A DNA stretch of 64,000 nt from Novosphingobium sp. (GTDB taxonomy: Bacteria > Pseudomonadota > Alphaproteobacteria > Sphingomonadales > Sphingomonadaceae). Each line of letters starts with the position of its first letter. Within the stretch, counting starts at the first letter, position 1. Below are positions 1-64,000 of the stretch, in pieces. The notes beneath the pieces are model-generated. The model worked only from the letters and a program-made list of their open reading frames with translations, had not been told where the DNA came from and searched no databases. The position numbers and the translations under genes were made by a program. The DNA is taken from assembly GCA_017744735.1 (NCBI GenBank), contig JAGIAR010000003.1, positions 1-64,000 on the forward strand, in the 5' to 3' direction.

Positions 1-1062
<1,062 letters not shown>

Positions 1063-1066
<4 letters not shown>

Positions 1067-2172
1067 ACCGCCACCGCCGTGGACGAGCCGAGGAACGGAT
1101 AGTCGGTATAGCCCTCTTCGCCCGGCAGGTGGAGGGTCTCTTCCCTGAGCGGCGTCAGCGGCGCGCTGCTCGCAAATCGTTCGACCAGATCAGGATTGGC
1201 GATGTAGGGCCTGCCAAAAGCGACCATATCGGCGTGCCCTTCCGCGATCGCCTGGTTGCCGGTTTCGAACGTGTAGTTGTTGTTGGCGATGTAAACTCCC
1301 GAGAAACGGGAACGAAGCTCCCGAAAATCGAAGGGCGACGGATCGGGTGTGCCGGCGGTGGCGCCCTCCACCACATCGAGGAAGGCGATCTTCTTCGCAT
1401 CGAGTTCTTCCGCCACGCGGAAGAACAAGCCCTCGGGATCGGAATCGACGATGCCGAAGATGGACGGATTCGTCGGCGAGATGCGGACGCCGACCCGGTC
1501 GGTCCCCCAGACGTCCGCCACCGCATCGACCACTTCCAGCAGGAAACGCATGCGGTTCAGCGGCGAGCCGCCGTAACGGTCGGTGCGACGATTGCTCGAA
1601 TCCCGCAGGAATTGATCGATCAGATAAGCGTTGCCGGCATGAATCTCGACCGCATCGAAGCCCGCCTGCATCGCCAGGATCGCAGCCTGGCGGTGCTCCT
1701 CGATCAGGCCGGGGATTTCCGCCAGTCCGATCGCCCGAGGCACCTCGATCGGCAGCCGCCCGAGGTGGGTCCACACCCTGCCCTCGACCGGAACCGCCGA
1801 AGGCCCGATCGGGATCGCGCCGTCCGGCAGCAGCGAGGAATGCGAATTGCGTCCCGAGTGCCAGAGCTGCAGGACCATCTTGCCCCCACGGGCGTGCACC
1901 GCGTCGGTGACGCCTTTCCAGCCGGCCGCGTGATCGCCGGTAAAAATGCCCGGCGTGTTGGTGAAGCCGACACCCTGCGCCGAGACGGCGGTCGATTCCG
2001 CGAAGACCAGTCCGGCCGAGGCGCGCTGGGAATAATAGGTCGCATTGAGCGCGTTGGGACTCCCGCCGGGCGTGCGCCCGCGAGTCATCGGGGACATCGC
2101 GATGCGATTGGGCAGTTCAAGACCCCCGATCCGGATCGGGCGCAGCAAATGCGCTTCGACAGCCGCCGTCAC
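1063..2172 (-). CDS. Old yellow enzyme family alkene reductase (NemA-like)
   Basis: FMN-dependent TIM-barrel reductase that reduces activated C=C bonds using NADPH. Hallmarks: PNRIAMSPMTRGRTPGG near the N-terminus, EIHAGNAYLIDQFLRDSSN (the family's substrate-anion-binding His/Asn region) and DRYGGS. I chose the GTG at 2172 (about 369 residues) because it puts the LLRPIRIGGLELPNRI block at the usual distance from the start; a TTG at 2214 would add 14 unconserved residues. It is the first gene of an operon with the SMP-30 and pobA genes. The AGATAGG operator at 2304-2322 lies about 130 bases upstream. In a catabolic setting it could reduce an enone, a coumarin-type lactone or an unsaturated ester; this is inference. 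Confidence 0.85.
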
Positions 2173-2303
2173 CGGCGAAATCCCGCCCGGCCCGGGCAGG
2201 ACCTGGAAACGCAAGGTTGGACGATGGATGGAGTCACCGGTCGCTTCCCATCTTGTCTTTCAAGCCTTCCTCCAGACCTTAGCCCGCACGCGCGGCCACG
2301 CTG

Positions 2304-2322
2304 ACCTATCTCGGCGGTAGGG
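2304..2322. promoter_or_regulatory. Putative regulon operator, site A
   Basis: Sequence ACCTATCTCGGCGGTAGGG. The CCTA and TAGG halves are separated by 9 bases. Its reverse complement, with core CCTACCGCCGAGATAGG, differs from site B (7048-7066) by one base over 17. It lies between the MBL gene and the OYE gene, about 130 bases before the OYE start. I infer that it is a binding site of the MalT-type regulator at 9876-12617. Confidence 0.6.
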
Positions 2323-2334
2323 CTGCACCGTGCA

Positions 2335-3123
2335 TCACGAAACCAGCGCGCCAGGCAGGATGGGCACGCCCTTGGGCACTTTTGCCCATACCTCAGGATC
2401 GTGGCTGGGAATGACGAGTGCCCCGCATCGCTTCATCTGCGCCAACCGCCTGAGCGAGGACAGGAACAGGCCTGCGTCGTGGCAATGCTCTGGCAAGCGC
2501 AAGTCTTCGAGCGAGCGGCGCAGCGAGCAGCAATCGCCCGCCAGCACGACTTCCGCGCCCTCGATCCGAATCTTCGCCGACTGATGCCCCGGCGTGTGGC
2601 CGGGCGTTGGAAAGACGACGACCGCTCCATCGCCGAACAGGTCGTGCTCCCCCTCTATTCTCAGGAACGGCTGGCCGGTGTCGTAATCGGCACGGTCGTA
2701 GACCGGATCGCCCTCGGCTTCACCGAAAGCGTGGCAGTATTCCGCCTTCTGCACGATCACCGTCGCATTGGGGAAATAGGCGTTTCCCCCAGCATGGTCG
2801 ACATGCAGATGCGAGGCGACGATCCAGCGGACATCGGCCGGATCGACCCCGATCGCGCGCAGGCGGCAGTCGATCGTCTCGCCTTCCGCCAGATCCACGA
2901 TCCCGTCGATCGGTGTATTCGCCGGTCGCGCATAACGGGCACCGAGGCCGCTGTCGAACAGCGCCAGGCCTTTGGGATGATCGATCAGATAGGCGGTCAC
3001 GGGGATCGTGATCCGGCCCGCCTCGCCGGCCAGGAAATAACCCAGGTCCATATGGATGTGGCCGACCGTGAAACCGAACAGTTTCACGCCGTCTCCGGGC
3101 ATCTGCAGCGGAAAAGCGACCAT
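2335..3123 (-). CDS. Metallo-beta-lactamase fold hydrolase, N-acyl homoserine lactonase family
   Basis: 262 residues with no signal peptide. The dinuclear zinc motif SHLHVDHAGG (H105, H107, D109, H110) is intact. Further metal ligands are likely in PTPGHTPGHQS and LAGDCCS, and a late PSHD motif is present. This pattern and length fit the AttM/AiiB-type lactonase branch, which opens lactone rings. ATG at 3123 follows a GAGGGG ribosome site. There is no luxI or quorum-sensing receptor nearby, and the gene sits among catabolic enzymes, so a catabolic lactonase or esterase is more plausible than quorum quenching. I see no AGATAGG site in the 117 bases upstream. Confidence 0.8.
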   Translation of the reverse strand: MVAFPLQMPGDGVKLFGFTVGHIHMDLGYFLAGEAGRITIPVTAYLIDHPKGLALFDSGLGARYARPANTPIDGIVDLAEGETIDCRLRAIGVDPADVRWIVASHLHVDHAGGNAYFPNATVIVQKAEYCHAFGEAEGDPVYDRADYDTGQPFLRIEGEHDLFGDGAVVVFPTPGHTPGHQSAKIRIEGAEVVLAGDCCSLRRSLEDLRLPEHCHDAGLFLSSLRRLAQMKRCGALVIPSHDPEVWAKVPKGVPILPGALVS

Positions 3124-3206
3124 GGCGACCCCTCACGCAATTTCGTCATGCAACCGTGCCGTCCTCGCGCGCCGGCATGATAGCTGTTTCCCCGACGCCT
3201 CGAAAG

Positions 3207-3233
3207 AAGGGGCGGATCGGCCACCCGCCCCTT
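3207..3233 (-). terminator. Intrinsic terminator of the TonB receptor gene
   Basis: Stem AAGGGGCGG (3207-3215) pairs with CCGCCCCTT (3225-3233) around a 9-base loop. On the minus strand the stem is followed by CTTTC. It begins 7 bases past the stop of the TonB receptor gene and separates it from the MBL gene. Confidence 0.7.
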
Positions 3234-3240
3234 CCGCCCC

Positions 3241-5718
3241 TCATCGCTGGAGTAGAGTGTTCTTCAACGTCACCTGCAGGAAGATCGATCTCGGCAGCGT
3301 GAAACCGCTCGCGAGGTCCGAGCCGTAACCGGACGTTGCAAGCCCCGAGGGCGAGCCGGTGAAGGGATAGGCGAAAACGGTGGTCGGCAGCAGCTTGTTG
3401 GTCAGGTTGCGGCCGATCAGCGCGATCTCCCATCCGTCTTCCGGCCCCTTTAGCGCGATCTGCGCATCGTGGATCCACGCAGAAGGAGCGATCGCGCGCG
3501 GATCGTGTTCCGACATGTTGACGTAGGAGCTCGTGTATTTGCTGGTGCCGTTGAGCGACAGCGTGAGCGAGTCCGACAACGCGACATCGTAATTGAACCC
3601 GAGCGAGAGCGACAGGTCCGGCGCCCGTTCAAGCGGCTGGCCCGCAAGATCCTGCAGCGTCGGAGCAGGATCGAGTGGCGATTGATAGATGTTGCAACCC
3701 TGCGCGATCGACTGACCCGCGTAACAGCCGGCAACCGGATAGGACAGGTACCGCGCGTGCCCGTAGTTCAGCGTCGTCCGAAGCGTCAGGCCCTCGATCG
3801 CGCGCGGGCTGAACGACAGGTTGACCTCCACGCCCTGCGAGCGCGCACGGCCGGCGTTGACGATCTTCTGCGCGAGCAGTTGCGGGACGAACAGCGATGC
3901 CTGCAGGTCGCGGTAATTGTAGCGGTAGACGGTGATCGAGTAATCGAACTGACGATCCGCCAACGCGCCCTTGATGCCGCCTTCCACACCTCGGGCGGTC
4001 GACTGCTTGTAGACGGCGTCGTTGGGAACTGTGGCCGAGAAGTTCCCGGGCACGCCGTTGAACCCGCCTGAGGTGAACCCCTGGCGGTAGGCCGCATAGA
4101 GCATCGTGTCGGGGTTCGGGCGGTAGCGCAGGGTGATGTCGGGCGAGAAATTATGGAACGTCGCCTTCGCCGGATCGAACGGGATCGACTGGACCGTCGG
4201 GCTGAAACCGTTCGTCGCGGAGTAATAACGCAGGGACTCGATACCCTTCCGCTCGGTCGAGTAACGACCCCCGGCCGACAATTCGAGCTGCGAGGTGATG
4301 TCGACCGTCACCTGGCCGAAGAACGAATAGGCGTTGGTCGTAATCTTGAAGGAATCGTCGGTCGTCGGAATCGGACCCGGCATGCCGTAGATCATGTCCG
4401 AAAGCGGACTGAAGAAGATGTTTTCCGCCCGGTAAAAGAAGGTTTCGTGCTGGTAGAAGCCGCCGGCGAGAAAATTGACCGGGCCTGCGAAGGACGAGGC
4501 GAGCCGAAGCTCCTGCGTGAACTGCCGTTGATAGCCCCGGTCCGAGGAATCCAGCAGCTCGATGTCGCCAGGCGCGTAGTCGCTGCCGTAGCTCTCATTG
4601 TACCGATAATAGCCCGTCATCGAGGTAAGCGTCAGATTGTCTGACAGCTTCAGGTCCGTCGCCAGGCTCGCAAGCAGGTTCCGCTGGTTATAGAACGGCT
4701 CCGCACTCGGGAACATGTAAGGATTCATCACCGGACCCGCGGTCATGATCTTGTCGGACACGTAGCGGTCTAGCTTGCAGTCCGCATTTGCGCCGGGCAC
4801 GCCGAAGTTGAGCTGCGGAGCGCCGAGCGGGCAGTCGATATACTGGAAGGTTGATGCCAGGCCCGTCCCCCGGCTCTTGAGATCGGAATAGGCGACCTTG
4901 AGATTGATCTTGAGGCTGTCGTCGGGAGCCTCGTATTTTACCGTCGCGCGCCCGAAGATGGTCCGCTGGTTCGGCGCGGTATCCGAAGCCGCATGCGCTC
5001 CGTCGATCGCGGGATTGACCCGGTTTCTGAACCAGCCGTCCTGATCCTGATAGGCCCCGACCAGACGCACTCCGAGCGTGTCGGTCAGCGGCACCGAAAC
5101 CATGCCTTCGAAGGTCTTGCCCTTGCCCTCGAATTCGTAGGCCGAACGGAAGCGCCAGTCGAACTCGGGCCCCGGATCGGCGGAAACCAGCGAGACGATG
5201 CCGGCTATGCTGTTCTTGCCGTAGAACAGCGCCTGCGGCCCCTCGAGCACTTCGACGCGCTCCAGATCGTAGTTGCCGAGCGTCACGCCGGTACCGCGGC
5301 TGAGTTGGACGCCATCGATATTGAGCGCCACCGACTGATCGAGCGTGGGATTGGAGCCCGAGGTCCCGATGCCGCGCAGCACCAGAGACGAGCCACCGGG
5401 GCCGCTCGCCGTGCCGATCACGAGGCTGGGAACGCGCGTGGAAATCTGGGTGATCGTACTGGTGTTGTAGCGCTGCAAATCCTCGGTGTTGATCGCGGTA
5501 ATCGCGGCGGGCACGTCCTGCACGCGCTCCTCGCGCTTGCGGGCGGTAACGATGATATCGCCGTCGTTCGCGGAAGCCTGCTGGGCCACGCCCGGCCGGC
5601 CAGCTTCATCCGAGTCCGCGCCGGCGGCTTGTGCGTTCGCGGCGGAGGCTGTGAAAGCCAGCGCGAGCGAGACCGCGGCGAGACTTGCGCTTCTGGCATA
5701 TCCGGATTTCTTCAACAC
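3241..5718 (-). CDS. TonB-dependent outer-membrane receptor 1
   Basis: 825 residues. A signal peptide ends near residue 30 (AASAANAQA). A TonB box is seen in GDIIVTARKREER, then a plug domain (about residues 65-180, with LRGIGTSG and VEVLEGPQALFYGKNSIAG), then a long beta-barrel ending in a typical phenylalanine-rich strand region. The family imports scarce substrates across the outer membrane using TonB energy. The gene begins with GTG at 5718 behind GGGAG. An ATG two bases earlier (5720) opens only a two-codon frame, ATG-TGT-TGA, overlapping this start. The serine hydrolase gene ends 76 bases upstream, so the two are probably co-transcribed from the promoter near site B. Confidence 0.92.
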   Translation of the reverse strand: MLKKSGYARSASLAAVSLALAFTASAANAQAAGADSDEAGRPGVAQQASANDGDIIVTARKREERVQDVPAAITAINTEDLQRYNTSTITQISTRVPSLVIGTASGPGGSSLVLRGIGTSGSNPTLDQSVALNIDGVQLSRGTGVTLGNYDLERVEVLEGPQALFYGKNSIAGIVSLVSADPGPEFDWRFRSAYEFEGKGKTFEGMVSVPLTDTLGVRLVGAYQDQDGWFRNRVNPAIDGAHAASDTAPNQRTIFGRATVKYEAPDDSLKINLKVAYSDLKSRGTGLASTFQYIDCPLGAPQLNFGVPGANADCKLDRYVSDKIMTAGPVMNPYMFPSAEPFYNQRNLLASLATDLKLSDNLTLTSMTGYYRYNESYGSDYAPGDIELLDSSDRGYQRQFTQELRLASSFAGPVNFLAGGFYQHETFFYRAENIFFSPLSDMIYGMPGPIPTTDDSFKITTNAYSFFGQVTVDITSQLELSAGGRYSTERKGIESLRYYSATNGFSPTVQSIPFDPAKATFHNFSPDITLRYRPNPDTMLYAAYRQGFTSGGFNGVPGNFSATVPNDAVYKQSTARGVEGGIKGALADRQFDYSITVYRYNYRDLQASLFVPQLLAQKIVNAGRARSQGVEVNLSFSPRAIEGLTLRTTLNYGHARYLSYPVAGCYAGQSIAQGCNIYQSPLDPAPTLQDLAGQPLERAPDLSLSLGFNYDVALSDSLTLSLNGTSKYTSSYVNMSEHDPRAIAPSAWIHDAQIALKGPEDGWEIALIGRNLTNKLLPTTVFAYPFTGSPSGLATSGYGSDLASGFTLPRSIFLQVTLKNTLLQR

Positions 5719-5794
5719 ATCTTTTCTCCCTCGATTTCTGGAGTTTTTATTCGGCGGACGCGTGTCCCCGCGCCTTGCCGGCGGGGTCGTTGGA

Positions 5795-6967
5795 TCAGGA
5801 CGAGCCGGGCTCGCAGGCAGCCGAGATCGCGATGTCGGAAAGGCGCTGGAAGCGCTCGATGTTGGTATATTCGGGCAGCAGCTTGGTCGTCAGGCAGACG
5901 AACGACATGTCGAGCTCCGGATCGACCCAGAACAGGGTGCTGCCGGCTCCGTGGTTTCCGAAAGTTCGTGGCGTGGCCAGGGTCCCGAACTGGGTATGGC
6001 AGATTGCCTGTCCGCGCAGCAGGAAGCCGAGCCCGATATAGGCGGGATAGGGGGCCCAGCCGCGCGCCAGCGCCATTGCCTTGAATACCTCGTTGGGAGC
6101 TTCGCCGGTGCGGTTGGTCGTGGCCATTTCGATCGTCCGCGGCGACAGGATGCGCGCTCCGTCCAACTCGCCGCCGCGGCGCAGCATCTCGGCAAAGCGC
6201 AGCAGATCGCCGGCGCTGGAGACCATGCCGACCCACGGCATCTCGGCGATCTCGTCCTCGAAGGCGCCGTGCGGCCCCGGCACGCGGCTCGATGGGTGGG
6301 TTGCCGGAAAATCTGCCGGGATTTCGGGCACGATGTGCCGCGGCTTGAGATCCGCGCGGACGCCCACCGAGGTGCTGGTCATGTTCAGGGGCCCAAGCAG
6401 ATCCTGCTCGACGATATCGCGAAACGAGCGCTTCCCGGGATCGGTCCGGACCAGAATCTCGCCCATCAGTGCGTGCGCAGCCATCGGCGCGTAAGATACC
6501 TTGCCGCCCGGCTCCTCCATTCCGTGGAGATTGCGGCAGATTGCTTCGACCACCACGTCGAGCCGGTCGATCGGAAGGTCCGGCCTGGGGGTGAATACCG
6601 AAGGGAGACCGGTCTGATGGGTCAGCAGGTGATCGATCCGGATCGCGTTCCGGGGGGCGCCGGCGAATTCCGGAATGATGTCGGAAACCCGCGTAGTCAG
6701 CGCGAAACGCCCCAGTTCCACGCTGCGAAGGATCAGGACGTTGGTGAACGCCTTGGTCAGCGAGAACAGGCTGAAGACCGAGTCCGCGGCAATCCTTCGA
6801 TCGTCGGTGCTACTGTAGCTGCCCAGCGCCTCGCTGAGTCCGATCCGGCCATGGCGGCTAACGATAATGGCGGCGCCCTTGTAGGCACCCGATGCGATAT
6901 CCGCCTCGATGACCTGCTTCAAATGCTGAAGGCGGGTTGGGTCCAACCCACCGAATGCGGCTTTCAT
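5795..6967 (-). CDS. Serine hydrolase of the class C beta-lactamase/family VIII esterase fold
   Basis: 390 residues from the ATG at 6967, chosen for its GGAGAG ribosome site; a GTG 21 bases upstream is less likely. The nucleophile motif is SLTK (S69, K72). The general-base tyrosine is probably Y159 in KVSYAPM, where class C beta-lactamases would have YxN. The third motif is replaced by NHGAGS. These changes are typical of family VIII carboxylesterases rather than true beta-lactamases. No signal peptide is seen, so it is probably cytoplasmic. Operator site B lies about 80 bases upstream and the TonB receptor gene follows, which suggests hydrolysis of an imported ester or lactone. Confidence 0.82.
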   Translation of the reverse strand: MKAAFGGLDPTRLQHLKQVIEADIASGAYKGAAIIVSRHGRIGLSEALGSYSSTDDRRIAADSVFSLFSLTKAFTNVLILRSVELGRFALTTRVSDIIPEFAGAPRNAIRIDHLLTHQTGLPSVFTPRPDLPIDRLDVVVEAICRNLHGMEEPGGKVSYAPMAAHALMGEILVRTDPGKRSFRDIVEQDLLGPLNMTSTSVGVRADLKPRHIVPEIPADFPATHPSSRVPGPHGAFEDEIAEMPWVGMVSSAGDLLRFAEMLRRGGELDGARILSPRTIEMATTNRTGEAPNEVFKAMALARGWAPYPAYIGLGFLLRGQAICHTQFGTLATPRTFGNHGAGSTLFWVDPELDMSFVCLTTKLLPEYTNIERFQRLSDIAISAACEPGSS

Positions 6968-7047
6968 ACAGTCTCTCCATCCATCCACCGGCCGTGCCTG
7001 CAGGCATGGCCGACGATGAAGCTATTGCAGGTCCGCGGGCGACGATG

Positions 7048-7066
7048 ACCTACCGGCGAGATAGGG
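7048..7066. promoter_or_regulatory. Putative regulon operator, site B
   Basis: Sequence ACCTACCGGCGAGATAGGG, with CCTA and TAGG halves 9 bases apart. It nearly matches the reverse complement of site A. It lies about 80 bases before the serine hydrolase start and so would control the serine hydrolase-TonB receptor operon. Confidence 0.6.
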
Positions 7067-7187
7067 GATGGAAAAGGTTCCCGCGAGGCCGGGCGGTAGG
7101 CCGGATTGTGGGCTAAAAGCGCCCCGTTCCGCACCGGAAGCCCGGCGAACGTCGCCCGCAGTCCCGTCCAAACGCCGGATACGACAA

Positions 7188-7216
7188 CGCCTATCTCCGC
7201 GGAACGGAGATAGGCG
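7188..7216 (-). terminator. Perfect 12-bp hairpin after TonB receptor 2, containing the AGATAGG motif
   Basis: CGCCTATCTCCG (7188-7199) is perfectly complementary to CGGAGATAGGCG (7205-7216) around a 5-base loop. It starts 22 bases past the stop of TonB receptor 2 and may be its terminator, although the following minus-strand bases (TTGTCGT) form only a weak U tract. The stem also contains the CTATCT/AGATAG halves of the putative operator with 17 bases between CCTA and TAGG, so it may be an additional regulator site upstream of the serine hydrolase gene. Confidence 0.5.
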
Positions 7217-7237
7217 TGCCTGAACCGCTGCGACAGG

Positions 7238-9547
7238 TCAGAAGTTTTTGCGCAGCGTGACGAAGAATTCCCGCGGACGCGCCACCACGCGCGACCCGGT
7301 CCCGTTGAGCGAGATCACGTCGAAAGCATTCGTGTAGTAATGCTTGTCGGTGAGATTGGTGACGCCGGCGACCAGCTGCCATCCGTCGCTCGCCGGCCTG
7401 AAAGTGATATTCGCGTTAAGAATCGTACGCGATGCGATCAGATTGGTCGGCGAATTGACCGGATCGGTATAATAGCTGTCGGTGTAGTCAGCGTAGAAAC
7501 GCGGGGTGATCGTCGCGCCGTTGGCGAGCGGGATGTCGTAGGAGATCGAGCCCGACCATTTCCACTTGGGCGACATCGGCGGAACGGTGTCCAGGGTAAT
7601 TCCCGAGGCGGCCGCGTTGGGATCGATTTCGGTGAACTTGAAGTCGAGATAGCTCAGCGAACCTTCGAGCGTGAGTCCTTCGGTCGGCTTGATCGTGGTC
7701 TCGAATTCTAGGCCCTTGATGTTCGCCTTGCCGGCATTGAACGGGACGGCCGAGAGCGGGAACCAGTCCGGATCGCCCGGCTCGCCGGGATAGCCATTGC
7801 CGTCCACGAGGATGATGTTGTTGTACTTGTTGAGAAAGGCCGAGACGTTGAACCGGACCATGCCACCGGCAAGGTCGCTCTTGAAGCCGACTTCATAGGC
7901 ATCGACCCGCTCGGGATCGAACGACACCGCTTGCGAGGCGGTGAACGGGCGGGGATTGACGCCACCGCCCTTGTAGCCGGTCGAGAAGCTGGCATAGGCC
8001 ATGAACTGTTCGCTGAACCGGTAATCCACGCCAAGGCGATAGTCGAAGGAATCCCCCGAGTAGGTCGGCGGCGGGATGAAGTTCAGCGCGCCGACGCCGA
8101 ACGGGTCGTCGGGTCCGCCATTGAGCTCGACGCCCGTGTCCGGGTTCAGCCGGACGAACTTGTAGCTTTTCCTGTCGTCGGTGTAGCGGATGCCCGCGGT
8201 AAGAGTCAGGTCGGCGACCGGGCGGACCTCCAGATGCGCGAAGAGCGACTTGCTCTTGCTTTTCACCGGATCGTTCTGGATCCAGTTCAGCCCGGTGTCG
8301 GCCCAGATGCGCGACGCGACCCGGCCGAGGCTATTGAAATAATATCCGCCCAGCGTCCAGTCGACCAGGCCGTCGCCGAAGTCGCCGCCAAGGCGGAGCT
8401 CCTGGGTGAACTGGTGATAGGGGGCGTCGTTGTAGGTCAGCTGGGCGGGCAGCGGGCTGCCGTCGAGATCGATCGTGTTCCGCGAGTCGAGGTGTTCGTA
8501 GCCGGTGATCGAGGTCAGCTTCACATGGTCGGCGAGATCGATGTCGATCTGACCGCCGATCGATTCGGAGTGCGTGGTAGCCAGCGGCTGGGTGCTCCAC
8601 CCGCCTCCGGTGAAGGTGCCGTAGAAGACGTATGGGCGGGTCGGCAGGTAGCGCGGATCGATCGTGGCGGTCTGCTCGATTCCGGCCGCTTCCGAATCGT
8701 CCCGGATGATCGAGCCGAACAGATTTATCTCGATCTTGTCGGTGGGCGTATAGCGGAAGGCCAGCCTGACCCCGGTCGACTTGACGCCGCCGAGGGTGCC
8801 GAGCTTGCAGTCGCTGCCGGTCTTCTGGGTCGGGGGATCCCCCGGCAGGACGTCGCCGGGTCGATCGCAGGCAAAGTCCAGGATCTTCACGTGGCCATCG
8901 CGATGGTCCGAAAACGCCGAAACGCGCATCGCGAGATTGCCGGTCAGACCGATGTCGTAGGCACCGCGTATGTCGATCCGGTTGAAGCTGCCGTAGGTCG
9001 CCGAGATGTAACCGGAATTGTCGCCCTTCGGCTTGCGCGAGAACAGCTTGACGGCGCCGCCGATGGAGTTCTTGCCGGCAAGCGTTCCCTGCGGCCCGCG
9101 CAGGATTTCCACCCGGTCGAGATCCAGCAGTTCGAACATCGAGCCCACCATGACGCCATGGTAGATGTCGTCGATGTAGACACCGACGCCGGGCTCGAAC
9201 GCAAAGCTCGAATCGTACTGGCCGATGCCGCGGATGAACACGGCCGCGCCGGCCTGCGCGCTGTTGGCGATGTTGATGTTCACATTCGGCGCGGTCGCAC
9301 CGATCTCCGAAACATTGCTCAGTGCCTTGTTCTCGATGTCGGCGCCGGAAAGCGCCGTGATCGCGATCGGCGTGTCCTGCAGTTTCTGTTCGCGGAACTG
9401 CGCAGTAACGATGATATCGGAGTTGGCGGATGGGCCAGCCTCGTCTTCGGCATGGGCGATGCCGGGCACCGCCCATGCAGATAAAGCGGCCGCTCCAAGC
9501 AGAGCGGCGTCGAAACGGCCGCGACGGAATCGGTTCGAATTTTTCAT
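7238..9547 (-). CDS. TonB-dependent outer-membrane receptor 2
   Basis: 769 residues from ATG 9547, which has a GGGGG ribosome site; upstream in-frame starts lack one. The order is signal peptide (through about residue 33, ending GIAHAEDEA), TonB box NSDIIVTAQFREQ, plug with FIRGIGQYDSSF and EILRGPQGTLAGKNSIGG, then a beta-barrel ending VTLRKNF. The last residue is phenylalanine, as is usual for outer-membrane barrels. It resembles sphingomonad receptors found beside catabolic genes. It is transcribed divergently from the regulator, and operator site C lies between them. The substrate is unknown; it may work with receptor 1 on related compounds. Confidence 0.92.
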   Translation of the reverse strand: MKNSNRFRRGRFDAALLGAAALSAWAVPGIAHAEDEAGPSANSDIIVTAQFREQKLQDTPIAITALSGADIENKALSNVSEIGATAPNVNINIANSAQAGAAVFIRGIGQYDSSFAFEPGVGVYIDDIYHGVMVGSMFELLDLDRVEILRGPQGTLAGKNSIGGAVKLFSRKPKGDNSGYISATYGSFNRIDIRGAYDIGLTGNLAMRVSAFSDHRDGHVKILDFACDRPGDVLPGDPPTQKTGSDCKLGTLGGVKSTGVRLAFRYTPTDKIEINLFGSIIRDDSEAAGIEQTATIDPRYLPTRPYVFYGTFTGGGWSTQPLATTHSESIGGQIDIDLADHVKLTSITGYEHLDSRNTIDLDGSPLPAQLTYNDAPYHQFTQELRLGGDFGDGLVDWTLGGYYFNSLGRVASRIWADTGLNWIQNDPVKSKSKSLFAHLEVRPVADLTLTAGIRYTDDRKSYKFVRLNPDTGVELNGGPDDPFGVGALNFIPPPTYSGDSFDYRLGVDYRFSEQFMAYASFSTGYKGGGVNPRPFTASQAVSFDPERVDAYEVGFKSDLAGGMVRFNVSAFLNKYNNIILVDGNGYPGEPGDPDWFPLSAVPFNAGKANIKGLEFETTIKPTEGLTLEGSLSYLDFKFTEIDPNAAASGITLDTVPPMSPKWKWSGSISYDIPLANGATITPRFYADYTDSYYTDPVNSPTNLIASRTILNANITFRPASDGWQLVAGVTNLTDKHYYTNAFDVISLNGTGSRVVARPREFFVTLRKNF

Positions 9548-9875
9548 ACATCCCCCATGTCGGCGCTGTTCGCCGCCCAAGTCTTTGTTTTATCTGGTAT
9601 GCTCTCACCCGGAGCAGCGAACTCCCCAAGACTACTTCTGCGTTTGAAAACACTACTCTTCGGTACTATCCCAAGGAGATGTCATGGATCACCCAGCCCC
9701 GGAAATCGTGAATCGCGTTAGGGTCATATCCGGTCGAGATGCACGGCAGCCGGTCTGCGGGACTACCTATCTTCAAGGATAGGCGCGCAGTTGCGCGTCT
9801 GATCTATGCCGGAGAGACGGAGAGGTTGACCCGTCCGGGAGACGGCCGGGCAGCGGAGAGAAGGCGGGCCGAAGA
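9548..9875. other. Divergent intergenic region between TonB receptor 2 and the regulator
   Basis: 328 bases without a gene. It carries operator site C at 9765-9783. A degenerate relative, CTATCCCAAGGAGATG, is at 9666-9681 and could be a weak second site toward the receptor. I see no small ORF with a ribosome site. Both divergent promoters must lie here. Confidence 0.6.
9765..9783. promoter_or_regulatory. Putative regulon operator, site C
   Basis: Sequence ACCTATCTTCAAGGATAGG. CCTATC and GATAGG are perfectly inverted around 6 bases, giving CCTA-10-TAGG. It lies 92 bases before the regulator start and about 220 bases before TonB receptor 2, so it could mediate autoregulation and receptor control. 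Confidence 0.6.
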
Positions 9876-12617
9876 ATGACGGGGAAGACCTTCGCGGAGA
9901 TGGCCAGCGCGATTCAGCGGCCGCGGCGCCGGCGGATCACGCCGCGCGCCCTGATCGACCGGCCGAGGCTCTACTCCCTGCTCGACGCGCACGACCACGC
10001 GCGGCTGATCTACCTTCACGCGCCGGCCGGCTACGGCAAGACCATCCTGCTCGAACAATGGGCCGCACTCTGCGCCGAAGCCGGAGACGTTGTCGCTTGG
10101 GTCAGCCTCGACGCGCGCCATCACGATCCGATGATCTTCGCGACCCATCTGGACCTCGCCTTCAGCGGCCATCCCGAACCGTCCGCGCAGCCGGCCGAAA
10201 CCCGGATTTCCAATTGGCAGGAAATCGTCCGGCGCCTGTGCGACCAGTTCGCGAACGATCCTCGCCGATGCCGGATCGTGATCGACGACGCGCAGGAAAT
10301 TCACGGCTCGCGGGCGCTCGCCTGCCTGCGGACGCTGATCGACGAAGCGCCGCCGGAGATGCAGATCGTCATCGCGGCGCGGGCCGACACGGGTCTGCCG
10401 CTGGGCCGGCTGCGGGCGTGCGAGGAAATTCTCGAGCTCGGCCCGGAGGATCTCTCGTTCCAGGCGGAGGAAACGCGGCGCTATCTGGAACTCAAGGGCC
10501 TGCAGCCAGCCAATGCGGACTATGCCTGCCTGCTGCAGAGAAGGTCCGAAGGCTGGATCGTGGGGATCAAGCTGTTCTGCATGGCGCTCAACCACGAGCC
10601 CGACAACAGGCGCATCCTGGAGAACTTCACCGGGGAGCGCAGCGAGATCGCGGATTTCTTTCTCGAAGACGCCTTCTCGCGGCAACCGGCGGACATCCAG
10701 GACTTCCTGCTGCGGTCGTCGCTGATGGAACGCTTCAGCCCCGCCCTGTGCGAAGCCGCGCTCGGTATCGCGGGAAGCCGCGACCTGATCGACCGCTGCG
10801 AAGCCGCGGGCCTGTTCATCCAGCGGCTCGACGACACCCGGACCTGGTACCGCTACCACCAGCTGTTCGGGGAATTCCTGCGGCGGCACCTGCAGGACCG
10901 GATGCCGCGCCTGACCGCGCCGATCTATCGTCGCGCAGCCGAATGGCTTACCGGGACCGGAAACCACGTCGAAGCCTTCCACTGCGCGCTGCGGGGGCAG
11001 GAACCGATGCTGGCGGCAGACATCCTCGACCGGACCTGTGACGAGCTGTTCGCCCTCGGCCTGCAGCCGATGGTCCAGTCGATGGCCGAAAAGCTGCCCT
11101 CGCACATCCTGGCGCTCTACCCGCGGCTTACCCTCAGCCTCGCCTGGCGGCTTAATTCGCAGTGGCGGTTTTCCGACGCAAAGAGCCTGGTTGCCGTGGC
11201 CGAGCGGCGTCTCGGCGAGATGGCGCAGGCACCCGATGCCGATCATGCACTGCTGCGTCGGCTGCAACTTGTAGTCGCTCACCGCTCGGCCCAGATCGCG
11301 CATTCTTCCTACGACATCGAGCCGCTCGAAGCGCGCTGCGTCGAAATGCTCGGCTCGCAGCCCGAGTTCGACAGCGATCCCGACCTCATGGCCAGCTTCC
11401 ACAACTCGCTCCATTACGCGCAGCGCGAACAGTTCCAGTTCGGACGGATAGACCAGCTCGAGGCACGCGCCCGCGAGCAGCTTGCCCGTTCCGGCGGTGA
11501 CCAGGGGCTGGTTTTCACCGCCGCCATCGCCGGTTCGTCCCACTTGCTGATGGGGCAGACCGCGCGCGCGAAAGCGACGTTCGAAGCAGGGCTGGCGGTC
11601 GCCCAGCGGATATCCGGGCGGCATGACCCGCTCGGCGCGGTGGTCGCAACGGCGCTCGCGGCGGTCCATTACGAATGCGACGAAATCGCGGAGGCGCGTT
11701 CGCTGATCGATCACTACGTGCCGCTGATGACTTCGGCCGGGCTGGTCGAGCAGTTGCTGCATGGCTGGATCACCCAGGCGCGACTGCACCTGCTCGACAA
11801 TGAAGTCGATGCCGGCATCGCCACACTCGAGGAAGCCGCGCAGTTCGGGAGCAAGCAGGAGCTGGACCGCCTGCGGATCGGCGCAAGCGTCGAACACTTG
11901 CGGATATTGCTGGGTCAGGGGCGGCTGGAGGAAGCGTCGCGCCTTGCACGACGGCGCGGCCTCACCACGCACAGGGCTGCGGAAGCGACGCGGGGGCGCC
12001 AGCGCTTCACCGTGCTCGACGGCGAGGTCGCGATGGCGTGCTGCCACCTGATGGCGGCGAGCGACCGGCTGCTCGACGCGCTACGGCTTGCGAGGCAATG
12101 GCGGTCCTTCGTGTCCGGGGCACAGGCGCATTACGCGACGGTCGAATGGGACATCCTCGTGGCCGAACTGCTGCTGCTTTCGGGAGAGCGGCTGAGTGCG
12201 CAGCGCGCACTTTCGCATGCGCTCGCTCATGCGGCCCCCGCGCAGCTCGTCCGGCGCTTCGTCGATGCGCGCGAACCGGTCGCGACCCTTCTGCGGCAGA
12301 TGCTGCATTCCGGCACCGGCATGGAAAGGGCTTCGGACCAATTCAGGACCAAGCTGGCCGCGCGCATCGATCCCGCCCCGGCTGGCGAAAACGAGGGTGA
12401 GGACGACGACCTCGCAATCTTCGGGCGGATCACCAACCGCGAGGTGGAAATCCTGTCCATGGTGGCGAGCGGCCTGCCCAACCGGCAGATCGGCGATCAG
12501 CTCGGGCTGACCGAAGGCACCGTCAAGTGGTACCTGCAGCAAATCTACGACAAGCTCGGCATCCGCAACCGCAAGCTCGCGGTAGGCCGGGCCCAGAGGC
12601 TCGGCGTCATCGCGTGA
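9876..12617 (+). CDS. MalT-type (LAL) ATP-binding LuxR-family transcriptional regulator
   Basis: 913 residues. The N-terminal STAND/NTPase domain has Walker A APAGYGKT (residues 49-56) and Walker B RIVIDDA (about 133-139). The middle (about residues 340-830) is helical and TPR-like, as in MalT, where it senses the inducer. The C-terminus (about 852-907) is a LuxR helix-turn-helix: LTNREVEILSMVASGLPNRQ in family form, reading ITNREVEIL here, then GLTEGTVKWYLQQIYDKLGI. MalT-family proteins are ATP- and inducer-dependent activators. It is the only regulator in the catabolic locus, and operator-like sites surround its own gene and neighbouring units, so it is the natural candidate regulator. The inducer is unknown. 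Confidence 0.9.
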   Translation: MTGKTFAEMASAIQRPRRRRITPRALIDRPRLYSLLDAHDHARLIYLHAPAGYGKTILLEQWAALCAEAGDVVAWVSLDARHHDPMIFATHLDLAFSGHPEPSAQPAETRISNWQEIVRRLCDQFANDPRRCRIVIDDAQEIHGSRALACLRTLIDEAPPEMQIVIAARADTGLPLGRLRACEEILELGPEDLSFQAEETRRYLELKGLQPANADYACLLQRRSEGWIVGIKLFCMALNHEPDNRRILENFTGERSEIADFFLEDAFSRQPADIQDFLLRSSLMERFSPALCEAALGIAGSRDLIDRCEAAGLFIQRLDDTRTWYRYHQLFGEFLRRHLQDRMPRLTAPIYRRAAEWLTGTGNHVEAFHCALRGQEPMLAADILDRTCDELFALGLQPMVQSMAEKLPSHILALYPRLTLSLAWRLNSQWRFSDAKSLVAVAERRLGEMAQAPDADHALLRRLQLVVAHRSAQIAHSSYDIEPLEARCVEMLGSQPEFDSDPDLMASFHNSLHYAQREQFQFGRIDQLEARAREQLARSGGDQGLVFTAAIAGSSHLLMGQTARAKATFEAGLAVAQRISGRHDPLGAVVATALAAVHYECDEIAEARSLIDHYVPLMTSAGLVEQLLHGWITQARLHLLDNEVDAGIATLEEAAQFGSKQELDRLRIGASVEHLRILLGQGRLEEASRLARRRGLTTHRAAEATRGRQRFTVLDGEVAMACCHLMAASDRLLDALRLARQWRSFVSGAQAHYATVEWDILVAELLLLSGERLSAQRALSHALAHAAPAQLVRRFVDAREPVATLLRQMLHSGTGMERASDQFRTKLAARIDPAPAGENEGEDDDLAIFGRITNREVEILSMVASGLPNRQIGDQLGLTEGTVKWYLQQIYDKLGIRNRKLAVGRAQRLGVIA

Positions 12618-12646
12618 CCGTGCCGGCCCGGGCCGCCGGCGATGCC

Positions 12647-12686
12647 ACCTATCTTTCGGGGAATAGAGGAGGGTCGCGAGATAGGT
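12647..12686. promoter_or_regulatory. Putative regulon operator, site D (widely spaced halves)
   Basis: ACCTATCT (12647-12654) and AGATAGGT (12679-12686) are perfect inverted 8-mers 24 bases apart, giving 30 bases between CCTA and TAGG. The site lies between the regulator stop and the MFS gene, ending 109 bases before the MFS start. Confidence 0.6.
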
Positions 12687-12795
12687 GCGCGCAGCGCGCA
12701 AATCCTCTTTCCTGCACCGACAACAAGACCGCGCGACGGCCAGCTCACGCGAAGATCGGGGCGGCCAGCATTACGCCGCGGGAGGAGGAAGCTTG

Positions 12796-14040
12796 ATGAA
12801 CGGTACTGAAAACGCGGCCTCGGGCGCGGGCGGGACGGTGCAAACCACAAGGTCCAGCCCCCGGGGCTACGAAGCGCGGATGGTGCTGATCACCAGCCTG
12901 GTGGTTTCCACCGTCGCAGCCGACCGTTATGCGACCGGTTATCTCGGCCCCTATCTGGTCGAGGCCTTCAACATCTCCAAGGCGCAGCTCGGCGCCGTCT
13001 ATTCGATCCAGGCGGTCGCGGTGGCGGTCGCCGGTTATGCAATGGGCTTTCTGTCGGACAGGCTCGGGCGGCAGATCGCGATCCTGGTGCCGCTCATGTT
13101 GCTCGCGGCCATGGCCGCCATCGGGGTTCTCCCGGTGCAGGCCTATCTCACGCTGCTGCTGGTGCGCGCCGCATCCGGCTGCGCCCTGGGCGGCATCGTT
13201 CCCGTGACTCAGGCGGTCACGACCTCCCAGTCGAAGCCGAGCAAGGTCGGCAGGAACATCGCGATCCAGACGCTATTCCTGTTCTTCATCAGCCAGATGC
13301 TGGCGCCGATCGTGCAGACGCGCGTGGCAGACCATTGGGGCTGGCAGGCCGGCTACGCGATCTCTGCCCTGCCCTTCGTCGTCCTCGCCGTCCTGCTCGG
13401 CCTGTTCGTGAAGGATAGCGGCAAGGCCCGGCCGACCGTGGACTCGCCCGAACCGGCAAGCACCGCGATGTCGCCCGAAGCCCGGCGTACGGTTCTGCTG
13501 TGCCTGGTGATCTCGGCGGGCTTCACCTTCTGGGCGATCATCCATTCGACGTTTCTCGCGCTCTACCTGGTCGAGCGCCTCGGCTACACACCGGTCGCGG
13601 CCGGGAACACCCTCGGCATGCTGGGTGTCGCGGGCGCGGTCGGCGGGATCGGACTGCCTCTGCTGTCCGACTATATCGGCCGCCGCGGGGCGCTGATCCT
13701 CGGCATGCTGCTCGCCGCGAGCCTGCCGGTCACACTGCTGATGTGGAGCGGCCCGGCATGGGGGTTCAACATCCTGCTATTCGTCGGCTGGATCGCGATG
13801 GGTTCGCTGCCGATCCACGCGGTACTGGTGCCCAGCGACGTCGTGCCCGCGGCGCGGGTTGCATCGACCGTCGCACTGATTCTGGCGGTGGGCGAGATCC
13901 TGGGCGGTGTCGTCGGCCCGATCGCGGGTGGGGCGCTTGCCGACCGCTTCGGCGCCCAGACGCCGTTCCAGGTCGCTTTCGGAACGGCGCTGCTGAGCCT
14001 GGTCTGCGCGCTGCTGTTGCCCCGGCCGCGCAAGGCCTGA
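12796..14040 (+). CDS. MFS transporter, aromatic acid:H+ symporter-like
   Basis: 414 residues from the ATG at 12796, which follows a strong GGAGGAGG ribosome site; the open frame extends upstream through the operator but lacks a credible start. About 12 membrane segments are visible. The family signature between TM2 and TM3 reads GFLSDRLGRQIAIL, and its repeat in the second half reads LLSDYIGRRGALIL. The substrate-binding-loop region is RAASGCALGGIVPVTQAV. This pattern resembles the AAHS group (PcaK, BenK), which takes up benzoates at the inner membrane. It is expected to import the substrate or an aromatic product, consistent with pobA in the same locus. It is preceded by operator site D. 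Confidence 0.82.
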   Translation: MNGTENAASGAGGTVQTTRSSPRGYEARMVLITSLVVSTVAADRYATGYLGPYLVEAFNISKAQLGAVYSIQAVAVAVAGYAMGFLSDRLGRQIAILVPLMLLAAMAAIGVLPVQAYLTLLLVRAASGCALGGIVPVTQAVTTSQSKPSKVGRNIAIQTLFLFFISQMLAPIVQTRVADHWGWQAGYAISALPFVVLAVLLGLFVKDSGKARPTVDSPEPASTAMSPEARRTVLLCLVISAGFTFWAIIHSTFLALYLVERLGYTPVAAGNTLGMLGVAGAVGGIGLPLLSDYIGRRGALILGMLLAASLPVTLLMWSGPAWGFNILLFVGWIAMGSLPIHAVLVPSDVVPAARVASTVALILAVGEILGGVVGPIAGGALADRFGAQTPFQVAFGTALLSLVCALLLPRPRKA

Positions 14041-14068
14041 CCGGCCGGATTGCGGGCGGCAAGGTCGG

Positions 14069-14113
14069 CCGGGGTCCTCTTCCCGCGTCCAAGCGACGGG
14101 AAGAGGACCCCGG
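14069..14113. terminator. Bidirectional intrinsic terminator between convergent genes
   Basis: CCGGGGTCCTCTTCCCG (14069-14085) pairs perfectly over 17 bp with CGGGAAGAGGACCCCGG (14097-14113) around an 11-base loop. It sits exactly between the MFS stop and the hydrolase stop and can end transcription from both sides. Confidence 0.8.
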
Positions 14114-14121
14114 TCCGCAAG

Positions 14122-15072
14122 TCAGCTTTTCGGCGGGACCGCGGAGAGCAGCCAGGTCACGATCTCGTCCGCATAACGGTTCGCGGCGAGACCCTTCGAG
14201 AGATAGTGCGAGACCTCCGGATCCTCGAGCCAGATCATGTCCCGGCGCGGAGCGTTTTCGAGACTGTCGTAGATCGCCTGTGCGACGGGCGGATAGCTCA
14301 CCTCGTCGTTGATGCTGTGGACGATCGCAGTCGGAATATCGAACTCGGGCGTCCACTTGGTCGAGGTAGCGTTGCATTCCTCGGGCTTGCCGAAGTGATT
14401 GACGAAGCTCTCGGCGGAGAGGGTGACCCCCTGCCCCGGCTTGTCGCAGGGAAGTTCCTCGCCGCCTGCCATCGTGAAGCCTTCCTTCTTGTCCATCATC
14501 ATCGTGAAGCAGACCGGCTCGTATTCCTTGCCGGCGGCGATCAGATCGCGGGCGCCGTCGAGGATGCGGTCGAACTGCGCCAGCTGCTCGGGGGTTCGCC
14601 GGACCGTCCGCTCGAGATAGGGCGAGGTGATCGAGGCGAGGAACACGAAGCCCTTGACCGAGCTGTCGCGGGTCTTGGCGTAATAATAGGCGCCCCGCGG
14701 GCCGCCCAGACTGGTTCCGAGCAGGATCATGTCGGTATAGCCCCGGCTCTTCATCAGCTCTATGGCCGCCGCGATATCGTCCTTCGACGTCTCGAACAGC
14801 GTATAGAACCACGCTCCGTTGGCGGTGCGCATGTTGGCCAGCAGCAGCGCATAGCCTGCATCCATCAGCTTACGGGCAAGCGGGTTGTAGTCGTGATCGC
14901 CCTCGTTCAGCGCGCCCGAGCCTTGCGGAATCAGGATGACCGCGGTTTTTCCGGGGGCCTCCGGCTCGTAGAATATTCCGCTTAGCCGGGCAGGGCCGCT
15001 GGGACCGCCGGCCGCGAACAGGACGTGTTCGCCTTTCGGGATTTCTTCGGAAGCGGCGGTAACGGATGCCAT
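14122..15072 (-). CDS. Alpha/beta hydrolase
   Basis: 316 residues from ATG 15072 (ribosome site AGGAGAG). The nucleophile elbow is GTSLGG with S121. Candidates for the acid and base are the aspartate in HSINDEVSYPP and the histidine in DPEVSHYLSKG. An early IPQGSGALNEGDHDYNP stretch could form the oxyanion region. No signal peptide is present, so it acts in the cytoplasm on an ester, thioester or lactone. It is the last gene of the SDR-PQQ dehydrogenase-hydrolase operon, 40 bases after the dehydrogenase. A PQQ dehydrogenase followed by a hydrolase recalls the order of polyvinyl-alcohol degradation genes in sphingomonads, but the lack of a signal peptide argues against that exact function. Confidence 0.75.
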   Translation of the reverse strand: MASVTAASEEIPKGEHVLFAAGGPSGPARLSGIFYEPEAPGKTAVILIPQGSGALNEGDHDYNPLARKLMDAGYALLLANMRTANGAWFYTLFETSKDDIAAAIELMKSRGYTDMILLGTSLGGPRGAYYYAKTRDSSVKGFVFLASITSPYLERTVRRTPEQLAQFDRILDGARDLIAAGKEYEPVCFTMMMDKKEGFTMAGGEELPCDKPGQGVTLSAESFVNHFGKPEECNATSTKWTPEFDIPTAIVHSINDEVSYPPVAQAIYDSLENAPRRDMIWLEDPEVSHYLSKGLAANRYADEIVTWLLSAVPPKS

Positions 15073-15112
15073 GATGCTCTCTCCTGGATTGAACGCCGGG
15101 CCGATCGGCAAG

Positions 15113-17254
15113 CTAGTTCGGCAGGGCGAAGACAGAGACCGCCGCGGTGTTCACCGGGGGCAGTTCGATTTCGGGTGTAAGGTCTCCGAGACCCGCCGAT
15201 GTCGGGTTTCCGTTCCCGGTCACCATCGCGATATATTGCTTGCCGTCGACCGAATAAGAGATGGCGGAGGCGTTGGGGATGCCGGTCGTCACCTGTTGCC
15301 ACAACAGCTTGCCCGTCGCCTGGTCGTAGGCGGAGAAGCGCCGGTCGACCGAGCCGGTGAACAACAGGCCGCCGGCGGTCGCCAGTACGCCCATGTTGTA
15401 CTGCGCGCGCTGGTGCTGGCGCCAGCGGACCTCGCCGGTCTGCATGTCGAGCGCCGCAAGCAGGCCGTAGCGCCCGTCGCTGTTCGGCGGCGGAGCATAG
15501 TAGATGCCGACCCCGGTCGTGAGCATCGCCCTGGCAGATGGCACCATGTCCATGCACACGTCGCGCACGGTAACGAACAGCAGGCCGGTGCCCTGATTGA
15601 ACGCGGTCGGCAGCCAGTTGCGGCCGCCGCCCGCGTGCGGACAGACGTAGCGGGTTCGGGTATTGTCGGGAATCAGCGCGGGATCGACGGTCTTGTCGCC
15701 GGTGACCGGATCGATCTTCGTGACGAAGTTCTGGATGCCGAGATCGATCGTCTTGATATACTTGCCGCTGTCCGCGTCGAGCACGTCGAACAGCCCTTCC
15801 TTGCCGCTCGTCATGATGACGCGCCGTTCCAGGCCGCCAACCTTCATCTGTCCGATCACCCGTTCGAACACCCAGTCGAGATCGAACTGGTCATCCTTCA
15901 TGTGCTGGAAGTACCAGGCGAGCTTGCCGGTGCGCGGCTCGAGTGCAAGCGTCGTGTCGGTGTAGAGCGCGTCGTTATTGAGGCCGGGCTTGCGGTCGCG
16001 CAGCGGCAGCGTGTCGTAGCTCTGCGCCGTACCCCACAGCGCAAGGCCGGTTTTCGCGTCGTAGGTCCCCGAGGTCCACACCGAACCGCCCTTGCGGTCT
16101 GGACCTGGAATGCCGTTCCAGGTCTCCCCGCCCGGAGTGCCCGGCTTGGCCACCGTGTCGAAGGTCCACAGGCGCTCGCCCGTCTCTGCATCGAAGCCCG
16201 CGATCAGCCCGCCGCCGGCCTCCTGCGTGGTAAGCCCTTGCATGACCACTCCATCGGCCACCATCGGCCCGCCGGGGTTGCGGAAGCCCGGCTTGTCCGT
16301 GATCTCGGTATCCCACACCTGTTGCCCGGTGCGGGCATCCAGTGCGATCATGTGCAGGTCGGAGGTGGCGGCGTATAGCTTGTCGCCAAAGAGCGCGACG
16401 GTCTTTTTCGAGGAAAGCTGCGTGCCCTTCGGAAGACTGCGCCGGTATCGCCACAGCAGGCGGCCGCTCGCCGCGTCGAACGCCATGATCTGGTCGCCAT
16501 AGCCGAAGGCATAGAGCACTCCGTCCCTTACCAGCGGCTCGATCATCGTCTCGCCCGCCGGCAGCGGTTGCGACCACACCAGTTGCAGCTTCCCGACGTT
16601 GCCGGTGGTGATCTGCGACAGCGGCGAGAAGCCCTGGCCCGCGTGGCTGCGGCGCCAGGTCAGCCAATCGCCCGGAGCCGGGTTGTCGAGCATTGCCTGC
16701 GTGACCGGGGTGTAATCGGTGAACCGCTCCGGCGGCGTGGGCCACTTGGGAAGCGCGCGATCGGGACTCGCGCCGCCGACGCCGTATTCGGTCAGCGTAT
16801 CTGCTGGCGGCTTGGGCAGGACGATCTTGTCGAGCCTCGCCGGATCGTTGCCCAAGGCTTCGTTTCCGATTTCGGCGCCGTTCGCCTGGAGGAGGAAGGC
16901 CACGATCGCGGAATAGGTTTCTGCCGGCAGGGCGCCAGCGGCCGAAGGCGGCATTGACGAACGTATGTAGCGATCGAGCCGTGCGGCGCTCGGGCCCTGC
17001 CATTTAGCGAGAAAGGCGGGACCCTGGAGCGCCGGGGCGAACTGCCCGTCGGTCAGGTTCTTCCCGTGGCACACGGCGCAATTCTGCAGATACAGTTCCT
17101 TTCCCGAACTCACCTGCGCCGCACTCCCGGCAGACGCATCCTGCGCTGCGGCCAGCGTGACCAGCCCGAAGGTCGCCGCGGCTATTCCCCCCGCTGCGGT
17201 GGCGGCCATCGCGCCCGCCCTGACGAATTGGGGTGTTTTCCCGACCAGAGACAT
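15113..17254 (-). CDS. PQQ-dependent dehydrogenase with N-terminal cytochrome c domain
   Basis: 713 residues from ATG 17254 (ribosome site GAAGGGAAG). Order: signal sequence (about residues 1-40), cytochrome c domain (about 45-125) with heme motif CAVCH (C59, C62, H63) and probable axial methionine in SSMPPSAAG, then an eight-bladed PQQ propeller (about 190-713) with repeats such as GQQVWDTEI, GERLWTFDT and GKLLWQQV. It oxidises an alcohol in the periplasm and passes electrons to its own heme. Classical type II quinohemoproteins carry the cytochrome at the C-terminus; heme-first order is known from polyvinyl-alcohol dehydrogenase. The adjacent-cysteine pair of methanol dehydrogenases is not seen. 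It is 13 bases after the SDR gene. Confidence 0.85.
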   Translation of the reverse strand: MSLVGKTPQFVRAGAMAATAAGGIAAATFGLVTLAAAQDASAGSAAQVSSGKELYLQNCAVCHGKNLTDGQFAPALQGPAFLAKWQGPSAARLDRYIRSSMPPSAAGALPAETYSAIVAFLLQANGAEIGNEALGNDPARLDKIVLPKPPADTLTEYGVGGASPDRALPKWPTPPERFTDYTPVTQAMLDNPAPGDWLTWRRSHAGQGFSPLSQITTGNVGKLQLVWSQPLPAGETMIEPLVRDGVLYAFGYGDQIMAFDAASGRLLWRYRRSLPKGTQLSSKKTVALFGDKLYAATSDLHMIALDARTGQQVWDTEITDKPGFRNPGGPMVADGVVMQGLTTQEAGGGLIAGFDAETGERLWTFDTVAKPGTPGGETWNGIPGPDRKGGSVWTSGTYDAKTGLALWGTAQSYDTLPLRDRKPGLNNDALYTDTTLALEPRTGKLAWYFQHMKDDQFDLDWVFERVIGQMKVGGLERRVIMTSGKEGLFDVLDADSGKYIKTIDLGIQNFVTKIDPVTGDKTVDPALIPDNTRTRYVCPHAGGGRNWLPTAFNQGTGLLFVTVRDVCMDMVPSARAMLTTGVGIYYAPPPNSDGRYGLLAALDMQTGEVRWRQHQRAQYNMGVLATAGGLLFTGSVDRRFSAYDQATGKLLWQQVTTGIPNASAISYSVDGKQYIAMVTGNGNPTSAGLGDLTPEIELPPVNTAAVSVFALPN

Positions 17255-17267
17255 TGCGGCTTCCCTT

Positions 17268-18158
17268 CTACCCATCGCGCGATCCGCCGGCTCCGGCCCG
17301 GACGATTCTTGCGAACAGCGGATTGCTGGCATCGACGCCGTAATCCTCGTCCGACGCGCCTTCGAAACCGGTCATGATCGCGGCGAAGTGCTCGGCCACA
17401 CCCTCCCTGAACACGTTGTGGGTGAACAGATAGAGCCGGTTCGCCTCGATCGCGGCCAGAACCATCCTGCCGGTTTCCAGCGGATTTAGCCCGCCGGCGA
17501 ATATCGGCTCACGGTCCAGCTGGCGCTCGAACTCGGTCAGGCCGCTGTCGGCATAGGCAGCGGGGCGGAGCCGCCCGACCTGGTTGATATTGGTCTGCGT
17601 GGGGCCCGGAATGAGCAGTGTCACCCCGATGCCGGAACCGTCGAATTCGCTGGCAAGGGCCTCGCTGATCCCGTCGATTGCGGCTTTGGACGCGACATAG
17701 GGCGCCCCTCCGGGCATCGGCAGCATTCCGCCGATGGACGAGGTGTTGACGATATGGCCGTCGTCGCGGGCGGCGAAGCGCGGCAGAAAGGTCTGAATGC
17801 CGTTGACGACCCCGCCGAGATTGACCGAAAGCGTCCAGTCCCAATCGGCATAACGGCTGTCGAGTGCGCGGCCGAGCACGCCGACCCCGGCGTTGTTGCA
17901 CAGGATCGAAACCGTTCCGAGCTTGGCCTCGGCCTCGTCCGCCGCACGCTGGAAGGCGTCGCGGTCGGTTACGTCGAGCGGCAGGTACAGAACGGGGAGA
18001 TCCGGGCCGATCAATTTCCGCGCCGTGTCGAGGTGGTCTTCGCGCACGTCGGCGATCGCGACCTTGATCCCAGCAGCAAGGAACGTGCGCGCCATGCCGA
18101 GGCCGATGCCGCTGGCACCGCCGGTGATGAAGGCCGTGCGGCCTGAAAGCTCTTTCAT
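17268..18158 (-). CDS. Short-chain dehydrogenase/reductase
   Basis: 296 residues from ATG 18158 (ribosome site AGGGAGAAG). The cofactor motif is TGGASGIG (11-18), the NNAG motif is at about 88-91, and the catalytic Ser-Tyr-Lys are in VNTSSIGG (S140/S141) and YVASK (Y154, K158). D37 after the second strand (VAIADVRE) favours NAD(H). The C-terminal part is longer than average and contains a probable substrate loop. It is the first gene of the operon with the PQQ dehydrogenase and the alpha/beta hydrolase. Operator site E lies 50 bases before its start and is shared with the divergent SMP-30 gene. The substrate is unknown; alcohol or ketone chemistry is expected. Confidence 0.85.
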   Translation of the reverse strand: MKELSGRTAFITGGASGIGLGMARTFLAAGIKVAIADVREDHLDTARKLIGPDLPVLYLPLDVTDRDAFQRAADEAEAKLGTVSILCNNAGVGVLGRALDSRYADWDWTLSVNLGGVVNGIQTFLPRFAARDDGHIVNTSSIGGMLPMPGGAPYVASKAAIDGISEALASEFDGSGIGVTLLIPGPTQTNINQVGRLRPAAYADSGLTEFERQLDREPIFAGGLNPLETGRMVLAAIEANRLYLFTHNVFREGVAEHFAAIMTGFEGASDEDYGVDASNPLFARIVRAGAGGSRDG

Positions 18159-18207
18159 TGGCTTCTCCCTGTCCGCCGTGTCTGCACGGAAAACGGCCAA
18201 CGCACCT

Positions 18208-18237
18208 ACCTATCTTTTGCGGTTCGCAGAGATAGGT
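18208..18237. promoter_or_regulatory. Putative regulon operator, site E (divergent promoter)
   Basis: ACCTATCT (18208-18215) and AGATAGGT (18230-18237) are perfect inverted 8-mers 14 bases apart, giving 20 bases between CCTA and TAGG. The site lies between the divergent SDR and SMP-30 genes and may control both. Confidence 0.6.
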
Positions 18238-18366
18238 TCTCGCTCTCCGGCGTCGGTCTAGCCATCGGAGTACCGAAGGTTGCGCATGCGCATCGGCGTC
18301 TTGGCGCCTCCGGCCGGAAAATCAAAACAGCAGGGGCGTCGATCGTCGTCGCCCTGGGAGAAGACG

Positions 18367-19287
18367 ATGATTGAAGTGGAAACCGTTACCGATGGCCTGC
18401 TGTTTCCCGAAGGCCCCATCGCGATGGCGGACGGCTCGGTCATTCTCGTCGAGATGGCGCGGCAGACCTTGAGCCGGGTGAGGCCCGACGGAGTGCGCGA
18501 GACGGTGGTGGAGCTCGGCGGCGGCCCCAACGGCGCGGCGATGGGCCCAGACGGCGCGGTCTATGTCGCGAACAACGGCGGCGCCCTGACTTTCCCCGAG
18601 GGGTGGCAGGAGATCGGCCGGGCCGGCCAGCCGGAGAGCTACGACACCGGCTATATCCAGCGCGTCGATCTTGCGACCGGCGAGGTTACCCGGCTCTACG
18701 ACAATTGCGACGGCAAGCCGCTCAACGCGCCCAACGACATCGCTTTCGACCGGGACGGCGGCATCTATTTCACCTGCTTCGGTTTCACCGACGGCGAGAA
18801 CCGGCGGCTCGGGGGCGTCTACTACGCGCGCACCGATGGCAGTTACATCACGCGGCTGCGTGGCGACGAGATTTCGCCCAATGGCCTCGCCCTCTCTCCC
18901 GACGAAAAAACGCTCTACTGGGTCGACTCGATCCTCCAGCGCATCTGGGCGCTGGAAATCGAATCGCCGGGCGTCGTGGCCGCGCAGGTCGGGCACGACA
19001 GCGGGCGCGTGGTGATCAACCTGCCCGGGTGGCAGTGGCCCGACGGCATCGCAATCGAGGCGGACGGGCGGATCTCCGCCGCGACGTTATTCAACCACGG
19101 AATCAAGACCATCGATCCGGCGACCGGCATCTACGAGCACGTTCCGATTCCGGACCCGATCACCACCAATCTGTGCTTCGGCGGACCCGACATGCAGACG
19201 CTGTGGATCACAGGCTCGTCCAGCGGCAAGCTGTTCAAATGCAACTGGCCGCGCCCAGGGTTGAGACTGAACTTTCAGGACATCTAG
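18367..19287 (+). CDS. SMP-30/gluconolactonase/LRE family protein (cytoplasmic)
   Basis: 306 residues from ATG 18367, chosen because GGGAGAAG lies just upstream; an earlier start at 18280 would add a basic, unconserved leader. There is no signal peptide. Family features: the metal-ligand glutamate region LLFPEGPIA, APNDIAFDRDGGIYFTCFG, ISPNGLALSPDEKTLYWVDS and WPDGIAIEADGRI. The family hydrolyses sugar lactones and other lactones in a divalent-cation-dependent way. It is divergent from the SDR operon across operator site E. Together with the secreted SMP-30 protein (155-1066) and the MBL enzyme, it makes three lactonase-type proteins in one locus. Confidence 0.82.
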   Translation: MIEVETVTDGLLFPEGPIAMADGSVILVEMARQTLSRVRPDGVRETVVELGGGPNGAAMGPDGAVYVANNGGALTFPEGWQEIGRAGQPESYDTGYIQRVDLATGEVTRLYDNCDGKPLNAPNDIAFDRDGGIYFTCFGFTDGENRRLGGVYYARTDGSYITRLRGDEISPNGLALSPDEKTLYWVDSILQRIWALEIESPGVVAAQVGHDSGRVVINLPGWQWPDGIAIEADGRISAATLFNHGIKTIDPATGIYEHVPIPDPITTNLCFGGPDMQTLWITGSSSGKLFKCNWPRPGLRLNFQDI

Positions 19288-19636
19288 CGCGCCGCCGCTT
19301 CGGTATCGCAAGGGACACGAAGGGGGCCGGCGCAAAACCCGTAACTGCGCCCTTCGTACAGCCTTTCCGCCGGCCAGGATCGGCGCTTCCGCCGCGCCCG
19401 CTATCGCCCGATTTTCCTGCGGGCGCCTCTTGGCGCGCCTGTTCCAAGCAACCACATAGGGAACACCGCGCTCTCCCGGCGGATGAAACCGTGGCCGAGG
19501 CAGCAACACCTTGTGGTTGTTTTTCCCCGGCTTGGAATTATGCGGGCGACTTAACCTTGCCGGCCACCCCGTCTGTCGCTGCAGCCGGGGGGTCAGAAGC
19601 CTCCGGCCGGCCCCACTACGAACAGGTGCATATCCC
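19288..19636. other. Intergenic region between SMP-30 and aldehyde dehydrogenase genes
   Basis: 349 bases without a credible gene. Just past the SMP-30 stop, GCGCCG...CGGCGC (19289-19333) with an inner CTTCG/CGAAG pair, followed by AAAAC, is a poor terminator candidate. No AGATAGG site is present, so the regulon appears to end before this point. The promoter of the aldehyde dehydrogenase gene should be here, but I cannot identify it. Confidence 0.5.
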
Positions 19637-20983
19637 ATGACCGCCTCTACCCAGACCGCCGCCGACGTCTCCGCCGAAATCGAGCGCATCTTCGCGCTGC
19701 AGCAGGCGCATCAGTGGGACGTCAAGGCTTCGACCGCAGAGCAGCGCAAGGCCAAGCTCGCCAAGCTGCGCGATGCGGTGCAGGCCCATGCGGACGCCAT
19801 CGTGGCGGCGGTGCTGGAAGACACCCGCAAGCCGGAAGGCGAGATCCGCGTCACCGAGGTGATGAACATCGTCGGCAATATCCAGCTCAACATCGACAGC
19901 CTCGACGACTGGATGAAGCCGACCGAAGTCACCCCCTCGCGCGTGCCGACCGACAAGGCGCTGATCGCCTATGAAGCGCGCGGCGTGTGCCTGGTGCTCG
20001 GGCCGTGGAACTTCCCGCTCGGCCTCACGCTCGGCCCGGTCGCCGCCGCGGTCGCTGCCGGCAACACCTGCATGGTCAAGCTCACCGACCTGTGCCCCGC
20101 GACCGCGCGCATCGCCGGCAAGATCATCCGCGAAGCGTTCGACGAAAGCGAAGTGGCGCTGTTCGAGGGCGACGTCAGCGTCGCGACCGCGCTGCTCGAG
20201 CTGCCGTTCAACCACATTTTCTTCACCGGCTCTCCCCGCGTCGGCAAGATCGTGATGGCCGCCGCGGCCAAGCACCTCGCCACCGTCACCCTCGAGCTCG
20301 GCGGCAAGTCGCCGGTGATCATCGACGAAGGCGCGGACATCGGCGCGATCGGCGCGGCGCTGGCAGGCGCGAAGCAGTTCAACGGCGGCCAGGCCTGCAT
20401 CTGCCCCGACTACGTCTTCGTGCCCGAAGACCAGAAGGATGCGCTGGTCGAGGCGTTCAAGGCGAATGTCGAGAAGAACCTTTACGGCGACGGCGCGATC
20501 AACAAGAGCGCGATCGCCCAGGTGGTCAACAAGGGCAATTTCGACCGGGTGAAGGGCATGTTCGACGATGCGGTGGCGCAAGGCGCGACCGTTGCCGTGG
20601 GCGGCACCTTCGAGGAGGACGACCTCACCGTCCACCCGACCATGCTGACCGACGTCACCCCGCAGATGAAGATCCTGCAGGACGAGATCTTCGCCCCGCT
20701 GCTGCCGGTGATGACCTACGACAACCTGGACCAGGCGATCGGCTATGTCGAAGCGCATGACAAGCCGCTGGCGCTCTACGTGTTCAGCCCCAATGAGGCG
20801 AACGTGAAGAAGGTGCTCGACCGCACCTCGTCGGGCGGGGTTACCGTCAACGGCGTGTTCTCGCACTATCTCGAAAACCGCCTGCCCTTCGGCGGCGTCA
20901 ACACCAGCGGCCAGGGCAGCTACCACGGCTATTTCGGCTTCAAGGCGTTCAGCCACGAACGCGCGATCTACCTGCACCAGTAA
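19637..20983 (+). CDS. Aldehyde dehydrogenase, coniferyl-aldehyde-dehydrogenase-like
   Basis: 448 residues from ATG 19637. NAD(P)-dependent aldehyde oxidation is supported by LGPWNFPLGL (about 121-130), FFTGSPRVGK (195-204), the catalytic glutamate E220 in LELGGKSP and the nucleophile C254 in GGQACICPDYV. The length and the AIYLHQ end place it in the short class 3-type group, which includes coniferyl aldehyde dehydrogenase (CalB) and fatty aldehyde dehydrogenases. Lignin-aldehyde oxidation would fit a neighbouring aromatic locus, but there is no regulon operator in front. A broad-range aldehyde detoxification role is equally possible. It stands alone, convergent with the GST gene. Confidence 0.85.
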   Translation: MTASTQTAADVSAEIERIFALQQAHQWDVKASTAEQRKAKLAKLRDAVQAHADAIVAAVLEDTRKPEGEIRVTEVMNIVGNIQLNIDSLDDWMKPTEVTPSRVPTDKALIAYEARGVCLVLGPWNFPLGLTLGPVAAAVAAGNTCMVKLTDLCPATARIAGKIIREAFDESEVALFEGDVSVATALLELPFNHIFFTGSPRVGKIVMAAAAKHLATVTLELGGKSPVIIDEGADIGAIGAALAGAKQFNGGQACICPDYVFVPEDQKDALVEAFKANVEKNLYGDGAINKSAIAQVVNKGNFDRVKGMFDDAVAQGATVAVGGTFEEDDLTVHPTMLTDVTPQMKILQDEIFAPLLPVMTYDNLDQAIGYVEAHDKPLALYVFSPNEANVKKVLDRTSSGGVTVNGVFSHYLENRLPFGGVNTSGQGSYHGYFGFKAFSHERAIYLHQ

Positions 20984-21019
20984 GCGGGGCGCGGGTTTTG
21001 CGGTTAGCCGGCGGCCGGT

Positions 21020-21814
21020 TCAGGCTCCGGCGAACTGCAGCACGCGTTCGCGCGGCGGCTCCGCCCACAGCCGCGCGATCTCCCGCCAGGCAGGGCGATC
21101 CGCGATCCGGGCGAACCACGCGCACAACACCGGATGCCGGTCGAGCGGATAGCCGGCCAGCTCCCAGGTGCGCCACGCGGCGGCCCAGGCCATGTCGGCC
21201 AGCGAATAGGCCGGCCCGGCAAGCCAGCCGTCCGCGGTTATCGCGGCTTCCATCTGCGCCATCAGGGTCTCGATCAGCTCGGCCGCGGCCTGCAGGTCCT
21301 GCTCGGTGAACGGATCGCCCGTCCCGTCATGCCGCGCGTGGAACGCGAGCATTTCGGGATCCTTCTGCAGCCGGTAATAGAGCTCGACCTCCTCGGCCGT
21401 CTTGGCTGCCGCCTTCGCGTTGCGGCGGATATAGGCATAGGTCTTCACCGCCTTGACGTGGTCGGTCGCCGAACGGACCACCCACTCTTCCATCGCCGCG
21501 CGATCCGCCGGGCCTTCCGGGGTGAAGCCCGGCTCGGGAAACCGCCGCTCGAGCCAGAACATGATGTCCGCGCTCTCGATCACCACCTGCCCGTCGTCGA
21601 CCAGCGTCGGGACGAGGCCGCGCGGGTTGATCGCGAAATAGGCCGGATCGACGTTCTCCTTTTTCAAGAGATCGAGATGATGGCCGGTCCAGGGAATGCC
21701 CTTTTCGGCCAGCAGCAGCCGGACCCGCGAGGAACAGGCGGATTGCGCCGCGAAAAACAGATGCAGGCCCTTCAGCCCGGCGGCCTCTTCGCTGTGCGTC
21801 GGGATCGCGGGCAT
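21020..21814 (-). CDS. Glutathione S-transferase family protein
   Basis: 264 residues from ATG 21814. The N-terminal thioredoxin-like domain has AQSACSSRVRLLLAEKGI, with the catalytic Ser/Cys region near SACSS, the cis-proline loop LVPTLVDDGQ and the glutathione-contacting IESADI. The C-terminal helical domain contains the capping-box-like YSLADMAWAAA. It conjugates or removes glutathione in the cytoplasm; the substrate is unknown. Its ATG overlaps the queF stop as ATGA, so it is translationally coupled to queF, an unusual partner. A ribosome site GGGGCAGGGG lies inside the end of queF. It converges with the aldehyde dehydrogenase gene. Confidence 0.83.
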   Translation of the reverse strand: MPAIPTHSEEAAGLKGLHLFFAAQSACSSRVRLLLAEKGIPWTGHHLDLLKKENVDPAYFAINPRGLVPTLVDDGQVVIESADIMFWLERRFPEPGFTPEGPADRAAMEEWVVRSATDHVKAVKTYAYIRRNAKAAAKTAEEVELYYRLQKDPEMLAFHARHDGTGDPFTEQDLQAAAELIETLMAQMEAAITADGWLAGPAYSLADMAWAAAWRTWELAGYPLDRHPVLCAWFARIADRPAWREIARLWAEPPRERVLQFAGA

Positions 21815-22272
21815 CAGCCCCTGCCCCGATACCCGGCGACGCCCTGATCCGGCACCCACAGGCCCTCGGGCGGGGCGCCGGTCTGCCAGAACACATCGAT
21901 CGGGATCCCCCCGCGCGGATACCAGTAGCCGCCGATGCGCAACCAGCGGGGCTGCATTTCGGCGACCAGCCGCTGGCCGATCCCGACCGTGACGTCTTCA
22001 TGAAAGCCGCAGTGGTTGCGGAACGAGCCCAGGAACAGCTTGAGGCTTTTCGATTCGACGATCGTCTCGCCCGGCGCATAGTCGATCACGAGATGCGCGA
22101 AATCGGGCTGGCCGGTCACCGGGCACAGCGAGGTGAACTCGGGCGCGGCGAAGCGGACGAGGTAGAGCGCGCCGGTGCGGGGGTTGGGCACGTAATCGAG
22201 CACGGCTTCGTCCGGCGACGCCGGAAGCGCGCTCGGTTGGCCGAGATGGAGGGGCTTGCTGGGTTCGGTCAT
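21814..22272 (-). CDS. queF: NADPH-dependent 7-cyano-7-deazaguanine reductase
   Basis: 152 residues, the size of the single-domain (type I) QueF. It reduces preQ0 to preQ1 in queuosine tRNA modification. The active-site cysteine C50 lies in [14 protein letters not shown] with the conserved D57. The QueF signature [15 protein letters not shown] is followed by [12 protein letters not shown] 22272 is preferred over in-frame starts further upstream because the conserved domain begins soon after, although its ribosome site is weak. It overlaps the GST gene by 4 bases downstream. No other queuosine genes are in the window. Confidence 0.93.
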
Positions 22273-22393
22273 GCCCGCGTGATGCCGCGAACGCGCACGG
22301 CGCACAAGTCGGCGGTTTGACGGGCCGGGTTCATCCGCTATTCAGCGCCTCCCGCGCTTGCCGGGGCAACGAAACGGGTTCGTCACGGGGTTT

Positions 22394-23590
22394 ATGGGAA
22401 GAGCGTATTTCTATCGCCAGCGCTGGCTGCCGGTCCTGCTCGCCGGGGCGGCACTGGCCGCGCCGCTGGCGCCCGCCAAGGCGGTCGGGACTTACGAACT
22501 TCCACCCGGCGACAGCACCCAAGCCAAGCCGCAGGGCCCGGTCGATGCCGGCGCGCCGCCGCCCAAGGTCGCGACCCCGGCGCCCAAGCCCACTCCCAAA
22601 CCGAGCCCGAGCGCGCCCGCGCCGGTGATCGTCGTGCCGACTCCGGCTCCGACGGCCGCCGCCCCCCGCGCGACTGCGAGCCCGGCGCCCGCGCCGCGCG
22701 CGACCCTGTCCGCCGGCGCCCCTTCCGCCGCGCCGGCCACGCAGGCAAGCGCGACGCCGTCGCCCGTTCCGCAGACCGCGATTCCGGCTCCGGCGCCCAC
22801 GGTGCAGCAGAGCCTCCCGACCGCCCCCGCGCCGATCCCGACGGCGCCCGCTCCGGCGGCCGGGCCTGCCTGGTGGGCCTGGGCTGCCGGCGGAGCGGCT
22901 TTGCTGGCGATCCTCGGCGGACTGGCGGCGCTGGTCCTGCGCCGCCGCAGCCGGCAGGGCGAAGACGAAGCGGAACTCGCGCCGGTGGCGATCCAGCGGC
23001 CGATGGTCGCGCAGGCGCCGGTTCCGCAAGCCACGCCCCCCGCCCGGCAGCCTGCCCCGCAACCGGCCCCGGCAGCTCCTCCGCCTCCTCCGCCGCCGGT
23101 CCGCAAGCCCGGCACGCTGAGCATGGCGGTGGAAGCGCGCGCGCTGACGATTTCGCTCAGCGCGGCGACGCTCGCCTATCGCATCACGCTGACCAACAAC
23201 GGCCCGGCGCCGCTCGGCGGGGTCGCGATCGCCGGAGACATGGTTTCCGCCCATGCCTCGCTCGCGCTGACCGATCAGCTCGCCACCGCCGATTCGCCCC
23301 TGGCGCCGCAACACGAGATCGCGAGCATCGCGCCCGGCGAGAGCGTGCAGGTGACCGGCGAACTGCGCCTGCCGTTCCAGGCGATGCATCCGATCCGCAA
23401 AGGCAAGGCGGCGCTGCTGGTTCCGCTGGCGCGCCTGCGGGTCCAGGCCGCCGAGGGGGGCAACGGAGCGCTGATGCGCACCGCGCTGGTGGGCCAGCGC
23501 GCGGCCACGCCCGGCGCCGGCCTGCAGCCGTTCCGGCTCGACCTCGGCCCGCGCATATACCGGGAAGTCACACAGAAAATCTTTTCGTGA
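22394..23590 (+). CDS. Pro/Ala-rich single-pass membrane protein of unknown function
   Basis: 398 residues from ATG 22394 (GGGG ribosome site); a TTG at 22358 is an alternative. I do not recognise a family. Visible order: signal or anchor (about residues 10-30), a long Pro/Ala-rich region rich in PAP and PTP units (about 40-155), a membrane segment (WAWAAGGAALLAILGG) followed by RRRSR, a second proline-rich linker with a run of eight prolines, then a folded C-terminal domain (about 245-398) with alternating beta-like segments such as YRITLTNNGPAPLGGVAIAG. That last part resembles a DUF11-like or Ig-like fold. The likely topology is a periplasmic proline-rich arm and a cytoplasmic C-terminus. 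It lies just before sseA on the same strand. Confidence 0.7.
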   Translation: MGRAYFYRQRWLPVLLAGAALAAPLAPAKAVGTYELPPGDSTQAKPQGPVDAGAPPPKVATPAPKPTPKPSPSAPAPVIVVPTPAPTAAAPRATASPAPAPRATLSAGAPSAAPATQASATPSPVPQTAIPAPAPTVQQSLPTAPAPIPTAPAPAAGPAWWAWAAGGAALLAILGGLAALVLRRRSRQGEDEAELAPVAIQRPMVAQAPVPQATPPARQPAPQPAPAAPPPPPPPVRKPGTLSMAVEARALTISLSAATLAYRITLTNNGPAPLGGVAIAGDMVSAHASLALTDQLATADSPLAPQHEIASIAPGESVQVTGELRLPFQAMHPIRKGKAALLVPLARLRVQAAEGGNGALMRTALVGQRAATPGAGLQPFRLDLGPRIYREVTQKIFS

Positions 23591-23656
23591 GTTCCTCTCG
23601 ACGGGCGAAAAACGGCGGTTTAACCCCTGTTTCCCGCGATTGAGGAGCGCGCGCGA

Positions 23657-24514
23657 ATGGATTCGCTGGTTTCGACCGAATGGCTGGCCGAGGAAATGGG
23701 GTCGAGCGACCTCAGGATCGTCGATGCCTCGAACCACCTGCCGACCGCGGGCCGCGATCCCCGTGCCGAATACGAGGCCGGGCATATTCCGGGCGCGGTG
23801 TTCATGGATCTGGCCGCGCTGGTCGACACCGAGAGCGAGGTTCCCTCGGCCCTCCCCACGCCGGAGATGTTCGCCAGCCGGATGCAGAAGCTCGGCCTCG
23901 GCGACGGCAGCCGGATCGTGCTCTACGACGACAGCGAGGTGAAGACCTCGGGCCGGGCGTGGTACATGTTCACCATGTTCGGCGCGCAGAACGTCGCAAT
24001 CCTCGACGGCGGACTGGCCAAATGGAAGCGCGAGGGGCGCCCGCTCGAAGCCGGGACCCAATCGCTGCGCTGCCGCCACTACACCGCCTGGCGCGAGCAC
24101 AATATGGTCCGCACCAAGGCCGAGATGCTGGCCAATGTGAAGAGCCGCGCGGAGCAGGTGGTCGATGCCCGCGATGCCGGCCGGTTCAGCGGCGCGATCC
24201 CCGATTTCCGCCCCGGCGTGGCGAGCGGCCATATCCCCGGCTCGGTCAACCTGCCCTTTACCGAGCTCTACAATCCCGACGGCACCTTCAAGGACAAGTC
24301 CGGGCTCAAGCGCGCCTTCGAGCAGGCCGGGATCGACCTGTCGCAACCCGTGGTCACGACCTGCGGCGGCGGAGTGACCGCGGCGGTGCTGAGCTTCGCG
24401 CTGCACCTGCTCGGCAAGAATTGCGACGTCGCGCTTTACGACGGAAGCTGGAGCGAATGGGCGGTCGATCCCGATACGCCCAAGGAAACCGGGCCCGCCC
24501 TTCAAAGCGCCTGA
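23657..24514 (+). CDS. sseA: 3-mercaptopyruvate sulfurtransferase
   Basis: 285 residues with two rhodanese domains (about 1-125 and 150-280). The catalytic cysteine C236 lies in TTCGGGVTAA, the CGxGVTA loop of mercaptopyruvate sulfurtransferases; thiosulfate sulfurtransferases have a different basic loop. The domain hallmark GHIPGAVFMDL occurs in the first domain and GHIPGSVNLPF in the second. The enzyme moves sulfur from 3-mercaptopyruvate to thiol or cyanide acceptors in the cytoplasm. It is followed after 22 bases by metC, forming a sulfur amino acid operon with mscS at its end. A GAGGAGCGCG ribosome site precedes the ATG. Confidence 0.9.
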   Translation: MDSLVSTEWLAEEMGSSDLRIVDASNHLPTAGRDPRAEYEAGHIPGAVFMDLAALVDTESEVPSALPTPEMFASRMQKLGLGDGSRIVLYDDSEVKTSGRAWYMFTMFGAQNVAILDGGLAKWKREGRPLEAGTQSLRCRHYTAWREHNMVRTKAEMLANVKSRAEQVVDARDAGRFSGAIPDFRPGVASGHIPGSVNLPFTELYNPDGTFKDKSGLKRAFEQAGIDLSQPVVTTCGGGVTAAVLSFALHLLGKNCDVALYDGSWSEWAVDPDTPKETGPALQSA

Positions 24515-24536
24515 TCGGCGTGTTAGCGAGGCCCGG

Positions 24537-25757
24537 ATGGCACAGGGCAAACACAGCAAGCCGGCAACCCGACTGGTCTCCGCCGGCCGGCGCGCGGAAT
24601 GGACCGGCGTTCCCGGCCTGCCCGGCGGCATGGTCAACCCGCCGGTCTGGCGCGGCAGCACGCATCTCTACCAGGACAGCGCCGACCTCGCCCGCGGCCG
24701 CCCGAACGAGGACGGCCATTTCTATTACGGCCGCCGCGGCGCGCCGACCCAATGGGCGCTGGCCGAGGCACTGACCGAACTCGAACCCGGCGCCGCCGGC
24801 ACCCAGCTCTATCCCAGCGGCGTCGCCGCGATCGCCGGCGCCTTGCTGAGCGTGCTGCGCAGCGGCGACGTGCTGCTGATGACCGACAATGCCTACGAGC
24901 CGAGCCGCGCGATGGCGCGCGGTTTGCTCAGAGATGCCGGAATCGAGACCCGCTGGTTCGACCCGCTCGATCCCGACGCCTACCGCGCGCAATTCTGCGA
25001 ACGGACCAAGGCGGTGCTGCTCGAAAGCCCGGGCAGCCTGTCGATGGAGGTCTGCGACATCCCCGCGCTCGCGGCGATCGCCCGCGAACGCGGCGCGGCC
25101 AGCCTGATCGACAACACCTGGGCCAGTCCACTCGGCTTCAAGGCGTTGGCACAGGGCTGCGATCTGTCGATCATGTCGCTGACCAAGCACGTCGGCGGCC
25201 ATTCGGACCTGATGATGGGCAGCGTCAGTGCCACGCCCGCGCATTTCGCCAGACTGCGCCGCACCTCGCAGCAGCTCGGCCAGGTCGTTTCGCCCGACGA
25301 TGCGGCGCTGGCGCTGCGCGGGCTGAGAACCCTGTCGCTGCGGCTCGAACGCGAGACCTCAAGTGCGCTTCAGGTCGCCGAATGGCTCGCTGGCCGGGCC
25401 GAGATCGCCCGGGTGCTGTGCCCGATGCTGCCCGGCGCACCCGGGCACGAGCTGTGGGCGCGCGACTTCACCGGCGGCTGCGGCCTGCTGAGCTTCATCC
25501 TCAAAGGCCGCGACGAAAGCGCCCGCGCGCGGCTGATCGATGCGCTCGCGCTGTTCGGGATCGGCTTCAGCTGGGGCGGCTACGAAAGCCTCGCGATCCC
25601 GTTCGACCCGGCGCACACGCGCAGCGCGACGCCCTGGCCGCCCGCCGGGTGGGACCCGGCCGACCGCCTGGGCGTAAGGCTGTCGATCGGACTCGAGGAT
25701 CCCAGCGATTTGATCGCCGACCTCGATCAGGCCTTCGCCGCGATGGAGCGGGGATGA
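24537..25757 (+). CDS. metC: Cystathionine beta-lyase (Cys/Met metabolism PLP enzyme)
   Basis: 406 residues. The PLP-binding lysine is K217 in SIMSLTKHVGGHSD. Further family marks are YYGRRGAPTQWALAEAL near the N-terminus, YPSGVAAIAGAL, TDNAYEPSR (aromatic residue stacking on PLP) and IDNTWASPLGFKAL. The enzyme cleaves cystathionine to homocysteine, pyruvate and ammonia in methionine synthesis; gamma-synthase or gamma-lyase relatives share these motifs, but the WGGYESL region favours MetC. It lies 22 bases after sseA. Its TGA overlaps the ATG of the mechanosensitive channel gene as ATGA. Confidence 0.87.
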   Translation: MAQGKHSKPATRLVSAGRRAEWTGVPGLPGGMVNPPVWRGSTHLYQDSADLARGRPNEDGHFYYGRRGAPTQWALAEALTELEPGAAGTQLYPSGVAAIAGALLSVLRSGDVLLMTDNAYEPSRAMARGLLRDAGIETRWFDPLDPDAYRAQFCERTKAVLLESPGSLSMEVCDIPALAAIARERGAASLIDNTWASPLGFKALAQGCDLSIMSLTKHVGGHSDLMMGSVSATPAHFARLRRTSQQLGQVVSPDDAALALRGLRTLSLRLERETSSALQVAEWLAGRAEIARVLCPMLPGAPGHELWARDFTGGCGLLSFILKGRDESARARLIDALALFGIGFSWGGYESLAIPFDPAHTRSATPWPPAGWDPADRLGVRLSIGLEDPSDLIADLDQAFAAMERG

Positions 25758-26725
25758 CGCCCGCCGCCGTCCACCCCGTCGGCGGCGCCGAAGGCATCAA
25801 GCAGGCGGTGGCGCACGGCAGCGGCTGGCTCGGCGACTGGATCGACTGGCTCGACGGCTACGGCATCCAGCTCGGCTCCACCCACCTTTCGCTGTGGAGC
25901 GCCTCGGTGTTCTTCGCGGTGGTGCTGCTGGTGATCCTGTGCGGTCGGCTCGGCAGCAAGCTGGCGCACCGGGTGATGGCGCGGTTCACCAATCTCGATC
26001 TGGCGCAGCAACTGCTGGCCGAGAAGCTCGTCTCGATCATGGTCTGGGCGCTCGCGATCCTCGTCGCGATCGACGTGCTCGGGATCGACCTCACCGCGCT
26101 GGCGGTGTTCTCGGGCGCCTTCGGCCTCGCGGTCGGCTTCGGCCTGCAGAAGACCTTCGGCAATTTGCTGGCCGGGATCATCCTGCTGATGGACCGTTCG
26201 ATCAAGCCGGGCGATGTGATCGCGGTGAGCGACATGGCCGGGCGCGAGAGCTTCGGCCAGATCCGCAAGATCGGGCTCAGGGCGATCTCGGTGACCACGC
26301 GCGACATGAAGGAGTATCTGATTCCGAACGAGAACCTGATGATCAACCAGGTCGAGAACTGGAGCTATTCCTCGCGCGACGTGCGGATCAAGGCGCCGAT
26401 CAGCGTGGCCTATGGCAGCGATCTCGAACTGGTCGAAAAACTGCTGGTCGAAGCCTGCCAGGCATCGCCGCGCGTGCTCGACGTGCCCGAGGCCAAGGCG
26501 CTGCTGGTCGGGTTCGGGGACAGCGGGATCAATTTCGAAATCCGCTTCTGGGTGCAGGATCCGGAGGAAGGGGTCAGCAACGTGCGGTCCGACGTCTACA
26601 AGCGCGCCTGGAAGCTGTTCCAGCAGCACGGCGTCCGCCTGCCCTTCCCGCAGCTCGACCTGCATCTGCGGGATTCGCAGCAGCTGCAGGACCTGATCGC
26701 GCTGCTCGACAAGGACGGGAAGTAG
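25754..26725 (+). CDS. MscS-family mechanosensitive ion channel
   Basis: 323 residues from ATG 25754, which overlaps the metC stop. Three membrane segments are visible: SLWSASVFFAVVLLVILCG, SIMVWALAILVAIDVLG and the pore-lining TM3 with a Gly/Ala-rich stretch, VFSGAFGLAVGFGLQKTFGN. The cytoplasmic beta domain follows, with the signature DRSIKPGDVIAV and PNENLMINQVENWS. The C-terminal alpha/beta part is complete. Such channels release solutes during hypo-osmotic shock. The length is close to that of E. coli MscS plus a short N-terminal extension. Coupling to metC is probably a matter of co-expression and not of shared pathway. Confidence 0.9.
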   Translation: MTPAAVHPVGGAEGIKQAVAHGSGWLGDWIDWLDGYGIQLGSTHLSLWSASVFFAVVLLVILCGRLGSKLAHRVMARFTNLDLAQQLLAEKLVSIMVWALAILVAIDVLGIDLTALAVFSGAFGLAVGFGLQKTFGNLLAGIILLMDRSIKPGDVIAVSDMAGRESFGQIRKIGLRAISVTTRDMKEYLIPNENLMINQVENWSYSSRDVRIKAPISVAYGSDLELVEKLLVEACQASPRVLDVPEAKALLVGFGDSGINFEIRFWVQDPEEGVSNVRSDVYKRAWKLFQQHGVRLPFPQLDLHLRDSQQLQDLIALLDKDGK

Positions 26726-26760
26726 CGAAACATCCGCTGCCGAACGCTAATTCGGTGACA

Positions 26761-26817
26761 GTTTACTTATCTCCCAAGTGCGGGGTGTGGCGCGACCTGT
26801 GCTGAAGATAAGCAAAC
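26761..26817. repeat. Imperfect inverted repeat, 11 of 12 bases
   Basis: GTTTACTTATCT (26761-26772) and AGATAAGCAAAC (26806-26817) are complementary at 11 of 12 positions, separated by 33 bases. The loop is too long for a normal terminator. It may be a dyad operator or the end signal of the sseA-metC-mscS operon, 35 bases past the mscS stop. Confidence 0.45.
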
Positions 26818-26925
26818 CGTCGCCAAACCTGCCGTGCCGGAAGATTTTCCTACAGCGCACCGAACCGCTAGCGTGAGCGCGGCTCTTTCCCATCGTGATT
26901 CCCGAAGCAGCACGAAGACATGCGC

Positions 26926-27040
26926 GCGAAAGGTCACATGCGCGCGGCTCGAGCCGCCGGTAAATGGCTGACCGAGCTTTGGTTTTCTGCGAAAGGTCAC
27001 ACGGTTTCGTACCGCCATCTGCGTCACCGCAAAGGTCACA
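26926..27040 (+). promoter_or_regulatory. Triple direct repeat upstream of the cys operon
   Basis: GCGAAAGGTCACA occurs at 26926-26938 and 26989-27001, and GCAAAGGTCACA at 27029-27040. The start-to-start distances are 63 and 40 bases, near whole helical turns. The last copy ends 74 bases before cobA. I read these as binding sites of a regulator of sulfate assimilation, possibly a CysB/Cbl-type or other sulfur regulator; none is encoded in the window. Confidence 0.55.
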
Positions 27041-27114
27041 CCTAAAGCTCTCCTACCCCCCATCAAAACCATTCTCGCTGGCAGTGGGCGCGCGCGAGGC
27101 CCATCTGGCCCGTC

Positions 27115-27879
27115 ATGGAGAAGCAGACTGCAGGAACTGTCTATCTGGTCGGCGCGGGCCCGGGCGATCCGGACCTGCTGACCCTGCGCGCCGCGCGGCT
27201 GCTGATGCAGGCGCGGCTGGTGGTGCATGACGGGCTGGTCGATCCCAAGGTGCTCGAACTGGCGCATCGCGATGCGAAGCTGGTCTCGGTCGCGAAAAGC
27301 CGCGCGAACCACACCATGCCGCAGGACCGGATCAACGCGCTGCTGGTGCGCGAGGCGCTCGCCGGCACGGACGTGATCCGCCTCAAGGGCGGCGATCCGC
27401 TGATCTTCGGCCGCGGCGGCGAAGAGGCCGAGGCCTGCCGCGCGGCGGGCGTGAAGGTCGAGATCGTCCCCGGCATCAGCGCCGCGACCGGCGCGGCCGC
27501 GGCGGCGCAGATTCCGCTGACCCACCGCGAGGGTGCGAGCATCGTCAGCTTCGTGGCCGGCCAGTGCAAGGGTCTCAGCGAGCAGGACTGGGCCGGGCTC
27601 GCGGGCAAGGGCCGCACGCTGGTGATCTACATGGGAGTGAAAACGGCCCCGCAGATCGCCGAGAAGCTGATGGGCGACGGGCTTGCCCCGGATGTGCCGG
27701 TCGCGGTGATCGAGAACGCCGCGCGGCCCGAGATGCGCGTGCTGCGCGCCTCGCTGGCCGGGCTGCCCGACCTTGTCGCCCGCAAGAAGGTGAAGAGCCC
27801 CGCGCTCATCATCATCGGCGATGTCACCGCGCGGGAAGATTCCGCGCTCAAGCAACTGGCGCTGGAGGCGCAAGCATGA
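27115..27879 (+). CDS. cobA: Uroporphyrinogen-III C-methyltransferase (siroheme synthesis)
   Basis: 254 residues, the CysG C-terminal domain alone. It methylates uroporphyrinogen III twice with S-adenosylmethionine to give precorrin-2, the siroheme precursor needed by the sulfite reductase two genes downstream. Motifs: VYLVGAGPGDPDLLTLRA at the N-terminus, LKGGDPLIFGRGGEEAE and VPGISAATGAAAAAQIPLTHR. ATG 27115 opens the operon. Its stop overlaps the DUF2849 gene as ATGA. The dehydrogenase and ferrochelatase steps of siroheme synthesis must be encoded elsewhere. Confidence 0.93.
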   Translation: MEKQTAGTVYLVGAGPGDPDLLTLRAARLLMQARLVVHDGLVDPKVLELAHRDAKLVSVAKSRANHTMPQDRINALLVREALAGTDVIRLKGGDPLIFGRGGEEAEACRAAGVKVEIVPGISAATGAAAAAQIPLTHREGASIVSFVAGQCKGLSEQDWAGLAGKGRTLVIYMGVKTAPQIAEKLMGDGLAPDVPVAVIENAARPEMRVLRASLAGLPDLVARKKVKSPALIIIGDVTAREDSALKQLALEAQA

Positions 27880-28175
27880 AGATTCTGACCGGCAACGATC
27901 TCAAGACCGGGGAAGTGACCTGGTGGACCGGCCAGGACTGGTCGATCCACGTCAACGACGCGGTCGACGTCGGCGATCAGGCTGACACGATCCTTGCCCG
28001 CGAGGAAGCCGCGCGCCGGGTCAATTCCTCCTATGCGATCGACGCCGAGCGCGACGCCGACGGCGGCGTCCGCCCCGGCCATATCAAGGACCGCATCCGC
28101 GCGCTCGGGCCGACCGTGCGCCCCGACCTTACTCTCAAGCCGGCCGATCCCGAGGCCGGAAACTGGGTTATCTGA
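27876..28175 (+). CDS. DUF2849 domain protein of the sulfate assimilation operon
   Basis: 99 residues, beginning MKILTGNDLKTGEVTWW and including AVDVGDQADTILAREEAARRVN. It is recognised from its place between cobA and cysI in alphaproteobacteria and from the Trp-rich N-terminus. The function is not known; a small soluble partner of the sulfite reductase or of siroheme delivery is possible but is inference. ATG 27876 overlaps the cobA stop by 4 bases, and cysI begins 3 bases after its stop, so expression is tightly coupled. Confidence 0.82.
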   Translation: MKILTGNDLKTGEVTWWTGQDWSIHVNDAVDVGDQADTILAREEAARRVNSSYAIDAERDADGGVRPGHIKDRIRALGPTVRPDLTLKPADPEAGNWVI

Positions 28176-28178
28176 GCC

Positions 28179-29813
28179 ATGTACAAGTACGATTCTTACG
28201 ACCAGGCGATGGTCGATGCGCGGGTCGAGGAATTCCGAGACCAGACCAGGCGCCGCCTCGACGGCACGCTGTCGGAAGAGAAGTTCCGTCCGCTGCGCCT
28301 GCAGAACGGGCTCTATCTCCAGCTCCACGCCTATATGCTGCGCGTTGCGGTGCCCTATGGCACGCTCAATTCGGCACAGATGCATGTGCTGGCCGACATC
28401 GCCGACAAATACGATCGTGGCTATGGCCACTTCACCACCCGCCAGAACATCCAGTACAACTGGATCAAGCTGGAAGACACGCCCGACATCCTGGCCGATC
28501 TGGCGAAGGTCGAGATGCATGCGATCCAGACCAGCGGCAACTGCATCCGCAACATCAGCTCCGACCAGTTCGCCGGCGCCACCGCCGACGAGCTGATCGA
28601 CCCGCGCCCCTATGCCGAACTGCTGCGCCAGTGGTCGAGCTTCCACCCGGAATTCCTGACCCTGCCGCGCAAGTTCAAGATCGCGGTGATCGCGTCGCAG
28701 ACCGACCGCGCGGCGATGAAGCTGCACGATATCGGCATCCGCATCGTGAAGAACGCGGAAGGCGAGATAGGCGCCGCGTTCTACGTCGGCGGCGGGATGG
28801 GCCGCACCCCCATGATCGCCCCGCTGATCCGCGAGTTCGTGCCGCTGGACCAGCTGATCACCTATTCCGAGGCGTGCCTGAGGGTCTACAACCGCTACGG
28901 CCGGCGCGACAACAAGTACAAGGCGCGGATCAAGATCCTGGTCCACGAGCTGGGCGCGGACGAATACAAGCGCCAGGTCGAGGAAGAGTTCGCCCATCTG
29001 CTCACGCTGAACATCGAGCCGCCGATCGCCGAGCTCGAGCGGATCAAGGCGCATTTCGCCGATCCGGCGTTCGAGGCGGGCGCGTCGGACGCTCTCGATC
29101 TGTCCGATCCCGACTTCGCTTTGTGGGTCGAGCGGAATACGCTGCCGCACAAACAGGCCGGCTATACGATCGCGAACATCAGCCTGAAGCCGGTCGGCGG
29201 GATTCCCGGTGATGCTTCGGCCGGGCAGATTCACCTGATGGCCGAGCTCGCGAAGACCTACAGCTTCGACGAATTGCGCGTGACCCATGCGCAGAACATC
29301 GTGCTGCCGCATGTCCGCAAGGCCGATCTCTACACGCTGTGGCAGAAGCTCGACGCGGCCGGGCTGGGCACCGCCAACCTTGACACGATCGAGGATATCA
29401 TCGCCTGCCCCGGCCTCGACTATTGCAGCCTTGCCAACGCGCGCTCGATCCCGGTCGCGCAGAAGATCGCGCAGCGCTTCGCGGACAACGGCCAGACCGG
29501 CACGCTGGGCGAGCTGAAGCTCAAGATCAGCGGCTGCATCAACGCCTGCGGCCACCACCACGCCGGCCACATCGGCATTCTCGGCGTCGACAAGAAGGGC
29601 ACCGAAAACTACCAGCTGCTGCTTGGCGGCTCGGAGGGCGACGACACTTCGCTCGGCAAGATCACCGGCCCCGGCTTCGATGAGGACGGGATCGTCGATG
29701 CGGTCGAGAAGGCGACGAAGGTCTATCTTGCCCAGAAGCAGGAGGGCGAGCGCTTCCTCGACACCTATCGCCGGATCGGCATGGATCCGTTCAAGGAGGC
29801 GATCTATGCTTGA
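28179..29813 (+). CDS. cysI: Sulfite (or nitrite) reductase, siroheme/[4Fe-4S] hemoprotein
   Basis: 544 residues. Two ferredoxin-like half domains alternate with siroheme-binding domains. The cluster cysteines that bridge to siroheme are in ACPGLDYCSLA and GCINACGHHHAGHIG. Also visible are FTTRQNIQYNWIKLED and the GNCIRNISSD siroheme-contact segment. It performs the six-electron reduction of sulfite to sulfide in the cytoplasm. The neighbours cobA (siroheme) and cysH (sulfite supply) favour sulfite over nitrite. No CysJ flavoprotein is adjacent, so a ferredoxin is the probable electron donor; the adrenodoxin-type ferredoxin at 61597-61914 is a distant candidate only. DUF934 starts inside its last codons. 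Confidence 0.9.
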   Translation: MYKYDSYDQAMVDARVEEFRDQTRRRLDGTLSEEKFRPLRLQNGLYLQLHAYMLRVAVPYGTLNSAQMHVLADIADKYDRGYGHFTTRQNIQYNWIKLEDTPDILADLAKVEMHAIQTSGNCIRNISSDQFAGATADELIDPRPYAELLRQWSSFHPEFLTLPRKFKIAVIASQTDRAAMKLHDIGIRIVKNAEGEIGAAFYVGGGMGRTPMIAPLIREFVPLDQLITYSEACLRVYNRYGRRDNKYKARIKILVHELGADEYKRQVEEEFAHLLTLNIEPPIAELERIKAHFADPAFEAGASDALDLSDPDFALWVERNTLPHKQAGYTIANISLKPVGGIPGDASAGQIHLMAELAKTYSFDELRVTHAQNIVLPHVRKADLYTLWQKLDAAGLGTANLDTIEDIIACPGLDYCSLANARSIPVAQKIAQRFADNGQTGTLGELKLKISGCINACGHHHAGHIGILGVDKKGTENYQLLLGGSEGDDTSLGKITGPGFDEDGIVDAVEKATKVYLAQKQEGERFLDTYRRIGMDPFKEAIYA

Positions 29814-30240
29814 TTATCTGCGCTTCCGCGAAGACGACACCCCCGACGTTTCGGCGGTGACGGTCGATGCCTTCCTCGACCAGACCAACGCCGCCGCGGT
29901 GCGGATCGAGCCGGGCGACGATGCGAGGCAATTGCTGCCGCATCTCGAGCAGCTCCGCCTGGTCGAAGTGAACTTCCCGAGCTTCGGCGACGGGCGCGGC
30001 TACAGTTCCGCCCGGATCCTGCGCGAGGCCGGCTACCAGGGCGAGCTGCGCGCGGTGGGCGATGTCGCCGTCGATCAGCTCAGTCACTATCGCCGCTGCG
30101 GCTTCGACAGCTTCTTCCCCGACGTTCCCTTCAACCCGGAAGACGCGCAGGCCGCGCTCGATCGCTGGCCCTACGTCTACCAGGCCGCGGCGGATGCCCG
30201 CGCGCCGATCTGGAAACTGCGCCATGGCGACCAAGGCTAA
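29806..30240 (+). CDS. DUF934 domain protein of the sulfate assimilation operon
   Basis: 144 residues. ATG 29806 has a clear AAGGAGG ribosome site inside the end of cysI and overlaps it by 8 bases. Typical family segments are VEVNFPSFGDGRGYSSARILR and GYQGELRAVGDVAVDQL, followed by RRCGFDSFFP. Members are almost always found with cysI or cysH in proteobacteria and are annotated as possible oxidoreductase or sulfite reductase accessory proteins; no activity is established. It ends 17 bases after the start of cysH. Confidence 0.85.
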   Translation: MLDYLRFREDDTPDVSAVTVDAFLDQTNAAAVRIEPGDDARQLLPHLEQLRLVEVNFPSFGDGRGYSSARILREAGYQGELRAVGDVAVDQLSHYRRCGFDSFFPDVPFNPEDAQAALDRWPYVYQAAADARAPIWKLRHGDQG

Positions 30241-31051
30241 AGCAGACATGTCTTCCCGTCCCCAACCCGGTCGGGAACTCGACCGGATCGACACCGGTCC
30301 TCGGTTCACCGAGGCCGACGCGATCCGGCTCAACCGGATGTTCCGCGGGCAGGACACGCACGAGATGCTCGGCACCGTGCTCAAGGACAATCTGCTGGGC
30401 GAGGTCGCGATCGTCTCGAGCTTCGGCGCCGAAAGCGCGGTGTTGCTGCATCTGATCGCGCAGGTCGACAAGACCATCCCGGTGCTGTTCCTCGATACCG
30501 AGAAGCATTTCCCCGAAACCCTCGCCTATCGCGACGAGCTGGTCGCCTTCCTCGGGCTGACCGACCTGCGCATCCTGACCCCCGAGGTCGAGGAGATCGC
30601 GAAGAAGGACGAGGCCGGGCTGCGCTGGAGCTGGGACCCCGACGGTTGCTGCGAAATCCGCAAGGTCAAGCCGCTGGCGAAGGCGCTCGCGGATTTCGAT
30701 GCCTCGATCACCGGGCGCAAGGCGTTCCAGGCCAGCACCCGCTCGCAGCTGCCGCGCTTCGAGATCGACATGACCGATGCGCAGGGGCGGCTGAAGTTCA
30801 ACCCGCTGATCGACTGGACCGCCGCGGACATCGAAGCCTACATGGTCGAGCACGACCTGCCGCGCCATCCGCTGGTCGCCGAAGGCTATCCCTCGATCGG
30901 CTGCTCGCCCTGCACCCACAAGGTCGCACCGGGCGAGGATCCGCGTTCGGGCCGCTGGAAAGGCTGGGACAAGACCGAGTGCGGCATCCATTCGCCGAAC
31001 AATCCGGATGCCTATCGCCAGTCGCCCGAGGGCTTCGATCCGGGGCTTTGA
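30224..31051 (+). CDS. cysH: Phosphoadenylyl/adenylyl-sulfate reductase, [4Fe-4S] APS type
   Basis: 275 residues from ATG 30224; an alternative ATG at 30248 would drop 8 residues. It reduces activated sulfate to sulfite with thioredoxin or glutaredoxin. The P-loop-like SFGAESAVLLHL is followed by LDTEKHFPETLAYRD. Two cysteine pairs, CC in DGCCEIRKVKPL (C142, C143) and CSPC (C227, C230), bind the [4Fe-4S] cluster typical of enzymes that use APS directly. The catalytic C253 is in TECGIH. It is the last gene of the operon. The cysD/N sulfate activation genes are not nearby. Confidence 0.92.
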   Translation: MATKAKADMSSRPQPGRELDRIDTGPRFTEADAIRLNRMFRGQDTHEMLGTVLKDNLLGEVAIVSSFGAESAVLLHLIAQVDKTIPVLFLDTEKHFPETLAYRDELVAFLGLTDLRILTPEVEEIAKKDEAGLRWSWDPDGCCEIRKVKPLAKALADFDASITGRKAFQASTRSQLPRFEIDMTDAQGRLKFNPLIDWTAADIEAYMVEHDLPRHPLVAEGYPSIGCSPCTHKVAPGEDPRSGRWKGWDKTECGIHSPNNPDAYRQSPEGFDPGL

Positions 31052-31233
31052 GCATTTGCGAAAGCCTCCGAAGCCCTTTCGGCCTTCATAAGTCCCTGCA
31101 AAACGGTGCTAAAACGGGAAAAATGTTGAGCAGGCACCCGTCTCCGCCTTGCCGCAAGTGCGAAACAGCGTAAAATTCTGTTTATATCTTGTGGATTGCG
31201 AGTCGCAGATTGCGCGGGATCGGGGGCGAGACA

Positions 31234-32241
31234 GTGCTTAATTACGCAAATTTCAACGAGCCGCCAGCCGGTCGCTCCGCCGACTGGGACGGTGAGCGAG
31301 CCTTTGATGGCGAACATCCGTCGGTGACGCTGCGGGCAGTTTGCTCGCGGCCGCGGCCCAAGGCGCATGTCATCGTCTTCGCCAACGAAAAGGGCGGCGT
31401 CGGCAAGTCCACCCTGGCGTTCCACACCGCAGTGGCGCTGGCCCATGCCGGCTACAAGCTGCTGGCGATCGATCTCGACCGGCGCCAGCGCTCGCTCGAC
31501 ACCGCCTTCGTCAACCGCGATGCGACCGCGCGCAGCCTGCAGGTGAACCTGCCCCGCTCGCGCCACATCGTGCTCGAAAAGCAGAGCGGCGCGCTGCTCA
31601 GTCAGGAAATCACCCGGCTCGGCACGCAATGCGACGTGATCGTGATCGACGTTGCCGGCCACGATTCCGCGATCGCCCGCTATGCGATGGCGATGGCCGA
31701 CACGCTGGTGACCCCGGTCAACAGCTCGGCGGTCGATCTCGACCTGATGGGCAAGTTCAGCCCGGTGACCAAGCGGTTCAAGAAGCCCGGCCATTTCGCG
31801 CAGATGGTCAACGCCCTGCGCGCGGAACGCGCCCGGCTCGGCCTGCCCTCGCTCGACTGGGTGGTGGTGAAGAATCGCGTCCGCAGCACCGAAGTGCGCC
31901 AGCAGGCCTGGGTCGACAATGCGCTCGCCCAGCTCGCGCCGAAAATCGACGTGCGGCTCGGTGCCAGCCTGAGCGAACGCGTGGCCTATCGCGAATTGTT
32001 TCCCTTCGGCCTGACCCACCTCGACCTCCGCCTGATCCCGGGCCTGGCCAGCGCGCGCCCTTCGGCCAGCGCCGAGGTTCGCGCGCTGGTGGCCGATCTC
32101 GCCCTGCCGGAGCCGGGCAGCGGGGTGGGGTCTAACGAAGCGCCGAAGTCCTGGGTGATCCGCGAATCCTCGCGCGCCTATGGCGCTTCGCTTCAGCAGC
32201 ACATGCACCCGAAGTCGGCGGCGCTGGAAAAGGCCGGCTGA
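31234..32241 (+). CDS. ParA-superfamily ATPase, MipZ-like
   Basis: 335 residues from GTG 31234, chosen because GGGGGCGAG lies just upstream; a TTG at 31189 is the alternative. The deviant Walker A NEKGGVGKSTLAFH (about residues 51-64), FANEKGG lead-in, LAIDLDRRQRSLD and VIVIDVAGHD (Walker B) match MipZ, which forms a bipolar gradient and positions FtsZ in alphaproteobacteria. The DLDRRQRS segment in particular matches MipZ more than ParA. No parB is adjacent, so it is not a partition pair. It stands alone, convergent with the epimerase gene 7 bases away. An orphan ParA-like ATPase remains possible. Confidence 0.78.
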   Translation: MLNYANFNEPPAGRSADWDGERAFDGEHPSVTLRAVCSRPRPKAHVIVFANEKGGVGKSTLAFHTAVALAHAGYKLLAIDLDRRQRSLDTAFVNRDATARSLQVNLPRSRHIVLEKQSGALLSQEITRLGTQCDVIVIDVAGHDSAIARYAMAMADTLVTPVNSSAVDLDLMGKFSPVTKRFKKPGHFAQMVNALRAERARLGLPSLDWVVVKNRVRSTEVRQQAWVDNALAQLAPKIDVRLGASLSERVAYRELFPFGLTHLDLRLIPGLASARPSASAEVRALVADLALPEPGSGVGSNEAPKSWVIRESSRAYGASLQQHMHPKSAALEKAG

Positions 32242-32248
32242 GCCCGGC

Positions 32249-33157
32249 CTAAAGCCACTTGTTCTCGCGATACCAGGCCGCGGTTGCCCGCATACCCTCG
32301 CGCGTGTCGATCGCCGGGGTCCAGCGGGCGGCCGGCGGGCGCTTGCCCTTCGCGCAGACCCAGTCGGGATGGCACATGTAGTTGACCCGATCCGGGGTCA
32401 GCTTGGCCTTGCCGCGCCGGAAAAACCCGTCGACCGCCGCCGCGCGCAGCAGCATCGGCTTCGACAGCCGCGGCACGAACGGCCTGCGCCCGACCGCCCA
32501 GCCGATCGCGCGGGCCATGTCCTGATGGCTCCAGCCGCCCTTGTGCCCGTCGTCAGGCTCGAAGATCTGGTGGGTGACGTCCTCCCCGCCCGGCAGCAGC
32601 GCCAACAGCAGCCGGGCCAGATCCGAGACGTGGATCAGCGACGCCCGGCCGTCCTGCGGCACCGGCAGCATGCCCCAGCGCGCCGCTCGGAACAGCTCGA
32701 ACATCTCGGTGTCGCGCGGGCCGAAGACCGCCGGCGGGCGGACGATCGTCCAGTCCAGCCCGGATGCCTTGACCACCTGCTCGGCGCGTTTCTTAGACGC
32801 TCCATAGGCGGACAGCTTGGGCTCGCGTGCTGCAAGCGAGGAGATGTGGACGAAGCGCGGCACGCCCGCCTTCACCGCCGCCTCGATCACCGCCAGCGTG
32901 CCGGCGACGTTGCCTTCCTCGAACCCGGCCGGGGTCGGGGCGTTGACCACGCCCGCGATGTGGACCAGCGCTTCGGCACCTTTCGCCAAAGTCCGCAACG
33001 CCTTGGTGTCGGCAAGATCGCCGCGCACCCACTGGACGTGCTTGCGCGGCGCCTGCTCGCGCCGGGTCAGGGCGCGGATCGCCACGCCCTGCCGTTCCGC
33101 CTCGTCGAGCAGCGCCTGACCGACGAAACCGGTCGCACCGGTAACGGAGATCGTCAC
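32249..33157 (-). CDS. NAD-dependent epimerase/dehydratase family protein
   Basis: 302 residues from GTG 33157, which overlaps the proB stop as GTGA. The Rossmann motif is TGATGFVGQ (about residues 6-14), followed by VRGDLADTKAL and HIAGVVNAP. The catalytic tyrosine region AYGASKKRAEQ (YxxxK) is intact, and IVRPPAVFGPRDTE follows. It resembles the atypical or extended SDRs near complex I assembly proteins and nucleotide-sugar epimerases; I cannot assign a substrate. It is the third gene of an obgE-proB-epimerase operon. An upstream frame that continues beyond this start runs antisense-like through proB and is not real. Confidence 0.8.
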   Translation of the reverse strand: MTISVTGATGFVGQALLDEAERQGVAIRALTRREQAPRKHVQWVRGDLADTKALRTLAKGAEALVHIAGVVNAPTPAGFEEGNVAGTLAVIEAAVKAGVPRFVHISSLAAREPKLSAYGASKKRAEQVVKASGLDWTIVRPPAVFGPRDTEMFELFRAARWGMLPVPQDGRASLIHVSDLARLLLALLPGGEDVTHQIFEPDDGHKGGWSHQDMARAIGWAVGRRPFVPRLSKPMLLRAAAVDGFFRRGKAKLTPDRVNYMCHPDWVCAKGKRPPAARWTPAIDTREGMRATAAWYRENKWL

Positions 33158-34284
33158 AGCAGCACCAGCTGGTCGCGATGGATCACGGCCGAGCGCGGGG
33201 CATATCCGAGCAGTGCGGCATGCTCGTCGGACCTTGTGCCCTTGAGCTTCGCGCATTCGGCGGAGGAATATTCGGCCAGCCCGCGCGCGATCAGCTTGCC
33301 CGCCGGATCGTGGATCGCGACCGGATCGCCGCGTTCGAAGCTGCCCACCACCTTGGTGATGCCGGTCGCCAGCAGGCTCCCGCCCTTGGCCAGCGCCTTC
33401 GCGCAGCCGGCATCGACATCGAGCACACCAAGCATCCGCATCCGCCCGCCGAGCCAGGCCTTGCGCGCCGCATCCTTGCGCAGCGGCAGGAACACCGTGC
33501 CGACGTCTCCATCCAGCGCGCGGGCGATCGGCGCGGGATGCGTGCCGTTGATGATCGCCAGCGCGATCCCGGCGCGCTCGGCAATCTCTGCCGCCTGCAG
33601 TTTGGAGGTCATCCCGCCCGAGCCCATGCCCGAACCGGAACGATCGTCCGCCATCGCGTAGATTTCCTCGGTCACCCCGCGGACCTGTGGCAACAGCTCC
33701 GCGCCGGGTTCCTTCGGATTGCGATCGTAGAGCCCGTCGATGTCCGACAGCAGCAGCACCGCGCTGGCATGCGCGGCCTGCGCCACGCGCGCGGCAAGCC
33801 GGTCGTTGTCGCCGAAGCGGATTTCCTCGGTTGCGACGGAATCGTTCTCGTTCACCACCGGCACGGCGCCGGTCTTGAGCAGCCGGCCGAGCGTAGCCGC
33901 AGCGTTGAGATAACGCCGGCGATCCTCGAGATCGTCGAGCGTCAGCAGCAATTGCGCCGCGGTGATGCCGTGGCCGGCCAGCAGTTCGGACCACAGGCCC
34001 GCGAGCCCGATCTGGCCGACCGCGGCGGCGGCCTGCGCGTCGGCAAGGCTCGCGCGGCCGCCCTTGTCCAATCCCAGCTTGGCCGCGCCCAGTGCGATCG
34101 CGCCCGAGCTGACCACGATCACCTGCTGCCCGCGCGCCCTCGCCGCGGCGATCTCGCCCACCAGCTGCGCCAGCCATTCGCGCCGCGGCTGGCCGTTGCC
34201 GACCAGCAGCGCCGAGCCGACCTTGATCACAAGGCGGGGGCAATGCGCGGCGTCGGCGAGATCTGCGAGATGGGCGATCGACAT
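33154..34284 (-). CDS. proB: Glutamate 5-kinase
   Basis: 376 residues with an amino acid kinase domain (about 1-260) and a C-terminal PUA domain (about 280-365). It phosphorylates glutamate in the first step of proline synthesis. Motifs: LVIKVGSALLV, VVSSGAIALGAAKLGL, VVNENDSVATEEIRFGDND and the GSGGMTSKLQAA nucleotide-binding loop. proC lies about 3 kb away in a different operon (37626-38438). The 67-base gap from obgE suggests co-transcription. Its TGA overlaps the GTG of the epimerase gene. Confidence 0.95.
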   Translation of the reverse strand: MSIAHLADLADAAHCPRLVIKVGSALLVGNGQPRREWLAQLVGEIAAARARGQQVIVVSSGAIALGAAKLGLDKGGRASLADAQAAAAVGQIGLAGLWSELLAGHGITAAQLLLTLDDLEDRRRYLNAAATLGRLLKTGAVPVVNENDSVATEEIRFGDNDRLAARVAQAAHASAVLLLSDIDGLYDRNPKEPGAELLPQVRGVTEEIYAMADDRSGSGMGSGGMTSKLQAAEIAERAGIALAIINGTHPAPIARALDGDVGTVFLPLRKDAARKAWLGGRMRMLGVLDVDAGCAKALAKGGSLLATGITKVVGSFERGDPVAIHDPAGKLIARGLAEYSSAECAKLKGTRSDEHAALLGYAPRSAVIHRDQLVLL

Positions 34285-34351
34285 GGCGCGCGCTTAGCGG
34301 GAGTAGCCGGAAATTAGAACCGTGTTCGTCGCAGCTGCGACTCACCCCGGC

Positions 34352-35419
<1,068 letters not shown>

Positions 35420-35592
35420 CTAGCCGGTTAGGGGGATATTGTCGCGCACTGCCAGTGTGCCACGGATTGCTTCAGGCCGAGCCGAGCATGGTGCGGTCCG
35501 AGAACCGGTACGCAGTGGCCTTCAAGGCCCCGAGCACCGGAAGCGGAGGAAGTCGCCATTTGCAGGCCGGTCTGGAGCAATCCAGGGTACAC

Positions 35593-35668
<76 letters not shown>

Positions 35669-35720
35669 GTTCCAGTGCATCTGCCGACCTCCGAAATACA
35701 TCGGCTGCCCGCGGGAGCGC

Positions 35721-35738
35721 GCCTCTTAGCGAAGAGGC
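35721..35738 (-). terminator. Small hairpin after the lipoprotein gene
   Basis: GCCTCTT (35721-35727) pairs with AAGAGGC (35732-35738) around a 4-base loop, 22 bases past the lipoprotein stop and 52 bases upstream of the tRNA. No U tract follows on the minus strand, so it may be only a weak terminator. Confidence 0.4.
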
Positions 35739-35760
35739 ATCGCCCGTGAAAGAGCTAATT

Positions 35761-36606
35761 TCAGCTTCCGCTGGCCGGCGGGCCCTGCACCACCGGCTGC
35801 GAGCTGAACACCGGCTGCTGGGCGGCCTGCGGCACGACCGGCGCCAGCGGCGCGCCGGCGGTGGGCTGCGGACCGTAGGTCGCATTGGTATAGACCGCGC
35901 CGCCGGCCGGAGCCGCGCCATACGCCGTCGTGGGTGCGTATTTGGCGTCCCACGCAGCCACCGCGATGCGCCACCGCTCCATGTCCTGATAGAAATGCTC
36001 GAACGCCGCCTCGAGCGTCGGCAGCTTGGCCATGGCGAAGGAATCGATGTCCTTCGGCGGGGTCTGCAACGCCTCCTGGCTCATCTGCAGCGCGGCGTCG
36101 CAGAAATATTCGCGCGCCGGCGGCAGGGCGAAATAATTGTAGACCGAGGTCAGATAGGCTTCGCGCGCGCGGATTGCCTTGACCCCAGCGCCGTATTCGG
36201 TGCGGTATTGCTTGTCGAGGTCGGCATTCACCTTGGTCAGGCGCTTGGCATTGGTCTTGAGCATCGCCTTGTAGCCATCGAGGATCGGCTGATAACGCGC
36301 GTCGAGGCAATTGAGCGCGGCCACGTTCCAGCCCGAGCGGAAGTTCCACACCGCCTCGGTCGGGTTGAGACGCGCGTTCACCGTGTTGCGGATGCCGTCG
36401 GGGCCGACCGTGGGCAGCACGATATTGAGCGAAGCCATGCGCGGCGGAAGCGGGCGCATCGGAATCGCTTCGGGCTGCGGATAGCCGATCACCACCACCG
36501 GCGGGGGCGGAGCCGAAGCGACCTTGGTCGGGCCGCAGCCGGCGAGCGAAGCGAGGCCGGCAACCACCGCAACCGCGCCGAGAGTGTTTTTCAGTCTGGC
36601 ATTCAT
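35761..36606 (-). CDS. Putative lipoprotein of unknown function
   Basis: 281 residues from ATG 36606 (ribosome site GGAGGGG). A lipobox LASLAGC with C24 shows export and lipid attachment. The mature part has a short proline-rich linker (SAPPPPVVV), a helical domain (about 70-230) with FRSGWNVAALNCLDARYQPIL and YLTSVYNYFALPPARE, and a low-complexity C-terminus rich in Gly, Ala, Pro and Gln. I do not recognise a named family; similar proteins occur in sphingomonads as conserved hypotheticals. A cell-envelope role is plausible only from location. The gene is preceded by its own 5' region after the BI-1 terminator. Confidence 0.7.
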   Translation of the reverse strand: MNARLKNTLGAVAVVAGLASLAGCGPTKVASAPPPPVVVIGYPQPEAIPMRPLPPRMASLNIVLPTVGPDGIRNTVNARLNPTEAVWNFRSGWNVAALNCLDARYQPILDGYKAMLKTNAKRLTKVNADLDKQYRTEYGAGVKAIRAREAYLTSVYNYFALPPAREYFCDAALQMSQEALQTPPKDIDSFAMAKLPTLEAAFEHFYQDMERWRIAVAAWDAKYAPTTAYGAAPAGGAVYTNATYGPQPTAGAPLAPVVPQAAQQPVFSSQPVVQGPPASGS

Positions 36607-36720
36607 CGGGCCCAATCCCCTCCAAGCCTAAGCATCATTCTGCGGACGGTGACCCATATGCCGTCCGTTCTGTCGCCCGGATTAAGGATACGCCCTAGCG
36701 CCAAGATTGGCCAAAGAAAA

Positions 36721-36750
36721 TGCCCGGGGAGCCTTTCGGCGCCCCGGGCA
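36721..36750 (-). terminator. Strong intrinsic terminator of the Bax inhibitor-1 gene
   Basis: TGCCCGGGG (36721-36729) pairs with CCCCGGGCA (36742-36750) around 12 bases. On the minus strand the stem is followed by TTTTCTTT. It begins 24 bases past the stop of the Bax inhibitor-1 gene. Confidence 0.85.
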
Positions 36751-36774
36751 CGGTGTTTCAACCCCTCGTTGCGA

Positions 36775-37521
36775 TCAGTTGCGGCTATTGCCCATGAAAC
36801 GCAGCAGGAACAGGAACATGTTGATGAAGTCGAGGTAGAGGGTCAGCGCCCCGAGCACCACCGCCTTGCCCGCCATCTGCGAGCCGGCGACATAGCGATA
36901 CTGTTCCTTCAGCCGCTGGGTATCGTAGGCGGTCAGACCCGCGAAAACCAGCACGCCGATGATCCCGATCGCGTAATAGAGCGCCGGCGAGTGCAGGAAC
37001 ATGTTGATCACGCTCGCGATGATGATGCCGATCACGCCCATGATCAGGAAGCTGCCCCAGCCCGAAATGTCCTTCTGGGTGGTGTAGCCATAGAGGCTGA
37101 GGCCCGCGAAGGCACCCGCCGAGGCGAAGAAGGTCGCGGCGATCGAAGCCCCGGTATAGACGAGGAAGATCGTCGACAGCGACACGCCCATCAGCACGGC
37201 ATAGGCCCAGAACAGCGCCTGCAGCGTGCCGGTGCTGAAGCGGTTTGCGCCGAAGCTCATCGCCAAGACGATCCCGAGGGGCGCGAGCATGACCACGAAG
37301 GCGAGTCCGCTGGTCATCACCGGGACGACCAAGCCCGAGTTCGCGAACAGCATCGCGACCAGGCCGGTGAGCAGCACGCCCGAGGCCATGTAGTTGTAGA
37401 TCGACAGCATGTGCTTGCGCAGGCCGGCGTCGAACGTGACGCCTCCGGCAAGCGAGCCGCTGGTGCGGGGAGAAGTGCCGAAGCCCTGCTCGGTACCGCG
37501 GGGTTCGTTCCAAATTGCCAT
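36775..37521 (-). CDS. Bax inhibitor-1/YccA family membrane protein
   Basis: 248 residues from ATG 37521 (GGAG 7 bases upstream). About seven membrane helices are visible from residue 40 onward. Family hallmarks: YNYMASGVLLTGLVAM, GANRFSTGTLQALFWAYAVLMG, the TAYDTQRLKEQYR loop after the sixth helix and a C-terminal LYLDFINMFLFLLRFMGNSRN. The family includes YccA, which modulates the FtsH protease, and YetJ-type proton/calcium channels. Inner membrane location is expected. It is a single-gene unit with a strong terminator downstream. Confidence 0.92.
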   Translation of the reverse strand: MAIWNEPRGTEQGFGTSPRTSGSLAGGVTFDAGLRKHMLSIYNYMASGVLLTGLVAMLFANSGLVVPVMTSGLAFVVMLAPLGIVLAMSFGANRFSTGTLQALFWAYAVLMGVSLSTIFLVYTGASIAATFFASAGAFAGLSLYGYTTQKDISGWGSFLIMGVIGIIIASVINMFLHSPALYYAIGIIGVLVFAGLTAYDTQRLKEQYRYVAGSQMAGKAVVLGALTLYLDFINMFLFLLRFMGNSRN

Positions 37522-37625
37522 TACAAGCTCCATTCCGGCGCCGAGCGACGACAAGCCGGTAGCGCCAATATCGTGGCTGAAGCCCGCTTTTACAAGCGAA
37601 ACCGGCAACGCTTCCTGAACGGACC

Positions 37626-38438
37626 TCAGGAGTTCGCGCGTGCTTCCGCGGCCATTTCGGCGCTGCGGTCGCGCGCGCCGCGCAGCGTGTCCTCGATCAG
37701 CCGGGCGAAGGCTCCACCGCGGTCGAGCACGTCCAGCCCGGCCTGGGTGGTCCCGCCGGGGCTGGCGACGCGCCGGGCGAGCTCACCGGGTGAATGATCG
37801 GAGGATGCGGCCAGCGCGGAGGCGCCCTCGACCATCGACAGGGCGAGCCGCTGCGCCTGCTCGGCGGGCAGGCCGAGCTCGGCAGCGCCCTGCGCAAGCG
37901 CATCGATGAAGCGATAGACAAAGGCCGGACCGGAGCCGGCCAGCGCGGTGACGAGGTCCATCAGGCCCTCGCTCTCGAGCCATTCGGCGGTGCCGAGCGG
38001 TGCCATCAGCGCATCGATCGCGCCCGGCGCCTCGTCCGACAGGCCCGCGCCGACCAGTGCGACCGGCGACTTCCCGAGTGCCGCCGCCAGGTTGGGCATG
38101 ATCCGGACCACCGCCGCGGCGCGCGGAAAGCGCTCGGCCAGCGTTGTGAGTTCGACCCCGGCCAGGATCGAAAGGATCGTCGTTCCCGGCCCGGCGAGCC
38201 GTTCCACCTGCGCCGCGACATCGCCCAGCATCTGCGGCTTCACCCCGAGCAGGATCGCGTCGAAGGCGCCGTCGGCCGGGATTTCGCGCAGCAGGGTTAC
38301 GCCCTCCGGTGCCGTTTCCAGCCTCGGATCGGAGATGGTGAAGCATGCGGCCGGGATGCCGCCCGCGAGCCAGCCGGCGAGCATCGCCCCGCCCATGTTG
38401 CCGCAGCCGATCAGGAGAATGGAGTGGAAACTGTTCAT
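37626..38438 (-). CDS. proC: Pyrroline-5-carboxylate reductase
   Basis: 270 residues from ATG 38438. The Rossmann motif is LLIGCGNMGGAMLAGW (about residues 7-22). Later motifs are LLGVKPQMLGDV, ILSILAGVELTTL, VRIMPNLAAALG and the C-terminal signature ELARRVASPGGTTQAGLDVL. It makes proline from pyrroline-5-carboxylate with NAD(P)H. The long open frame upstream of this start is not conserved sequence. ybjN ends 32 bases upstream on the same strand, so the two form an operon. proB lies in a separate unit. Confidence 0.94.
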   Translation of the reverse strand: MNSFHSILLIGCGNMGGAMLAGWLAGGIPAACFTISDPRLETAPEGVTLLREIPADGAFDAILLGVKPQMLGDVAAQVERLAGPGTTILSILAGVELTTLAERFPRAAAVVRIMPNLAAALGKSPVALVGAGLSDEAPGAIDALMAPLGTAEWLESEGLMDLVTALAGSGPAFVYRFIDALAQGAAELGLPAEQAQRLALSMVEGASALAASSDHSPGELARRVASPGGTTQAGLDVLDRGGAFARLIEDTLRGARDRSAEMAAEARANS

Positions 38439-38470
38439 GGCCAAGCGGTTGGCCCAGCCCCGCGGAAGGG

Positions 38471-38977
38471 TCAAGCCTCTCCGGCCGCATCCACCAGCGC
38501 GCTGGCCAGCGCTTCGGCCGGATTCTTGTCGCCCCACAGCACGAACTGGAATGCGGGATAGAAGCGGTCGCACTCCGCCACCGCGCTTTCGACCGCGAAC
38601 TGCGCCTGGCCAAGGCTCAGCAGCCCGTCGTCGCCAAGCATCAGCCCATGGCGATAGAGCAGCACGCCGCCGTTCGACCAGATGTCGAAATGGCCGAGCC
38701 AGAGCTGTTCGTTGACCAGCGCGAGCAGTTCGAAGGTCTGGCGGCGCTTCGCCTCGGGCACGCGGATATCGGGCAGGCACAGGAGTTGCAGGACCCGGTC
38801 TTCCGAGCGCCAGATCCCGCGAAGCTGATACTTGGTCCAGCTGCCCTGGATCTCGCCGGAAATCTCGTCGTCGCTGACGAATTCGCAGGGCCAGCCGCGC
38901 GCATCGAACAATTGCGCGAGCATGTCGACCGGCGCCGCGTCGTCGCCACCGATTTCCTCTTCGCCCGTTCGCATCAT
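38471..38977 (-). CDS. YbjN domain-containing protein
   Basis: 168 residues from ATG 38977; a second ATG follows immediately. The YbjN/type III secretion chaperone-like fold is suggested by PVDMLAQLFDARGWPCEFV, then RGIWRSEDRVLQLLCLPDI and ELLALVNEQLWLGHFDIW, and AESAVAECDRFYPAFQ-like helices near the end (AVESAVAECDRFYPAFQF). In enterobacteria YbjN affects motility and stress gene expression; the molecular role is unknown. It is co-transcribed with proC, an arrangement that recurs in sphingomonads as far as I recall. No signal peptide or membrane segment is seen. Confidence 0.8.
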   Translation of the reverse strand: MMRTGEEEIGGDDAAPVDMLAQLFDARGWPCEFVSDDEISGEIQGSWTKYQLRGIWRSEDRVLQLLCLPDIRVPEAKRRQTFELLALVNEQLWLGHFDIWSNGGVLLYRHGLMLGDDGLLSLGQAQFAVESAVAECDRFYPAFQFVLWGDKNPAEALASALVDAAGEA

Positions 38978-39146
38978 ACCGTTCTCAAGTTTCGCGGATC
39001 CCGTGCAATCAATGCGTCGCCGCAGCCTTGTGCGGCAATCCGGCCCCCGTGCAGGCTTGGGCAAAACTCGACAAGACTGTTCACAAGTTGTGCAAAAAAC
39101 CGTGCGTTACGATGGTTGCCGGCCGGTTAGGATTCGCCTCTCGCCC

Positions 39147-40826
39147 TTACGGAAGCGGATCGACCGCTTCGCCGTCGTCGCTCGTAAAGACCAGCGGAGT
39201 GATCCCGGCCTTCTTGAGTTTGGCGACGAAGGCGTTGGCTTCCTTTTCGCTTGCGAAGGGGCCGGTCACAAGCCGGCTCGAACGCCCGTACCGGGCCAGG
39301 TAAGGATCGCGGCTGCCGAGCAGCTGCGCGTTTTCGCGCTTGAAGCGGCGCCAGTCGAAGGCCAGCGCGTCGCGGTCGCGGCCGCTCGCCAGCTGCACCC
39401 AGATGCGGCTCGGATTGGTCGGCTTCTTCGGTTTGGCCTCCTTCTTCGGCTCGCGCGCAGTCTTGGCGTCTTTCTTGTCCGCCGCATCCTTGGCTTCGGC
39501 GTCCTTGGCGTCCTTCGCATCCTCGACCGGCTTCGGTGCGTCGCGTGCAGGATCGATCTTGGTGATATCGACCGCACCGGCCGCAGGCACCGCCGCACCC
39601 CTGGCTGCGCCCAGCCCGGCAAAGGCATCGGCCACTCGTGGCCGCTCGACAGGCGCGGTATCGACGGGTTTTTGTTCGACCGGCTTAGCCTCGACCCTCT
39701 TGGCTTCAACCGGCTTGGCTTCGACCGGCTTGGGCCTAATGGGCTTGAGTTCTTCCTGCTTCGGCTCCGGCGTCTTCGGTTCGGTTGGCGGGAGTTCCCG
39801 CGCGCCGGACGGCTTGAGCGAGAACGACGGCACCGGCGCGGTATCGGCCTTCGCCAGGGTGACCACCGCCGAAGGCGGTGGCGCCGCGGGCTTGGGCTTT
39901 TCGCCCAGCGGCTTGCCCGACGGCGTCAGCCGCGCGTCGAGCGCGGTGGATGCCACCGCGACCGGCTTGGCCCCGCTCGCATATTCGGCGATCCGCGGAT
40001 CGTCGTGGCCGATCGCATCCGCTTCGGGGAAGTGGCCGAAAATACCCGCCGCCGCCTGCTGCGCCTTGGTCAGCTTGGGCATGTAGCGCAGATAGGGCGC
40101 GATCCGGTTGGCAAGCGACATCGGCATCACCGCATTCGCGATCGACACTGCCTCCTCCGTCTTGCCGAGCGCGGCCAGCGCGAAAGCCCGGGTCCGGTAG
40201 GCAGCAAGATCGCTGTGCTGCAGCAGCGGCAGCAGTGTGGTCTCCGATCCGTTCCGGTCGCCGCCGATCGCCTGGCTCAGTGCGAGCCAGCGGGTCACAT
40301 CGTCGCTTGGCTTCACCGCCAGCGCCTCGCGGTAATATTGCTGGGCGTGGGCATTGTCGCCGACCAAATCGTAGGCCAGCCCGCGCTGCGCGGCATGCGC
40401 GCCGAGCTTGGCGCCTGCCGCTTCGGCATCGTTGAAATACTGGATCGCCTCGACCGGGCGCTTGCGGTTGACGAGCACCGCGCCCAGCCCCGCCTTGGCT
40501 TCCGCAGCCGACGAGGGCACCGCCTCGGCGCGCGAGAAGAAGCCGATCGCGGCATCGATATTGTCGAGATCGAGCGAGGCCCAGCCCGCCTTGAGCAGGG
40601 CATCGCCATCCTGGCCGTTGGACCCGAGCCGGCGCAGGGCTTCGGAAAGATCGGTCGCAGCCTGGGGCGGGAGCGGCTGGACGACCGGGCGCGAGCGCGG
40701 CACGTCGGGGATCGCGGTTCCGACCGGCGCCGCGTCCGCCTGCGCAAGCGCGGGCATCGCCATGCCGAATGCAAGCGCCGCCGTTAGCGCTCTCGAAGAC
40801 CGGATGATGCTATTTGCCGTCGTCAC
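39147..40826 (-). CDS. Periplasmic TPR and SPOR domain protein
   Basis: 559 residues from GTG 40826, the only reasonable start. A signal peptide ends near residue 29 (MPALAQADA). TPR-like helices span about 55-260 (DALLKAGWASLDLDNIDAAI, GLAYDLVGDNAHAQQYYREA). A long charged linker follows, with KPVEA units repeated around residues 360-390 and a DAKDA-rich patch around 440-460. The C-terminal SPOR domain (about 475-555) reads RIWVQLASGRDRDAL and SRLVTGPFASEKEANAFV. SPOR domains bind glycan strands stripped of peptides at the division septum, so the position just downstream of ftsZ fits a division role. Confidence 0.85.
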   Translation of the reverse strand: MTTANSIIRSSRALTAALAFGMAMPALAQADAAPVGTAIPDVPRSRPVVQPLPPQAATDLSEALRRLGSNGQDGDALLKAGWASLDLDNIDAAIGFFSRAEAVPSSAAEAKAGLGAVLVNRKRPVEAIQYFNDAEAAGAKLGAHAAQRGLAYDLVGDNAHAQQYYREALAVKPSDDVTRWLALSQAIGGDRNGSETTLLPLLQHSDLAAYRTRAFALAALGKTEEAVSIANAVMPMSLANRIAPYLRYMPKLTKAQQAAAGIFGHFPEADAIGHDDPRIAEYASGAKPVAVASTALDARLTPSGKPLGEKPKPAAPPPSAVVTLAKADTAPVPSFSLKPSGARELPPTEPKTPEPKQEELKPIRPKPVEAKPVEAKRVEAKPVEQKPVDTAPVERPRVADAFAGLGAARGAAVPAAGAVDITKIDPARDAPKPVEDAKDAKDAEAKDAADKKDAKTAREPKKEAKPKKPTNPSRIWVQLASGRDRDALAFDWRRFKRENAQLLGSRDPYLARYGRSSRLVTGPFASEKEANAFVAKLKKAGITPLVFTSDDGEAVDPLP

Positions 40827-40886
40827 ACTCGTACTCGCGCCCGCTGCTTAGCGGACAAGTAACCATGTGGGGAAGCCGGTGTGAAC

Positions 40887-40906
40887 GGGGAACGAACGGG
40901 TTCCCC
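40887..40906 (-). terminator. Weak hairpin after ftsZ
   Basis: GGGGAAC (40887-40893) pairs with GTTCCCC (40900-40906) around 6 bases, beginning 26 bases past the ftsZ stop. No U tract follows on the minus strand, so read-through into the SPOR gene is possible. Confidence 0.4.
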
Positions 40907-40932
40907 CGCTTATGCACCGTTACGAGCGCGGC

Positions 40933-42570
40933 CTACTGGTTGTTCTGGCGGCCGAGGAAGCGCGGAATGCTGAGCGAGGGGCCCGAGCCTTCGTCCTCAT
41001 CTTCATCCTCGTCCGGCGCCTTCGCAGCCCCGCGCGAGAGATTGGCCATGCGTTCGAACAAAGTGCTGCCGGCGCCCGGATCGGACCGCGAGGTCGGATC
41101 CGCATCGGCTTCCTCGCCGCTCGAAACCAGCCCGCGGCGACGCCCGCCGCCGAGCTGGACGTTCACCGGATCGTCCTGTCCGGCAAGGCGGCTGGCGTCG
41201 AGCAGCAGCTCGTCCTGCCCGCCCGGTCCCTCGGGAGATTCGGGCGCCTCGAGCGTCAGTTCGAGCGCATCGCCCTCGTCGTGACCCGAGACTTCGCCCC
41301 AGTCGTCCGCCTGGCCGTCGTCGTCTTCCTCCTCCTCGACGGCACCTGTCTGGATGTCGCCGCCGGTGAGCGAGGCGTAGCCGCCGTCGGCGGTTTCGTC
41401 GTAATCCTCCTCGTCACCCTCGTCATACACGGCCGGCTCATAGGCCTGCGGCATCGGGGCGGGCGGTACCGGCGCGGGCGCCGGCTCGGGCGCATAGCTG
41501 GTGGCCGCCAGCTCGTCCTGCGTCGGCAGCGGCAGCACCGGGCGCTTGGGCCCGCGCGGCGTGGAGAAATCGACCGGGCGCGAGGCCTGGTGCGCCATTT
41601 CGGCGGTCTGCTCGATCCCGGTCGCGACCACCGAGACGCGGATCTTGCCCTGGAGATCGGGATTGAACGCCGAGCCCCAGATGATGTTGGCTTCGGGATC
41701 GACCAGTTCGCGGATGTGGTTCGCGGCCTCGTCCACCTCGAGCAGCTTCATGTCGTCGCCGCCGATGATCGAGATGATCACACCCTTGGCGCCCTGCATG
41801 CTCACGCCATCGAGCAGCGGATTGGCGATCGCGCGTTCGGCGGCTTCGAGCGCACGGTTCTCGCCCTCGCCCTCGCCGGTGCCCATCATTGCCTTGCCCA
41901 TCTCGCCCATCACCGAGCGCACGTCGGCAAAGTCGAGGTTGATCAGGCCCGGCATCACCATCAGGTCGGTGATCGAGCGCACGCCCTGCTGCAGCACTTC
42001 GTCGGCCAGCGCGAAAGCCTCCTTGAAGGTGGTTTCGGCCTTGGCGACGAGGAACAGATTCTGGTTCGGAATCACGATCAGCGTGTCGACGTGCTTCTGC
42101 AGCTCCTCGATCCCGGCCTCGGCCGCGCGCATCCGGCGGGTACCTTCGAACAGGAACGGCTTGGTCACCACGCCCACGGTCAGCACGCCCTTGCGGCGCG
42201 CCGCCTCGGCGATCACCGGGGCCGCGCCGGTGCCCGTGCCGCCGCCCATGCCGGCGGCGATGAAGCACATGTTCACGCCGTCGAACGAACGTTCGAGATC
42301 CTCGACCGTCTCTTCGGCCGCCGCGCGCCCGACTTCGGGTCGCGATCCGGCACCAAGGCCCTGGGTGATGTCCGGCCCGAGCTGGATCCGCGTTGCCGCG
42401 GTGGAATTGTTGAGCGCCTGCGCATCGGTGTTGGCGACGATGAAGTCCACGCCTTCGATTTCGGACTCGATCATGTTGGCGATCGCATTGCCGCCCGCAC
42501 CGCCCACGCCGATCACGATGATCCGGGGACGCAGCTCGTCAACCGAAGGGGGGCCGATATTGATGCTCAT
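40933..42570 (-). CDS. ftsZ: Cell division GTPase FtsZ
   Basis: 545 residues, far longer than E. coli FtsZ. The GTPase core (about 15-320) has [17 protein letters not shown], the tubulin signature GGGTGTG (109-115) and the T7 loop NLDFADV with catalytic aspartates D213 and D216. The extra length is an acidic, low-complexity linker (about 345-530) with [12 protein letters not shown] and DEDEDEDEG runs. The C-terminal peptide [12 protein letters not shown], which binds FtsA, is intact. FtsZ polymerises into the division ring at the inner membrane. A 143-base gap separates it from ftsA, the only long gap in the cluster, and should hold its own promoter. Confidence 0.98.
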
Positions 42571-42713
42571 CTAAGCTCTCCACGAGGATGCGGCGCATCC
42601 AAGATATGCATTGTTGCACTTGTGCCATATTTGGAATCGCGGGGGCACAGTTTTCCAAGCCTTATCCACAGTGACATTTCGGCCTTCTGTACGGCCTGGG
42701 CGATGCCAAATGG

Positions 42714-44012
42714 TCAGAAATATTCCTTAACCGCCTCGAATACGCGCCGTGCCAGCGCGATTCCGGTTAGCTTGAAGGTGGATTGGTAGCGCGGCCCGAT
42801 CGAGCGGATGTCGACCGGATCGGCCGCGGCATAGAGCACCAGCCCCGCAAGCGTGGAAAAACCGGGCACGCCGTGCGCCTCGGGCAGGCCCCTGAGCGAC
42901 GGCGGCTTGCCAATCCGCACCGGCCGGCCGAGCGCGCCCTGCGCATAGTCGGCGATCCCGGCGAGTTCGGCCCCGCCCCCAGTGAGCACCACCTGCTGTC
43001 CGTTCTGGCCAGTGAAGCCGAGCAACTTCAAGGCCTTGCCGATCTCGCCCACCAGCCGGTCGAGCTGACCGGTGATGACCGAGACCAGCTCCGAGCGCGG
43101 CACGCGGTTCTTGTCATCCGCATGGCGGGCCATCGGCCCGACCTGCTCCTCGCCCGGGCCATTGACCGGAATCAGCTCGCGATGGTCGCTCGGCGCGGCG
43201 ATCGCCGAGCCTGAGACGCATTTGAGCCGTTCGGCCTGGAACCGGCGAATGCCGAAGTGCGACGCGATCGCATCGGTGATGTCGGCCGAGCCGGTCGGGA
43301 TCGCCATCATGCCTAACAGCATCCCTGCGGCGTAAACCGAAACATTGGTGACTTCAGCCCCCAGTTCGATCAACGCAACGCCCAATTCGCGCTCTTCGGC
43401 GCTGAGACAGGCGTAGCCGGCCGCAACCGGCGAGGCGACCACCGCTTCGACCTCGAGATGAGCGTTCTGCACCGCCTCGGTGATATTGCGCACCGGTGCC
43501 CCGTCGGCCAGCATCACATGGATGTCGACTCCGAGCCGCTCGGCATGGAGGCCCTTGGGGTTGGCGACCCCGTGCGCACCGTCAAGCGTGTAATGGGCGG
43601 GCTGCGCGTGCAGCACCATCCGCCCGTCGGGCTCGATCCCGTCGCGCGCGGCGACCAGCAGGTGCTCGATGTCGTCTTCCTCGATCCGGCGCCCGCCGAT
43701 CGGCACCTCGACCTGCGCGATCCGGCTCGCCAGCCCCGCGCCGGAGCAGCCGATCCACACGCTCGATACGCTGGTACCGGCGAGCTTCTCGGCCCGCTCG
43801 ATCGCGTCGCGCACGGCATAGCTGGCCGACTGCATGTCGGTGACATAGCCGCGCTTGATCCCCTGCGCGGCGCGGTGACCGGAGCCGAGCACGACCATCT
43901 CGCCGTTCTCGGTCACACCGGCGATCATTGCCGAGATGCGGAACGAGCCGACGTTGATCGCGCCGAAAACCTTGGTGATGCGGGGGCCGGGGATGCGCGG
44001 GGCGGCTGCCAT
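42714..44012 (-). CDS. ftsA: Cell division protein FtsA
   Basis: 432 residues from ATG 44012, which overlaps the ftsQ stop by one base (TAATG). Actin-like ATPase that tethers FtsZ to the membrane. Motifs: phosphate-1 loop FGAINVGSFRISAMI, SSVWIGCSGAGLASR in subdomain 1C, GVALIELGAEVTNVSVY (phosphate 2) and the adenosine motif QQVVLTGGGAELAGI. The C-terminal amphipathic helix is LARRVFEAVKEYF. All are complete. The frame remains open upstream through ftsQ, but that part is a shadow of ftsQ. Confidence 0.97.
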   Translation of the reverse strand: MAAAPRIPGPRITKVFGAINVGSFRISAMIAGVTENGEMVVLGSGHRAAQGIKRGYVTDMQSASYAVRDAIERAEKLAGTSVSSVWIGCSGAGLASRIAQVEVPIGGRRIEEDDIEHLLVAARDGIEPDGRMVLHAQPAHYTLDGAHGVANPKGLHAERLGVDIHVMLADGAPVRNITEAVQNAHLEVEAVVASPVAAGYACLSAEERELGVALIELGAEVTNVSVYAAGMLLGMMAIPTGSADITDAIASHFGIRRFQAERLKCVSGSAIAAPSDHRELIPVNGPGEEQVGPMARHADDKNRVPRSELVSVITGQLDRLVGEIGKALKLLGFTGQNGQQVVLTGGGAELAGIADYAQGALGRPVRIGKPPSLRGLPEAHGVPGFSTLAGLVLYAAADPVDIRSIGPRYQSTFKLTGIALARRVFEAVKEYF

Positions 44013-44941
44013 TATTCCTGCTGCGCCTCCTCGCTGGGAGCGGTTGCCGGAACCGAGCTGGCCTCCGAACGGCCCGGAATGCGCATGTAGATCCGTTCGG
44101 GCGCGCGCATGTCGAAGCTTGCGACCTTGCCGCCGAGCAGGCGGTTGACCCCGTCGAGCCGGGCGAAGGAGACCAGCGCGTCGGCCGAATCCTTGTCCCC
44201 TTGCGGCAGGGCCAGCACCTGGCCGGTCTTGAAGGTCAGGTTCCAGCGCCGGTTGCCGACCCATTCGGCCCCGGTGACCTGCGCCTTCAGTGCCGGCGCG
44301 GCATCGAGCAACTGGCCGAGCGCCGCGACCTGCTGGCCGGCGCCCGGCCCTTCGATCAGCAACTCGCCCTTGGCATTGGCTTCGGAGATCGGCTCGAGCT
44401 CGTGACCGGTTTCGTCGATCAGCACCAACCGGCCGGGCTTCTTCAGCACCGCGTGGGGCTGCCGCTCGACGATGTCGATCACCAGCGAATCGGGCAGCCG
44501 GCGCGAAACCCGCGCATCCTTGACCCAGCTCAGCTGCAGCAGCTTCTGCCGCACCGCCTCGATGTCGACCAGCGGCATCGCTTGGTCCTTCTGGTCGAGC
44601 GCAGCGTTGTAGACCTTGAGCGCATTCATCCGCTGGACCCCGCGCACATCGATGAACCGCACTTCGAAGCCCGCATCGCCTGCCAGCGTCGCAACCTGCT
44701 GCGCGGCCAGGGCCGGCACTCCCGCGAGGCTCGCGACGAACCACGCGAGCACGACCGCGCCGCCGAGGATCGCCGCGAGGAAAACCCGGTGGAGCTGTTC
44801 CTCGGTGAACGGCAGCCAGCGCATCAGCGCATCGACCACCATCCCGGTGGTGCTGCGCGCCTTGCGGACCTTGCGCGCGTTGTTGCGCGTGGCTGCAGCG
44901 CGGCGGACGCCCTGGGGCTTGCGCTTGATCGTCTGTGCCAA
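44012..44941 (-). CDS. ftsQ: Cell division protein FtsQ
   Basis: 309 residues from TTG 44941, one base after the ddl stop and behind a GGGGGG ribosome site; no ATG is better placed. A basic cytoplasmic tail (about 1-50) precedes one membrane helix (VFLAAILGGAVVLAWFVASL, about 53-72). The POTRA domain begins FEVRFIDVRGVQRMNALKVY. The beta domain includes VKDARVSRRLPDSLVIDIVE and PERIYMRIPG. FtsQ links FtsA/Z to the FtsB/L and FtsW/I complex in the periplasm. The C-terminal tail is Ser/Glu-rich. Confidence 0.94.
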   Translation of the reverse strand: MAQTIKRKPQGVRRAAATRNNARKVRKARSTTGMVVDALMRWLPFTEEQLHRVFLAAILGGAVVLAWFVASLAGVPALAAQQVATLAGDAGFEVRFIDVRGVQRMNALKVYNAALDQKDQAMPLVDIEAVRQKLLQLSWVKDARVSRRLPDSLVIDIVERQPHAVLKKPGRLVLIDETGHELEPISEANAKGELLIEGPGAGQQVAALGQLLDAAPALKAQVTGAEWVGNRRWNLTFKTGQVLALPQGDKDSADALVSFARLDGVNRLLGGKVASFDMRAPERIYMRIPGRSEASSVPATAPSEEAQQE

Positions 44942-44942
44942 G

Positions 44943-45893
44943 CTACCCCCCCTTTGCCTCGTAGAAGGCCAGCGCCTCCGCCACGATCGCCTCGACCAGA
45001 TCGGCGTAATCCATCCCGCAATGCCGCGCCTGCTCGGGCACCAGGCTGAGCGGGGTCATGCCGGGCTGGGTGTTGGTCTCGAGCAGGAACAGGCCTTCCT
45101 CGCCTTTCTCGTCGTCCCAGCGGAAGTCGGAGCGGGTCGCGCCGCGGCAGCCGAGCGCCTTGTGGGCCTTGAGCGCATAGTCCTTGCACAGCTCCGCGAT
45201 CCGCTCGGGGATCTTCGCGGGACAGACGTGCTCGGTCATGCCGTCGGTGTATTTGGCGGTGAAATCGTAGAAGCCCGACTTCGGGACCAGCTCGGTCACG
45301 GTCAGCGCCTTGCCGCCGATCACCGCGGTGGTCAGTTCGTGCCCGCGGATATACGGCTCGGCCACCAGTTCGTCGAATGTCTGCCACGGGCCTTCGGCAT
45401 CACGCCTGATCGGATTGCCGCAATTGCTCTCGGCGGTGACGATCGCCACGCCGACCGAGGAGCCCTCGTTGACCGGCTTGAGCACATAGGGCCGCGCCAG
45501 AGGATCTGCCGCGTAAAGCTCCTCGCTCCTGACCACGCGCCCGCCCGGCATCGGAATGCCGTGGGGCTTGAGGATCAGCTTGGTCAGCTCCTTGTCGATC
45601 GCGATCACCGAGGTCGCGAGGCCCGAATGGGTATAGGGAACGCCCATCAGGTCGAGCATGCCCTGCACCGTGCCGTCTTCGCCCGGCACGCCGTGCAGCG
45701 CGTTGAACACGATGTCCGGCTTCGCCTCCGCGATCCGCGCGGCCACGTCGTGCCCCATGTCGATCAGCGTGACCCGGTGCCCGCGGCTCTCGAGCGCATC
45801 GGCAACGCCGTTGCCGCTCATCAGCGAAACCTCGCGCTCGTTCGCCCAGCCGCCCATCAGCACGACGATGTGGAGTTTGGGGAGGGTGCTCAC
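44943..45893 (-). CDS. ddl: D-alanine-D-alanine ligase
   Basis: 316 residues from GTG 45893, which overlaps the murB stop as GTGA. ATP-grasp enzyme joining two D-alanines for the peptidoglycan stem. Motifs: VLMGGWANEREVSLMSG, NALHGVPGEDGTVQGML, the central VLKPVNEGSSVGV and the C-terminal NTQPGMTPLSLVPEQA, which carries Mg2+ and substrate contacts. The start is fixed by the family-typical KLHIVVLMGG at residues 6-15. One base separates its stop from the TTG of ftsQ. Confidence 0.96.
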   Translation of the reverse strand: MSTLPKLHIVVLMGGWANEREVSLMSGNGVADALESRGHRVTLIDMGHDVAARIAEAKPDIVFNALHGVPGEDGTVQGMLDLMGVPYTHSGLATSVIAIDKELTKLILKPHGIPMPGGRVVRSEELYAADPLARPYVLKPVNEGSSVGVAIVTAESNCGNPIRRDAEGPWQTFDELVAEPYIRGHELTTAVIGGKALTVTELVPKSGFYDFTAKYTDGMTEHVCPAKIPERIAELCKDYALKAHKALGCRGATRSDFRWDDEKGEEGLFLLETNTQPGMTPLSLVPEQARHCGMDYADLVEAIVAEALAFYEAKGG

Positions 45894-46825
45894 GGTCTGC
45901 CTACTCGCTGGATTTCCCACTGGAGATCGACGCCCTGGCTTTCGCTCACGCGGCGGCGGACCTCTTCGCCCAGGCCTTCGATGTCGGCGCTGGTGGCGGT
46001 GCCGGTGTTGATCAGGAAATTGGTGTGCTTTTCGCTCACCTGCGCCCCGCCGATGGAGAGACCGCGGCAGCCGGCCGCGTCGACCAGTTGCCAAGCCTTC
46101 TTTCCGTCGGGGTTCTTGAAGGTCGAGCCGCCGGTCTTGCTGCGCAGCGGCTGCGATTCCTCGCGCGCGGCGGCGATCCGGTCCATCTCGGCGCCGATCG
46201 CGGCGGGATCGCCCGGGGTGCCGCGAAAGCGTGCGGAGACGACGGTCGCGCCCGGTGGCAGGGCCGAATGGCGATAGGTGTATTCGAGATCGGCGGCGGG
46301 GAGGTTGAGCGAGCTGCCGTCCGCCAGCACCACGTCGCAATCGACGAGGATATCCGCGACCTCGCGGCCGTAGGCGCCACCGTTCATCCGCACGAAGCCG
46401 CCGACCGTGCCTGGAATGCCGCGCAGGAATTCGAGCCCGGCGATCCCGTTGTCGCGCGCAGTGGAGGCCACGAGGATCCCGCTCGCTCCGCCGCCGCAGC
46501 GCAGGGTCGTGTCGTCCAGCTTCTCGACCTGGGCGAAGGGCTTGCCGAGGCGGATCACGATCCCCGGTACCCCGCCGTCGCGCACGATCAGGTTCGAGCC
46601 CAGGCCCAAGGCCATCACCGGCACGCGACCGTGGAGCTGGGTGAGGAAATGGGTGAGATCCTTGAGGTCGGCCGGCTCGAACAGCCAGTCGGCCGCCCCG
46701 CCCGCCTTGAACCACACCAGCGGCGCGAGCGGCGCGTCGGGCGTGAGCTTGCCGCGCACCTCGCGGACATTGAGCTTGGGCGCGACGGTGACTTCGTCGA
46801 TGTCCGAGAAGGGCGCGCGGTTCAT
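45890..46825 (-). CDS. murB: UDP-N-acetylenolpyruvoylglucosamine reductase
   Basis: 311 residues from ATG 46825, overlapping the murC stop as ATGA. FAD enzyme that reduces the enolpyruvyl group to form UDP-MurNAc. Motifs: [32 protein letters not shown] (FAD binding), [20 protein letters not shown] and the C-terminal [20 protein letters not shown]. The catalytic-residue region [15 protein letters not shown] is intact. It lacks the extra loop of E. coli MurB and so is the shorter type II form. Confidence 0.96.
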
Positions 46826-48237
46826 GCCGCCTGCTCCCGCGCCTGGGCGATCGCCGGAGCGAGGCCGGCGGCCCATTTGGTGATGTCGCCCGCGCCCAGG
46901 CAGACCACCAGATCGCCGTCCTGCACGATCCCGGCAAGCGCCTCGGCCAGTTCGCCCGGCCCGGCGATCTCGCTCGCCGAACGATGGCCGCGATCCTTGA
47001 GGCCCTGCACCAGAACGCCGCTGTCGACCCCTTCGATCGGGCTCTCGCCCGCCGGATAGACCGGCGCGGCGAAGACCATGTCGGCATCGTTGAAGCAGGT
47101 CTGGAACTCTTCCATCAGATCGCGCAGGCGGGTGAACCGGTGCGGCTGGACCACTGCGATCACGCGGTTCCCGGCCGCCTCGCGCGCGGCGGAAAGCACC
47201 GCGCGGATTTCCACCGGATGGTGCGCGTAATCGTCGATCACCGTCGCGCCGGCAACTTGGCCCACGCGGGTGAAGCGGCGCTGTACCCCGGCGAACTTGG
47301 CGAAGCCGGTGCGGATCACTTCGTCCGGACATCCCATCTCGACCGCCACCGCGACGGCGGCCAGCGCATTCTGGACGTTGTGACGTCCGGGCATCGGGAG
47401 CTGGATGTTCTCGATCCGGCGCTGGCTGCCGTCGCGCTGGCGGATCACCGCGTCGAACAGATTGCCCCCGCCCTCGGGCCGGATCGCATCGCCGCGCACG
47501 TCGGCCTGGGCCGAGAAGCCATAGGTCTGCACCCGGCGGTCGCGGACCTTGCCGATGAGTTCCTGCACCACCGGATGATCGATGCACAGCACTGCGAGCC
47601 CGTAGAACGGCACGTTCTCGATGAATTCGACGAAGGCGTCCTTCACCGCGTCGAACGAACCGTAATGGTCGAGATGCTCGGGATCGATATTGGTGACGAC
47701 CGCAATGGTGCCGTCGAGCCGCAGGAAGCTGCCGTCGCTCTCGTCCGCCTCGACCACCATCCAGTCGCTGCCGCCGAGGCGGGCGTTGGAACCGTAGTTC
47801 TCGATGATCCCGCCGTTGATCACGGTGGGATCGATCCCGCCCGCATCGAGCAGCGCGGCGATCATGCTGGTGGTGGTGGTCTTGCCGTGGGTTCCGGCCA
47901 CCGCGACGGTCGACTTGAGCCGCATCAGTTCGGCCAGCATCTCCGCGCGGCGGACCACCGGCACGCGCGCTTCCAGCGCCGCGGCGACTTCGGGATTGGT
48001 GCGGCGCACCGCGGTAGAGGTCACCACCACTGCCGCGTCTCCGAGGTTCTCGGCTGCGTGGCCGATCATCACCTTGATCCCGCGTTTGCGCAGCCGTTCG
48101 ACCGAGGCGCTTTCGGAAATGTCCGAGCCCTGCACCGTATAGCCGAGGTTGTTCATCACCTCGGCGATGCCGGACATCCCGATCCCGCCGATGCCGACGA
48201 AATGGATCGTGCCGATATCGGTGCCGACGCCCTTCAT
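46822..48237 (-). CDS. murC: UDP-N-acetylmuramate-L-alanine ligase
   Basis: 471 residues from ATG 48237, overlapping the murG stop as ATGA. It adds L-alanine to UDP-MurNAc. Motifs: [16 protein letters not shown] at the N-terminus, the ATP loop [43 protein letters not shown] and the C-terminal [14 protein letters not shown]. The length matches the family. The reading frame is free of interruptions. Confidence 0.97.
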
Positions 48238-49415
48238 GCCGCAACGTCCCTGGCCAGCGCGGTATCGCCCGGCACGATCGTCTCTCCGGCATTGACCCGG
48301 ATCACATCCATCAGCGGCACCCCGCCGAAGCCCTCGACCAGGTCGGCAAGGTCTTTCGCAGCATTGGGCCGCCCGCAGTTCCACGCCGCGTGCGCCGCAT
48401 TGGCCAGCGTCTCGGGATGCTGGGCCATCGCCTGGATCTGCTTGGCGAGTTCCTTTGCGGTGAAGGCCGGCTGGCGGATCGAGCGTGCGCCCCCGGCCTT
48501 GACCATCTCGCGGACATTGGCCGCCTGGTGATCGTCGGTCGCGATCGGCAGCGGCACCAGGATCGCCGGGCGCCCGACCGCGGTCAGCTCGGCGATGGTC
48601 GAGGCACCGGCCCGGCCGATGAACAGGTGCGCGTCGGCCAGGCGGATTTCCATATCCTCGAAATAGGTGCCGAGCTCGGCCGGGATGCCGTGGCTGGCGT
48701 AGCGCTCGCGCACCGCATCGATGTCTTCGGCGCGGCACTGCTGGGTGACCTGCAGGCGCGAGCGCAGCGCCGGCTGGAGCATCGCGAGCCCATCGGGCAC
48801 AACTTCCGACAGCACCCGCGCGCCCTGGCTGCCGCCGGTGACCAGCACCCGCAGCAGCCCGTCCTCGGTGAAGGCGGGATAGGGTTCGTCGCGCAAGGCG
48901 AGCACTTCGGCGCGCACCGGATTGCCGACCAGATGGACCTTGTCGAGCAGCTTGTCCTTGAGCCGCGCGACTTCGGGATAGGCGGTCGCGATCGCATCGA
49001 CCCGCCCGGCGAGCAGGCGGTTGACCCGCCCCAGCACCGCGTTCTGTTCGTGGAGCACGCTGGGGATCCGGGCCGAGGTCGCTGCCAGCAGCGCAGGCAG
49101 CGCCGGATAGCCGCCGAAGCCGACCACCGCGCTCGGCTCGAAGCTCTCGAACAGCCGCAAGGCCATGCGCCGGCCTTCGAGCACCGCCTTGATCCCGCCC
49201 GGCCACTTGAGCGGATTCTTGCCGAACCGCCCGGCCGGCAGGACATGCGCGGGAAGATAGTCGGGCTTGCCCGGGATCGCCGCGCCGCGCGCATCGGTGA
49301 CCAGGGCGACATGGTGCCCGCGCCGGTGCAGTTCGCTCGCCAGCGCGAAAGCCGGGATCAGATGCCCGCCGGTGCCTCCCGCCGCGAGCACGTAATGTCT
49401 GGTAGCGCCGCTCAT
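48234..49415 (-). CDS. murG: UDP-N-acetylglucosamine-MurNAc-(pentapeptide) pyrophosphoryl-undecaprenol GlcNAc transferase
   Basis: 393 residues from ATG 49415, overlapping the ftsW stop as ATGA. GT-B enzyme that makes lipid II at the inner face of the membrane. Motifs: [17 protein letters not shown] (first glycine-rich loop), [15 protein letters not shown] (second loop), [15 protein letters not shown] and the donor site [13 protein letters not shown] followed by [14 protein letters not shown]. Slightly longer than E. coli MurG because of the C-terminal tail. Confidence 0.97.
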
Positions 49416-50698
49416 GTCTTCGTCCTTTTCGGGCGCAAGCTGATCTTGCGCGCCGGCCGTCCGGTTTCCGGCCCGGGCAGGAATGCCAGCCAGTCGAACC
49501 CGTCGCGGCTTAGATACGGGTTGCGGCGGGTCAGCGCCAGCATCAGGCCCACGGTAAGGCACAGCGCGATGGTGGATGACCCACCATAGGACACCAGCGG
49601 CAGCGTCATCCCCTTGGACGGGAACAGCTGCAGGTTGACCAGCACGTTGATGAAGGCCTGCCCGCCGATCAGCGAGACCAGCCCGGCGGCGGAGAGGATC
49701 GTGAACAGGTTCTCCTCGTCCACCAGCCGCACCAGCACGCGGATCACGATCGCGAGATAGATCAGCACGATCAGCCCGCAGACCAGCAGGCCGAATTCCT
49801 CGCCGATCACCGAGAAGATATAGTCGGTATGGGCTTCGGGCAGCGAGTATTTGCGGATGCCCAGGCCGATGCCGGTGCCGGTCCAGCCCCCCGCCATCAG
49901 CGTGCGCCGCGCGAGATCGACCTGGTCGAAGGCGGTCCCGCCGCCGAGGAAGGCGTCGATCCGGTGACGGGCGTTGTCGTAGAGGAGATAGGTCGCGGCG
50001 AGCGCAGCCGAACCGGCAGCCGCCAGCAGGCCGATGCGCCTGAGGTCGATCCCCGACAGCAGCACCAGCACGAACCAGGTGCCGAGGTAGAGGATCGCCG
50101 AGCCGAAATCGGGCTGCGCCATCAGCAGGCCGGCGATCAGCAGCACCAGCCCGGTCGCGATGGAAATCACCGGCAGGCGCGGATCGCGCACCCGCCACGC
50201 CAGAATCCAGGCCATGGTGATCGCGAAGCCCGGCTTGAGGAATTCGGACGGCTGCAGCTTTATCCCGAGATTGAGCCAGCGCCGGGCACCGTTGACCTCG
50301 CCGCCGATCAGCGGAACCAGCATCAAACCGACCAGCATCGCGCCGCACAGCAGGATCGCACCGCGCCGGGCCCACTCCTTGGGCGCCATCGACACCCCCA
50401 GCATCACGGTGAGGCCCACGAGCTGGAACCGCAGGTGCATCCAGTAGAAATAGAGATCGTCGAGCTTGACCGCCGCGGTCGAGAGCCGCCGCGCGCTGGC
50501 CGGCGATGCGACCGCCACCGCCATCGTCCCGATCGCCATCAGGCTGAGGATCAGCGCGAGCAGCACCCGGTCGATCTCGCGCCACCAGATCCGCAGCTGG
50601 CTGCGCTTGTCGAGCCGCCGGCGCGGCTTCTGCAGCACCAGCGCGCTGCCGCCCGCGCGCGGGACATAAGGTTGCGGAATGGCGGGCGGCAGGCTCAT
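49412..50698 (-). CDS. ftsW: Septal peptidoglycan polymerase FtsW (SEDS family)
   Basis: 428 residues with about ten membrane helices, from ATG 50698, which overlaps the murD stop as ATGA. SEDS glycosyltransferase working with FtsI at the septum. Motifs: [20 protein letters not shown], including the conserved arginine and the PSE region, [17 protein letters not shown] with the catalytic aspartate of the family's large periplasmic loop, and [15 protein letters not shown] near the C-terminus. A basic N-terminal tail (about 40 residues) is cytoplasmic. RodA is excluded by context. Confidence 0.95.
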
Positions 50699-52032
50699 GC
50701 GGCGGGCCTCGCATCGTCATCGCCGGTCAGCGCGCCGACGATCTCGCGAAAGGCGTCGCCGCGCATCTCGTAATCGCGGAACTGATCGAAGCTGGCGCAG
50801 GCCGGGCTGAACAGCACCACATCGCCGGGTTTCGCCGCGGCGATCGCCCGCGCAACCGCTTCGCTCAGCAGTTCGCAGCGTTCGACATGGGTTACGGAAT
50901 CGAGGATTTCGGCAAAACGCGGCCCGGCCTCGCCGATGGTGTAGGCGGCGGCGACGTTGTCGAAGAATTGCTCGCATTCGCCGAGGCCGTCGCCCTTGGG
51001 CAGCCCGCCCAGAATCCAGTGGAGGCGCTTCTCCGGAGCAGGCGGGAAGGCGGCGAGCGCAGGCGCGGTGGAGGCGGGGTTGGTCGCCTTGCTGTCGTTG
51101 ATGAACAGCACTCCGCCGAAGGTGCCCAGGCGTTCCATCCGGTGCGGCAGGCCTCTGAAGCTGGCCAGCCCCGCCAGTATCTGGTCGCGCGAAAGGCCAA
51201 GTTCCATCGCCAGCGCTGCCGCGATCGCGGCGTTCTGGAGGTTGTGCGGCCCCTGCAGCGACGGCCAGCCGGCCTGCTCGCCCACCCACTTGTCCGCCGC
51301 CATGCACACCGCCCGGCCATCCGTCCGCCGGGCGATTTCCCGGTCGCAGACAGCCCGGGTCGACTCGTCCTCGCAGCCGAACACCGCAAAGCGCTCGGGC
51401 CGCTGCAAGGCGAACAGCCGCGCCTTGGACTCCGCATAGGCCTCGAACCCGGCGTAGCGATCGAGGTGGTCGGGAGTGATGTTGGTCAGCGCGGCCGCTT
51501 CGCAATCGAGCGAAAAGGTCAGGTCGATCTGGTAGCTCGACAGTTCGAGCACATAGACCCCGCCTTCCGGCAGCGGCTTCTGCCCGAGGATCGGCAGGCC
51601 GATGTTGCCGCCCATCCGTGCCGGCACTCCCGCGCTCTCGAGCAAATGATGCACCAGCGCGGTGGTGGTCGACTTGCCATTGGTCCCGGTAATCCCGACC
51701 ACCTTGTGCGGCGGAAGATCGGGCCGCGCCTGCGCGAACAGTTCGATATCGCCGATCAGGGGCACGCCTGCGCCTTTGGCACGCTCGGCGATCGGATGGA
51801 CGTTGATCGGCACGCCGGGGGAAACCACCACCGCGTCGAAACCGCGAAGGTCGATTTCGAGCGGATCCGCCAGCTCGGCCCGGCCTTCCAGCACGGCGCG
51901 GGCATTGTCCTGCCGATCCCACGCAACCACCCGCGCCCCGCTCGCCAGCAGGCATTCCGCCGCGGCCAGACCCGAACGGGCGAGACCGAGGACGGCGTAA
52001 GTCTTGCCGGCGAAGTGGGGGGAGCGGATCAC
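50695..52032 (-). CDS. murD: UDP-N-acetylmuramoyl-L-alanine-D-glutamate ligase
   Basis: 445 residues from GTG 52032, overlapping the mraY stop as GTGA. It adds D-glutamate to the growing stem peptide. Motifs: [33 protein letters not shown], the ATP loop [44 protein letters not shown] and the C-terminal [20 protein letters not shown]. The GTG start places the conserved N-terminal [15 protein letters not shown] block where expected. Confidence 0.96.
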
Positions 52033-53105
52033 CTGAGCTTGAGCGTCGAGAGGCCCAGCAGCGCGAACACGATCGAGACGATCCAGAAGCGGATCACCAC
52101 GGTCGATTCCGGCCAGCCGAGCTGTTCGAAATGGTGGTGGATCGGGGCCATGCGGAACACCCGCTTGCCGGTACGCTTGAAGAAGAACACCTGAATGATG
52201 ACCGAGGCGGTTTCGAGCACGAACAGCCCGCCGATGATCAGCAGCACGATCTCGTGATGGCTCGCGACCGCGGTCGCGCCCAGCGCCCCGCCGAGCGCGA
52301 GACTGCCGGTATCGCCCATGAACACGGCTGCCGGCGGCGCGTTGAACCACAGGAAGGCGAGCCCCGCCCCCATGATCGCGGTGCAGAAGATCGCCAGCTC
52401 GCCCGCCCCCGGAACATGCGGAATGCCCAGGTAATGCGCATAGTCGACGCGGCCCGCGAGATAGCAGATGATCGCGAAGGTGCCCGCGGCGATGATCACC
52501 GGCATGGTCGCGAGCCCGTCGAGCCCGTCGGTCAGGTTCACCGCATTGCCGAAGCCGACGATCACCGTGGCCGCGAAGACATAGTAGAACGGCCCCAGCG
52601 GAATGCTGCGGCCCGAGAAGAACGGGACGTAGATGTTGGTCACCCCGACCTGGTCGACGATGATCCATGCCGCGATCCCGGCAACCACGAATTCGGCCAA
52701 CAGCCGCACCTTGCCCGAAACGCCCTTGTGGCTGCGCTTGGTGACCTTGTCGTAATCGTCGAGGAAGCCGATGAAGCCGAAGCCGACCGTCACCGCCATG
52801 CAGGCCCAGGCGAAGGGATTACGCAGGTCCATCCACAGGACCATCGAGATCAGCAGCGAGGTCAGGATCATCAGCCCGCCCATGGTCGGCGTGCCGGTCT
52901 TCGCCAGATGGGTCTTGGGCCCGTCGGCGCGGATCGGCTGGCCCTTGCCCTGGCGCACCCGCAGCATCGAGATGAATTTCGGGCCGATCAGCAGTCCGAT
53001 CAGCAGCGCGGTCATCAGCACCGCGCCCGCACGAAACGTCTGGTAGCGCACCAGATTGCCCAGCGGCCCCTCGAAGCCCAGCCAATGCGCGATAAGATAG
53101 ATCAT
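52029..53105 (-). CDS. mraY: Phospho-N-acetylmuramoyl-pentapeptide-transferase
   Basis: 358 residues with about ten membrane helices, from ATG 53105, overlapping the murF stop as ATGA. It transfers phospho-MurNAc-pentapeptide to undecaprenyl phosphate, forming lipid I. Motifs: [33 protein letters not shown] with the conserved aspartate pair, [27 protein letters not shown] and the cytoplasmic [15 protein letters not shown] histidine motif. The length and the C-terminal LGLSTLKLR are typical. Confidence 0.98.
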
Positions 53106-54589
53106 CGGCCTTCCTTGCGCCCATCCTTGCCTTGGGCGAAATGGGCGACAAGCCGCGCCAGTCCGACCGAATTCGATCCTTTCACGAGGATTGCGTCACC
53201 CCCCGACAGTCCGAATTCCTCCAGCACCGAGATCGCTTCCTCCGGATTTGCGCAATGGGCGAAGCGCGGGGCCTTGCCAAGCGCGAACCCCGCGCCTTTC
53301 CCCAATTCGCGCACCAATGCTTCCATTTCGGGACCGACCAGCACCGCGAAGTCGACATTGGCGGCGGCGAGCGGTTCGACCAGCGAGGCGTGGAACCCCG
53401 GGCCGAAGTCGCCCAGTTCCTTCATCGCTCCCAACACCGCGATCCGGCGCTTCGCTGGCGTGTGCCCCAGTTGCGCCAGGGTTGCCCGCATCGATGCGGG
53501 ATTGGCGTTGTAGCTTTCGTCGATCAGCAGCGCCTGCCCGCCGCGGACCGCGATCCGGTGCCGCGCGCCGCGCCCCTTGAGTCCGCCCATCTCCGCCAGC
53601 GCAAGGCCCGCGGCGCCGAGATCGCCGCCGGCGGCACGCACCGCCGCCAGCACGCACAGCGAATTGGCGATCCAATGGCCGCCGGGCTCGGCCACCGTGT
53701 AGCACAGCCGCCGGTCGCCGAGGTCGGCGGTGACGAGCGAGCTGCCGTTGTCGTGCGGGATCGCGTCGAGCAGGCGGACATTCGCATGCGGAGCGCTGCC
53801 GAAACTGACGATCTTCGCGCCGGCCTGCATCGCGGCCGCTTCCAGCCGGCGGAAATGCGGACTGTCCGCCGGGATCACAGCGGTGCCGCCCGGCTCGAGG
53901 CCGAGGAAAATCTCCGCCTTGGCGTCGGCGATCGCCTCTTCGCTGCCGAGCATCTCGATATGCGCCGGCGCGATAGTGGTGATCACCGCGACATGCGGGC
54001 GGACGAAGCCGGTGAGAAATTCGATCTCGCCCGCATGGTTCATGCCCATCTCGAAAATGCCGAACTTGCTGCGCGCGCTCATCCGCGCGAGGCTGAGCGG
54101 AACCCCGACATGGTTGTTGTAGCTGCGCACCGAGCGATGCGCCGCCCCGCGGCTGGAACGATCGAGCGCGGCGAAGATCGCCTCCTTGACCCCGGTCTTG
54201 CCGACCGAGCCGGTAACGCCAACCACCTTGCCCGCGATCCGCGCGCGCGCCGCCCGGGCCAGCGCCTCAAGTGCGCTTGAGGTATTCTCGACCAGGATAT
54301 GCGGCCGGTCGATCGGCCGGTCGACCACCGCCGCGGCGGCGCCGTTGGCAAAGGCCTTGTCGAGAAAGGCGTGCCCGTCGCTCGCCTCGCCCTTGAGCGC
54401 GAAGAACAGATCGCCTTCGACCACGTCGCGGCTGTCGATCTCGACGCCCGAGACCTGGAACTGGCCGGAGGGCTTGCCCCCGGTCGCGACCGCGATCGAA
54501 ACCGCGTCCCACAGGGCCAGCGGAAGCGCGTCGGAGGTCTGGGGCAGCCAGGCCAAAGGCAGCGGCAGGGATTGGGGAAGCGAGGCCAT
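53102..54589 (-). CDS. murF: UDP-N-acetylmuramoyl-tripeptide-D-alanyl-D-alanine ligase
   Basis: 495 residues from ATG 54589, which overlaps the murE stop by one base (TGATG); in-frame starts further upstream lie inside murE. It adds D-Ala-D-Ala to the tripeptide. Motifs: [22 protein letters not shown] loop [44 protein letters not shown] and [12 protein letters not shown]. The ATP loop here reads [10 protein letters not shown]; the G-x-x-G-K-T core is intact. A short N-terminal Leu/Pro-rich stretch precedes the first domain. Confidence 0.96.
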
Positions 54590-56079
54590 CAGGCGAAGCT
54601 CCCCTGCGGGGCGGCGCATTCGCGCGCCACCGCCACGTCGTCGAAAGGTAGGATCGTCATGGTGTCTCCCGCACCGATAATCTGCCCCTGCTCGTGGCCC
54701 TTGCCAGCGATCAGCACGATGTCGCCCTCACCCGCCTCGGCGATCGCGGCAGCGATCGCGGCGTGCCGGTCGCCGATCTCGCGCGCGCCGCGGGCACCGC
54801 TGTTCGCGCCCTGCAGCACCATCGCGCGGATCGCCGCCGGGTCTTCGCCGCGGGGATTGTCGTCGGTGACGATCACCACGTCGGAATGCGCAACCGCGGC
54901 CTTGCCCATCTCCGCGCGCTTGCCCCGGTCGCGGTCGCCGCCCGCGCCGAACACGGTGATCAGCCTGCCGCCCCGCCCTTCGGCCACATGCGGGCGGAGT
55001 GCGGCCATGGCAGCCTCGAGCGCGTCGGGGGTGTGCGCGTAATCGACATAGACCGGTGCCCCGGCGGCGGTGATCGCTGCGCGTTCGAGCCGTCCGCGCA
55101 CCGGCTGCAACCGGCCGAGCGCGTCGAACGTCGCCGCCGGATCGCTGCCCGTCGCGATCGCCAGCCCCGCCGCGACCAGCGCGTTGGCGGCCTGATAGGC
55201 GCCGATCAGCGGCAGCTTCACCTTCACCGGCGAGTCTTCGAACGAGAGTGTCAGCTCCTGCCCGAGCTGGCCCGGCGTGCGGCCGAGGAGACGGATCGCC
55301 GAGCCTTGCTCGCCCACGGTGAACAGCTTGAGGCCGCGCGCCCGCGCGTGTTCCCAAGCACGGCCCGACCACTCGTCGTCGGCCCAGATCACCGCTGCGC
55401 CGCCGTCGACCACGACCTCGTCGAACAGCCGCATCTTGGCTGCGAAATAGTCGTCCATGTCCTTGTGGTAATCGAGATGGTCGCGGCTCAGATTGGTGAA
55501 AGCCCCGGCCGCGACGGGCAGGCCCTCGTTACGGAACTGCGAGAGTCCGTGGCTCGACGCCTCATAGGCGACATGGGTCACGCCTTCCTGCGCGAGCCCG
55601 TGCATGTTTGCGAGGAAGGTGACGATATCGGGCGTGGTCAGCCCCGTCGAGACGCTCTCGTCGGGCGTGGTCACCCCCAGCGTGCCGATCGACGCCGCGC
55701 GCTCGCCTGCCATCCGCCACAGCTGGCGCGTCATCTCGACGGTGGAGGTCTTGCCGTTGGTGCCGGTGACCGCGACGATCGTCTGCGGCACCGGGAGAAA
55801 GAACTGCGCGGCCAGTTGCGCGAAGGTGCGCCGCGGCTCGGCCGAGGAGAAATGTGCCGCGCCTTCTACCCTGACTTCGGGAGCGGCGACCACCGCCACC
55901 GCTCCGGCGGCGATGGCGGCGGGAATGAAGTCCTCGCCGTTGAACTTGGCCCCCCGGAACGCGCCGAAAACGGTGCCGGGCGCGACCTTGCGGTGATCGA
56001 TCGCAAAGCCGGTCACGATGGCTTCGGCATTGCCGGGGGCCGCCAGGCCCGCCGCTTCGGCCAGCCTGCCCAGCTTCAT
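54589..56079 (-). CDS. murE: UDP-N-acetylmuramoyl-L-alanyl-D-glutamate-2,6-diaminopimelate ligase
   Basis: 496 residues from ATG 56079, overlapping the ftsI stop as ATGA. Motifs: FAIDHRKVAPGTVFGAFRG, ATP loop VTGTNGKTSTVEMTRQ, YEASSHGLSQFR, NLSRDHLDYHKDMDDYFAAK and VYVDYAHTPDALEAA. The DDNPRGEDP segment carries the DNPR motif that recognises meso-diaminopimelate, so the peptidoglycan is of the usual Gram-negative type. The reading frame is complete. Confidence 0.97.
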   Translation of the reverse strand: MKLGRLAEAAGLAAPGNAEAIVTGFAIDHRKVAPGTVFGAFRGAKFNGEDFIPAAIAAGAVAVVAAPEVRVEGAAHFSSAEPRRTFAQLAAQFFLPVPQTIVAVTGTNGKTSTVEMTRQLWRMAGERAASIGTLGVTTPDESVSTGLTTPDIVTFLANMHGLAQEGVTHVAYEASSHGLSQFRNEGLPVAAGAFTNLSRDHLDYHKDMDDYFAAKMRLFDEVVVDGGAAVIWADDEWSGRAWEHARARGLKLFTVGEQGSAIRLLGRTPGQLGQELTLSFEDSPVKVKLPLIGAYQAANALVAAGLAIATGSDPAATFDALGRLQPVRGRLERAAITAAGAPVYVDYAHTPDALEAAMAALRPHVAEGRGGRLITVFGAGGDRDRGKRAEMGKAAVAHSDVVIVTDDNPRGEDPAAIRAMVLQGANSGARGAREIGDRHAAIAAAIAEAGEGDIVLIAGKGHEQGQIIGAGDTMTILPFDDVAVARECAAPQGSFA

Positions 56080-57800
56080 TGCGCATCGCTCCCGCCCACC
56101 AGCGGCGCGAGATCGGAGAGGTCGATATCGTGCCGGTCGTCGGGCATCACGCCGAGCAGCGGGCCGATCCGCGGGACCAGCCGGCCGACGATCGGGGCGG
56201 CGTTCCACGCGGCAGTGCGCTGGAACGAGCTGGCGGCGGTGCCCTGCGGCTCGTCGAGCATCGCGATCACGACATAGCGCGGACGGTCCATCGGGAAGGC
56301 CGAGGCGAAGGTCGCGATGACCGAATGCCGGCGATAGCCGCCGGCCCCGGGCTTCTCGGCACTGCCGGTCTTGCCGCCGACCCGGAAGCCCGGCGCGTCG
56401 GCCTTCTTGCCGGTGCCGTACAGCGCGATCATCCGCAGCAGCTGATTCATCCGCGCGCTGGTAGAGGCCTTGAACACCCGGTGGCCCGGCGCCGCATGCC
56501 CCGGCTCGACCTTGAGCAGGGTCGATGGCCGCCAGATGCCGCCGTTGACCAGCGCGGCATAGGCCGAGGCCAGATGCAGCGGGGTAACCGCGACGCCGTG
56601 GCCGTAGCCGACCGTCATCGTCCGCAGACGCGGCCAGGTGCCGCTGGTCCAGATCGGAAACCCCCGCGCGGGCAGCTCGATATAGGGCCGCTCGTTGAAA
56701 TGCAGGCTGGCCATCGCGGCCTTCATCCGCACCGGACCGAGCTCGTCCGCGATCTGCGCGGCGACGATGTTCGAGGAGTGGATCAGCATCTCGGGGACGT
56801 TGAGCGAGGATCCTAGATCTTCATCGTCGTGAATCGTGAAACCGGCAACATGCAGCTGCGCCGCCGGATAGCGGCGCGCAAGGTTGTTGACCACTCCCGC
56901 GTCGATCGCGGCGGCGACGGTCAGCGGCTTGAAGGTCGAGCCGAGTTCGTACACCTGGTTGGTCACCCGGTTGAACATGTTGGCTTCGCCCGCCGCGTCG
57001 ATCTTGTTCGGGTCGAATTCGGGCAGCGAGGCGAGCGCGAGCACTTCGCCCGTATCGACGTCGAGCACGATGCCCGCCGCGCCCTTGGCATCGACCGACA
57101 GCATGCCGCGGCGCAATTCGTCCTCCAGCGCGCCCTGCACCCGGCTGTCGATCGACAGCGCGACCGGCCGGCTGCGGGTGGCGGGATCGAGCAATTGCTT
57201 GTCGAGCACGGCCTCCATGCCGACCCGGCCGTGCCCGTCCGAAGCGACATAGCCGAGCACATGCGCGGCCATCGAGCCTTGCGGATAGTGGCGGTCGGTC
57301 TCGCGCGGGACTTCCAGCGCGACCTCGCCGATCGCCTGCACCCGGTTCGCCTCTTCCGGCAGCACCCGGCGGCGCAGATAGCCGGCCTTGCCGTCCGCCA
57401 GGCGCCCGGCCAGCCAGCGGACGTCCATGTCGGGGAAGATCCGGACCAGTTCGCGCGCGACTTCGGCGGGCGACTTGACCAGCGGCGAACCGCCGTCGCC
57501 CAACGCCCCGGGATTGTACCACAGTGCATAGGCGGGGAAGGCGCGCGCGAGCGGCACGCCGTTGCGATCGGTGATCTCGCCGCGCTCCGGCAGCAGCGCC
57601 TCGGCCATCGATTCCCGCGAAGGGCCCGGCTGGACCACGCCGATCCAGGCGATCCGCAGCAGCGCGATGCAGGCGAGCAGGGTGAACAACCCCATCACGA
57701 TCAGCACCCGCAGCCGGGCGGTGAAGAGCGAGCGCTGGCGGGTGTTGACCAGTTCGACACGGCCGCTGGAGATCGCCGTGCTGAAGGTGAGCGCGTTCAC
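56076..57800 (-). CDS. ftsI: Septal peptidoglycan transpeptidase FtsI (PBP3)
   Basis: 574 residues from GTG 57800, overlapping the ftsL stop as GTGA. A basic N-terminus and one membrane helix (about 31-54) lead to the PBP dimerisation domain (about 65-215) and the transpeptidase domain (about 240-540). Catalytic motifs: STFK (S288, K291), SSN in MLIHSSNIVAAQ and KTG in RVGGKTGSAEKPG. The enzyme crosslinks septal peptidoglycan with FtsW. It lacks any obvious PASTA domain, and the C-terminal tail is short. Confidence 0.96.
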   Translation of the reverse strand: MNALTFSTAISSGRVELVNTRQRSLFTARLRVLIVMGLFTLLACIALLRIAWIGVVQPGPSRESMAEALLPERGEITDRNGVPLARAFPAYALWYNPGALGDGGSPLVKSPAEVARELVRIFPDMDVRWLAGRLADGKAGYLRRRVLPEEANRVQAIGEVALEVPRETDRHYPQGSMAAHVLGYVASDGHGRVGMEAVLDKQLLDPATRSRPVALSIDSRVQGALEDELRRGMLSVDAKGAAGIVLDVDTGEVLALASLPEFDPNKIDAAGEANMFNRVTNQVYELGSTFKPLTVAAAIDAGVVNNLARRYPAAQLHVAGFTIHDDEDLGSSLNVPEMLIHSSNIVAAQIADELGPVRMKAAMASLHFNERPYIELPARGFPIWTSGTWPRLRTMTVGYGHGVAVTPLHLASAYAALVNGGIWRPSTLLKVEPGHAAPGHRVFKASTSARMNQLLRMIALYGTGKKADAPGFRVGGKTGSAEKPGAGGYRRHSVIATFASAFPMDRPRYVVIAMLDEPQGTAASSFQRTAAWNAAPIVGRLVPRIGPLLGVMPDDRHDIDLSDLAPLVGGSDAQ

Positions 57801-58333
57801 CGGACGCTCGCCTTCACATTCTGGATCGCGACCCGTTCGGCCGGGCGGATCAGCCGTTCCGCCAGATCGGGCTTGGCAATCGGGCGCGGCGGGTTCTTGC
57901 GCGAGACCTCGGCGGCCATCGCCTCGCCGGCGATCGGCGGGACCATCGCCGCGAAGGACGAACCCTCGCCCTTCGTGCTCGGCGCGTTGGCGACCATGAT
58001 CGGCTCCGGCGCACCCTTGGCCCGCGGCGTGCCGAACTGGGCGAGCTGGCGCTCGCCTTCGAGATACTGGCTCGCGGTGGGCGCCTTGTAGCCGAAATCG
58101 ACATCGTTCCACGTCGCGAGTTGCTGCTGGTTCGAGCGGGTCTCGAACTCGGTCTCGAGCATGGTCTTCTGGTCCTGCAGCGCCACGATCTGGCGCTCGG
58201 CCCGCTGGACCTGGCTGCGCACCGCATTCACCCGCAGGTGCAGCGCGAGATAGAGCGCGGTGCAGGTCACCAGCACCGCGGCCCAGCCGATCTTGCGCAG
58301 GCGGCTGCCGCCGAGCGGGTTGGTCACGTTCAT
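57797..58333 (-). CDS. ftsL: FtsL-like cell division protein
   Basis: 178 residues from ATG 58333, overlapping the rsmH stop as ATGA. A short cytoplasmic segment, one membrane helix ([19 protein letters not shown], about 15-33) and a coiled-coil ([20 protein letters not shown] and on to about residue 75) make the FtsL/DivIC-type layout. A C-terminal extension of about 100 residues (ending [10 protein letters not shown]) is absent from enterobacterial FtsL. Sequence identity in this family is poor, so the call rests on size, topology and place between rsmH and ftsI. Confidence 0.85.
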
Positions 58334-59292
58334 GCCGCCGCCCTCCCCGGCGCGCCGGTGCGGGTCGCGGCGCGAAGCGTGGCGGAGCGGGCGCGCGGGT
58401 TGCGATCGAGCTCGGCCGCCGAAGGACGGATGGCCTTGGAGAGATCGGCAAAGGTCGCCTGTGCGGCGTCGTTGGCCACCGGCAGGTGACGCGAGCCCTG
58501 CCCGGCGCCGCCCGAGGCATCGCGCAGGAAGCGTTTCACGATCCGGTCTTCGAGGCTGTGGAAGCTGACCACCGCCAGCCGCCCGCCCTCCTTGAGCAGC
58601 GTCTCGGTCGCGTTGAGGGCCGTTTCGAGCTCGCTCAGTTCGGCATTCACGTGGATGCGAACCGCCTGGAAGCTGCGGGTCGCCGGATCCTTCGGCGCGC
58701 CGGGCCGGTGGCCGAGCGCCTTGCGCACCACCCGCGCGAGATCGCCGGTGGTTTCGAGTGGGCGCGCAGCGACGATCGCCCGCGCCACGCGCCGCGACTG
58801 GCGCTCCTCGCCATATTGATAGAGCACGTCGGCAATCTCGGCCTCGTCCGCCCCGTTGAGGAAATCGGCGGCGGAAAGGCCCTCCCGACTCATGCGCATG
58901 TCGAGAGGGCCCTCCATGGCGAAGGCAAACCCGCGCCCCGCCTGGTCGAGCTGCATGGAAGACACGCCGATATCCATCACCACCCCGTCGACCGAAGCGA
59001 TCCCCGCCTCGGACAGCGCGGCGAGCATCTCGGAAAAGCGGCGCGGATGGAGGATCAGGCGCGGCGGATTCTCGGTGGTTTCGGACCATTTGCGGCCCTC
59101 GGCGATCGCATCGGGATCGCGGTCGAAGGCATGGACGGTGGCCCCGGCATCGAGCAGGCGCCGGGTGTAGCCGCCGGCGCCGAAGGTGGCATCGACGATC
59201 ACGTCGCCGGGCTGCGGATCGAGCGCGGCGATCACCTCGTCGAGCAGCACGGGGATATGCGGGGCGAGAGGCGAAGCGGGGGGCTTGCTCAT
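58330..59292 (-). CDS. rsmH: 16S rRNA (cytosine(1402)-N4)-methyltransferase
   Basis: 320 residues from ATG 59292, overlapping the mraZ stop as ATGA. It methylates N4 of C1402 in 16S rRNA. Motifs: [13 protein letters not shown], the SAM loop [56 protein letters not shown] and [15 protein letters not shown]. All the MraW/RsmH hallmarks are present. The C-terminus is rich in Arg and Ala ([12 protein letters not shown]). Confidence 0.97.
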
Positions 59293-59786
59293 CCCTTCTT
59301 CCCCTTCGCCTCGGCGGCGAGCGCGCGGCAGGCGGCCTGCGCCGCCTCCCAGCCCTCGCCCATGCGGTAGAGTTCTTCGGGATTCCACAGGGTGAAGAAG
59401 GTCCCGGCACCGTGGAAGAACACTTCGCCTTCGAGGCAGCCGACATCGGCGAGGTGCTGCGGCATCACAAAGCGGCCGCTGTCGTCGAACGGCAGGCGGG
59501 CGAAGCCGAACAGCTGGATGCGGCGGCGGTCGCTGTCGAAATCGGGCTGGCCGAGACGGATCGCGCGCTCTTCCTCTTTATCGAGCTGCGCCTCGAGCTC
59601 GCCTTCGCGCGACAGGCCGAAGCCCACCAGGCAGTTCCAGCGGTGATGCTTGTCGAGGCACAGCATCTTCCCGCCGCTCGACTGGGCGACCGTCTTCCGG
59701 AAGCCGGAAGGCAGCACAAAACGGCCCTTCTCGCCCTTGAGCGAGAATTCCTGACCGCTGTAGATGACCTGCCTTTCCCCTGTCAC
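59289..59786 (-). CDS. mraZ: Division/cell wall cluster transcriptional regulator MraZ
   Basis: 165 residues from GTG 59786 with an AGGG-rich leader. Two SpoVT/AbrB-like MraZ repeats: [22 protein letters not shown] (split here: [11 protein letters not shown] is the DNA-binding strand) and [20 protein letters not shown]. MraZ is the first gene of dcw clusters and represses or tunes the cluster by binding repeats ahead of itself; candidate repeats lie at 59938-59972. The C-terminal tail ([15 protein letters not shown]) is longer than in E. coli MraZ. Confidence 0.93.
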
Positions 59787-60167
59787 GTGCCCTTACCCTG
59801 CCTTGGGCCAAAGTCTTCACCACCGGACAGACTCCCTCCGCTCCGTGCCGCGCAACGCCGCGGCCCGACCCCCCGGAATCCGGGGATGCAACGGGAACAG
59901 TTTGTCCGATGGAAACACCGTGTAACCCGGCCCAGACGGGGATGGAAGGGAAAATCACGGGAATTTCGGGGATTTAGTGATAATCAATTGTTTTATTGAT
60001 GTTTTTCAGTAGCGCACAACGCGTAAAACTCGTCCGTGTTCCATTGATGTTCCATTCGAATTCAAGGGTTTGCGCGCGAATCCGGACAAATCGAGTCGCT
60101 GTGTCCCGCAAAATCCCCGAATTTCGAAAGATCGCCCCGCCGCGCGCTTCGCGGCACGGCAGCCGCA
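59787..60167. other. Control region upstream of the dcw cluster
   Basis: 381 bases without a gene. It contains the GGGRAW repeats (59938-59972), an ATCAAT/ATTGAT dyad in an AT-rich stretch (59983-60000), a tandem GTTCCATT pair with 11-base period (60038-60045 and 60049-60056) and a small GCCGCG/CGCGGC hairpin (60139-60155) that could end the operon of the 112-residue protein. The mraZ promoter must lie here; I cannot place its -35 and -10 with confidence. Confidence 0.55.
59938..59972 (-). promoter_or_regulatory. Candidate MraZ-binding repeats
   Basis: On the plus strand, GGGGAT, GGGAAA, GGGAAT and GGGGAT start at 59938, 59948, 59959 and 59968, i.e. four copies spaced 10, 11 and 9 bases. E. 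coli MraZ binds TGGGN units spaced by 5 bases (10-base period) just upstream of mraZ. The repeats lie about 150-185 bases before the mraZ GTG. Confidence 0.5.
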
Positions 60168-60506
60168 TCAATGCGGGCGGTTGCCGCCGCCGGCATGGGC
60201 ACCGGCGGCCGGGCCGGCGCTCGGCTGGGCTGCCGGAAGCTCGGGCACGACGCCCGCATCCGCGAGCGGATCCTTCGCCGGAGTGCTTTCGCCGTCGGCA
60301 CTCGCAACCGCATTCGGAACCGTCGTATCCTCGGTGACCTGCGCGCGATCGCGGATGATATTGGCCAGGCTGACCAGCAGGATCATCGTGAACAGGCCGG
60401 TCAGCCCGATCTGCAGCCGGCGGATCGCCTCGGCGCGCGCGCGGCGCGAAACGATCGGAGCCGCATCGTCGTCTTCGGGCTGGATGATCGCCGGATCGGT
60501 CGCCAT
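60168..60506 (-). CDS. Small single-pass membrane protein of unknown function
   Basis: 112 residues from ATG 60506. An acidic then basic N-terminus (EDDDAAPIVSRRARAEAIRR) precedes one membrane helix (IGLTGLFTMILLVSLANII, about residues 32-51). The C-terminal half is Pro/Ala/Gly-rich and ends with a His-containing Gly-rich tail. By the positive-inside rule the N-terminus is cytoplasmic and the tail periplasmic. I do not recognise a family. It starts 23 bases after the cysteine synthase stop, on the same strand, so it is probably the second gene of that operon. Confidence 0.7.
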   Translation of the reverse strand: MATDPAIIQPEDDDAAPIVSRRARAEAIRRLQIGLTGLFTMILLVSLANIIRDRAQVTEDTTVPNAVASADGESTPAKDPLADAGVVPELPAAQPSAGPAAGAHAGGGNRPH

Positions 60507-60529
60507 TGCGCCAGTCTATCGCAAACGCG

Positions 60530-61522
60530 TCATTTGAGCCAGTCGAATACCGGCAGGCCCTTCGACTCCAGCCAGGCGCGATTGTAGAGCGAGGACAGAT
60601 AACGGAACCCGGTGTCGCACAATATCGTCGCGACGCGCGAGCCCTTGCCGAGCTGCCGCGCGAGCGCGACCGCCCCCGCGACGTTGATCCCGCTCGACAG
60701 GCCGAGCGCCAGGCCTTCCTCGCGCAGCAGCCGCCCGACCCACTCGAGGCCTTCCTCGTCCGAGATCCGGAACTGCGTATCGATCGGCGCACCCTCGAGA
60801 TTGGCGGTGATGCGCCCCTGCCCGATCCCTTCGGCAACCGAGCTACCTTCCGCCTTCAGCTCGCCATGCGCGTAGTAATTGTAGAGCGCGGCGCCGAACG
60901 GGTCGGTCAAGGCGATGGTGATGTTGTCGTCGAATTCCTTCAGTCCCATGCCGGTGCCGGCCAACGTGCCGCCGGTGCCGGCGGCACAGGTAAAGCCGTC
61001 GATCCGCCCTTCCAGCTGCGCCCACAATTCGGGCGCGGTGCTTTCGATATGCGCCTTGCGGTTGGCGGTGTTGTCGAACTGGTTCGCCCAGATCGCGCCC
61101 GGGGTCTCTTCCGCAAGCCGGCGGCTGGTGTGCACGAAATGGCCAGGGTTCTTATACGGTGCCGGCGGAACCAGAACCAGTTGCGCACCCAACGCGCGCA
61201 GCGTGTCCATCTTCTCGTGGCTCTGGTTGTCGGGCATGACGATGATCGTCTTGTAGCCCAGCGCATTCGCGACCAGCGCGATGCCGATGCCGGTATTGCC
61301 CGCGGTGCCTTCGACGATCGTGCCGCCCGGCTTGAGTTCGCCGCGCGCCTCGGCGTCGCGGATGATCCACAGCGCCGCGCGATCCTTGACCGAGGCGCCC
61401 GGGTTCGCAAACTCGCACTTGCCCCAGATCTCCGCGCCGGCGGCCTCGCTCGGCCCCTTGAGGAGGACCAGCGGAGTGTTGCCGATCAGATCGAGCGCAT
61501 TCTGGCGAACGGGTGCAGTCAT
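60530..61522 (-). CDS. cysK: Cysteine synthase family PLP enzyme
   Basis: 330 residues from ATG 61522; no strong ribosome site is visible, but the conserved LIGNTPLVLLKG begins at residue 12 as usual. The PLP lysine is K46 in GASVKDRAALWI. The phosphate-binding and substrate loops read EGTAGNTGIGIALVANALG and AAGTGGTLAGTG. It makes cysteine from O-acetylserine and sulfide, completing the assimilation route encoded at 27115-31051. The NTGIG variant and the length resemble the CysK/CBS-like group of alphaproteobacteria; cystathionine beta-synthase activity cannot be excluded. Confidence 0.88.
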   Translation of the reverse strand: MTAPVRQNALDLIGNTPLVLLKGPSEAAGAEIWGKCEFANPGASVKDRAALWIIRDAEARGELKPGGTIVEGTAGNTGIGIALVANALGYKTIIVMPDNQSHEKMDTLRALGAQLVLVPPAPYKNPGHFVHTSRRLAEETPGAIWANQFDNTANRKAHIESTAPELWAQLEGRIDGFTCAAGTGGTLAGTGMGLKEFDDNITIALTDPFGAALYNYYAHGELKAEGSSVAEGIGQGRITANLEGAPIDTQFRISDEEGLEWVGRLLREEGLALGLSSGINVAGAVALARQLGKGSRVATILCDTGFRYLSSLYNRAWLESKGLPVFDWLK

Positions 61523-61562
61523 GCGCAGGGAGTTAGGGTGCGCGGCGATCAGGTGCAATACA

Positions 61563-61590
61563 ATCCTCCCCGAGCCGGCCCGGGGAGGAT
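61563..61590 (-). terminator. Intrinsic terminator of the ferredoxin gene
   Basis: ATCCTCCCCG (61563-61572) pairs perfectly with CGGGGAGGAT (61581-61590) around 8 bases. It lies 6 bases past the ferredoxin stop and is followed on the minus strand by TGTATTG. Confidence 0.78.
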
Positions 61591-61596
61591 CCTGGA

Positions 61597-61914
61597 TCAG
61601 TCTTCCTCGGCGATCGTGACCTTGAGGCCGTCGAGATCGTCGGTGAAGGGAATCTGGCACGACAGGCGGGAATTCGCGTCGCGATGGTCCGAGCTGTCGA
61701 GCAGATCGTCCTCGTCCACGCTCATCTTGGGCAGCTTGTCGACGAAGGCCGGATCGACATGGACGTGGCAGGTGGCGCAGGAGCAACAGCCGCCGCACAG
61801 CGCGAGCAGTTCGTCGAACCCGTTGTCACGGATCGCTTCCATCACCGTCAGGCCGGTAGCGACGTCGATCGTGGTCTCGTCCCCGGCGCGGTTCACGATG
61901 GTCAAAGTGGGCAT
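61597..61914 (-). CDS. [2Fe-2S] ferredoxin, adrenodoxin type
   Basis: 105 residues from ATG 61914 (ribosome site AGGGAAG); in-frame starts further upstream would add unconserved sequence. Cluster ligands are C40, C46 and C49 in [15 protein letters not shown] and C86 in RLSCQIPF, the C-x5-C-x2-C...C pattern of adrenodoxin/putidaredoxin-type ferredoxins. It passes single electrons to cytochromes P450, ring-hydroxylating enzymes or Fe-S assembly; no partner gene is adjacent, so the role is open. It stands alone, divergent from the glycosylase gene. Confidence 0.92.
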
Positions 61915-61990
61915 TCGGAAAGCTTCCCTGTTTTGCGTTGCAACATCGGCGGCGCTAAGGGCAGAAGGCAGACTTGGCAAGGCAGAGCGG

Positions 61991-62608
61991 ATGGGGCTGA
62001 CAGCAAATAACCTCAAGTTAGGTATAGATATGGTGGCCGCCGGAGAGCCCGCTTTCGCGCGGGTCCTGGCGCTGGTCGGCTATCCCGAGCCGCGCATTCG
62101 CGAGACCGGCTACGCCACCCTGCTGCGCACCATCGTCGGCCAGCAGGTCAGCGTCGCCGCAGCCGCGTCGATGTGGCGCAAGCTCGAGGCGCTGGTGGGC
62201 GAAGACGTGCCGGTCGAGGCGATCCTGGCGCAGGATTTCGACGCGCTGCGCGCCTGCGGCCTGTCGCGGCAGAAGCAGGGCTACATCCGCTCGCTGTGCG
62301 AACTGGTCGCTTCGGGGGAACTCGATTTCGATGCGCTGCCGCAAGACGACGAGGAGGCCATCGCCGAACTCACCCAGATCAAGGGCATCGGGCGCTGGTC
62401 GGCCGAGATCTATCTGCTGTTCGCCGAGGGCCGGCCGGATATCTGGCCCGCCGGCGATCTTGCGGTCCAGGCGGGGCTCGGCAAGATTCTCGGGATGGAG
62501 GAGCGGCCGAGCGAGAAGGAGATACGTATCATTGCGGAGAAGTGGCGTCCGCATCGCGGAGCGGTCGCAATCTTCACTTGGCATTGCTATAATAATTCAG
62601 CGCTCTAA
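61991..62608 (+). CDS. DNA-3-methyladenine glycosylase II-like (HhH-GPD superfamily)
   Basis: 205 residues from ATG 61991. The helix-hairpin-helix is [19 protein letters not shown] (about 127-145) and the catalytic aspartate is D156 in [14 protein letters not shown], as in AlkA. The N-terminal helices include [19 protein letters not shown]. It removes alkylated bases from DNA. The size fits the single-domain bacterial form, lacking the N-terminal beta domain of E. coli AlkA. It is divergent from the ferredoxin gene and followed 89 bases later by the SDR pair. Confidence 0.9.
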
Positions 62609-62697
62609 GGGGCGTCCACTGCAAAAACCTCACGTCCGAACGGCGGGCGCGAACGGTACGGGTCGCAATCTGTAGCGTTTCTGAGGGGGACTCCGGC

Positions 62698-63513
62698 ATG
62701 TCCGGACCGAGGTCTATTTTCATTTCTGGCGGCGGCTCGGGAATCGGCCGCGCGATCGCACAGCATTTTGCCGCGCGCGGATGGTTCGTCGGGCTCGGCG
62801 ACATCAACGAAGCCGGCATGGCCGGGACGGCCAACGCGCTGCCGCAGGGGGACTTCTCGAGACATCCGCTCGACGTGTGCATCTCCGACCAGTGGCGCCA
62901 GGCGCTCGAGGATTTCGCCGAGGCCGCCGGCGGCACGATCGATGTGGTGGTGAACAACGCCGGGATCGGCCACGGGGGCTCGCTCACCGAACTGAGCGAA
63001 GCGCAGATCGACCGGGTGATCGACGTGAACTTCCGCGGCGCGGTCTACGGCGCGCGGGCCGCCTATCCTTGGCTGAAGGCCAGCGCCCCCGGCAGCTGCC
63101 TGCTGAACATCGCCAGCGCCTCCGCCATGTACGGCGTCGCCGGGATGGCGATCTATTCGGCGACCAAGTTCGCGCTGCGCTCGATCACCGAGGCGCTCGA
63201 CGTCGAGTGGGAGAACGACGGCATCACCGTGTGCTCGCTGATGCCGGGCTTCATCGACACGCCGATGCTGCGCCAGCCGGCCAACCAGAACACCAGCCGC
63301 ACCAAGCGCGAGGCCGCGATCGCCGCCGGGATGGAGCTGACCCCGGTGGAACGGGTCGCCGAAGCCGCGTGGGATGCGGTGCACGGGCACAAGGTGCATG
63401 TCTTCGTCGGCCGCACCGCGCGCTCGGTCGCGTTCCTCTCGCGCTGGGCGCCGGGCATCGTGCGCAACCGTTCGCGCAGGATCGCCCGGACCAGGCTCAG
63501 CCACGATAGCTGA
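62698..63513 (+). CDS. Short-chain dehydrogenase/reductase, first of a tandem pair
   Basis: 271 residues (ribosome site GAGGGGGAC). Cofactor motif SGGGSGIGRAIA (about 10-21), D36-type acidic residue in LGDINEAG favouring NAD(H), NNAGIG, catalytic serine in LNIASASAM and YSATK. The C-terminal tail is basic (RNRSRRIARTRLSHDS). The substrate is unknown. It is followed after 58 bases by a close paralogue in the same direction; both share WFVGLGDI and YPWLKASAPGSCLLN, which points to tandem duplication. Confidence 0.88.
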   Translation: MSGPRSIFISGGGSGIGRAIAQHFAARGWFVGLGDINEAGMAGTANALPQGDFSRHPLDVCISDQWRQALEDFAEAAGGTIDVVVNNAGIGHGGSLTELSEAQIDRVIDVNFRGAVYGARAAYPWLKASAPGSCLLNIASASAMYGVAGMAIYSATKFALRSITEALDVEWENDGITVCSLMPGFIDTPMLRQPANQNTSRTKREAAIAAGMELTPVERVAEAAWDAVHGHKVHVFVGRTARSVAFLSRWAPGIVRNRSRRIARTRLSHDS

Positions 63514-63571
63514 CGGGCACGGCTGACAGCGCCGCCGCCAGCCGCTAGACCTCCTGCAAAAGGAGAGGCAC

Positions 63572-64000
63572 ATGGCGGTACGGCGCGCGATCTTCATCAC
63601 CGGCGGCGGCTCGGGCATCGGACGGGCGATCGCGCTGCGCTTTGCGGCGCAGGGCTGGTTCGTCGGGCTGGGCGATATCGACGCGGCCGGGATGGCCGAG
63701 ACCCAGCGCCTGATCGCCAACGGCTTCACCTATGCCCACGCCTTCGACGTGCGCGACCGCGCCGCGTGGGACCTTGCGCTGAAGGGCTTCGCCACCGCCG
63801 CCGGGGGAAGGATCGACGTGCTGGCCAACAATGCCGGCGTGCCGCTGGCCGGCCCGCTCGCCGCCCTCACCACCGCCGAGATCGAGCGCACGCTGGACAT
63901 CAACCTCAAGGGCGCGATCTTCGGCGCCCAGGCCGCCTATCCCTGGCTCAAGGCATCCGCGCCCGGGAGTTGCCTGCTCAACACCGCCAGCGCCGCCGCA
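63572..64000 (+). CDS. Short-chain dehydrogenase/reductase, second of a tandem pair (cut by window edge)
   Basis: 143 codons are inside the window from ATG 63572, behind a strong AGGAGAGG ribosome site; the gene runs off the end. It begins MAVRRAIFITGGGSGIGRA and shows the same WFVGLGDI block with the NAD-favouring aspartate, NNAGVPLAG and the YPWLKASAPGSCLLN block as the preceding gene. The catalytic YxxxK lies beyond the window. Function and substrate are unknown; the two genes are probably co-transcribed. Confidence 0.88.
   Translation, partial: MAVRRAIFITGGGSGIGRAIALRFAAQGWFVGLGDIDAAGMAETQRLIANGFTYAHAFDVRDRAAWDLALKGFATAAGGRIDVLANNAGVPLAGPLAALTTAEIERTLDINLKGAIFGAQAAYPWLKASAPGSCLLNTASAAA

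Follow-up and report, generated by a model that had tools for sequence, protein, structure and literature searches.

Paired CCTATC/GATAGG boxes as predicted operators of a LAL/MalT-type regulator in a catabolic locus of Novosphingobium

A catabolic locus of Novosphingobium sp. carries related inverted repeats in front of almost all of its operons and a single regulatory gene in their midst, which raises the question of whether the repeats are operators of that regulator. The window, that is, the whole stretch of 64,000 nucleotides analysed here, begins at base 1 of its contig (contig 12), and the locus and its first operon are cut by the contig end. A preliminary description had listed five paired sites and ascribed them to a MalT-type regulator. 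Direct reading and a scan located all five (boxes A to E) where they had been placed, with the half-sites CCTATC/GATAGG, although each of the earlier intervals carried one extra flanking base. Our search likewise found no other regulator in the part of the window that bears the boxes.

Table. Predicted genes and paired boxes of the catabolic locus (positions within the window).
Feature	Position	Strand	Family or form	Context
SMP-30/gluconolactonase-like protein	155-1066	-		second gene of box A operon
Old-yellow-enzyme reductase (OYE)	1063-2172	-	Pfam Oxidored_FMN; N-ethylmaleimide reductase-like	first gene behind box A
Box A	2305-2321		CCTATC-N5-GGTAGG, 1 mismatch	upstream of minus-strand OYE/SMP-30 operon
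TonB-dependent receptor 1	3241-5718	-		box B operon
Serine hydrolase	5795-6988	-	class C beta-lactamase/esterase fold	behind box B
Box B	7049-7065		CCTACC-N5-GATAGG, 1 mismatch	60 bp before minus-strand serine hydrolase/TonB receptor 1 operon
TonB-dependent receptor 2	7238-9547	-		behind box C
Box C	9766-9783		CCTATC-N6-GATAGG, perfect	between TonB receptor 2 (minus) and regulator (plus)
LAL/MalT-type regulator, 913 aa	9876-12617	+	N-terminal ATPase with Walker A, MalT-like TPR region, C-terminal LuxR-type (GerE) HTH
Box D	12648-12685		perfect half-sites, spacer N26	110 bp before MFS gene
MFS transporter	12796-14040	+	aromatic acid/H+ symporter-like	behind box D
Alpha/beta hydrolase	14122-15111	-		last of SDR/PQQ dehydrogenase/hydrolase run
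PQQ alcohol dehydrogenase	15113-17332	-	with cytochrome c domain
Short-chain dehydrogenase (SDR)	17268-18158	-		behind box E, first of SDR/PQQ dehydrogenase/hydrolase run
Box E	18209-18236		perfect half-sites, spacer N16	between SDR (minus) and SMP-30 (plus)
SMP-30-like protein	18367-19287	+		divergent from SDR at box E

The gene content suggests that the locus takes up and degrades an ester- or lactone-bearing compound, because it encodes two TonB receptors, an MFS transporter, a hydrolase of class C beta-lactamase fold, an OYE, an SDR, a PQQ dehydrogenase, two SMP-30-like proteins and a lactonase-like metallo-hydrolase. The last of these, a metallo-beta-lactamase-fold protein (2335-3123) encoded between box A and TonB receptor 1, has no box directly before its gene and resembles AttM-type N-acyl-homoserine lactonases (136.7 bits, for a cut-off of 390). 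The operon behind box A had been described as OYE-SMP-30-pobA. Its OYE gene (start codon uncertain, 2172 or 2214) and its SMP-30 gene are in place, but what was called pobA amounts to no more than the N-terminal part of a flavoprotein, lying at the contig edge.

The usual form of the box is CCTATC-N6-GATAGG or its N5 equivalent. Spacers are not free and cluster at 5-6, 16 and 26, the value of 26 in box D being a single case. All 34 half-site copies read G-[AG]-T-A-G-G, with T favoured at the following position. We also observed a sixth pair, absent from the earlier list, at 7190-7214 (N13, perfect halves). This pair forms a perfect hairpin, CCTATCTCCG...CGGAGATAGG, with a 13-bp stem (-28.7 kcal/mol, z -8), 24 bp past the stop codon of TonB receptor 2; it holds the half-sites of the boxes and the common heptamer, at the non-matching spacer of 13. 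Judged by its position, it looks like a terminator.

Pattern searches, from which all genome-wide motif counts were obtained, revealed that perfect CCTATC/GATAGG pairs with spacers of 3-30 occur at 5 places in the 3.53-Mb genome, 4 of which are in this locus. These five are boxes C, D and E, the hairpin at 7190-7214, and a pair on contig 11 that forms a long hairpin of its own. The half-site ACCTATCT has 99 copies in the 3.53-Mb genome, 6 of them within the 15.9 kb of 2304-18237, where 0.45 would be expected (Poisson P ~8e-6). We took this expectation from the genome rate (~1.8 half-sites per 64 kb) because the value given by shuffling the window (0.24) was too low compared with the true rate. 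When all 6-mer inverted repeats with spacers of 0-30 were counted without bias in the three orthologous loci, CCTATC-N6 ranked top with 8 copies, the runner-up having 3.

Paired sites had been reported missing from the housekeeping part, and the remainder of the window indeed contains a single weak pair, which is intragenic (29764-29779, N4, 1 mismatch). Nor is the motif scattered genome-wide, being near-exclusive to the locus and rare in the genomes of relatives: 147 other genomes of the family hold 12 copies of the N6 pair in all. Allowing one mismatch in the N6 form added 2 sites in the related genome G139, both at the locus; elsewhere it yielded only stray single sites, two in the genome studied here (G000) and one in G077.

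Two further genomes of the family encode orthologues of the regulator, at 60% identity in G077 and 55% in G139. Perfect pairs surround the orthologous regulator in both, accounting for 4 of the 4 pairs in G139 and 5 of the 6 in G077. Gene order differs among the three loci, and the boxes stay with orthologous genes, namely those for the serine hydrolase, the SDR, OYE/MFS, the TonB receptor and the regulator. The serine hydrolase orthologues of G077 and G139 (73-74% identity) have perfect boxes, as does, in the N6 form, the MFS orthologue of G139; the OYE orthologue of G077 is preceded, 63 bp ahead of its coding start, by a perfect N6 box, and perfect N5/N6 boxes lie upstream of the regulator orthologues. 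At the SDR, all three genomes keep the unusual N16 spacer, with perfect half-sites in G000 and G139 and 1 mismatch in G077, and share AAAAGATAGGT. Our results thus bear out the conservation upstream of orthologous genes on which the earlier proposal had been made to depend. The candidate operator is shared by several operons, conserved at their orthologues and rare elsewhere, the pattern of a cluster-situated regulon.

The regulator combines the features of LAL/MalT-type proteins: an NTPase (Pfam AAA_22 at residues 40-165, with the Walker A motif APAGYGKT kept in the three orthologues), a MalT-like TPR region (TPR_MalT, whose 45.0 bits just equal the Pfam cut-off of 45), a GerE HTH at residues 853-903 of 913, and a length of ~900 aa. 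It does not classify as MalT proper, the maltose regulator, since MalT is its top NCBIfam match at 308 bits, below the cut-off of 537, and its predicted operator core is not GGA[TG]GA. A single-protein search of the genome contigs gave no match, and an alignment-based search of the contigs returned only homologues of <=35% identity.

Distant LALs (~30% identity) carry CCTATC-N4-GATAGG ~75-170 bp upstream of their own genes. When ten such loci were scanned with spacers of 2-8, all 20 matches (<=1 mismatch) had a spacer of 4, while twelve permuted hexamers used as a control on the same DNA gave <=1 match each. An N4 box lies upstream of a Niveispirillum LAL (perfect) and of a gammaproteobacterium LAL (1 mismatch), and a Peristeroidobacter LAL has a perfect one 2.2 kb off. 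Among 93 dereplicated LALs with sufficient upstream DNA, a box occurs within 450 bp in 18 of the 21 with the recognition helix TEG[TS][VI]KWY[LM]QQ and in 1 of the 72 others, although the LALs of this count are mutually related and a P-value overstates their independence. The one box-bearing LAL among the 72 has a near-variant of the helix, VEGSVKWHLQRIYDK; the same-helix LALs with no box inside 450 bp are L074, L088 and L189. Sampling the whole class for the N4 regulator at the strict cut-off returned nothing, a result that carries no weight either way.

In a tree, the three N5/N6 regulators fall into a single clade with full support, and the N4 regulators make up a second one together with one boxless member. 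Both clades have the same recognition helix and differ just after it (GVRRRP in N4, GIRNRK in N5/N6), at residues that presumably fall where LuxR/NarL-type HTH domains carry their dimerisation (fourth) helix. We infer that the residues following the recognition helix set the spacer. Each step between the spacers 6, 16 and 26 corresponds to roughly one turn of the helix, so that the half-sites would stay on one DNA face. A code for this LAL subfamily can be proposed, for and against which we find the case evenly balanced: the helix TEGTVKWYxQQxYDK would read GATAGG, the fourth-helix residues (GVRRRP or GIRNRK) would set the spacer (4 or 5-6 bp), and the flexible LAL scaffold would accept half-sites one or two turns further apart (16, 26).

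Several N4-type loci had further features. The N4-type LAL genes in L188 and L193 are each preceded by a pair of N4 boxes with 26 bp between them; the second box has a single mismatch (CCTGTC), and the arrangement points to tandem operators. Near-identical one-mismatch N4 boxes, CGCACCTATCC.ACGAAAGGCGCA, occur in two genera (L068 18598, L075 18590). The one in L068 precedes a thiolase/3-hydroxyacyl-CoA dehydrogenase pair, and N4 regulators may control beta-oxidation besides TonB receptors. Furthermore, a 779-aa double radical-SAM protein with a CofH domain (FO synthase-like) adjoins the N4-type LAL in G314 and G352 (L068 464-2803, L071 1175-3514), and in L071 a luciferase-like monooxygenase is encoded beside it; these neighbours are possibly cofactor F420-related genes within a sphingomonad regulon.

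Most start codons lie 50-144 bp beyond the end of their box, and that of TonB receptor 2 farther, at 218 bp. Many autoregulatory boxes of the N4 clade are followed, after ~9 nt, by a TTGC -35-like element. For N6 boxes, CTA near +22 was found in 6 of 21 against 0.56 expected, a figure before any multiple-testing correction, and is suggestive of part of a -10 element. As a -10, it would weakly hint that the box overlies the -35, as in the Actinoplanes regulon.

Taken together, boxes A-E are very probably operators of the LAL/MalT-type regulator encoded among them. We assign them to it because they are confined to the locus, conserved with the same genes and the same regulator family, track the recognition helix, and stand beside the only regulator in the stretch, and because a MalT of Actinoplanes is an activator that works from a similar palindrome of hexamers (PMC7567727). 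The half-site carried by distant LALs and the link between box and helix lend independent support to the regulon proposed at the outset. Points that weigh against the assignment are the three same-helix LALs with no nearby box, the single occurrence of a 26-bp spacer, the mismatch in each of boxes A and B, the no more than suggestive -10 element of the N6 promoters and the truncation of the locus. The same operators could serve a regulator that represses until released by an inducer, which we regard as unlikely. A LAL repressor, SCO6993, is known in Streptomyces (PMC9628970), and a box overlapping the -35, as the CTA near +22 would imply, is a position open to a repressor too; MalT and the Actinoplanes MalT are nevertheless activators, and the N4 clade box just upstream of the TTGC element occupies an activator position.

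Less probable still is that the boxes bind another protein encoded elsewhere, with the LAL regulator only one of its targets. Co-location alone cannot tell a regulator from an operator-bearing target, yet the LAL is the regulator beside the boxes in three diverged loci, LALs of ~30% identity keep adjacent half-sites, and another protein would not explain why the presence of a box depends on the LAL's own recognition helix. We give hardly any credence to a third reading, in which the repeats are RNA hairpins (terminators or attenuators) or mobile REP-like elements. REP-like elements should be spread genome-wide, yet the pairs are near-exclusive to the locus. The pair at 7190-7214 does fold strongly just past a stop codon and box E folds better than shuffled sequences, but box B is only weakly better than shuffles and box A no better. 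Moreover, the boxes lie upstream of genes, several of them between divergent genes, and are kept with orthologous genes while their inner bases vary, conservation being confined to the half-sites. On the comparison of folding with shuffles, the RNA-hairpin reading was rejected for all but 7190-7214.

With the regulator acting as an activator on boxes A-E, the system might operate as follows. The ATP-binding regulator would sense an inducer derived from the substrate of the locus and oligomerise, and its C-terminal LuxR-type HTH domains would bind two GATAGG half-sites on one DNA face, accommodating a spacer of 5-6 or one that is longer by one or two turns of the helix (16, 26). Bound at or just upstream of the -35, it would recruit RNA polymerase and thereby activate import (the two TonB receptors, the MFS transporter), ester and lactone hydrolysis (the serine hydrolase, the SMP-30s), redox steps (OYE, SDR, PQQ dehydrogenase) and its own gene.

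To our knowledge, operators are known for few LAL regulators. The consensus site of SCO6993 could not be predicted, according to the authors of its study (PMC9628970). We found no prior report of the half-site, the clade-specific spacer, the helix link or such a sphingomonad LAL in the literature searched, which included few subscription journals and did not extend to RegPrecise-type databases. In the present analysis, sequence alone connects the half-site and its spacer to the recognition helix and the target genes in many genomes. The regulons of orphan LAL regulators would become predictable in sphingomonads and some other Proteobacteria, and the boxes would delimit the gene set of one catabolic pathway. 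The N4 and N5/N6 clades provide a natural experiment on how the spacing of an operator is determined by a LuxR-type dimer.

The inner bases of the lux box differ from those of the CCTATC/GATAGG boxes, and the regulator described here is of another class than quorum-sensing LuxR, without the LuxR-type signal domain. The two have in common a GerE-type HTH, and an N6 box with one flanking base per side spans 20 bp, as does the inverted repeat of the lux box (PMC9628970). With the MalT of Escherichia coli and Klebsiella, our regulator shares the domain order of ATPase, TPR region and LuxR-type HTH. In contrast, its score falls short of that family (308 bits against 537 in NCBIfam) and its core hexamer differs from that of the MalT box, GGGGA[TG]GAGG, whose core GGA[TG]GA occurs in repeated arrangements (PMC7567727, PMC9628970). 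The closest parallel known is the MalT of Actinoplanes sp. SE50/110, an activator that uses TCATCC-N5-GGATGA, with the 3' end of the palindrome 34.4 nt upstream of the start site (PMC7567727). There too, a LuxR-family MalT-like regulator is encoded inside the region that it controls, and a short-spacer hexamer inverted repeat, conserved in related species, precedes many operons of one large region (PMC7567727). The Novosphingobium system differs in its hexamer (CCTATC/GATAGG), in its spacers (5-6, with 4 in the sister clade and variants of 16 and 26) and in being a catabolic locus with TonB receptors, whose boxes are predicted operators.
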